Of a DNA stretch of 29,124 nucleotides, positions 1 through 29,124 are shown in pieces (the first letter of the stretch is position 1; every line of letters starts with the position of its first letter). The position numbers were made by a program, and so were the translations under genes. Under the pieces are notes generated by a model. The model made no database searches. It saw only the letters and a list, made by a program, of their open reading frames with translations, and had not been told where the DNA came from. This DNA is from a virus. The DNA lies in IMG/VR virus record IMGVR_UViG_3300044966_000398, positions 1 to 29,124 of that record. One strand, 5' to 3'.

Positions 1-1085
1 GCTATGCACCTAACGGTTCATCATCTGCAGTCTTTAAGATTACTTTAGATGCCGCAGTTCCTAATACTCTTGGTTTCCCAACACTTAATACTCCTACAGT
101 TATTATTGATATGCCTAATGGTGAGCGTATCAATGACTTTGATGTCTACCTTGGTGTCTATGCAGTCCTTGCAACAAGTGCAGGATTTCGCGTAGGTGTG
201 GCAGATAACAACGGAGATATCCAGTATGGACCAGTGCTCTTTGATGATGCACCGTGTAATGCTATTGCTTTCAAGGACCGCTTTGCCTATCTTACAACTT
301 TAGTAGATGGTGCAGCAGGACTTGTACGAGTAGATCTATCTACAGTGGTCCTTGCTAATTCCCTATTCTTTCCTTGGGCTTGGGACTTGGTTGCAACTGG
401 AACTACTACCACTGCCAGCCAGATTGCTTTCTTTGGTAACTCAGACAGGATTGCATTTACTAATGGCAATAATACCTGGGCAGAATCTACAACAAACCTA
501 GTACCAAGTGGCTACTTACGTACTGGTTACATTCGATACAACACACTAGAGGCTAAGATCTTTAAGCTGATGCAAGCTCGTGTGGATACCACCAATGGTG
601 GCGTTACTATCGAATCAGTAGATGCTTCTAATAACTTCTACACTATCGGTGTCTTTGGTCAAGAATCTGCTGTACCTCAGATCAATATTAACTATCCACA
701 AACTGCCCAAGAGTATCTTGGCTTTAAGTTTACACTGACACGTTCTAGCACTGATGCAACTAAGGGACCATTGTTTACTGGTTACCAATTACGTTCGCTA
801 CCTGCAACACCACGTCAGCGACTGATTCAGTATCCATTGTCTTGTTTTGACCACGAGACAGACCACTTCGGAGTCGAGGTTGGCTTTGAAGGTGCAGCCT
901 ATGATCGTATGTCACAACTAGAGTTAATAGAAAACAATGGAGACACCATCCAGATTCAAGACTTTAGAACTGGTGAGTCATACCTTGGCATCATTGAGGA
1001 AATGGATTTTAGAAACAACACACCATCAGATAAGCGATTCTCTGGATACGGCGGATTGCTCTTAGTAACCATTAGGACGGTCTAA
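1..1085 (+). CDS. Tail or host-contact structural protein, 5' end outside window
   Basis: The reading frame is open from the first complete codon at position 3, so this is the C-terminal 361 residues of a gene that starts upstream of the window; the ATG at 111 is internal. The protein is rich in Thr, Asn, Gly and beta-prone residues and has no membrane segment. It sits directly before the lysis genes, where phage genomes usually place the last tail genes. The last 100 residues, with a CFDHETDHFG patch and a QDFRTGESYLG patch, look like a compact C-terminal beta domain. The next gene begins at its stop (TAATG). I infer a tail-tip, baseplate or fibre-like component; no enzymatic motif is visible. 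Confidence 0.65.
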   Translation, partial: YAPNGSSSAVFKITLDAAVPNTLGFPTLNTPTVIIDMPNGERINDFDVYLGVYAVLATSAGFRVGVADNNGDIQYGPVLFDDAPCNAIAFKDRFAYLTTLVDGAAGLVRVDLSTVVLANSLFFPWAWDLVATGTTTTASQIAFFGNSDRIAFTNGNNTWAESTTNLVPSGYLRTGYIRYNTLEAKIFKLMQARVDTTNGGVTIESVDASNNFYTIGVFGQESAVPQININYPQTAQEYLGFKFTLTRSSTDATKGPLFTGYQLRSLPATPRQRLIQYPLSCFDHETDHFGVEVGFEGAAYDRMSQLELIENNGDTIQIQDFRTGESYLGIIEEMDFRNNTPSDKRFSGYGGLLLVTIRTV

Positions 1086-1291
1086 TGCAGGCACAAGACT
1101 ACGCAACAGTAGCTGTTGCAGTAATGACAATAGTAGGTGGCTTTGTCGGCGCAGTACGTTGGCTAGTAAAGCATTACCTCAATGAACTCAAGCCCAATAG
1201 TGGGTCAAGCCTCAAAGATTCCGTCACAAGACTAGAAGAAAAAGTAGAAATCCTTTATCAGATGATGCTACACAAGGGACGAAATGAATGA
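1085..1291 (+). CDS. Small membrane-anchored protein, holin-like accessory
   Basis: This 68-residue protein has one hydrophobic segment at about residues 7-27, followed by a charged helical tail at about 40-62 that could form a coiled coil. Its start overlaps the stop of the tail gene and its end overlaps the endolysin start by four bases (ATGA), so the three are translationally coupled. The position immediately before an endolysin and the one-pass topology suggest a role in lysis: a class III-like holin, or an antiholin or spanin-like partner to the clearer holin at 1809. It could also be a small virion membrane protein. Confidence 0.6.
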   Translation: MQAQDYATVAVAVMTIVGGFVGAVRWLVKHYLNELKPNSGSSLKDSVTRLEEKVEILYQMMLHKGRNE

Positions 1292-1791
1292 AGAAACTTG
1301 CCAAGAAAGCCACGCCTGCCGCTATTGCTGTCCTTCGACAAGCCACAGCAATATCACCTTCTCGGAAGAAAGCCTCAGATGGATTGCTACCGAGCAAGGC
1401 ACACATCAATCAGAGTCCTAACTCAGACCACAACACAGGCCTTGCAGTTGATTTAACTGATGATCCTAAGAATGGTATTGATTGCGCTGACATCTTTCAG
1501 AAGTTAAAGGAAGACAAGCGAGTTAAGTACCTGATATTCAAGGGAAAGATCTGGTCAGTAGAACGTGCAGCAGAAGGTGACCGTGATTACAGTGGTAGCA
1601 ACCCACACAACAAGCATCTGCATATCTCCATCAATGGAAATATGGGTAATGATACAAGTCCCTGGTTCTGGTGGATGAACCAACCAAAAATTGTTAATCA
1701 ACTCAGAGCAAAAACAATTCCTAAAGCAGTTAAGAAGTTGCCGAAGGAAGAAGTTTGTACCTGTTGCAAGTTGCACGGTGCAAAGTCCTAA
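1288..1791 (+). CDS. Endolysin, M15-type peptidoglycan peptidase
   Basis: The 167-residue protein carries the metal-binding pattern of the M15 D-Ala-D-Ala carboxypeptidase/endolysin fold: SDHNTGLAVDL gives H48 and D55 (H-x6-D), and HKHLH at 110-112 gives the third His ligand. The family hydrolyses peptide cross-links of peptidoglycan at the end of infection. There is no signal peptide, so export would depend on a holin, and one follows at 1809. The C-terminus is Lys-rich and ends with a CTCC cluster, which could bind wall polymer or a metal. It overlaps the preceding membrane gene by four bases. The catalytic type is inferred from the motif. Confidence 0.82.
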   Translation: MKKLAKKATPAAIAVLRQATAISPSRKKASDGLLPSKAHINQSPNSDHNTGLAVDLTDDPKNGIDCADIFQKLKEDKRVKYLIFKGKIWSVERAAEGDRDYSGSNPHNKHLHISINGNMGNDTSPWFWWMNQPKIVNQLRAKTIPKAVKKLPKEEVCTCCKLHGAKS

Positions 1792-1808
1792 TCCCCATAG
1801 GAGGAAAA

Positions 1809-2000
1809 ATGAACACAGAAACAATGAAGGCAATCGCAGTTACATATCTGAGAGCGGGAGTGGCATCCGTGCTGGCTCTGTATCTTGCAGGTGTGACAGA
1901 CCCAAAGGCTCTGCTTATGGCAGGAGTCGCAGCAGTTGCAGGTCCATTGCTAAAGGCAATAGATCCATCAGCTACAGAGTTTGGTCGCGGGGCCAAGTAA
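1809..2000 (+). CDS. Holin
   Basis: A 63-residue protein with two hydrophobic stretches, at about residues 15-28 and 33-49, joined by a short turn containing TDPK. This fits a small two-segment holin that permeabilises the membrane and releases the endolysin encoded just upstream. The ATG at 1809 is chosen because AGGAGG lies immediately before it; a longer in-frame reading from 1755 runs back into the endolysin gene and has no such site. A strong terminator begins 20 bases after the stop, so this is the last gene of the late rightward transcript. Confidence 0.75.
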   Translation: MNTETMKAIAVTYLRAGVASVLALYLAGVTDPKALLMAGVAAVAGPLLKAIDPSATEFGRGAK

Positions 2001-2019
2001 GAAGTAACTGCGAGGCAAA

Positions 2020-2056
2020 GAGGCTCACTCCCTACGGGGAGTGGGCTTCTTTTTTT
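2020..2056 (+). terminator. Rho-independent terminator after the lysis genes
   Basis: A 13-base stem with a few G-T pairs (2020-2032 with 2037-2049) closes a TACG tetraloop and is followed by seven T residues at 2050-2056. It ends the tail-lysis transcript. The opposing gene at 2055-2291 stops at its edge, so it may also act from the other side, though the T-run there is weak. Confidence 0.9.
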
Positions 2057-2291
2057 ATGCCATTTTATCGGCAGGGCAGGGAACTGTAACCAGATTTCCA
2101 CAACTAACGCAGGTTCCATCGAGGAACCACCAGACTATCTCGGAATCCTCAAAGCTTGCCATAACCTGAAAGACCTGTGAGCCACAGGTACATACGTGAA
2201 TGGGTCCTAAACCCCGCAAATCGGTGCCAAAGGGCTTAGGAATGCCACTCCAGGACTTAGGTAAGGACAGTCTGGGTAGGCGGATTCGCAT
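2055..2291 (-). CDS. Zinc-ribbon protein of unknown function
   Basis: This 78-residue leftward gene is isolated between two rightward operons. Two cysteine pairs, CTCG at about residues 34-37 and CVSC at about 61-64, separated by a beta-like segment rich in Trp and Phe, form a likely zinc ribbon; a further Cys lies near the end. The basic N-terminal third, with SLPKSWSGIPKPFG, has no zinc motif. The ATG at 2291 lacks a Shine-Dalgarno site, and TATCAT lies a few bases upstream of it, so the message may be leaderless. It converges with the lysis operon and stops against its terminator. Function is unknown; a nucleic-acid-binding or RNA-polymerase-binding role is only a guess. Confidence 0.65.
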   Translation of the reverse strand: MRIRLPRLSLPKSWSGIPKPFGTDLRGLGPIHVCTCGSQVFQVMASFEDSEIVWWFLDGTCVSCGNLVTVPCPADKMA

Positions 2292-2357
2292 ACAATATGA
2301 TAACTCTATGCAGGTGTCGCGTGACCTACGACACGCCGTTGCTGGTAGCCTTGGTCT
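2292..2357. promoter_or_regulatory. Divergent promoter zone with leader hairpin
   Basis: This 66-base gap separates the leftward zinc-ribbon gene from the rightward early operon. TATGAT at 2296-2301 could be a rightward -10 and its complement a leftward -10, but no good -35 is visible for either. A 6-bp hairpin (2314-2319 with 2329-2334) lies in the probable leader of the early operon. No clear ribosome binding site precedes the ATG at 2358. Confidence 0.3.
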
Positions 2358-2915
2358 ATGACAACAATCGTAGGTGTAGAAGGAATTGATTATGCAGTTC
2401 TTGTAGCTGACTCTCAGATCACAGAAGATAATCTAGTAACTCTTGCTACATCTACTCCAAAGATATTAGAGGTGGGTAAGTTTCTCATTGGTATCTCAGG
2501 AGATACTAGACCTGGCGATATCCTTGCATACAACTGGAAGCCACCGCTCTATCGTGGTGAAGAGCCAGCACAATTTATGGGTAAGAAGATTATCCCAAGT
2601 ATTCTCACAGCATTTAACGACAACAACTACGACTACAACAAGGTGGATAAAGATGGTGGCTTCGATTATCTCATTGCTTTTAACGGTAATATCTTTCGTA
2701 TTGCTTGTGATCTCTCTTTTTTCCAAAGCAATCACGGAACGTATGGCATTGGTAGTGGTGGTCAGCTTGCTCTTGGCTACCTGTATTCAGCTATCAAACC
2801 TGATGTTGACCTAGCCTACGCAAAGAGACACGCCCGTAAAGCCGTTGAGATTGCTTCGGTTCTTGACGCTAATACTGGTAAGCCTTTACAGTTGGTGGTC
2901 CAGGAAAGGATGTAA
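2358..2915 (+). CDS. HslV/20S proteasome beta-like Ntn-hydrolase
   Basis: The 185-residue product begins MTTIVGV, the same N-terminus as HslV-type proteases. Removing Met would expose Thr as the catalytic nucleophile. Counting from that Thr, D17 (in VADSQIT) and K34 (in STPKIL) fall where the family's Asp17 and Lys33 lie, and GIGSGG at 130-135 matches the conserved Gly-Ser-Gly region near the active site. The length is that of HslV or a mature beta subunit with no propeptide. Such subunits assemble into barrel proteases fed by an AAA ATPase, but no HslU or Mpa-like gene is in the window, so it may use a host unfoldase, act alone, or act as a decoy. It opens the early operon. Confidence 0.78.
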   Translation: MTTIVGVEGIDYAVLVADSQITEDNLVTLATSTPKILEVGKFLIGISGDTRPGDILAYNWKPPLYRGEEPAQFMGKKIIPSILTAFNDNNYDYNKVDKDGGFDYLIAFNGNIFRIACDLSFFQSNHGTYGIGSGGQLALGYLYSAIKPDVDLAYAKRHARKAVEIASVLDANTGKPLQLVVQERM

Positions 2916-2917
2916 CG

Positions 2918-3067
2918 ATGGAGTTTAATACATACGATTATGTAGAGCCAGAGTTCAAAGATGTAATAGCAACAGGTGAATACGCTGCACACTATTGGTT
3001 TGAGCAGGGATGGAAAGCTTGTAGACTTGCTTTCTTATTGCACGAAAGAGGACAAACAAATGACTGA
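2918..3067 (+). CDS. Small unknown protein, 49 residues
   Basis: An ATG two bases after the peptidase stop, preceded by GGAAAGGA, opens a 49-codon frame that ends inside the start of the Cas4-like gene (8-base overlap). The product is acidic in its first half (several Glu and Asp) and ends with a basic Cys/Arg-containing helix. The tight spacing and coupling support translation. No function is recognisable. Confidence 0.55.
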   Translation: MEFNTYDYVEPEFKDVIATGEYAAHYWFEQGWKACRLAFLLHERGQTND

Positions 3068-4001
3068 CCCAAAAGAACTATTACTCAACGCACTACGTGC
3101 AGGTGATGCTAAACGTTCACGATCTACACAAGTACAGATTGGTCCATCAGAGTTAGGTGGTTGTCGTCGTAAGGTCTGGTACAGACTCAACGATCAACCT
3201 GAGACTAACGACAATGAGATGAAGCTTGCTGCAATTATGGGTACTGCTATCCACTCTGCCATTGAAGAAGCCTTGTCCGATAACAAAGATGTACTCATTG
3301 AAACCGAAGTTGAATACAATGGGATGAAGGCACACATTGACTGCTTCGTTCCAGGCACAGGCGATGTCATTGACTGGAAGACAAGCAAGGTAAAGAACCT
3401 TTCATACTTCCCATCAACACAACAGCGTTGGCAAGTGCAGACTTATGGCTATCTATTAGCAAAGAATGGCTATGATGTGAAGCGAGTCTCGCTTGTCGCC
3501 ATTGCACGTGATGGTGATGAGCGAGACGTTAAAGTTCACACAGAAGATTACAACGAGGCAATGGCACTAGAGGCATTAGGTTGGCTAGAAGCTATCAAGG
3601 CATCAGAAGTAGCACCAGAGCCAGAGCGAGAAGAAAACTACTGCAAGTTCTATTGCAAGTTCTATGACGCAAGTGGGCAGTTAGGATGCGTTGGTCTAAA
3701 AAAAGAACGTATCGCTAGTGAAGAGGTGTTAATCCAAGACAAGGATGCCTCAACCAATGCGATGAAATATTTACAAATAGACGAGAAGATCAAAGAGTTG
3801 ACAAAGGAAAAAGACTCACTAAAGTCTGCTCTTGAAGGTATCGCTGGGGTTACAGATACAGGTATCCAAGTTCGCTGGAACAAGGTAGCTGGAGTTACAT
3901 CAGTAGACAAAGATGAAGTACTTGCTAAACTTGGCTTCGTACCAACTAAGCAGGGTGCAGATTCATTACGGTTAACAATCAAACAATCTGGAGGAAAGTA
4001 A
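3060..4001 (+). CDS. Cas4/RecB-like exonuclease, PD-(D/E)XK with Fe-S cysteines
   Basis: The 313-residue protein shows the Cas4/AddB-type nuclease layout: C35 in GGCRRK, H65 in GTAIHSAIEE, D94 in HIDCF, the core VIDWKTSK with D105 and K107, and QxxxY (Q125-Y129), then C195, C199 and C210. The four cysteines would hold a 4Fe-4S cluster. The family cleaves single-stranded or resected DNA ends and in phages accompanies recombination and replication. A 12-base tandem duplication repeats CKFY around the second and third cysteines. The last 80 residues are a Lys/Glu-rich helix and a small C-terminal domain. ATG 3060 is preferred over the GTG at 2976, which lies inside the preceding small gene. Confidence 0.82.
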   Translation: MTDPKELLLNALRAGDAKRSRSTQVQIGPSELGGCRRKVWYRLNDQPETNDNEMKLAAIMGTAIHSAIEEALSDNKDVLIETEVEYNGMKAHIDCFVPGTGDVIDWKTSKVKNLSYFPSTQQRWQVQTYGYLLAKNGYDVKRVSLVAIARDGDERDVKVHTEDYNEAMALEALGWLEAIKASEVAPEPEREENYCKFYCKFYDASGQLGCVGLKKERIASEEVLIQDKDASTNAMKYLQIDEKIKELTKEKDSLKSALEGIAGVTDTGIQVRWNKVAGVTSVDKDEVLAKLGFVPTKQGADSLRLTIKQSGGK

Positions 4002-4379
4002 ATGGCTGCAAACGAAAACACAAAGTTCCAAGTTAACTATAAGTTAGCTGACGGAACTCTTATCAATCTTTACGCAACTGATGTAAAGGATCTAGAGACA
4101 GGTCTTGCTGACCTTGGAATGGTTGCAACTCTTATCAAGACAACTGCATCTGACCTAGGTGCTACCGCTGCTGCACCTGCTCGTGCTTCTGTACCTGCAC
4201 CTTCTGTTGCATCTGTTGCATCACAACTAGGTGCAACTGTTGTTGAAGGACAGGCACCAAGTTGCGCACACGGAGTAATGAGTTTCCGTACAGGTACTTC
4301 TGCTCGTGGCCCTTGGAAGGGCTGGATGTGTGCTGCGCCAAAGGGTGCAACAGATAAGTGCGCAACTATCTGGGCTTAG
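4002..4379 (+). CDS. Unknown protein with C-terminal zinc-binding module
   Basis: This 125-residue product follows the Cas4-like gene without a gap, with GGAGG just upstream. Residues 1-45 look like a small alpha/beta domain, residues 50-80 are an Ala/Pro/Val/Ser linker, and the C-terminus (from about residue 87) contains CAHG, a basic GTSARGPWKGW stretch, WMC and a final KC, a possible CHCC metal site. Proteins of this shape next to phage recombination nucleases could bind single-stranded DNA or act as a nuclease partner. That is inference from position; the family itself is not identified. Confidence 0.6.
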   Translation: MAANENTKFQVNYKLADGTLINLYATDVKDLETGLADLGMVATLIKTTASDLGATAAAPARASVPAPSVASVASQLGATVVEGQAPSCAHGVMSFRTGTSARGPWKGWMCAAPKGATDKCATIWA

Positions 4380-4382
4380 TCA

Positions 4383-4652
4383 ATGCGGGAACCACACGAG
4401 TTTGAGGTTCCTTTATGTGCTCAGGTAGGTGGAGATCTTTTCTTTCCTGACAAGGAAAACGAAGGCAAGCTTGTACGTCTGAGCATTGCATCAGCAAAAT
4501 CAATCTGTCGTAACTGCGAACACATTGTTGAATGTGCTGAGTGGGGTATCCGTAAGGAACGCCACGGTATCTGGGGTGGACTCACCGATGGTGACCGCAG
4601 AAGGATACGTAGAGAACGACGAATAATATTGGAAGAGGAGCAGAGTGCTTAA
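4383..4652 (+). CDS. WhiB-family Fe-S transcriptional regulator
   Basis: The 89-residue protein has the WhiB signature: C12, then C42-x2-C45-x5-C51, which ligate a 4Fe-4S cluster, followed by GIWGG at 62-66 and a basic tail with RRRIRRERR. WhiB proteins bind the primary sigma factor region 4 in actinobacteria and change promoter choice, and phage members can repress host whiB genes. The family is essentially restricted to actinobacteria and their phages, so this gene is the best host clue in the window. It overlaps the following helicase by eight bases. A sigma-like gene lies in the same operon at 7849. Confidence 0.9.
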   Translation: MREPHEFEVPLCAQVGGDLFFPDKENEGKLVRLSIASAKSICRNCEHIVECAEWGIRKERHGIWGGLTDGDRRRIRRERRIILEEEQSA

Positions 4653-5490
4653 CCTATCCCGTGCTTGGGGTGGTGTGACTACCAAAGCCACACCGCTACC
4701 TGACGTGTGGAAAAGTTTAGTTAAGCAATCTATCAAGTTCCGTCGTGGCCAAGTCTGTATGGTCGCTGCTGCACCCAATGCTGGTAAGTCAATGTTCGCA
4801 TTGATCTATGCAATCAAAGCAAAGGTTCCAACGTTATTCTTTTCTGCTGATACAGACACAGCAACAGTAATGATACGTACTGCTGCTCATCTTTCAGGTC
4901 ACTCACAACTGACTGTCGAAAACAATATCAATAAAAGCCAGCGTTACTACGATCCTTATTTGGCTAAGGCTTCTCATATCCAATGGGTCTTTGATTCCAG
5001 TCCGTCTCTCGATGATATCGAGATGGAAGTCAAGGCATATGTTGAACTCTATGGTGTAACACCAGAGCTAATCATCATAGATAACCTAATGAATGTGGCA
5101 GCCGAGACAGATAATGAATGGGCTGGGCTTCGTGCAATTATGATGGAGTTGCACGATATGGCACGTAAGACTGAAGCTTGTGTGCTTGTACTCCATCACG
5201 TAAGCGAACAGAGTGAGTATGGCTCTCCTATGATGCCACCACCTAGACGTGCAATCCACGGAAAGGTGAATCAATTACCCGCTCTGATCCTTACGCTAGG
5301 GTATGACCCATCACAGGGTCTACTCAGGGTAGCATCAGTTAAGAACCGCTTTGGTCCACACTTTGCAGATGCCTCACAATGGGCATCGCTGTTTGTGAAC
5401 TTTGGTTCTTGTCAGATAGGTGATGATGATGCGCAAGGTAGGGCCTACCTTCGTATCAATAGCGAGGAAAGTACATATGGTGCTATCTAA
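4645..5490 (+). CDS. RecA-fold/DnaB-type helicase-like ATPase
   Basis: The 281-residue protein contains a Walker A motif, APNAGKS at 43-49, Walker B, LIIIDN at 142-147, and VLVLHHVSE at 180-188, typical of the RecA-like core of DnaB and RepA-type helicases (AAA_25). The N-terminal primase-interaction domain of DnaB is absent, so this is the short, core-only phage form. It probably unwinds DNA at the fork or loads onto it together with the split primase encoded at 6527-7448. GTG 4645 is chosen because GGAAGAGGAG lies just before it. The C-terminus overlaps the next gene by 14 bases. Confidence 0.78.
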   Translation: MLNLSRAWGGVTTKATPLPDVWKSLVKQSIKFRRGQVCMVAAAPNAGKSMFALIYAIKAKVPTLFFSADTDTATVMIRTAAHLSGHSQLTVENNINKSQRYYDPYLAKASHIQWVFDSSPSLDDIEMEVKAYVELYGVTPELIIIDNLMNVAAETDNEWAGLRAIMMELHDMARKTEACVLVLHHVSEQSEYGSPMMPPPRRAIHGKVNQLPALILTLGYDPSQGLLRVASVKNRFGPHFADASQWASLFVNFGSCQIGDDDAQGRAYLRINSEESTYGAI

Positions 5491-5992
5491 CTACGCTCTA
5501 ACAATAGAAGAGGAAGCTGTTTGTGTTGAAGTCGGATATCAAAGACAGAAGCCATACTTTGGTGACCCAACGAAGAATGTCAATTACTCAGAGGGTGACC
5601 TATGGGAAATGTGGCAGCACGTTGTGTGTGCAGGATCAGAACTTGCATTCGCACGTATGGTCGGTAAGTATGACTTCACTCCACACTACAATAAATGGAA
5701 GTCAGAACTCGACATCCCAGGATTCGGAGAGATCCGTTACTCGTTTCCACCAGTAAGAGGAATGCGTTACTCATCTAGAGATAATGATAACCTTGTATAT
5801 GTGCTGATGTCTGATGGTCTATGCCATAAGACACGAAGGGTTGGACCTGATTGGAAAGGCCCTGAGTACAAAGCTATTGGTTGGAAACTTGGCTCTGAAT
5901 GCAAGCGTGATGAGTGGAGATACAATGATAAGACTTGGTATGTACCAGTTGCATATCTTAATCCTATGGAAAGTTTGATACTCAATGGCTAA
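5477..5992 (+). CDS. Unknown protein, possibly a degenerate nuclease fold
   Basis: A 171-residue protein starting at ATG 5477, six bases after GAGGAAAG; a reading from 5420 would lie almost wholly inside the helicase gene. The region around AGSELAFARM (about residue 50), the IRYS strand and the later NLVYVLMS and GWKLGSE segments resemble the order of elements in small phage PD-(D/E)XK-like proteins, but the core Lys is replaced and no full catalytic set is seen. It may be an inactive nuclease fold or an unrelated alpha/beta protein. It overlaps both neighbours and belongs to the replication operon. Confidence 0.55.
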   Translation: MVLSNYALTIEEEAVCVEVGYQRQKPYFGDPTKNVNYSEGDLWEMWQHVVCAGSELAFARMVGKYDFTPHYNKWKSELDIPGFGEIRYSFPPVRGMRYSSRDNDNLVYVLMSDGLCHKTRRVGPDWKGPEYKAIGWKLGSECKRDEWRYNDKTWYVPVAYLNPMESLILNG

Positions 5993-6335
5993 CAAGAACG
6001 GACGCAAAGGTTCTCAGTTTGAGACAGATGTAATGAAATGGTTACGCAGCAAAAGCGTAATAGCAGAACGTCTGACTAAAGCTGGGGCAAAGGATGAAGG
6101 TGATATGGTTGTTATCATATCTGGAGAAACCTACATCCTTGAACTCAAGAACAGGCAGACCCTTTCCCTGCCTGAGTTCTGGAGAGAAGCACAAGTTGAG
6201 GCGCTTAACTACGCAAAGGCACGAGGTATCGGGGAAGTCCCTCTGTCATATGTTGTAGTTAAGCGTCGCAACGCTTCAATAGATCAAGCCTGGGTCATCC
6301 AGGATTTAACTCAATGGCTAAAGGAGAAACAGTAA
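5985..6335 (+). CDS. Holliday-junction-resolvase-like PD-(D/E)XK nuclease
   Basis: The 116-residue product has E13 in the first helix, D40 in EGDM and the ELKN core (E53-x-K55), followed by an amphipathic helix with EFWREAQVEAL. This is the minimal archaeal-type (Hjc-like) resolvase arrangement seen in many phages that lack RuvC or RusA. It would cut branched DNA produced by replication and recombination before packaging. It starts eight bases inside the previous gene and its stop overlaps the next ATG. The substrate is inferred from the fold and size; a VRR-type nuclease is an alternative. Confidence 0.72.
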   Translation: MANKNGRKGSQFETDVMKWLRSKSVIAERLTKAGAKDEGDMVVIISGETYILELKNRQTLSLPEFWREAQVEALNYAKARGIGEVPLSYVVVKRRNASIDQAWVIQDLTQWLKEKQ

Positions 6336-6448
6336 TGCCAGTACCACAAGGTGATATCACAACAACAGAAATACTTGTACCAGAAGAAGTAGTTGAAGTT
6401 TCAACTACAGAAGAAGAAGAAGAAGATGATCTGCCAGAACTGTCATAA
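6335..6448 (+). CDS. Very acidic 37-residue peptide
   Basis: This frame starts at the stop of the resolvase gene (TAATG) and AAGGAG lies upstream. The peptide is dominated by Glu, with five in a row, plus Val and Thr, and has no Lys or Arg. Its purine-rich 3' end supplies the ribosome binding site of the next gene at 6426. It may be a genuine acidic modulator or mainly a coupling leader for the zinc protein. Function is not recognisable. Confidence 0.45.
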   Translation: MPVPQGDITTTEILVPEEVVEVSTTEEEEEDDLPELS

Positions 6449-6605
6449 AGGCGGAGAAGAGAACACGCTTGCTCACTACAAACGTTCAGCTCAATGGCAC
6501 GATAAGTGTGACGACAAGGGGTGCGTATGCCAGCACAAGACTGGTCCAGGGTACATAAAGCGAGCAAACGAAAGAACTCCGTTGATGCAACTTCAATCCC
6601 CATAG
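6426..6605 (+). CDS. Small zinc-finger protein, 59 residues
   Basis: The start MICQNCHKGGEEN gives a CxxC-H cluster and a second cluster, DKCDDKGCVCQH, follows at about residues 38-47, making a small treble-clef or ribbon likely. The A/G-rich run before ATG 6426 serves as the binding site. The last 79 bases overlap the primase zinc domain in another frame, so the C-terminal part is constrained by two proteins. Position beside primase suggests a nucleic-acid role, which is inference. Confidence 0.58.
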   Translation: MICQNCHKGGEENTLAHYKRSAQWHDKCDDKGCVCQHKTGPGYIKRANERTPLMQLQSP

Positions 6606-6904
6606 GAACTATTGTTTCCTATTACGGTGGAGAAGTAAGAGAAGGTAAGTCAGCAGCGGTTCGTTGCTGTATACATACAGACAGCAGACGTAGTGCTGTA
6701 ATGAATACGTATGACAACCTGTACTTCTGCCATACCTGCGGTAAGGGTGGCAGTTCAGTAGATGTTGTTATGCACATAGAGAACTTGGAGTTTAAGGATG
6801 CCCTCAATCGTGCAATCGAAATCATTGACGGAAGCGGCCAAACATTACAGCCGAAACATAAGCGCAGAGGCTCTAGGATATCTAGAAGAACGTGGGATAT
6901 CTGA
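6527..6904 (+). CDS. DNA primase, CHC2 zinc-binding part
   Basis: The 125-residue frame has the DnaG N-terminal zinc domain: CCIH (C47 or C48, H50), then FCHTCGKGG (C68, C71), followed by SSVDVVMHIENLEFKDALN, the typical helix after the CHC2 site. After EII at about residue 100 the sequence becomes basic and unlike primase and stops at 6904. The RNA polymerase core continues in a frame one base further on (6798-7448). The two parts therefore make one primase if a +1 frameshift occurs near 6825-6835, or two separate subunits if not. ATG 6527 follows AAGGGG. Confidence 0.78.
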   Translation: MPAQDWSRVHKASKRKNSVDATSIPIGTIVSYYGGEVREGKSAAVRCCIHTDSRRSAVMNTYDNLYFCHTCGKGGSSVDVVMHIENLEFKDALNRAIEIIDGSGQTLQPKHKRRGSRISRRTWDI

Positions 6905-7448
6905 TGTAGTTGCTAGTCAGTATTCGCTAGGTACGGTAGTAGATCCCATCAATGGTCACGAGATGCACCAAGGCTGGCTGTCTATCCCTTATATGACAGC
7001 TAATGGTATCTGCGTGGGCTATAAGTTTCGCAGACTAGATGACGGCAAACCCAAGTATGGATCACCAACAGGGCAGAAGGCACACCTGTATAACGTTAGC
7101 GATATAACTATTGACTCGTCATACATTGCAGTATGTGAAGGTGAGTTAGATGCGCTGGTCTTGTCTGGTCTTGTTGGCATACCAGCAGTAGGTGTACCTG
7201 GGGTACAGGCTTGGAAGCCACACTTTGTCAAGCTCTTTACTGGTTACGACACAGTTTTTGTTATTGGCGACAATGATATTAAAGAAGATGGCACCAACCC
7301 TGGCGCAGAGTTTGCTAAGCGTGTCGCGCAAGAGGTTTCTAATAGCACAATAGTAACATTACCCCCATCAATGGACATCAATGACTTCTATCTGACCAAA
7401 GGTTTAGATGCAACGAAGGCTTTGCTACTAGGACAGAAGGATGAGTAG
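6798..7448 (+). CDS. DNA primase, Toprim catalytic part
   Basis: This frame carries the DnaG catalytic features: the linker helix AEALGYLEERGISD (residues 23-36) followed by SLG, a GYKFRRL strand, AVCEGELDAL with the Toprim Glu at 114, and VIGDND with D158 and D160, which bind the metal ions. It would make RNA primers for the fork with the helicase at 4645. The first 15 residues or so do not look like primase and overlap the zinc part for 107 bases, so the real N-terminus may come from frameshifting out of that frame. No strong ribosome binding site precedes ATG 6798. The protein is short for DnaG and lacks the helicase-binding C-terminus. Confidence 0.78.
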   Translation: MPSIVQSKSLTEAAKHYSRNISAEALGYLEERGISDVVASQYSLGTVVDPINGHEMHQGWLSIPYMTANGICVGYKFRRLDDGKPKYGSPTGQKAHLYNVSDITIDSSYIAVCEGELDALVLSGLVGIPAVGVPGVQAWKPHFVKLFTGYDTVFVIGDNDIKEDGTNPGAEFAKRVAQEVSNSTIVTLPPSMDINDFYLTKGLDATKALLLGQKDE

Positions 7449-7454
7449 AGACGA

Positions 7455-7856
7455 ATGGCTACAGATGGTACAGATTTTGCAGCATATGGGCTTCCAGATC
7501 CTAGAGATCAATATGGAAACCGAGACTATACTGCTTCGGCCTATGCCGACAAGGTAAATGAAGCGTTCATCGCAGATGTCTGGCGCATTATGGATCAAGC
7601 AGGCAATCTACTGGTGCGTAAGCATCACGACTACGGCCCAAAGAACATTGCTCATTCACCAGGTGGACCACTTAATGGTCTGCGTGTACGTATGTGGGAC
7701 AAGATAGCTCGCATCAATAACTTACTAGACTCTGGTATTAAGCCAAGCAATGAGTCATTGCGTGATAGCTTTGTGGATTTATTAAACTATTCTGCTATTG
7801 CAATGATGGTACTCGATGGTGTGTGGCCAGAGGTAGAAGAACCTAATTGTGATTGA
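7455..7856 (+). CDS. DUF1599 / nucleotide-modification-associated domain protein
   Basis: The 133-residue protein contains KHHDYGPKNI, then LRVRMWDKIARINNLL, ESLRDSFVDLLNY and AIAMMVLDG, which matches the order of conserved blocks in DUF1599 (Nmad1) and more loosely the all-alpha MazG/dUTPase-like folds. Phage members have been proposed to act in making or policing modified nucleotides, but the reaction is not established. It follows primase by six bases and overlaps the sigma-like gene by eight. Role in nucleotide supply for replication is inferred. Confidence 0.7.
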   Translation: MATDGTDFAAYGLPDPRDQYGNRDYTASAYADKVNEAFIADVWRIMDQAGNLLVRKHHDYGPKNIAHSPGGPLNGLRVRMWDKIARINNLLDSGIKPSNESLRDSFVDLLNYSAIAMMVLDGVWPEVEEPNCD

Positions 7857-8481
7857 GCTACATAAATCTATCTACGACATAGCACCTAGCGTTGCTAGTG
7901 CAATAGCCCGTCGCTTTCGTGGCTACGTAGAACGAGATGATGTACTACAAGAGTGCCTTGCTTGGGCGCTTACACGTGGTACACAATTCAATGATGCTCT
8001 CAGTGAACCTAACCCAGTCCAACGTGTTATCAATGAGAAGCGCATTGCTTGGCAGATGAAACGTGCAGCAGAACGCTATGCTCGCAAGGAGAAGGCGGCT
8101 AAGTCTGGCTATCGAACAGGTGATGAAGCCTTCTACGATACAGCTATGATCGCACAGGTTTTACCTCACGTTATCGCATCCATTGTAGATGACACGGTGC
8201 TAGAGCAGGCTCAGAACCTTATTAATGATGGCTCACCTAAGAAGCCTAGCGTTCCAGCAGAAGGTGGCAACCTGCTTGCTACCTTGATTGATGTGAAGCG
8301 TTCATATCTAAAGCTTGAAGTAGAAGATCAAACCATACTTCGTATGCGCTACCACGAAGGACTTACCTTGCAACAGGTGGCAGGCTTACTAGAGTGTGCA
8401 GTATCTACCGCAGATCGTAGATGCACCAGCGCATTACGCAAGGTGCAGAATGGTTTGGGTGGTGATAACCCGTGGCAATGA
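7849..8481 (+). CDS. Sigma-70-family-like transcription factor
   Basis: The 210-residue protein has a region-2-like segment, FRGYVERDDVLQECLAWAL (about residues 23-41), followed by a basic helix with KRAAERYARKEKAAK. After a linker, region 4 follows as a helix-turn-helix, with EDQTILRMRYHEGLTLQQVAGLL and a recognition helix around VSTADRRCTSALRKV (about 157-200). It probably directs RNA polymerase to phage promoters, perhaps those of the late operon. Region 2 is short and divergent, so a role as a sigma-like coactivator is also possible. GTG 7849 is the start within the end of the previous gene, and its stop overlaps the next ATG. Confidence 0.75.
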   Translation: MIELHKSIYDIAPSVASAIARRFRGYVERDDVLQECLAWALTRGTQFNDALSEPNPVQRVINEKRIAWQMKRAAERYARKEKAAKSGYRTGDEAFYDTAMIAQVLPHVIASIVDDTVLEQAQNLINDGSPKKPSVPAEGGNLLATLIDVKRSYLKLEVEDQTILRMRYHEGLTLQQVAGLLECAVSTADRRCTSALRKVQNGLGGDNPWQ

Positions 8482-8861
8482 AAGAGATTGATTTATTCTT
8501 GTTCTTACTGGACACCAAGTACCCTGACTTGCAGAAGTCAGAGGGTATCTATGACTCATTCGATTGCATCAGTCGTGACTCATCTGCATACATAGAGTTG
8601 AAGTGTCGCAACACCCACTATCCCACGCTACTGATTGAAGAGATGAAGTATCGTAAGCTGATAACGCAGGCAGCAGAGCGAGATCTTACCCCGTTCTACA
8701 TTAACTCGACCCCAGAAGGGGTCTTTTCTTTTGACCTGATGGAAGTGCCAGAGCCTGAATGGTTTAGTCATTGGATGCCAGCGACAACAGAGTTCTCACG
8801 TTCCAATAAGGTCAGTAAGTTAGTAGGTTATCTACCTATCGAAGAGGCGGTAAAGCTCTGA
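8478..8861 (+). CDS. Unknown protein, nuclease-like core
   Basis: This 127-residue product starts at ATG 8478, overlapping the sigma-like stop (ATGA). D29 followed by YIELKCR (E40-x-K42) and a helix with EEMKYRKLITQA resembles a PD-(D/E)XK core, while the C-terminal half with WFSHWMPATTEF is unfamiliar. Similar small proteins in phages are uncharacterised. The gene contains a perfect terminator-like hairpin at 8708-8732. A second possible start at GTG 8472 is less attractive because it lacks the overlap pattern used across this operon. Confidence 0.6.
   Translation: MKEIDLFLFLLDTKYPDLQKSEGIYDSFDCISRDSSAYIELKCRNTHYPTLLIEEMKYRKLITQAAERDLTPFYINSTPEGVFSFDLMEVPEPEWFSHWMPATTEFSRSNKVSKLVGYLPIEEAVKL
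8708..8732 (+). terminator. Terminator-like hairpin inside a coding region
   Basis: A perfect 6-bp GC-rich stem, GACCCC with GGGGTC (8708-8713 and 8718-8723), encloses an AGAA loop and runs straight into TTTTCTTTT. It has the form of an intrinsic terminator but lies inside the gene at 8478-8861, 130 bases before its stop. It may cause partial termination when translation lags, or be a chance result of codon choice. Confidence 0.45.
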
Positions 8862-9034
8862 TGCAGTACGACTATCGTTGCCCTGATTGCAATGGGGAAA
8901 TAACTATTGAGCGCAGTATCCACGAGGATCCACGTGAGCCTTCTTGTTTTGATTGCCACGTAACAATGATCCGTAAGTGGGATACGCCTGCCATTACCTT
9001 CAAGGGTAAAGGCTTCTACTCTACCGACAAGTAA
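8861..9034 (+). CDS. FmdB-type zinc-ribbon protein
   Basis: The 57-residue product begins MQYDYRCPDC and has a second pair, CFDC, at residues 29-32, then MIRKWDTPAITFKGKGFYSTD. This is the layout of FmdB-family putative regulatory zinc ribbons, including the conserved KG-GFY ending. Its start overlaps the preceding stop by one base. It is the last gene of the rightward early operon, directly before the convergent hairpin. Family members are widespread but their function is poorly known; a transcription-related role is the usual suggestion. Confidence 0.75.
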   Translation: MQYDYRCPDCNGEITIERSIHEDPREPSCFDCHVTMIRKWDTPAITFKGKGFYSTDK

Positions 9035-9035
9035 A

Positions 9036-9067
9036 GAACCCTACCGCGGAAGGGTGCAGTAGGGTTC
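9036..9067. terminator. Convergent hairpin terminator
   Basis: A 9-bp perfect stem, GAACCCTAC with GTAGGGTTC (9036-9044 and 9059-9067), lies between the rightward operon ending at 9034 and the leftward operon ending at about 9093. On the minus strand it is followed by a T-rich stretch (TTTACTT), so it probably serves the leftward transcript best; on the plus strand the T-run is missing. Confidence 0.65.
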
Positions 9068-9092
9068 TCGTTACTCGGAAGAGGTGAGCGGA

Positions 9093-9395
9093 TCAGATAG
9101 TATCAGTACCAGCCTCGTCTGTCGCTATGGCTGAGAGCGCGACACGCACTCCCTGCGTAGCGGTGATTAATGTATCGTAGGCCGTGAAGGATTTGTAGTT
9201 CAGGTTCTCTACTACGTTCTCTAAGGAGTTGAGCAATTCCGAAAGCTGAGCTAATTGGTTCTCCCTTAGAGTTCTTTGGGAAACCAAGGTGGTCGAAGCG
9301 GGATTCACGGGTCCAAAGTCGTAAGAGGCACGTCGTTTCTGCTCTCGTATAACCGAGAGCTTTACTAAATTTGTATGCAAGTTTTCTGTTCTCAC
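9093..9395 (-). CDS. Possible overprinted protein within the transglycosylase gene
   Basis: This 100-codon leftward frame starts at a GTG that immediately follows GGAGGAGAAGA, the best ribosome binding site in the area, and overlaps the stop of the gene at 9392-9676 in the same GTGA style used throughout the operon. The protein would be mostly helical with a leucine-rich middle (LAQLSELLNSLENVVENL). However, the transglycosylase frame across the same bases is clearly recognisable, so this is either a true overlapping gene or a chance open frame. Confidence 0.35.
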   Translation of the reverse strand: MRTENLHTNLVKLSVIREQKRRASYDFGPVNPASTTLVSQRTLRENQLAQLSELLNSLENVVENLNYKSFTAYDTLITATQGVRVALSAIATDEAGTDTI

Positions 9396-9531
9396 TCTTC
9401 TCCTCCATTGTTGCCTTGGTTTGGATCGGTTTGGGTAAGGGTAATTCCCCTAGCCTTTGCACGTGCAACGATACGAGGATTAACAGTAGCCCCGTTAAGA
9501 TCAATCCACGCTTTGCCTTCTTGCTCATCAC
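9103..9531 (-). CDS. Membrane-anchored transglycosylase/lysozyme-like protein
   Basis: The 142-residue leftward product begins with a basic start and one hydrophobic segment (residues 9-24), then a Pro-rich linker, then an SLT-like domain: LRLWTRESRFD with the probable catalytic Glu at 76, SSAFGIAQLL at 94-103, and GLRYINHRY with a closing RRGWY. Members cut the glycan chain of peptidoglycan. It is far from the lysis cassette and looks tethered to the membrane, so it may modify the wall locally or exclude other phages rather than lyse. Its first 140 bases overlap the gene at 9392-9676 in another frame, and a third frame overlaps its 3' part. Confidence 0.75.
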   Translation of the reverse strand: MMSKKAKRGLILTGLLLILVSLHVQRLGELPLPKPIQTKATMEEKSENRKLAYKFSKALGYTRAETTCLLRLWTRESRFDHLGFPKNSKGEPISSAFGIAQLLRERSREPELQILHGLRYINHRYAGSACRALSHSDRRGWY

Positions 9532-9676
9532 TCACCTTTTCCTTCTCCAGCAATTCTTTATACGCATCTGGGTAGGCTTGTGCCAGCTTCACCAGGGCGC
9601 GATCTCTTGCTCTTCGATAGTTGCGGTAATAGACGGCTTGCTTTGCAGCACTCGCCAGTCGCTTCTCATTGTCCAT
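9392..9676 (-). CDS. Basic helical phage protein of unknown function
   Basis: ATG 9676 follows GGAGG at a normal distance; an upstream in-frame start is less likely. The 94-residue protein has a strongly basic helix with YYRNYRRARDRALVKLAQAYPDAYKELLEKEK, typical of a conserved but uncharacterised actinophage type, and ends in a Gly/Asn-rich tail. The basic helix could contact DNA or RNA. Its first bases overlap the 27-residue membrane peptide and its last 140 overlap the transglycosylase start. Confidence 0.6.
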   Translation of the reverse strand: MDNEKRLASAAKQAVYYRNYRRARDRALVKLAQAYPDAYKELLEKEKVSDEQEGKAWIDLNGATVNPRIVARAKARGITLTQTDPNQGNNGGEE

Positions 9677-9749
9677 TGATCTTATCCTCCCATACAATTA
9701 GGACGTACGCCACTAGCATTACGCCTAGGATACCCAAGAAATAGCTCAT
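9666..9749 (-). CDS. 27-residue membrane peptide
   Basis: ATG 9749 overlaps the stop of the preceding gene (ATGA) and the frame ends 11 bases inside the next gene. The peptide is one hydrophobic helix (residues 3-20) followed by WEDKINGQ. The coupling on both sides supports translation. It resembles small inhibitory or holin-like membrane peptides only in shape; function is unknown. Confidence 0.5.
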   Translation of the reverse strand: MSYFLGILGVMLVAYVLIVWEDKINGQ

Positions 9750-10051
9750 TGATTCACCGCCAATACCGCATAGACAAGCTTGGTGATGTCAATGGGTTGG
9801 CCTACGAGGTGAGCATCTTCGTCATCACTCTCCCAACCCGACACAAGGATCCTGCAATTAACAGGGCTATTGCGTAGGTAGCGGATAGCTTCGTGCGTAT
9901 CGTTGCCACCCCAGATCGCCTCACCCTTCTCGTCTACCACTTCGTATAGGTTCACAAGTGGCGAGACGCGAGGGTGGAATGCAATTACTCTGTCGTCTGG
10001 ATCTCCTAAGAATGGATCTCCGTTGCTATCGAAGCGTAGGACTCTACTCAT
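9746..10051 (-). CDS. Unknown acidic protein, 101 residues
   Basis: The start at 10051 follows GGGAAGGGAGAG and overlaps the stop of the upstream gene. The product is Asp-rich, with a central beta-like segment (LVNLYEVVDEKGEAIWGGND), a helix with THEAIRYLR and an exposed acidic loop SGWESDDEDAH. The pattern strand-strand-helix with an AI-x2-L signature looks like a small alpha/beta domain. No family recognised. It is part of the accessory leftward operon. Confidence 0.55.
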   Translation of the reverse strand: MSRVLRFDSNGDPFLGDPDDRVIAFHPRVSPLVNLYEVVDEKGEAIWGGNDTHEAIRYLRNSPVNCRILVSGWESDDEDAHLVGQPIDITKLVYAVLAVNQ

Positions 10052-10211
10052 TCTCTCCCTTCCCTTCTGAGTAAGCATCAACCATAGACAAGGCGTAGGT
10101 CATACGCATTAGATTCATTCCCGCCTCCTTCTCTGTATCCTCTTCTTGGATCTGGATCAAGGCTAAATCTCTACACAATTCTGCCTTAGCTTGCCAGTAT
10201 TCTTTATTCAT
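10044..10211 (-). CDS. Unknown helical protein, 55 residues
   Basis: ATG 10211 overlaps the TAA of the preceding gene and GGGAGGGAAG provides the binding site from within that gene. The product is almost all helix (KAELCRDLALIQIQEEDTEKEAG) and ends GKGENE, an acidic tail that carries the next gene's binding site. No family recognised. Confidence 0.5.
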   Translation of the reverse strand: MNKEYWQAKAELCRDLALIQIQEEDTEKEAGMNLMRMTYALSMVDAYSEGKGENE

Positions 10212-10354
10212 TACTTCCCTCCCACTAATTGATCTGTTATCTGGAACCCTGTTGGTACGTGGAGACCGCAGTAATACCCGCCCCAGCCCCCTGCACAAGT
10301 GTCCATAGCATAGACAGTAGCCTGTCCCTTGCAGTTTTCACACACTTTACTCAT
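10211..10354 (-). CDS. Zinc-binding microprotein, 47 residues
   Basis: CENC at residues 5-8, C20, and CGLH (C29, H32) give a probable four- or five-ligand metal site. The middle is Gly/Trp/Tyr rich. GGGGGAG precedes ATG 10354, and the stop overlaps the next start (TAATG). Similar tiny treble-clef proteins are common in actinophages; function unknown. Confidence 0.55.
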   Translation of the reverse strand: MSKVCENCKGQATVYAMDTCAGGWGGYYCGLHVPTGFQITDQLVGGK

Positions 10355-10511
10355 TCTCCCCCTGCCCTTCTGTTGGTAGCACTCTACCCTTCCATTGTGT
10401 TTCGATTATCTTAATTACATCTTCACCAGTAGATAGCTTCTCCCAGTCCCACTCTTTCGGATCTCCGTCGTAAGTCTCTATCTCTAGTGTGACTAGGTAT
10501 CTATCCTTCAC
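10347..10511 (-). CDS. Unknown protein, 54 residues
   Basis: GTG 10511 is coupled to the preceding stop (GTGA) with GGAGG upstream. The product opens RYLVTLEIETYDGD, a likely beta strand pair, then a Trp-rich acidic segment and a helix with EDVIKIIET. It ends GQGENE. The opening strand resembles those of the proteins at 10884 and 11171. Function unknown. Confidence 0.48.
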   Translation of the reverse strand: MKDRYLVTLEIETYDGDPKEWDWEKLSTGEDVIKIIETQWKGRVLPTEGQGENE

Positions 10512-10750
10512 TCACCCGCCTCCTCTTGGATCTCCTTCACCACGTCGTTCACGGCCTTGTCTGGCACGTCCGAGGATAGTGAGATCTTAGATAGTGCCTC
10601 GCCTAACGCCGTGCGCCAATTACTCGCCTCTCCCGAGGCTAACAAGGTAGGCTCTTCACCGCTAAAATCAAATAGCTCTACCTTATTCCACTTAGATCCC
10701 GTCTGGATCACTAGCGTTACCACGTGCGTTGTCGTTTTCTCTTCGTTCAT
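10508..10750 (-). CDS. Unknown acidic protein, 80 residues
   Basis: The gene starts at ATG 10750 and is coupled on both sides (TAATG upstream, GTGA downstream). It has a beta-rich first half (THVVTLVIQTGSKWNKVELFDF), a helix with NWRTALGEALSKI and an acidic end, VVKEIQEEAGE. The predicted shape is a small beta-alpha domain with net negative charge. No family recognised. Confidence 0.52.
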   Translation of the reverse strand: MNEEKTTTHVVTLVIQTGSKWNKVELFDFSGEEPTLLASGEASNWRTALGEALSKISLSSDVPDKAVNDVVKEIQEEAGE

Positions 10751-10884
10751 TATTCATTCTCCTCTTCTATAGCTTCTAGTAAATTAATTATGCCAACGAT
10801 CTCTTCTGGAATTCCTTGCTCTCTCCAAGCATAAGAGTATAAGAATTTAATCTGATCTCTTAATAGCTCTAGATCTACCTTCAT
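10750..10884 (-). CDS. Unknown helical protein, 44 residues
   Basis: A short frame from ATG 10884 to 10750, joined by TAATG overlaps on both sides. It is predicted to be two helices (VDLELLRDQIKFLYSYAW, then PEEIVGIINLLEAI) with an acidic EEENE end. The helical hairpin shape could bind a partner protein. Function unknown. Confidence 0.48.
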   Translation of the reverse strand: MKVDLELLRDQIKFLYSYAWREQGIPEEIVGIINLLEAIEEENE

Positions 10885-11171
10885 TACTCACCCTCTCCTT
10901 CTATTACCGATACGTGGACAGGCGGGAATTCGCCTAGCCCGTCTAGCCAGATCTCTTTGTCCTCTAATAGTAGCGAGACGCTAATAGAGTGAGCGAAATT
11001 AATAGGATCTATCCCTAGCTCTCCACGAATAGCCTCGTTAGCTCTATCTTCTGCCAGCTCACGTGCATCATCACTTAGGTTACCCGTCGTATCGTCTAAA
11101 TCAATAGAGATACGGGTGGTAAGGCTCCAATAGTTACCCGTAAAAATAACGTTATAGTCGTACTCTTTCAT
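10884..11171 (-). CDS. Unknown acidic alpha/beta protein, 95 residues
   Basis: It starts at ATG 11171 after GGAGGGTGAG. The sequence runs strand (EYDYNVIFTG), strand (WSLTTRISIDLDD), helix (DDARELAEDRANEAIRGELG), strand (AHSISVSLLLED) and an acidic tail IEGEGE. It has about twice as many acidic as basic residues. The strand-strand-helix-strand order recalls small ferredoxin-like domains. No catalytic residues evident; a DNA-mimic role would be speculation. Confidence 0.55.
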   Translation of the reverse strand: MKEYDYNVIFTGNYWSLTTRISIDLDDTTGNLSDDARELAEDRANEAIRGELGIDPINFAHSISVSLLLEDKEIWLDGLGEFPPVHVSVIEGEGE

Positions 11172-11329
11172 TACTCACCCTCCAATTCGTAGGTAGCGTC
11201 ATTCGCTACGCTATCTCCATACTCTTCTGCAATTATGAGCTTGGCCCGTGATAGGGCCTCGCTATCGTTATCGGCTCCTAGTGAGATCGCCTCACCCTTC
11301 AATGTAACTAACACGGTATAGTCCTTCAT
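11171..11329 (-). CDS. Unknown alpha/beta protein, 52 residues
   Basis: This frame (ATG 11329) begins KDYTVLVTLKGEAISLGAD, followed by a helix NDSEALSRAKLIIAEEYGD and a last strand ending YELEGE. The strand, acidic turn and EA-x3-AK helix repeat a pattern seen at 10884 and 12630, suggesting related small folds. TAATG overlaps on both sides support expression. Function unknown. Confidence 0.5.
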   Translation of the reverse strand: MKDYTVLVTLKGEAISLGADNDSEALSRAKLIIAEEYGDSVANDATYELEGE

Positions 11330-11907
11330 TATGCGCTCACCTTCTGCACAATTCCACGGGGTAGATCTCTTGTGCCGTCCTCTAAGAATGATCCATTTTC
11401 TTCCCGCTCTTGATCCGTTAAGTATTGCAAGGCACTTAGCTCGCTAGTCTCATTCTCTATGTATCGGTAGCCTAACGTCTCTAATCTCTTGCATAAGTGG
11501 CGCAATTGCTCTTCAATAGAAGATCCCGATAGATCAATAGGTTCATCATTCTCATCACTTAGCTCTACGTTGAAAGAGTTATAGTGAGAGTAATGATTAC
11601 TCCAAGAATTTCGCACTAGATCTACGTAGCAAGATCCTTCTGGCCACGATAGATCTGGAGCCTCGCTCTTATAGATTCTACCGTATAGTGCCACGCCGTC
11701 GCCTTGGCAATAGCTAAGTGAGTAGGCAATAGTTATGTCCTCGGGTAAGGATCCAAGATCCTCTTTAAGCTTACCTTCTAAGTAAGCGGTAATCTCCTCC
11801 TCGCGTAACCATTCCAATAGACGGTTACGTGTCTCTTCGATAGCTTTATTACGTGCCTCTTCATTCAATTCCGAGAATGAGTAACGGCGTACTGTGTATT
11901 CGTTCAT
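11329..11907 (-). CDS. Largest cassette protein, acidic, uncharacterised
   Basis: At 192 residues this is the longest gene in the leftward cassette. It opens RRYSFSELNEEARNKAIEE, an entry helix of a type found in uncharacterised phage and plasmid proteins, then a central region with aromatic and polar residues (SYCQGDGVALYGRIY; NHYSHYNSFNVEL), then two helices and a C-terminal segment ending QKVSA. It is acidic overall. The closest resemblance I can offer is to antitoxin-like or anti-restriction accessory proteins, without a diagnostic motif. Its stop overlaps the next start (TAATG). Confidence 0.6.
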   Translation of the reverse strand: MNEYTVRRYSFSELNEEARNKAIEETRNRLLEWLREEEITAYLEGKLKEDLGSLPEDITIAYSLSYCQGDGVALYGRIYKSEAPDLSWPEGSCYVDLVRNSWSNHYSHYNSFNVELSDENDEPIDLSGSSIEEQLRHLCKRLETLGYRYIENETSELSALQYLTDQEREENGSFLEDGTRDLPRGIVQKVSA

Positions 11908-11909
11908 TA

Positions 11910-12041
11910 TTACTCCCCTATCCCGTAGCTCTGGCAGATCTCCATAACCGCATCATCTAATTGCTGTACTAGCATCATTCTTTCGTCGTCGTTCAATTGC
12001 TTAACCATTCCCGCTGTAACGCTTGATTTCCATACGTTCAT
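11910..12041 (-). CDS. Unknown protein, 43 residues, first gene after a leader module
   Basis: ATG 12041 follows the conserved CCTTGGAAGGGG leader sequence, so it is probably the first gene of a sub-operon. The product is a helix-rich peptide with LNDDERMMLVQQLDDAVMEIC and an acidic end. Two bases separate its stop from the next ATG. Function unknown. Confidence 0.5.
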   Translation of the reverse strand: MNVWKSSVTAGMVKQLNDDERMMLVQQLDDAVMEICQSYGIGE

Positions 12042-12147
12042 TACTTACCCCTTCCAAGGTATTTATTAGGGCGATTCACCCTCCCCTCCCCTCCACGTCT
12101 GCCCGTGGAGGAGAAGAGATAGCTAACCGCTATTGCCTTACCTTACC
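12042..12147 (-). promoter_or_regulatory. Leader module with hairpin (module 3)
   Basis: This gene-free stretch holds an 8-bp perfect hairpin (12090-12097 with 12104-12111; minus-strand loop GGCAGA), a run of GGGGAGGGG, and CCTTGGAAGGGG (plus-strand complement at 12048-12059) a few bases before ATG 12041. The same element and a GGCAGA/TCTGCC hairpin precede the gene at 13351, and a variant precedes 14403. GGAAGGGG itself is a good ribosome binding site; the hairpin may be for processing or antitermination. Confidence 0.5.
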
Positions 12148-12273
12148 CTATAAGTACTCGAATAGATCACCGTCGCCGATTATGTCCTCTATGTCCGATA
12201 GATCATAAGGATCATCACCGTAGATTAGATCATTCAACTGTGTAACGATCTCCTCTTTCGTATCTCCTATCAC
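12148..12273 (-). CDS. Very acidic protein, 41 residues
   Basis: GTG 12273 is coupled to the stop of the upstream gene (GTGA), with GGAGGCGGGAG before it. The peptide is rich in Asp, Glu and Ile (LIYGDDPYDLSDIEDIIGDG) with one Lys. It is the last gene before a leader module. Such strongly acidic peptides can mimic nucleic acid, but there is no direct evidence. Confidence 0.48.
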   Translation of the reverse strand: MIGDTKEEIVTQLNDLIYGDDPYDLSDIEDIIGDGDLFEYL

Positions 12274-12464
12274 TCTCCCGCCTCCTCTCTACACTTACAC
12301 AATAAACCGCACGTAAAGCATACGTCGCCTCTCGTAACCCCCGAAGTGTAACGATAGCTCCGATAGCCTTCGGGATCTTGTACATAGTAACGGCCTTCTA
12401 AGTCTTGCTTAGCCCCGTGAAAGACACGGGCCTCTTCTAGTATCCTCTTATCTTCACTATTCAC
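12270..12464 (-). CDS. Cys-rich small protein, 64 residues
   Basis: GTG 12464 follows GGAGGGGGAAG. The first two thirds are charged and Tyr/Arg rich (GRYYVQDPEGYRSYRY), and the end carries CFTCGLLCKC, four closely spaced cysteines, then EEAGE. The cluster would fit a zinc knuckle. Both ends overlap neighbours by four bases. Function unknown. Confidence 0.5.
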   Translation of the reverse strand: MNSEDKRILEEARVFHGAKQDLEGRYYVQDPEGYRSYRYTSGVTRGDVCFTCGLLCKCREEAGE

Positions 12465-12640
12465 TCTTCCCCCTCCTCTAGCTCATAACGTAATCGGGCG
12501 CACGATTCAATAAAGCTACGCTTGGCCTCTCCCTCTTCGTAACCGTAATACGTGGCAGATTCAAGCCACCTAAGCCCTTCGTGATACACCAAGGCAGACA
12601 CGATTAAGGCTCCACTATGTTGCACTCTTTCAATTGTCAT
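12461..12640 (-). CDS. Unknown protein, 59 residues
   Basis: ATG 12640 follows AGGAGAAGGG; an in-frame GTG at 12649 is possible. The product has a beta-like opening (GALIVSALVYHEG), then a helix with RWLESATYYGYEEGEAKRSFIESCARLRYEL. The YYGY-x4-A-x3-F pattern is familiar from unnamed actinophage proteins. It ends EEGEE. Function unknown. Confidence 0.52.
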   Translation of the reverse strand: MTIERVQHSGALIVSALVYHEGLRWLESATYYGYEEGEAKRSFIESCARLRYELEEGEE

Positions 12641-12770
12641 TCTTCTCACCCTTCTCCTCTAATCTAATTATTTGTGCGCTATCGGGTAGCTCTAGTGTCG
12701 CCATACTCCACGCCTCGTTTTCGCTATCTGCCGTTAAGTAAAAGAACGAGGTCACTTTCCAATTACTCAT
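12630..12770 (-). CDS. Unknown protein, 46 residues
   Basis: ATG 12770 lies at the end of the zinc protein upstream (overlap of eight bases). The product opens NWKVTSFFYLTADSENEAWSMA, strand then EA-containing helix, similar to the gene at 11171, and ends acidic and Lys-rich. A longer reading from 12863 would run across the upstream zinc gene and is rejected. Confidence 0.48.
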   Translation of the reverse strand: MSNWKVTSFFYLTADSENEAWSMATLELPDSAQIIRLEEKGEKNDN

Positions 12771-12885
12771 TAGGCCAACACTTTCCACAGTATTGGCAAC
12801 TATAAGAATTCGTGTATTGGTTATAGATAACCTCACCCGATTTCTTGCACGATACGCAAGCATTATCTTCGGAATAGCTATTCAT
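12763..12885 (-). CDS. Zinc-ribbon microprotein, 40 residues
   Basis: ATG 12885 is preceded by GGAGAAGGGTGAG. CVSC at residues 10-13 and CQYCGKC at 30-36 give two CxxC pairs separated by a Tyr-rich strand, the pattern of a minimal zinc ribbon. It overlaps both neighbours. Function unknown. Confidence 0.55.
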   Translation of the reverse strand: MNSYSEDNACVSCKKSGEVIYNQYTNSYSCQYCGKCWPNE

Positions 12886-12979
12886 TACTCTCACCCTTCT
12901 CCTCTTCGTCGTAAGATCCTACGGGAATCACCTTCACGATTCCCGCCTCTTGTAAAGCTTTCAATAGATCCGCGCTCAC
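12878..12979 (-). CDS. Short peptide, 33 residues
   Basis: GTG 12979 is coupled to the previous stop (GTGA) with AGGGGAAGGGG upstream. The peptide has an amphipathic start (ADLLKALQEAGIVKVIPVG) and an acidic end. Its 3' part supplies the binding site for the gene at 12885. It may be a true microprotein or a coupling element. Confidence 0.42.
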   Translation of the reverse strand: MSADLLKALQEAGIVKVIPVGSYDEEEKGESNE

Positions 12980-13107
12980 CTTTTCCCCTTCCCCTCTTCT
13001 AAGAATCGTTTAAGGCATAAGTAACCTTGCTCACCGCTAAGCGAGGCAGACAAGGAGACATCACTAAGCCATAGATAATACGTATAATCTGACACTTCGT
13101 TACTCAC
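12976..13107 (-). CDS. Short protein, 43 residues
   Basis: GTG 13107 follows GAGGGTGAAGA. The product has a hydrophobic, Ser/Leu/Tyr-rich centre (YTYYLWLSDVSLSASLSG) and a basic end, EEGKGKR. The centre is too polar for a certain membrane helix. Coupled to both neighbours by GTGA. Function unknown. Confidence 0.43.
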   Translation of the reverse strand: MSNEVSDYTYYLWLSDVSLSASLSGEQGYLCLKRFLEEGKGKR

Positions 13108-13199
13108 TCTTCACCCTCTCCTTGTATGTAATCGTTATACCCTGTGCCGTCGTCCCCGTTTTCTTGGCGATCTTCTATCCACTTCTTTAGATTACTCAC
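13104..13199 (-). CDS. Short acidic peptide, 31 residues
   Basis: GTG 13199 overlaps the stop of the upstream gene. The peptide starts with a short helix (NLKKWIEDRQENG) and ends with a Gly/Asp/Glu-rich tail. It is short enough that translation could serve mainly to couple neighbours. Function unknown. Confidence 0.4.
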   Translation of the reverse strand: MSNLKKWIEDRQENGDDGTGYNDYIQGEGEE

Positions 13200-13351
13200 G
13201 CGCTCACCCGCTCCTTCTGCCCTAATTGGATCCCCGCTAAGGCGTAAGCCTTCACGATAGCCTTCACCCGTGGCGCGGTTAGATCCGCGCTCACTATCTC
13301 TTCACCCGTAGATAGATCTACAAGGCTCACCCGCTCCTTCTGATACTTCAT
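13196..13351 (-). CDS. Unknown protein, 51 residues, first gene after a leader module
   Basis: ATG 13351 follows the CCTTGGAAGGGG element; an upstream in-frame start inside the leader is rejected. The product reads strand (RVSLVDLSTGEEIVSADL) then helix (PRVKAIVKAYALAGIQLG) and ends QKERVSA, much like the QKVSA end of the gene at 11329. It is the first gene of the middle sub-operon. Function unknown. Confidence 0.5.
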   Translation of the reverse strand: MKYQKERVSLVDLSTGEEIVSADLTAPRVKAIVKAYALAGIQLGQKERVSA

Positions 13352-13434
13352 AACTAACCCCTTCCAAGGTTTAGATTCTGCCCCTAGTGGCAGATTACCC
13401 CGCACGGCCTCGGGCCGTGCGAGATAATTCGCTC
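13352..13434 (-). promoter_or_regulatory. Leader module with two hairpins (module 2)
   Basis: The gap holds a 9-bp perfect hairpin (13401-13409 with 13413-13421), a 6-bp TCTGCC/GGCAGA hairpin (13377-13382 with 13389-13394) and the CCTTGGAAGGGG element (complement at 13358-13369) just before ATG 13351. Neither hairpin has a T-run, so simple termination is unlikely. Confidence 0.5.
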
Positions 13435-13578
13435 CTAGAGATTACAGTCTGCCATTGATCCCGTGCAGATCCCCGTCTCGGTTATCCATACATTACCCGT
13501 GATCCAAAAGGCCACGGCGATCAGAAGGCCTACGGCCACGCCTAGCACGAAGGCCCCGCGCTTGGTTAGATTCTCCAT
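13435..13578 (-). CDS. Single-pass membrane protein, 47 residues
   Basis: ATG 13578 overlaps the TAA of the zinc peptide upstream, with GGAGCGGG as binding site. A hydrophobic helix at residues 9-27 follows a basic start, and the tail contains two Cys (C38, C45) that could form a disulfide outside the cell if the N-terminus is inside. It ends the first sub-operon. It may be an envelope-acting accessory; function unknown. Confidence 0.55.
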   Translation of the reverse strand: MENLTKRGAFVLGVAVGLLIAVAFWITGNVWITETGICTGSMADCNL

Positions 13579-13652
13579 TATTTTCCCGCTCCTTTACATA
13601 GTCGGCAATTATTAGATCTTGGCGCTACGCCTTTACACTTAGGGCAATTCAT
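13578..13652 (-). CDS. 24-residue DnaJ-like zinc microprotein
   Basis: The whole peptide is CPKCKG, a short basic loop, then CRLCKGAGK. The second half is an exact CxxCxGxG, the repeat of DnaJ zinc fingers, and the first half is close to it. ATG 13652 is preceded by GGAGGCGTAAAG, and its stop overlaps the next ATG. Size is at the lower limit for an annotated gene, but the four spaced Cys argue against chance. It could bind a client or act as a zinc-dependent adaptor. Confidence 0.55.
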   Translation of the reverse strand: MNCPKCKGVAPRSNNCRLCKGAGK

Positions 13653-13657
13653 TATCT

Positions 13658-14059
13658 TTACGCCTCCAAGCCTTCAAGCATAAGGGAGGCATAACGCCAT
13701 ACGGGGGAGCCTTCGGGTACTTCACGACGTGCGCCGTCGAACCAATCTTGGAAGACATAATCAATGCGACGGATCCCGTCGCCGTCGTGCTGTACTTCGA
13801 TCCAATCGGCGGGGCCTCCACCGCTCCACGTAAAACGGGTAACTTTATGGGTATCGGACCCGTAGGCCATTTCATTGATCTCATCAATGGCCCCGTCCCG
13901 CTCCTCCTCGGTGGCCGTGCAATCTTTATCGTCGAAGATAGTGAAGAGCGTGTCTAGATAACGCTCACGATCTTTCAACTCGCTTTCAATTCGGGCCTCG
14001 CAACTCTTGTCCTTGATCTCTTCTAATTGTGCGCCTAGCTCATCAACTGTGTTATTCAT
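13658..14059 (-). CDS. Acidic unknown protein, 133 residues
   Basis: ATG 14059 overlaps the stop upstream and is preceded by GAAGGGATC. The N-terminal 65 residues are a charged helical hairpin (ELGAQLEEIKDKSCEARIE; RERYLDTLF), and the second half is beta-rich with WSGGGPADWIEVQHDG and IRRIDYVFQDWFDGARREV. Asp and Glu strongly outnumber Lys and Arg. No catalytic motif is evident. As an acidic early protein it is a reasonable anti-defence candidate, purely by context. Confidence 0.58.
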   Translation of the reverse strand: MNNTVDELGAQLEEIKDKSCEARIESELKDRERYLDTLFTIFDDKDCTATEEERDGAIDEINEMAYGSDTHKVTRFTWSGGGPADWIEVQHDGDGIRRIDYVFQDWFDGARREVPEGSPVWRYASLMLEGLEA

Positions 14060-14223
14060 TAGTTAGATCCCTTCGATAGTGTGGCGATACCTCCGACAAT
14101 GGAGGCGGATAATAGTGAGATTAGTGCGAACGCAATAGTTACGTCGTAAGTTATGGCGACACTCGAAAGAGTCGCGTAAAGAATAACGGGTGTAAAAGTA
14201 GCGATAAACAATAAGAATTTCAC
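14059..14223 (-). CDS. Two-segment membrane protein, 54 residues
   Basis: GTG 14223 follows GAAAGGAAATAAC. Hydrophobic stretches at about residues 2-20 and 28-47 are separated by a short polar turn, giving a helical hairpin in the membrane. The end is short and basic. It resembles small holin-type or superinfection-exclusion proteins in shape only. Coupled to both neighbours. Confidence 0.55.
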   Translation of the reverse strand: MKFLLFIATFTPVILYATLSSVAITYDVTIAFALISLLSASIVGGIATLSKGSN

Positions 14224-14403
14224 TTAGTTATTTCCTTTCAGATTAGACATTTCCCAATTCCAATTGAATTCGTTTATGTCCCAAGGTGTAATTTCATTAT
14301 TAAGATTTTCACGTGCGAATAGTTCGGCCTCTTCACGTGTTGCATACGTGCGAATAGTTAGCCATAAATTATTCTTCAAGATTCGTACCGCGTACATAAT
14401 CAT
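14224..14403 (-). CDS. First gene of the leftward cassette, 59 residues
   Basis: ATG 14403 (or 14397) follows GGAAGG in the leader at 14404-14447. The product opens MYAVRILKNNLWLTIRTYATREEAELFAR, two strands and a helix with an EEAE-x2-A signature, then an Asn/Trp-rich end. Small phage proteins of this type are common and unexplained. It is promoter-proximal in the leftward unit. Confidence 0.52.
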   Translation of the reverse strand: MIMYAVRILKNNLWLTIRTYATREEAELFARENLNNEITPWDINEFNWNWEMSNLKGNN

Positions 14404-14447
14404 TACTTAGATCCTTCCAATAAAGTGAGGAGGCAGATCCTCTTCAC
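14404..14447 (-). promoter_or_regulatory. Leader module with hairpin (module 1)
   Basis: Upstream of ATG 14403 lies TTGGAAGG (complement at 14413-14420), a variant of the element in modules 2 and 3, and a hairpin of GTGAGGA with TCC-TC-TTCAC including a bulge (14425-14447) whose loop again reads TCTGCC on the minus strand. Confidence 0.45.
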
Positions 14448-14626
14448 GGGTATAACTATACACGACGCTACCGTATAGGGAAGGGAGGCAAGGCGGAAAG
14501 ATTCGGCTACGTGTCCTTAGCTAAGGATCCAAGGCGGGGAGGATCCACGGCCCGAAGGGATAAGGCGGGGCTAGATCCAAGGGAGGAGGCAAGGCCCGAA
14601 GGATCCAAGGTAAGGCGGGAAGGGTG

Positions 14627-14654
14627 AACCCTTGGCCCGTAACCCTTGGCCCGT
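14627..14654. repeat. Perfect 14-bp tandem duplication
   Basis: AACCCTTGGCCCGT occurs twice head to tail (14627-14640, 14641-14654) inside the GC-rich block. It could be a protein-binding iteron pair or recent slippage. Confidence 0.8.
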
Positions 14655-14840
14655 GGATCAATGGAGGCGGGGCGGGGAAGGATCGAAGGCGCGAGGCTTG
14701 GCCGTAGATCCTTGGAGCCTTGGCCTATTCGTTAGGCCTCGGGGTTATCGGTGGAGCGGGTTTATTAATTAGGGGTTAGGTAATTGATACAGGGATCCCC
14801 GTGCCGATAGGGGAGCCTACCCTCGGGGAATACCTAACGG

Positions 14841-14910
14841 TACGGTACGGGGCAGACGGGAGGCCTTCGGCTACGGTACGGGCCACGGGTACGGCGAGCA
14901 GACCCTACGG
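14841..14910. repeat. Six TACGG iteron-like repeats
   Basis: TACGG occurs at 14841, 14846, 14872, 14877, 14890 and 14906, including two direct doublets 31 bases apart. This clustering at the AT-rich border looks like binding sites for an initiator or terminase protein, although the unit is short. Confidence 0.45.
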
Positions 14911-15004
14911 TGTTAAGTTTAGTGCGTGTGTATAGTATGTACCCACTACAGATATATTTCCTAAAGTAAACCAGATCACTTATTTATGTCCTAGTTTGTA
15001 CCGT

Positions 15005-15035
15005 ATTGTATGTGACGTTAGTCACATTCTGTAAA
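15005..15035 (-). promoter_or_regulatory. Likely leftward promoter with Crp/GlxR-type operator
   Basis: On the minus strand TTTACA (complement at 15030-15035) and TACAAT (complement at 15005-15010) are spaced by 19 bases. Between them sits TGTGACGTTAGTCACA (15011-15026), a perfect TGTGA-N6-TCACA palindrome of the Crp/GlxR type. A bound dimer would cover the promoter spacer and probably repress the leftward cassette. The spacing is slightly long, so the promoter call is tentative; the palindrome is clear. Confidence 0.55.
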
Positions 15036-15049
15036 TACTTTATACCATA

Positions 15050-15076
15050 GGCAGGAAATGATGTTTTTTTCCTGCC
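15050..15076. other. 9-bp inverted repeat
   Basis: GGCAGGAAA (15050-15058) pairs with TTTCCTGCC (15068-15076) around a T-rich loop. No T-run follows on the plus strand, so it is not a standard terminator. It may be a binding site or an RNA hairpin at the start of a rightward leader. Confidence 0.55.
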
Positions 15077-15085
15077 TTATATACA

Positions 15086-15231
15086 GTAGGGGCGGTAATT
15101 GTGATAGCCCCGTAACTACTCGCTACGTTGGCACTACGCGAGTCCCTAGGACGAGCACCAACTTACCCCTCGCTTCGCTGTGGCTCGCTCGGGAGTTTAC
15201 CGTATCCGTGGTTGTGCAGAGCACAACTTTT
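15086..15231 (+). ncRNA. Structured leader or small RNA upstream of terminase
   Basis: This gene-free stretch holds several hairpins: GGGGC with GCCCC (about 15089-15111), ACTCGC with GCGAGT (15118-15123 and 15138-15143), alternative pairing of GTTGG (15127-15131) with CCAAC further on, and a final terminator. Competing pairings followed by a terminator 46 bases before a start codon are typical of an attenuator or riboswitch, but no known class is recognised. No tRNA-like arms were found. Confidence 0.4.
15211..15231 (+). terminator. Rho-independent terminator before terminase
   Basis: A perfect 7-bp stem, GTTGTGC with GCACAAC, around an AGA loop, is followed by TTTT. It lies 46 bases upstream of the terminase ATG, so rightward transcripts starting further left would stop here unless read-through is allowed. 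Confidence 0.72.
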
Positions 15232-15277
15232 AATCGGGTGTAGTCTATCTATAACCCAATGAGATACTGGAGACCCA

Positions 15278-17137
15278 ATGGCTGAGAACTCAGCAGATAT
15301 AGCAAAGCGAATCATCTTAGGATGTGTAGCTGAGGGTATGACCATTGAACAAGCCTGCCTATCGGCAGGTAAGTCTATGAAGACATACGAGTACTACCGA
15401 CGTACCGACAAGATCTTTACAGACAAAGTAGACCGAACCCGCCTTGGACTAAAGGACAAGTCCTTCGCCGCAGGCGATGTCCACGACATCACCTTCGCCG
15501 AGTTCCGCCAACGCTTCCTTAACTCTAAGACCTTTCCCCACCAGCAAAACCTTGTTGATATGATCGAAGGCGTTGAGCCTTCCTGGTTACACCCTTCGAT
15601 GAAGTACGAGCCAGGACTAGCCAACAACCGTATCCTTATTAACATCCCGCCAAACCACGCCAAGTCCATCACAATCACTGTGGACTACGTAACCTGGCAG
15701 GTAGCCCGTAATCCTAACTTTAGAGTGCTGATAGTCTCACAGACCCAGCAACTTGCAGCCGACTTTCTCTACGCCATCAAGCAGCGTTTGACTCACCCAA
15801 TGTATGAGAACCTTCAAAATGCTTATGCTGCTGGCGTAGGGTTTAACTCTAAGTCTGCCTCCTGGCAGGCTACTCGTATCACCTTTGGTGATGAGCTTCG
15901 TGAGTCTAGCGAAAAAGACCCAAACATTGAAGCTGTAGGTATCGGCGGTCAGATCTACGGCAAACGTGCCGATATGATTATCGTAGACGATGCTGTCACT
16001 TTGAAAAACGCCAATGAGTTTGAACGCCAAATCAAGTGGTTGACACAGGACGTACGTTCTCGTCTGAACCCTACTGGTAAACTTATTATCATTGGTACCC
16101 GCGTTGCTGCAGTTGATCTCTATAGAGAACTGCGTAACCCAGACCGCTATCCAGGTGGTCAAGTTCCTTGGAAGTATCTGGCAATGCCAGCTCTGCTGAC
16201 AACGGATGAAGACCCTGACAAATGGGAAACTCTCTGGCCAGCAAGTGATGCTCCCTTTGATGGGCAAGAAGAATCAGATCTTAATGAGGACGGCCTTTAT
16301 CCTAGATGGAATGGTCGTAACCTTTACAACGAACGCCAAGCTATGGATGCTTCCACTTGGGCATTGGTTTACCAGCAACAAGACATCTCAGATGATGCCA
16401 TCTTTGATCCAGCGTGTGTAAGAGGTTCTATTGATGGTATGCGCAAAGCAGGTCGCTTGGTTCCTGGTCATCCAGGCCATCCACGCGATACGAACGGCTT
16501 TAGTTTTATTTGTGGTCTTGATCCCGCTATGGTTGGTGATACAGCCGCCATTTGCTACGCTATTGATCGGGTTACTCATAAACGCTATATCGTTGACGCT
16601 ATTAAAATTACTAGGCCAACGCCTGCTCAAATTCGTCAGCTAATCTTTGACTGGACTTCACTGTATAGTCCTAGTGAATGGATCGTGGAGAAAAATGCTT
16701 TCCAATCATTCCTTACGCAAGATGAGGGAATCCGCGCAAACTTGGCCTCTAGAGGAGTGCTACTGCGGGAACACCATACTGGAAACAACAAGTGGGACTC
16801 AGGATTCGGTGTTGCATCAATGTCAACTTTGTTCGGCACCAAGCAACACGACGGTAAGCACCACAGAGACAACCTTATTCACTTACCTTCTGACCAAACT
16901 GAAAACATTAAAGCGCTCATTGAGCAACTAATTACTTGGTCCCCAACGACCAAGGGTAAAACCGATATGGTAATGGCGTTATGGTTCTGTGAGATCCGCG
17001 CCCGTGAAATGCTTAACCAAGGTATCCACGCAACGCACCATATGAAAAACCCCTTCCTGTCTCGTTACGAACAGGGCAAGCGAATGGTCGTCAACATTGA
17101 CGAACTGCTCGCAGAAAAAGAACGCACATTCATCTAA
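15278..17137 (+). CDS. terL: Terminase large subunit with N-terminal HTH-like region
   Basis: The 619-residue protein packages DNA into the prohead. Walker A is the phage variant NIPPNHAKS (122-130), Walker B is MIIVDD (233-238), and IIGTRV (271-276) is the coupling motif. The RNase-H-like nuclease follows: GLDPAMVGD with D415, VEKNAF with E471, and KTDMVMALWF near the end. The first 60 residues look like a small-terminase DNA-binding helix-turn-helix (GMTIEQACLSAGKSMKTYEYYRR would be the recognition region), and no separate terS is seen nearby. GGAG precedes ATG 15278. It opens the late operon. Confidence 0.93.
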   Translation: MAENSADIAKRIILGCVAEGMTIEQACLSAGKSMKTYEYYRRTDKIFTDKVDRTRLGLKDKSFAAGDVHDITFAEFRQRFLNSKTFPHQQNLVDMIEGVEPSWLHPSMKYEPGLANNRILINIPPNHAKSITITVDYVTWQVARNPNFRVLIVSQTQQLAADFLYAIKQRLTHPMYENLQNAYAAGVGFNSKSASWQATRITFGDELRESSEKDPNIEAVGIGGQIYGKRADMIIVDDAVTLKNANEFERQIKWLTQDVRSRLNPTGKLIIIGTRVAAVDLYRELRNPDRYPGGQVPWKYLAMPALLTTDEDPDKWETLWPASDAPFDGQEESDLNEDGLYPRWNGRNLYNERQAMDASTWALVYQQQDISDDAIFDPACVRGSIDGMRKAGRLVPGHPGHPRDTNGFSFICGLDPAMVGDTAAICYAIDRVTHKRYIVDAIKITRPTPAQIRQLIFDWTSLYSPSEWIVEKNAFQSFLTQDEGIRANLASRGVLLREHHTGNNKWDSGFGVASMSTLFGTKQHDGKHHRDNLIHLPSDQTENIKALIEQLITWSPTTKGKTDMVMALWFCEIRAREMLNQGIHATHHMKNPFLSRYEQGKRMVVNIDELLAEKERTFI

Positions 17138-17146
17138 GGAGAAATC

Positions 17147-18904
17147 TTGTTATCAACTAAAGAGGTCGCAGCGAAGGTAGCACGGCTACAAACACGCTAC
17201 GCCGCACGTGACCAGAGAATGCGCGATGTGCTCTCTGTACGTCAAGGTGATATTTCTAAGGTATACCCTGCGATGTTTTCTGAGGAATACCCAAAGCCTC
17301 TCGTTGCTAACTTCGTAGATGTAGCAGCACGTGACTTAGCAGAGGTAATGTCACCTCTACCATCCTTCAACTGCGCAGCTACCAATATGGTTTCAGACTC
17401 TCAGCGTAAAGCTGCAGATACTCGTACACGTATTGCTAACTACTACGTCTCATCTTCTGATCTTCAAATTCAAATGTACACAGGCGCTGACTGGTTCAAC
17501 ACCTACGGTATGCTCCCAGCGATTGTTGAGATGGACTATGAAACCAATAATCCGAGAATACGTCTGCTTAATCCTTTTGGTACTTATCCTGAAATTGATA
17601 GATTTGGCCGTACCCTCTCGATCTCGCAGATAATTGCAACAGATGCTGAATCACTTGCGATGCAATACCCAGAGTTCTATGACCAAATTATGCCACGCAA
17701 TGTGTATTCACCTGGCTCACCGTATGTATCTTTAGTTCGCTACCACGACAAAGACCAGGACTTAATCTTTATCCCAGAGCGCAAGAACCTAGTTCTATCT
17801 AATACACCTAACCCAGTAGGCAAGTGCCTAGCAGGTGTAGCTATGCGTTCATCTATTGATGGCGAAGCACGTGGACAATTTGATGATGTTCTATCAGTTC
17901 AACTTGCTCGTGCTCGCTTTGCAGTGTTGCAGATCCAAGCCGCAGAAAAATCTATCCAAGCACCTATTGCTATCCCACAGGATGTGCAAGAGTTGGCATT
18001 GGGTCCAGATGCGATTATGCGTTCTGCTAATCCACAAGGTATTCGTCGTGTTCCACTAGAACTTCCTAACGGTGTCTTTACCGAATCAGGTGTTCTAGAA
18101 CGTGAACTACGTACAGGTGCTCGTTATCCTGAGACTCGTTCAGGAAACATTGACGCATCTATCGTTACAGGTCGTGGTGTACAAGCACTACAGGCTGGCT
18201 TTGACACACAGATCAAAGCAGCGCAAGCACAGTTTGCTCGTTTGTTTATGGATCTTGTATCTATGTGTTTTGAAGTAGACGAAAAGATCTTTGGCAATAT
18301 GACCAAGGAAATTAAGGGCGTTGACGACGGTACTCCATTCAATATGAAGTACGTTCCATCAAAGCAGATTGCTGGTAACTACGGCGTAGATGTCCGTTAC
18401 GGCATTATGTCTGGTATGGATCCAAACCGTGCAATCATCGCTCTACTACAAATGCGTTCAGACAAACTCGTATCTCGTGACTATGTACGTCGTGAGATCC
18501 CAATGGAGCTTAATGTGACGCAGGAGGAACAACGTGTTGATATCGAAGAAATGCGCGATTCTCTGCGGGTGGCTGTTGCTCAGTATGCTCAGGCCATTCC
18601 AGCGCTTGCAGCGCAAGGTCAAGACCCTAGTGAAATTATCTCCCGTCTTGCACAAGTTATCCAAGGCCGTCAAAAGGGTCTTCAGTTAGAAACAGTTATC
18701 GAAAAAGCTTTTGCACCAAAAGAACAACCAGTAGCGCCAGAAATGCCTATGATGCCAGGCGCACCAGGAACTCCAGCAGCAGGTGCGGCCCCCGTACCTG
18801 CCTCGCAGCCAACTCCAGAACAAGGCGGAGCGGCCCCTGCTGCTGGTCCAGAACAACGTCCAGATATAGCAACCCTGCTAGCTTCTATAAGCGGCGCAGC
18901 ATAA
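17147..18904 (+). CDS. Portal protein
   Basis: The 585-residue protein lies directly after terminase, the usual portal position, and its features fit: an N-terminal helical region, a central segment with long helices (QAGFDTQIKAAQAQFARLFMDL at about 344-365) and a C-terminal Pro/Ala/Gly-rich tail. It would form the dodecameric ring through which DNA enters the head and to which the tail attaches. TTG 17147 is used as start because AAGGAG lies just before it. I see no MuF or protease fusion. Identification rests on order, size and general sequence character. Confidence 0.8.
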   Translation: MLSTKEVAAKVARLQTRYAARDQRMRDVLSVRQGDISKVYPAMFSEEYPKPLVANFVDVAARDLAEVMSPLPSFNCAATNMVSDSQRKAADTRTRIANYYVSSSDLQIQMYTGADWFNTYGMLPAIVEMDYETNNPRIRLLNPFGTYPEIDRFGRTLSISQIIATDAESLAMQYPEFYDQIMPRNVYSPGSPYVSLVRYHDKDQDLIFIPERKNLVLSNTPNPVGKCLAGVAMRSSIDGEARGQFDDVLSVQLARARFAVLQIQAAEKSIQAPIAIPQDVQELALGPDAIMRSANPQGIRRVPLELPNGVFTESGVLERELRTGARYPETRSGNIDASIVTGRGVQALQAGFDTQIKAAQAQFARLFMDLVSMCFEVDEKIFGNMTKEIKGVDDGTPFNMKYVPSKQIAGNYGVDVRYGIMSGMDPNRAIIALLQMRSDKLVSRDYVRREIPMELNVTQEEQRVDIEEMRDSLRVAVAQYAQAIPALAAQGQDPSEIISRLAQVIQGRQKGLQLETVIEKAFAPKEQPVAPEMPMMPGAPGTPAAGAAPVPASQPTPEQGGAAPAAGPEQRPDIATLLASISGAA

Positions 18905-18920
18905 ACGAGGGAGGTGTAAA

Positions 18921-19064
18921 ATGAACAGAGGATCACGTGCAGCAGCACCAATGTCAAAGCCAACTGAAGGCAAGAAGGATACTTCTAAGCCAGCAGGACC
19001 AGGCAAGGTAGTACCATCAATGATGCCAGCAGGTCGTCGCGGTAACGCGGTGAAAAAGGGATAG
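18921..19064 (+). CDS. Small basic virion-operon protein, 47 residues
   Basis: GGGAGGTG precedes ATG 18921. The product is rich in Lys, Arg, Gly and Pro (KPTEGKKDTSKPAGPGK) and likely disordered. It lies between portal and further structural genes. A DNA-binding or head-lining role is possible; nothing specific can be recognised. Confidence 0.55.
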   Translation: MNRGSRAAAPMSKPTEGKKDTSKPAGPGKVVPSMMPAGRRGNAVKKG

Positions 19065-19093
19065 AGTAATTCTAATTAACGGAGGTACTGGGC

Positions 19094-19318
19094 GTGGATG
19101 ATAACAATTCAAAAGTTCCACGCTCAGTACACTTCGCAGATTTTCTTGTAGTTTTTTCAGGTTTATTACATAATATTTTTAGTGCATTCCACGCATTCAC
19201 AGAAGAGTTAATGGAGATAGCTGTTTACAACGCTAACCGAAACTCAGAGATTAATAAAGCGTGGCAACAATTTTCAAACGATTTAGAAAAGATAGAGGAG
19301 GATACCGATGGTAGATAG
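19094..19318 (+). CDS. Unknown small protein of the head operon, 74 residues
   Basis: GTG 19094 follows GGAGGT. The protein has a hydrophobic stretch at about residues 13-30 (FADFLVVFSGLLHNIFSAF) and a helical, acidic second half (NKAWQQFSNDLEKIEED). It may be a small membrane-interacting or head-tail accessory protein. It overlaps the next gene by 11 bases. Confidence 0.55.
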   Translation: MDDNNSKVPRSVHFADFLVVFSGLLHNIFSAFHAFTEELMEIAVYNANRNSEINKAWQQFSNDLEKIEEDTDGR

Positions 19319-19667
19319 CCCATTACAAATTGGCGGTCCTGGAAAATTCTCCGTACGTGAAGACTTGCCACCATCACAAAACTATGGTGATCGCAAAGCG
19401 ATGGCAGAAGATATCGCAGGTGCTCCTACTTCTACTCCACCATCTGCTAAGGCTACGCCTGTTGCAGATATGGCACCACCAAAACCAGATCCGTTGGTAG
19501 GAATGTTTGCTCCATCACAACGTGCTGGCGAAGACGTTATGACTATGGCTGGTCCACCACAACCAGCAGAAGGTAAATTGTCAGACACACTTGCAGCATT
19601 ACTTCCATACGATCAAACTGGAGAGATTTCTGTTCTCTATCAGATGGCTTTATCTAGAGGTCAGTAG
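19308..19667 (+). CDS. Pro-rich virion-associated protein, unknown
   Basis: The 119-residue product is mostly Pro/Ala/Thr-rich and probably disordered from about residue 35 to 95, flanked by short ordered ends (LPPSQNYGDRKAM; LSDTLAALLPYDQTGEISVLYQMAL). GAGGA precedes ATG 19308. Its stop overlaps the GTG start of the giant gene (TAGTG), so the two are coupled and may act together, for example as chaperone or internal protein. Function unknown. Confidence 0.55.
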   Translation: MVDSPLQIGGPGKFSVREDLPPSQNYGDRKAMAEDIAGAPTSTPPSAKATPVADMAPPKPDPLVGMFAPSQRAGEDVMTMAGPPQPAEGKLSDTLAALLPYDQTGEISVLYQMALSRGQ

Positions 19668-22600
19668 TGGGATCAACTTCCAATAACATTAAGGCTATAT
19701 CTTCTAGAGCTGGATTAACACCAGCGCAACAACAGCAGATCAATGGCTACATTAAAGCTGTAGACTCGCACCAGAAGTTAACATCTCTTCCATCTGACGT
19801 TGCCAAGTTAGAGTACTCAAAGCTAACTCCAGAACAACAGAAGTCCTTGAAGGATAACTTTGGTGATGTTGAGGAAAAGCGTGGATGGCTAGGAACAGCG
19901 CTTCATTACACAATAGATCCTTTAGTTGCAGTGGTATCTGCTCCAGTAAAGTTAGCATTCAAAGGTGTTCAAGAACTTTCAGATTTATCTACACGTGTTG
20001 TTCGTACGGGTTTAATTGCCGCTGACCAAAAAATTGATATTGGCAAAGCGTGGACAACTGCTAACGACAAGGGTGACAAGGTATTTAGCCCATCACGTAT
20101 GGCAGAAGCAAACCGAATCTTTGGTTCGCAGTATATGTCTGTTGCGCAAAAAGTCGCAGAAGGTATGACCCTAGACCAAATCATTGCAACTGGTACAGAA
20201 GAAGAAAAGCGAATTGCATCAGGTGCTGCACAAAAGAAAGATCCACTCTTTCAGGATGCACTAGATGCTGCTAACGCTGCTAAGTATTCTCCAGGTAGAT
20301 TTATTGCCAACGCTATTCTTCCGCAGAAGTGGGAAGGATCAGGTGCTGCATACAGAACTATCTCTGGTCTTGGTGATGCTGCATTCCGTGTGTTTGCAGA
20401 TCCAACGCTACTACTTGGTAAAGCTAAGAAAGCATACGATGTTGGAAAGTATGCGTTAGATAATATCGTTGGCGATGCTGGCAATGTACAAAAGGCATTT
20501 GAAGTAGCAAGCGTACAACGATTTGACCAAGCCTATGTTGGAGCACTCAAGAAGTATTCAGTAGCTCGTAAGGCAGTCAAAGAAGGTGGTGTAGATCCAC
20601 AGACTTTGGTACAAGCAAGTCTTGAACTCAAGCGTATTGCCCCTGAGTTTGGTGATGATGTTATTGAAGCAATGCTCAAAGAAGGTGTTGCAGAGGCTGG
20701 CACTATGAAGAACTTTCTTGCTAACAGCGAGGATGCACTTCGTACTCTTAAAGGTCAAGCAGGTCGTCAAGTTCAATTACTACCACGTATGAACCTTGCA
20801 CGTCAAACTCGTATTGCAACATTAACTACTGGTAATAAGGTTCTTCGCTTTGACCAATCAGGTAAGCGTATTAACCGTGAAATCTTTGGTGACCAGACAA
20901 CCATTGGTGGCGTTGAAGGTCAGTTAATGCGTCAGACAAAGTTTGTTGATTCACGCACAGGAGAAGCAGCAACTGCTAACACTCCTAAAGAGTTTTTAGA
21001 TCAGATTGAAACAAACGTTATTGGCGAGATTGAGCGTAAAACTGCCAAGCTTCGTGCAGACGGTGCATTCCGTATGCCATTGGATTATGTCCAAGATCGC
21101 ATTGACCGCTTTGCATCTAAGTTCTCAAAGGTCCCATTCTTCCGCGATAACTTCTTTGATCCTAACGCACCAGATGCTGCTGAAAAGGTCTATCAATTAT
21201 CACGCCTTGCTAATACTCGTTACAACTCACGTCTGTTTGCAGAAGCATTCAAGGCTGGAGATGAAGCACAGAAGCGTCAGATTATGATGGGTGTCTTTAA
21301 TACAGTAGCTGAGATCCGTGGACTTAACAAAGTTCCTGGCGGTAAGAATATTCTTGACAAGTTGGCTAACTCATCTCGCGAGCAACTTTTTGCTCCACGT
21401 ATCTTGATGCGTGATACTAAGGGTAAGCCAGTACTTAACGATGACGGAACACTTCGTTATTTTGAACCATCTAGTTTTAATGACCAACAGTTTGCTATCT
21501 TTGATTTCCAATTAGCATCAGGTATGAGCGTTCCTAAGATCCAAGATATTGATGGAATCGTTGACCGCTATCAAATAGCAAGTAGGATTATGGCTTTTTC
21601 ACATAAACCTTGGGTTGAAGGAGTTACATCTGCTTGGTCATTTTTGACTCTTGCTGGTCCTCGTTTTGCTGTACGTAACTCTATTGAAGATCTAATGGTT
21701 CACCTTGCAGTGGGCGATTCAATCTGGGGTGTAGCAGCAGGCCGACGCTTGTCAACCAAGTTACGTGCTGGTCAAGGCGGAGATACTCTAGGAGTTATTA
21801 ACAAGCTCGTTAAGCGTTCAGACCGTGCTTTATATCAAGGCAAGATCGAAGCAGCTAAAACTGTGCAAGAAGCTCGCAAGGTTATGGCAGATGCTGTTAT
21901 GGCAGATAAGTACCTTGGCAAGCTTGACCCACAGGCACGTGAGATTATTGCTGAGATGGCAGAGTTTGGCGCTATTGATGAACTGCTTGCAGGCGTTGCA
22001 GAAGGTGGTAAGAAGGGCATCACTGGTGCAGACCACTGGACAGATGCGCTTCGTACTGTAGATCAATTTGGCACATCTCGTGAGTACAAAATTGATGGAG
22101 TTACATACGCTAAGGAAAGCGGTGGGAGCTACCGTGAGTATTCTCCAATTACAGCAGAAGGTAAGATTGCTTGGATAACAAGTATTGCTGCTATTGGTAA
22201 TGACCCACTTGGCTCTATCGCTCTTCAATATATGTCAGATAATCCAAGTGCTAGAAGAATTGCTATTGATAAAATCGTAGATTTTATTAACTCTCCACAG
22301 TACGCAAGCCAAAAGGCTCGTTTCCAGCTATACCGTCCAGGTAATAACGCTGACGTACGAGTACACGCTGAGAATGTCTACGCTGCAACTCGCAACCTAT
22401 TTGTTAATAGCCAAGACAAAGTAAATCAGAAGTTGCTAGCCAAGGTAAGTATTCGTACACCTGAAGGCGGCATTAAGATCAACACACGCGACTTGGGCAT
22501 TGATGACTTACCACAACTGGCAGAAGATGCACCACAGTTTATCTCTGGTCCAAGCATTATGCCTATCGCAGATGGTAATCCTGCTGGAAAGATTGTAGGA

Positions 22601-24442
22601 AAACACTGGGAATGGGTTGGCGAGATGAATGCTCGCTGGTCACGTGAGCCAATGGTTCTATCTGCTGCTATTGATATGCGTAAACGTTGGAAAAATGGCG
22701 GTTTAGAAGAACGCTATATGAAAATACTTACAGATCCTATTCGCAATAACGCTAAACTAACCGATGCTGAGAAGGCTGTCTTGATTAAAGACGCTGAAAC
22801 AAAGGGTAAAGTTAAGATTATTGAACTAACTCAGGACCTTGCTAAAGAGCGAGTGCTTGCCTATGTGGATAATCCAGAGGTTCGTACACAATTAGCATTC
22901 ACAATGCGTAACTTTGCTCGTTACTATCGTGCAACAGAAGACTTTTATCGTCGTGTATTGCGTGGAGTTCGTTACAATCCAGAGTCAATCGCACGTGCAT
23001 CACTAACATACGAGGGTGTATCACACTCTGGCTTCGTTCAGAAGGACGATCAGGGTGAGGCTTACTTCATCTATCCAGGAATGCAACCAGTTTATGCAGC
23101 AATGGCTAAACTGTCCACAGCATTTGGTATTAAGGGTGCGTTCGTCGCTCCGATGCCAGTGGAATTTGGTGCAAAGCTTAATATGATTTCACCATCTATG
23201 AACCCAGACTCATTGTTTCCAACATTCTCTGGTCCATTGGCAGCATTGCCAGTCAAGATGATGTACGAGTTGGTGCCTTCATTGAAAGAATCAGAGAAGT
23301 ATCTCTTTGGTACCTATGGAGAAGACCAACCAATTATTAACGCTATCCTGCCAGCACACATTAACCGTGCATTAGGTGCATTAAACAAGGATGAGCGTGA
23401 TTCACAGTACGCATCAGCTTTCCGTAAGGCAGTTACCTACTTAGAGGCTACCGATAACGGGCTAAAGATTACAAAGGATGCACAAGGCAACGATGTTCCA
23501 CCAACTCCTGGTGAGTTAGAGGAATATCAAGACAAGTTAAAGGCAACAACCCAGACTATCTTGGGTATGCGCTTCTTTACTGCGTTGATTCTTCCAGCAT
23601 CACCTTCAGTTCAGCTCAAGTCTGAGATGGCTGGATGGGTTCGTGACAACGAACGTACAAGCTTCAAGCAGGTATTCTCTAACCTAGTTACTGAGTACAA
23701 TGGCGATTACACACGCGCTACTGAAGAATGGATCAAACTCTTTCCAAAGCAGATGCCATACACAGTATCTGAGTCTAAGAAGAACACAGTTGCTGTTATA
23801 AAGTACGGCGAAGCAGCGGGTAACTGGGTAGATAACAACACAGAACTACTCAAGAAGTATCCAGAAGCAGCAGCATTCTTGATTCCTAATATCGGTAAGT
23901 TCAGTTATGATGCTTACAAGACTATGATGAATGAGGGCTTCCTCAACAAGAAGCAGGTCGGTGACTTCCTTCGTGAGACACAGATTGCCACAGACAAGCA
24001 GTACTACTTCCAGCAACGCAAAGATTATATGTCGGCACTTGCTGCTACCATATCAGTAGATCAGAAGCGTTTAATTAACCAGCAATGGGATAACTGGTCT
24101 GGTCAATTTATGGCTGTTCGACCACAGTTGCAGACAGAGTTTGCATCAGGTGGAGCATCAGATGTACGTCGTGAGATTGCAGTCAATGACCTTCGCAATA
24201 TGCTTACTAACGAAAAGAATTTGCCAAAGACAAAGACAGTATCTGTCCTTCGTCAAATGCTACAGACATACGATAGCTTCAGCGCACAGTTCTCATCTAT
24301 TACGGATAGAACAGATGCTGCTCAGGATCGTAAGAATGCTCTTCAAGCAGGTGCTAAGGCTCAGTTGCAAGAACTAGCTGCTAGCAATTCAAATACTAAA
24401 TCAGCCTATGATGTGCTCTTTGCATCATTGATCGGAGAATAA
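19667..24442 (+). CDS. Giant virion protein, probable internal or ejection protein
   Basis: At 1591 residues this is the largest gene of the window, encoded between portal and scaffold. It is largely helical, with a hydrophobic segment near residues 85-105 (DPLVAVVSAPVKLAFKGV) and another around 640-690 (WSFLTLAGPRFAVRNSIEDLMVHLAV), and long charged helices at the C-terminus. No lytic, ADP-ribosyl or polymerase motif is apparent. Proteins of this size and position in some phages are carried in the head and ejected with the DNA, sometimes forming a channel. That role is inferred from size, location and composition. GTG 19667 is the coupled start. Confidence 0.6.
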   Translation: MGSTSNNIKAISSRAGLTPAQQQQINGYIKAVDSHQKLTSLPSDVAKLEYSKLTPEQQKSLKDNFGDVEEKRGWLGTALHYTIDPLVAVVSAPVKLAFKGVQELSDLSTRVVRTGLIAADQKIDIGKAWTTANDKGDKVFSPSRMAEANRIFGSQYMSVAQKVAEGMTLDQIIATGTEEEKRIASGAAQKKDPLFQDALDAANAAKYSPGRFIANAILPQKWEGSGAAYRTISGLGDAAFRVFADPTLLLGKAKKAYDVGKYALDNIVGDAGNVQKAFEVASVQRFDQAYVGALKKYSVARKAVKEGGVDPQTLVQASLELKRIAPEFGDDVIEAMLKEGVAEAGTMKNFLANSEDALRTLKGQAGRQVQLLPRMNLARQTRIATLTTGNKVLRFDQSGKRINREIFGDQTTIGGVEGQLMRQTKFVDSRTGEAATANTPKEFLDQIETNVIGEIERKTAKLRADGAFRMPLDYVQDRIDRFASKFSKVPFFRDNFFDPNAPDAAEKVYQLSRLANTRYNSRLFAEAFKAGDEAQKRQIMMGVFNTVAEIRGLNKVPGGKNILDKLANSSREQLFAPRILMRDTKGKPVLNDDGTLRYFEPSSFNDQQFAIFDFQLASGMSVPKIQDIDGIVDRYQIASRIMAFSHKPWVEGVTSAWSFLTLAGPRFAVRNSIEDLMVHLAVGDSIWGVAAGRRLSTKLRAGQGGDTLGVINKLVKRSDRALYQGKIEAAKTVQEARKVMADAVMADKYLGKLDPQAREIIAEMAEFGAIDELLAGVAEGGKKGITGADHWTDALRTVDQFGTSREYKIDGVTYAKESGGSYREYSPITAEGKIAWITSIAAIGNDPLGSIALQYMSDNPSARRIAIDKIVDFINSPQYASQKARFQLYRPGNNADVRVHAENVYAATRNLFVNSQDKVNQKLLAKVSIRTPEGGIKINTRDLGIDDLPQLAEDAPQFISGPSIMPIADGNPAGKIVGKHWEWVGEMNARWSREPMVLSAAIDMRKRWKNGGLEERYMKILTDPIRNNAKLTDAEKAVLIKDAETKGKVKIIELTQDLAKERVLAYVDNPEVRTQLAFTMRNFARYYRATEDFYRRVLRGVRYNPESIARASLTYEGVSHSGFVQKDDQGEAYFIYPGMQPVYAAMAKLSTAFGIKGAFVAPMPVEFGAKLNMISPSMNPDSLFPTFSGPLAALPVKMMYELVPSLKESEKYLFGTYGEDQPIINAILPAHINRALGALNKDERDSQYASAFRKAVTYLEATDNGLKITKDAQGNDVPPTPGELEEYQDKLKATTQTILGMRFFTALILPASPSVQLKSEMAGWVRDNERTSFKQVFSNLVTEYNGDYTRATEEWIKLFPKQMPYTVSESKKNTVAVIKYGEAAGNWVDNNTELLKKYPEAAAFLIPNIGKFSYDAYKTMMNEGFLNKKQVGDFLRETQIATDKQYYFQQRKDYMSALAATISVDQKRLINQQWDNWSGQFMAVRPQLQTEFASGGASDVRREIAVNDLRNMLTNEKNLPKTKTVSVLRQMLQTYDSFSAQFSSITDRTDAAQDRKNALQAGAKAQLQELAASNSNTKSAYDVLFASLIGE

Positions 24443-24443
24443 A

Positions 24444-25187
24444 GTGCCAGTAGGTGGAACACCAAAAAGAAAGCAGCAACCTGCTGCTGGAACAGCAGAT
24501 GCCACTACATCTGGTGCCTGGAATAGCACAGGAATTGCTGACTTTACTTACATAACGTCAACTATTCCAACTGCCGCTAATCCAAATAATGTTGAAAAGA
24601 TTACCCAAAAGGAACTTATCCGTAAGTTTTTGGAGATGCCTCCACAGGAGCGTATCGGAATTGGTAACCGTCTCAAGGCTGCTGGATATCAAGTTGGATC
24701 TCTAACAGGCAAGGCAACAAGAGATTTACGTAACGCTTACCTAAAGGCATATGCTGATCTTAATGAAGAAATTACTGTATATGGTCAGCAATTAGACTTC
24801 AATACATACTTGACAAAAGAGCAGGGCGCAGGCGGTACTGGCGGTGGGCCACGTGAGCCATACACACAGGCTCAAGAAATTACCGATATGTCTGCGAAGG
24901 CATTGATTAACGCGGTCATTAGAGATCAAAAGCGTCGTGATGCTACTGATGAAGAAGTTGCTAAATACACAGCACAGATTCGCAATCAGCAAAAGAGGAA
25001 TCCATTAGTTACGGCTTACACAACTAAGGGTGGCAAGACTGTTGGTTCAGCAACTACTGGTGGTTTCGGTACTCAGGAAGCGCAACAGTTCTTGCTTGAT
25101 AAAGTTTCACAGGGTGACGAAGCCAAGGCTAATCGAGCATTGGATGCCTACTCAGCAGTAGTAGATTTGTTTGGAGGAATCGGTTAA
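24444..25187 (+). CDS. Unknown structural-operon protein, 247 residues
   Basis: GTG 24444 starts one base after the giant gene's stop, and the 3' end overlaps the next ATG (TAATG). The N-terminal 40 residues are Thr/Ala-rich and probably disordered; the middle has a helical region (ITQKELIRKFLEMPPQERIGIGNRLKAAG), and there are two Gly/Thr-rich loops. The LKAAGY segment looks like a small helical domain. Its position between large virion genes suggests a minor virion component. No family recognised. Confidence 0.6.
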   Translation: MPVGGTPKRKQQPAAGTADATTSGAWNSTGIADFTYITSTIPTAANPNNVEKITQKELIRKFLEMPPQERIGIGNRLKAAGYQVGSLTGKATRDLRNAYLKAYADLNEEITVYGQQLDFNTYLTKEQGAGGTGGGPREPYTQAQEITDMSAKALINAVIRDQKRRDATDEEVAKYTAQIRNQQKRNPLVTAYTTKGGKTVGSATTGGFGTQEAQQFLLDKVSQGDEAKANRALDAYSAVVDLFGGIG

Positions 25188-27025
25188 TGGCAAAGCGCCC
25201 AGATAACACATACGTATCTCAGGTATTTAACTTTGGTATTGATAAGAAACTTCCTCTTGGATTTGTCAATGTTGTTTATAGTAAAGATACTGGACTTGTT
25301 GTTGGTTACGAAAAAGAAGGCAAGTTCTATAACCTAGGCGAGAAGATTCCTGAGAAGGTTACAGAACCGCAGAAGCGCAAGACTTATTCTGGTTCTATTG
25401 AAGAACGTGTGACTGCTATTGAACGTGAAACAGAAGAAGCAGCAGCAGCAAAGGCAGATTCTGATGCTAGAGCTGCAACTTCTGGCGACCAGAGAGCTAG
25501 GGCTGCACAAGGTGATGTTTTAGATAATTATGCAACATCTCTAAAGCCACGTCTTAATGACCTTGGATTTCAAATTGAAGCCTATGCTCGCAAGATAGCA
25601 CGTGGAGATAAGTTATCTCCAGTAGAAGAAAAAGAATTAAAACGTTTCAGCGATGAATATGCCAAACTAAATAAGACTTACAACGAAGCACGGTCTGACG
25701 CACTAGATTTTTACTATGGAACTCAGGCGGCAGCTACCACGCAGACTGGCAAGAAGATTGTTTCAGGAACTACCCCAACACCTCAAACTCAAGCAACAGG
25801 TGGGCCAACTGGAACTCCAGTTCAAACACCTGCGCCTGCTTCAACACAAACACCTCCACCAAAGGTAACAACTGGTGGTACAACTGGTGGAAATACTGGT
25901 GGTAGAACTGGTGTTACAACCGATAGAACATCTGGCGGTGGAACAGGCGGAGCAACTGGTGGCACTGTCATCCCATCTAACTTTAACGTAGGAACATTCC
26001 GTGCTGCAGATGAAGCATCTATGGCTAAGGCAGAAGGCATTACACCAGGTTCTGTTGTAAAGACCTACGATGCTGCACTTGCTGAAGTTCAGGAAAAGTA
26101 CAACCTTCCAGATATTATCTTTAGTAAAGTAGAGTCGCTTGGCTCATTACTAGATCGCTATGTCAACCCAAAGAAGTATGGCAAGGATGCCATTGGCGAT
26201 ATTAAGAGGTTTGTTGATTTAGTTAAGGTCGACCCTTGGTATCGTGCCAATGAAGGCGTAATTAGAAAACGTTATATTGAAAAATATAACTATGAAGATC
26301 TAGTTAAATCTGGTAAGGCTACTGGAAATACAGTATACGAACAAGATGTTCGCAGACTTACTGATAAACTTGTTAAGCAAGCACGTGACCTTGGTTCTGC
26401 TATTGATGAAAATCAAGCAAGGTTAATTGCAGAAGATCTTTATATTCACAACCAAGACGCAGAAGAAGCAACAATTACACGTCGTCTCGTAAGTGGCATT
26501 CGTCCAATAACTGGAATGGTTGCTGGCAAGATTACAGAAGATTACAGTGGTCTTGCTCTTAAAAATTACCAAGGACTACAAGCTATTGCTAAAGCCAATG
26601 GAATGAGGATTGAGGATATCCTTCCTCGCAACCCAGATGGAACACCAACTACAGCTCAGGACACATTAAAGCGTATTGCACTAGGCGAAATAGATCCAAT
26701 TCGTTTGGAACAAGATGTTCGTAAACTTGCAGCAGTAGGACAACCACAATTCGTACGTGACCTATTAGGTCAAGGCATAGACTTGGATAAAATCTATTCT
26801 CCATACCGCAGAACTATGGCTAGAATTTTAGAACTAGATGAAGGTCAGATTGATCTTATGGACCCAACACTACGTATGGGTATCAACGAAAAGGGTGATG
26901 TAAACCTGTACGATTACGAAAAGGCTTTACGTCAAGATAGTCGTTGGCAGTACACAGGTGATGCTCGTCAGAAAGTATCAGATAGCGCACTTACAGTTCT
27001 TCGTAACTTCGGATTCCAGGGGTAA
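25187..27025 (+). CDS. Minor virion protein with Thr/Gly/Pro linker, 612 residues
   Basis: The first 65 residues are a small beta-rich domain, followed by helical segments (residues 65-180), a low-complexity Thr/Gly/Pro/Gln linker (about 192-262, repeated ACTGGTGG-type codons at 25762-25972) and a C-terminal helical domain rich in Asp, Lys and Arg. The linker separates two modules as in head-tail or fibre-like proteins. The C-terminal part shares a style with the giant protein's helices and with the next gene. Likely an internal or minor capsid component; no enzymatic motif seen. Confidence 0.58.
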   Translation: MAKRPDNTYVSQVFNFGIDKKLPLGFVNVVYSKDTGLVVGYEKEGKFYNLGEKIPEKVTEPQKRKTYSGSIEERVTAIERETEEAAAAKADSDARAATSGDQRARAAQGDVLDNYATSLKPRLNDLGFQIEAYARKIARGDKLSPVEEKELKRFSDEYAKLNKTYNEARSDALDFYYGTQAAATTQTGKKIVSGTTPTPQTQATGGPTGTPVQTPAPASTQTPPPKVTTGGTTGGNTGGRTGVTTDRTSGGGTGGATGGTVIPSNFNVGTFRAADEASMAKAEGITPGSVVKTYDAALAEVQEKYNLPDIIFSKVESLGSLLDRYVNPKKYGKDAIGDIKRFVDLVKVDPWYRANEGVIRKRYIEKYNYEDLVKSGKATGNTVYEQDVRRLTDKLVKQARDLGSAIDENQARLIAEDLYIHNQDAEEATITRRLVSGIRPITGMVAGKITEDYSGLALKNYQGLQAIAKANGMRIEDILPRNPDGTPTTAQDTLKRIALGEIDPIRLEQDVRKLAAVGQPQFVRDLLGQGIDLDKIYSPYRRTMARILELDEGQIDLMDPTLRMGINEKGDVNLYDYEKALRQDSRWQYTGDARQKVSDSALTVLRNFGFQG

Positions 27026-27029
27026 ATAA

Positions 27030-28421
27030 ATGGCTGAACCTATTACTAAACTAGAAGACTTATCTGCTGCACAAAGACGTGTTATTGAAGCCAACGCAGG
27101 CAACGAGTTAATCCCTGTATCACGAGATGCTAGCGGTGTCATAACCCAATACCGCCAAATGAGTCCACAGGAATACCTAACATCTAAAGGTGGCCTTACT
27201 AGAGCAGGTTACTTTGGTAACGATATCGGTATGTCCGATGAAGAATACTTTGGCCTGTTAAAAAAAGGTGGCGTTGAATTACTAAACGCAACAAACAATG
27301 CTCGCATCAGAGAAGGGGAAACCCAAAAACTCCTAGCCCGTTACAAGTCTCAGGGTATGAGCGATGCTCAAGCGCAAGAAGAAGTTAATAAGTTTTGGGC
27401 AGAAGCATCAGCCTCGTTAGAACGAGGTTACGAAATTGATGAGAATGGTAACCAAATACCACTTTATGGTCCTGGTAGTAGTTTTACTGGAGCACCATTT
27501 TCTGGATCATCAAGTTCATCTCTTGCTGGTCGTTCTACAACAATGGCAACATCAGCAGCAAGCGCACAAGCTCGATCAGAGCGTCAGTCTGCGTACGATT
27601 TGTTGTATTCCCAGTTTAAGGAATATGGACTTGAGTCATTGGTAGAACCACTCAAAGGCTTAATTATTTCAGGTGCTTCACCTTCAGAGTTTACTATCAA
27701 ACTACGTGAGACAGATGCCTACAAGAAGCGCTTTGCTGCTAATGAGGCACGTATCAAAAGTGGACTTCGTGCTTTATCTGAAGCTGAATATATCCGCAAT
27801 GAAGATGCTTACCAAGAGGTAATGCGTCGCAGAGGTTTACCACCAGAGTATTACGCTAAAGGTGATATGGGAATCCAGAAGGGTTTTGAGTCACTTCTTG
27901 CTGGAGATGTATCTTCTACTGAACTAGAAGACCGTATCGTTACAGCACAAGATCGTGTACTTAATGCTAACCCAGAAATTGCTGCAACACTCAAGCAGTT
28001 CTATCCAGGTATATCCAATGGAGATATCTTGGCTTATGCACTAGATCCTGCTAATGCTATTAACGCAATTAAGCGCAAGGTAACTGCTGCTGAAATCGGT
28101 GCTGCTGCTGGAATATACGGATTAAGCGCAACAGTGGGTCGTGCTGAACAACTAGCAGGTGCAGGCGTAACAGAAGCCATAGCACAACAAGGATTTAAGA
28201 CTATATCTCAAGGACAACCACGTGGTGGAGTTCTAGCACAATACTACAAACAAGATCCATATACACAGGAAACAGCAGAACAAGAGTACTTTGGTCTTAC
28301 TGGAGCACGTGAGGCTGAGATGCAACGCAAGAAACTTACTTCACTGGAAAAGGCTACTTTTGGTGGTCAAACTGGAGTAACTTCTGGAGCATTAGCACGA
28401 GATCGTGCTGGCGCTTACTAA
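27030..28421 (+). CDS. Minor virion protein, 463 residues
   Basis: ATG 27030 follows the previous stop by four bases with AGGGG nearby. The protein is mostly helical with a Ser/Gly/Thr-rich hinge around residues 150-175 (SFTGAPFSGSSSSSLAG), then long helices with Glu, Arg and Ala, and an Ala/Gly-rich stretch near 350-385 (IGAAAGIYGLSATVG) that could be weakly membrane-active. It lies just before the scaffold gene. With its two predecessors it forms a set of large proteins between portal and capsid. Function unknown. Confidence 0.58.
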   Translation: MAEPITKLEDLSAAQRRVIEANAGNELIPVSRDASGVITQYRQMSPQEYLTSKGGLTRAGYFGNDIGMSDEEYFGLLKKGGVELLNATNNARIREGETQKLLARYKSQGMSDAQAQEEVNKFWAEASASLERGYEIDENGNQIPLYGPGSSFTGAPFSGSSSSSLAGRSTTMATSAASAQARSERQSAYDLLYSQFKEYGLESLVEPLKGLIISGASPSEFTIKLRETDAYKKRFAANEARIKSGLRALSEAEYIRNEDAYQEVMRRRGLPPEYYAKGDMGIQKGFESLLAGDVSSTELEDRIVTAQDRVLNANPEIAATLKQFYPGISNGDILAYALDPANAINAIKRKVTAAEIGAAAGIYGLSATVGRAEQLAGAGVTEAIAQQGFKTISQGQPRGGVLAQYYKQDPYTQETAEQEYFGLTGAREAEMQRKKLTSLEKATFGGQTGVTSGALARDRAGAY

Positions 28422-28550
28422 ATAAAAAGCCTGCCAATGGGATGACTGGTCCATTGGAGCGATAACAAAACCAGTAGTAGGAGCCACACCACCCGCCCCA
28501 AGGTGAATGTGAGGCCTGCGTCAATCTAACAAAGAATGGGAGAAGGACCT
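28422..28550 (+). promoter_or_regulatory. Intergenic leader before scaffold and capsid genes
   Basis: This 129-base gap is the largest in the late operon. A 7-bp hairpin, CCAATGG (28433-28439) with CCATTGG (28450-28456), has no T-run. GGGAGAAGG precedes the scaffold ATG at 28551. It may hold a promoter or processing site that raises capsid expression; no clear -35/-10 is visible. Confidence 0.4.
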
Positions 28551-29018
28551 ATGTCCAACTACGACTACGAGGATGATGACTTCGATACAGAAGACACCAG
28601 CAATGATCTCGTAAAACAACTGCGCAAGGCTACTAAGCAAAAGGATAAGGAACTGGCTGAACTAAAGGCACAGTTTGAAAATCTAAATAAAGCGCAAAGA
28701 GAACGAGCAATTAAAGATGCCCTCGAAAGTCGTGGGGTAAATAGCAAAATTGCTTCATTTATCCCACAGGACATTGACCCAACTGAGGAGTCCGTGTCTA
28801 AATGGCTTGCAGACTATGCCGATGTATTCGGTATTGATGTCGGCCAAAACCAGGCAACACCTAATGTAGATCCAGCTCAGGCTGCTGCATATAAGCGTAT
28901 GACCAATGCTGTCGAATCAGGATCATCTCCTGAACATAATGACAACATTATGCAGAAGCTTATGAATGCAAACAGTCGTGAAGAATTGGATGAAGTCATT
29001 AGATTGTCTGGACTCTAA
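28551..29018 (+). CDS. Capsid scaffolding protein
   Basis: The 155-residue protein has an acidic start (YDYEDDDFDTEDTS), a central coiled coil (LVKQLRKATKQKDKELAELKAQFENL at residues 23-48) and a compact helical C-terminal end. This composition and the place just before the capsid gene are typical of phage scaffolds, which guide prohead assembly and then leave. ATG 28551 follows GGGAGAAGG; the in-frame ATG at 28536 is upstream of that site and rejected. No protease domain is fused. Confidence 0.78.
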   Translation: MSNYDYEDDDFDTEDTSNDLVKQLRKATKQKDKELAELKAQFENLNKAQRERAIKDALESRGVNSKIASFIPQDIDPTEESVSKWLADYADVFGIDVGQNQATPNVDPAQAAAYKRMTNAVESGSSPEHNDNIMQKLMNANSREELDEVIRLSGL

Positions 29019-29050
29019 TCCGATCCTAAAACAGAAAGGCTAGACCACAA

Positions 29051-29124
29051 ATGGCTATCCCAACAGGTACCCCTACCACCACGTCTAGCATCAGCAACCT
29101 CGTACAAGCAGCATACGATCAGTA
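29051..29124 (+). CDS. Probable major capsid protein, 3' end outside window
   Basis: The final 74 bases open a frame beginning MAIPTGTPTTTSSISNL with AAAGG upstream, cut by the end of the window. Position right after scaffold and the Thr/Ser-rich start are what is expected for the major capsid protein. Only 24 residues are visible, so fold assignment is not possible. Confidence 0.6.
   Translation, partial: MAIPTGTPTTTSSISNLVQAAYDQ

Follow-up and report, generated by a model that had tools for sequence, protein, structure and literature searches.

The 28 small genes on the minus strand at positions 9093–14403 of the window (the whole 29 124 nt stretch analysed, from virus record IMGVR_UViG_3300044966_000398) probably form an exchangeable accessory operon directed against the host, with a constant, overprinted 3′ framework and a segmented mRNA, carried by an actinophage of a family that infects the freshwater bacteria 'Ca. 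Nanopelagicales'. A single leftward transcript would begin near a conserved block beside the terminase gene and stop at a hairpin at 9036–9067. Its 5′ and middle parts would be a store of tiny exchangeable genes acting against host defences or processes, with restriction as the best-supported target to judge from the cassettes of relatives, and its 3′ part would be the constant framework, g23–g28. Stop/start overlaps, and the placing of the next Shine–Dalgarno (SD) sequence inside the preceding gene, would keep translation coupled despite gene gain and loss, and two structured leaders would cut or cap the mRNA to give approximately three segments, with translation taken up again from a strong SD in each. 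The g26/g27/g28 overlap, the segmenting leaders and hammerheads, and a palindrome enriched only in the cassette are new here.

The preliminary description of this DNA had proposed a leftward run of about 27 micro-genes, nearly all under 100 codons and joined by overlaps, and this picture holds. The 28 ORFs cover 5115 of 5311 bases (96.3 %) and their median length is 53 aa (n=28), with only g03 (133 aa), g16 (192 aa), g24 (101 aa), g27 (142 aa) and g28 (100 aa) being at least 100 aa long. The spacing between genes is chiefly −1, −4, −8 or −11, namely start/stop overlaps. An SD core is found at −16 to −4 for 25/28 ORFs versus 21 % of random cassette positions. For almost every gene that has usable relatives, codon position 3 is the main site of substitution (just one or two informative relatives each for g15, g17 and g19) and, judged from relatives, the cassette ORFs show the signature of purifying selection. 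The products had also been described as mostly acidic, and 17/28 have a net charge below −1. This acidity is partly an effect of SD coding, because the SD of the next gene is encoded in the last codons; over 43 cassettes, Glu makes up 28 % of the last seven residues of coupled genes versus 10 % of the body. The membrane, zinc-binding and transglycosylase-like products reported earlier were recovered as g02, g05, g25 and the start of g27, as g04, g10, g13 and g22 (zinc-ribbon-like), and as g27, respectively.

Ahead of the first gene are a noncoding block beside the terminase gene (14901–15277), which contains the inverted repeat GGCAGGAAA...TTTCCTGCC, is near-identical in the relatives L003, L008, L012 and L014 and is likely to be a control region, and a variable GATC/GGCC-rich noncoding zone with a leader (14404–14900). 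The cassette then continues, on the minus strand, with g01 (14224–14403, 59 aa; a relative was looked for and none found), g02 (14059–14223, 54 aa, membrane-like), g03 (13658–14059, acidic), g04 (13578–13652, 24 aa, zinc-ribbon-like from its CxxC...CxxC sequence) and g05 (13435–13578, 47 aa, a single membrane helix; framework family F3, 33/43 cassettes). Beyond the first structured leader are g06 (13196–13351, 51 aa, F8), g07 (13104–13199, 31 aa), g08 (12976–13107, 43 aa), g09 (12878–12979, 33 aa), g10 (12763–12885, 40 aa), g11 (12630–12770, 46 aa), g12 (12461–12640, 59 aa; F6, 15 cassettes), g13 (12270–12464, 64 aa, four Cys) and g14 (12148–12273, 41 aa, acidic). The second leader is followed by g15 (11910–12041, 43 aa), g16 (11329–11907; phrog_5162, a family of unknown function), g17 (11171–11329, 52 aa), g18 (10884–11171, 95 aa, acidic, F12), g19 (10750–10884, 44 aa), g20 (10508–10750, 80 aa; F5, 16 cassettes), g21 (10347–10511, 54 aa; F4, 23 cassettes) and g22 (10211–10354, 47 aa, Cys-rich; a relative was looked for and none found). 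The framework comprises g23 (10044–10211, 55 aa; F1, 42/43 cassettes), g24 (9746–10051; F2, 37 cassettes), g25 (9666–9749, a 27 aa membrane peptide) and the overlapping genes g26–g28. The cassette had been described as having its own likely promoter and terminator. The latter was borne out by a terminator-like hairpin with a 12-bp stem (9036–9067, minus strand, z −4.6) between converging genes at the 3′ end; the promoter was not, as there was no sigma-70-type match upstream of the first gene, and the whole region has fewer such matches than shuffled sequences.

When cassette content was compared among related phages, as had been suggested, the position was fixed and the genes turned over: 43 cassettes yielded 204 protein families, including 101 singletons, around a constant framework (these counts are approximate, as g22 escaped the simple gene caller, which also took other starts for g06 and g12). 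This comparison gives good support to a locus whose place is constant and whose content is variable and fast-changing, and the designation as a compact accessory island can be retained. Related phages have dsDNA genomes of about 40 kb, and some members of the family are isolates that infect 'Ca. Planktophila'. A pattern search for a terminase relative in genome contigs found none, hence no prophage and no host contig. The layout of the Planktophila phages LanE43-AprE7 and AprF5 (OX376640, OX376641; PMC10202952) is like that of the window, with the terminase, a small-gene run read away from it, a transglycosylase last and converging replication-type genes; E7 also carries ArdA within its small-gene run. 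However, their terminase is only 46 % identical to that of the window, their transglycosylase is single-frame, without g28, and a search for a hammerhead in them found none. The cassette provides a named, comparable site for swaps of small anti-host genes in phages of very abundant freshwater bacteria, and its approximately 200 tiny protein families are a ready screening list.

ArdA is encoded in the cassette of the relative L070 and in that of E7, a cultured Planktophila phage isolate (441–680 of its record; the ardA gene is reported in PMC10202952), and the ArdC N-terminal domain (ArdcN) was found in cassettes of the AGCT clade. Among the scanned cassette genes of the window, several ORFs of <45 aa being left out, there was no match to a defence-related Pfam or PHROG family. 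The anti-defence role put forward earlier is thus upheld for the locus and not for the window's own copy; the genes of relatives support the locus as an accessory anti-defence island. A fixed site with exchangeable small genes, some of them for anti-restriction proteins, is also the arrangement of phage anti-defence islands and plasmid leading regions (e.g. PMC11541004) but, unlike in those islands, recognised anti-restriction genes are present here only in relatives. The cassette might instead be chiefly a host-takeover set, with products that inhibit transcription, division or metabolism and only the occasional anti-restriction gene as a passenger. The majority of families consist of tiny acidic proteins that match nothing, a pattern familiar from the early regions of lytic phages, and sliding-clamp-like and nuclease-like proteins are also found in the cassettes of relatives. 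However, anti-restriction is the only named function in the cassettes with a clear counter-host role. CATG is also nearly missing from the phage family (1 observed versus 2702 expected), a near-total loss that was taken as a sign of strong restriction pressure, and we regard a takeover set as rather doubtful.

The g27 product matches phrog_12661 (E 1.3e-8) and phrog_35836 (4.1e-5), its match to Pfam Phage_lysozyme2 falls below the family cut-off, and E76, S77, G98, I99, A100 and Q101 are invariant in 13 sequences; we take these to be a catalytic Glu in an ES motif followed by a G-I-A-Q motif. The predicted structure has a pTM of 0.56, and a Foldseek search with it, made to look for a lysozyme-like fold, gave no significant match. 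We infer that g27 encodes a membrane-anchored lytic-transglycosylase-like protein. Together with the small membrane peptide g25, an anchored protein of this type would fit a lysis or cell-wall module formed by g23–g28, in which the transglycosylase works with the endopeptidase at 1288–1791 and the presumed time of cassette expression is late; overlapping lysis genes, Rz/Rz1, are known elsewhere. This is unlikely, as the cassette is on the strand opposite to the structural genes and the homologue in Streptomyces phage Endor1 shares an operon with nucleotide-metabolism genes. In Camvirus Endor1 and other Streptomyces phages, the transglycosylase homologue (33–36 %) also ends a leftward small-gene operon; however, it is not overlapped, the genes are larger and a serine integrase is nearby.

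In the window, g27 (9103–9531) is overlapped along almost its whole length, first by the second half of g26 (9392–9676, 94 aa) and then by g28 (9093–9395), a predicted long-helix protein that begins at a GTG codon sharing bases with the stop of g26 (GTGA). This arrangement, with both frames open in the same register, is found in 87/90 distinct sequences. Synonymous variation is suppressed in both frames, indicating purifying selection on each, and the comparison of these sequences shows what we read as dual coding. The extension of g26 into the 5′ part of g27 and the birth of g28 within the rest would explain it. If g28 were untranslated, the suppression in g27 would reflect RNA structure or another DNA-level signal, and g28 indeed has no relative among 50 697 phage records and none outside the clade. 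However, its frame is kept open for 93–102 codons with the same overlapping GTGA start in 85/90 sequences, its SD is supplied by the near-constant GGE end of g26, its own four-fold sites are constrained (0.20 versus 0.60) and identity in its frame is 0.60 against a null of 0.40, making an untranslated g28 very improbable. Dual coding here resembles overlaps of the microvirus and Rz/Rz1 types (review: PMC8227390), in that a derived gene lies inside an older one, but here an enzyme gene of a dsDNA phage is overlapped nearly end to end by two genes in turn. It is an unusually complete case for a dsDNA phage, and the non-overlapped homologues should make the birth of g28 traceable.

Structured leaders, which would divide the cassette transcript, are present in 35/43 cassettes. 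Those of the window, both on the minus strand, are a long hairpin, a second hairpin and an SD in a GNRA-capped hairpin (13352–13434, z −4.4), and a 16-bp hairpin followed by further hairpins and an SD (12042–12147, z −5.2). Neither they nor the three-gene overlap (9093–9676) had been recorded in the preliminary description. In 18 contigs of relatives, one leader is, by core and covariation, a type II hammerhead ribozyme for which self-cleavage is predicted. It has a CUGANGA plus GAAA core, invariant in 14 sequences, a U-H cleavage site and three stems with stem II open; 214/214 stem cells are paired and 9/16 pairs show two-sided change. No hammerhead was found in the window, an Rfam search of the window and 11 relatives gave no match above threshold, and RF02276, a library test that does not define the ribozyme, gave no match at E 10 in the records of five relatives. 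Weak Rfam matches in the window (snoR121, ar14 and MIR6426) were judged to be due to chance. There is a published precedent for the cutting of polycistronic phage RNA by type II hammerheads that lie next to ardA (PMC3088659), and the hammerheads of relatives share the core, the open-stem-II permutation, the intergenic place and the sense strand. However, there is one per cassette, the slot is elsewhere filled by long hairpins, and RF02276 misses them. The long hairpins of the window may be translation or attenuation elements that present or hide the SD, and not processing sites, which is a possibility of some weight though not one we expect to hold: they lie directly ahead of strong SDs and the last hairpin encloses the SD in part. 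Against this, other cassettes have hammerheads at an equivalent intergenic position, suggesting that cutting is the shared function. The window's long hairpins would suit RNase III, where some relatives have a hammerhead instead. Such swappable hairpin or ribozyme leaders make it possible to study the ways in which a phage partitions a polycistronic mRNA.

One palindrome is enriched per lineage, in the cassette only: GATC in the window's clade and AGCT in the sister clade. The enrichment is seen in all three codon phases and is densest beside the presumed transcription start. Tentatively, a lineage-specific process or function might build up a single 4-base palindrome in the operon, with the words themselves acting; candidate roles are a methylation mark or protection of the entering cassette, protein binding, or the record of a local repair ratchet, as has been proposed for cyanobacterial highly iterated palindromes (HIPs). 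Causes that were rejected are codon usage alone, since the enrichment persists after synonymous shuffling, tandem duplication as the main cause, since the bases flanking the words are nearly free, and a DNA methyltransferase, since PF01555 and PF00145 are absent from the GATC- and AGCT-clade records, some of which are fragments. As with the HIPs (PMC4390886), one palindrome is over-represented per lineage and the word shifts between relatives. However, unlike in the cyanobacterial system, a C5 or N6/N4 methyltransferase was not found in the GATC- and AGCT-clade records, and the enrichment is restricted to one operon of 4–5 kb.

The window, a virus record of 29,124 bases, belongs to a tailed phage in which a leftward run of small genes (g01 to g28) sits between replication-type genes (2976-9034) and the terminase (15278-17137), with other structural genes downstream of the latter. 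Both flanking blocks are rightward. Within 9093-14403, 28 ORFs with a median length of 53 aa cover 96.3 % of the sequence. A Shine-Dalgarno core is present for 25 of them (21 % at random cassette positions), and in nearly every testable gene substitutions relative to homologues of >=60 % identity fall chiefly at codon position 3. ORF tiling, Shine-Dalgarno cores and position-3 changes bear out the micro-gene cassette claimed in the preliminary description and, at the sequence level, argue that the frames are real genes. The terminator claimed there was recovered as a 12-bp stem at the end of the run (z -4.6), but no consensus promoter was found. At coupled junctions, the last codons encode the purine-rich Shine-Dalgarno of the next gene, giving tails such as EEGEE and EGEGE, and Glu makes up 28 % of the final seven residues of coupled genes versus 10 % of the body. 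This accounts for part of the acidity of the products, and tail charge is therefore poor evidence for function. The cassette has a codon usage strongly unlike that of the remaining phage sequence (Leu CTA, 40 % versus 21 %; Thr ACG, 37 % versus 7 %; Ala GCC plus GCG, 61 % versus 18 %).

The comparison drew on 80 viral contigs with a terminase identity of 88-99 %; in the 43 that span the terminase to g24, genes were called with a simple caller. Their 628 cassette genes fell into 204 families, 101 of which were singletons. Only g23 (in 42 cassettes), g24 (37) and g05 (33) were near-constant. Certain gene pairs occur in either order, and the first half of the cassette is shared just partly even with relatives whose terminases are 97-98 % identical. 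The largest cassette gene, g16, matches an unnamed PHROG (E 4e-15) and was found in just three further contigs. The comparison among related phages suggested in the preliminary description thus reveals changing genes at the same place.

Among cultured phages, the closest terminases (46 %) are those of E7 (OX376640) and F5 (OX376641), two isolates infecting 'Ca. Planktophila landstejnensis' (PMC10202952). By this kinship, the host is likely a freshwater actinobacterium. As in the window, the small genes of F5 run away from the terminase, with a transglycosylase gene near the end of the run. By eye, an FmdB-like zinc ribbon follows the F5 transglycosylase, with sigma-like and endonuclease-like genes opposite. 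A WhiB-type regulator-like gene (by eye; L082, the F5 record, 7561-7914) directly precedes the transglycosylase, a place taken in the window by g26.

The lytic transglycosylase-like g27 (9531-9103, minus strand; phrog_12661, E 1.3e-8) has single-frame homologues in Streptomyces phages, E7 and F5, whereas in the window's clade nearly all of it is read in two frames. The end of g26 overlaps the first third of g27 and g28 overlaps the remainder, the GTG start of g28 overlapping the g26 stop (GTGA). Of 90 distinct sequences, 87 share this arrangement. Of the other three, two have frames that are broken or truncated, and L070 combines a shorter g26 with a g28-like frame that still overlaps. When synonymous codons of g27 were permuted, the share of trials with an intact g28 frame was 0-9 % per sequence, the sequences being related and hence not independent tests. 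In the close clade, codon position 3 changes 7.1 times as often as positions 1 and 2 on average in the terminase, 4.7 times in g24 and 3.5 times in g26 before the overlap, versus 0.84 times in g26 inside the overlap and 1.7 times in g27. Four-fold-site differences in distant pairs are 0.60 for g24, 0.22 for g27 over g28, and 0.20 for g28 in its own frame. The g28 Shine-Dalgarno is encoded within the near-invariant g26 end, GGE(A/E), and an AlphaFold model of g28 is a single long helix (residues 32-93, pLDDT mostly >90). We consider the overlap itself a firm new fact. As the outgroup genes are single-frame and no relative of g28 was found outside the window's clade, a derived overlap is most likely, both the g26 tail and g28 having been overprinted on the transglycosylase.

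Equally firm and new is that the message is punctuated by structured leaders, intergenic folded RNAs that precede genes. The two in the window, both long and on the minus strand, lie at 13352-13434 (-40.3 kcal/mol, z -4.4) and 12042-12147 (-47.1 kcal/mol, z -5.2), and both terminate in ACCTTGGAAGGGGT, predicted to be able to form a small GNRA-loop hairpin enclosing the Shine-Dalgarno. In nine relatives, the pairs of the first leader are mostly constant and only two covary, so its covariation support is weak; leaders of the sister clade (AGCT clade) are built alike and have five covarying pairs. Structured leaders occur in 35 of the 43 cassettes, 22 of which have two, frequently directly after the g05 family. 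In 18 relative contigs, one leader is a predicted type II hammerhead ribozyme with the plan GAUC-GAAA-stem III-UC-stem I-CUGAUGA-GAUC, with the reservation that Rfam, including RF02276, did not report these hammerheads. In an alignment of 14, all 214 pair cells are standard and nine of 16 pairs show two-sided change. The model built from it matches the 18 contigs, four of them outside the training set, always in the sense orientation relative to the cassette, and has no match in the window. Published type II hammerheads cleave phage polycistronic RNA and flank ardA (PMC3088659).

The preliminary description also proposed a host-takeover or anti-defence function. Takeover is a possible role; anti-defence is supported by the relatives for the locus but not yet for the window's copy, whose scanned cassette genes gave no anti-restriction domain match. 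The ArdC N-terminal domain (ArdcN), part of an anti-restriction protein, scored above cut-off in AGCT-clade cassettes, and ArdA lies within the L070 cassette and in E7 (441-680, between terminase at 3200 and transglycosylase at 37613, spanning the record ends). SNase-like and sliding-clamp-like proteins also occur in relatives' cassettes. CATG was observed once in the 80 relatives' loci (about 2702 expected) and is absent from the window (about 89 expected), as is CCGG (about 29 expected); in F5, GATC and AGCT are also missing from a 16-kb stretch. Restriction pressure on the family thus seems heavy, with site avoidance that varies by lineage. Together, the relatives' ArdA and ArdcN and the site avoidance fit an anti-restriction role for the locus. 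L070 (record G010), a divergent relative, has a C5 methyltransferase match directly after its transglycosylase and an N6/N4 methyltransferase elsewhere, alongside the ArdA in its cassette.

Cassettes, and only they, are also enriched in one palindromic tetramer, which differs between sister lineages: GATC in the window (9093-14900), L003 and L014; AGCT in L004, L008, L011, L012 and L016; and GGCC in L035. Cassettes of the window's clade contain GATC at 10-15 per kb (about 4 elsewhere), and those of the AGCT clade contain AGCT at 20-23 per kb (2-4 elsewhere). Enrichment is strong in these two clades only and so represents two events rather than many. In most members, the word is densest within and around the noncoding zone upstream of the first gene and thins out along the transcript. 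Enrichment persists after synonymous shuffling and is seen within dipeptides in all three phases (AGCT: 64, 74 and 31 % in the cassette; 3, 24 and 10 % in the terminase). Bases flanking the word are nearly free, and gene families that the clades have in common differ between them. Searches of the records of both clades gave no C5 or N6/N4 methyltransferase. The nearest analogy to this puzzling enrichment is the cyanobacterial HIPs (PMC4390886).

Elsewhere in the window, the products of 2358-2915 and 1288-1791 resemble, by eye, a proteasome/HslV-type Ntn hydrolase and an M15-type D-Ala-D-Ala peptidase, the latter a likely endolysin. Beside the terminase, a highly conserved noncoding block (15040-15110) carries the inverted repeat GGCAGGAAA...TTTCCTGCC and is possibly a control region, origin or packaging site.
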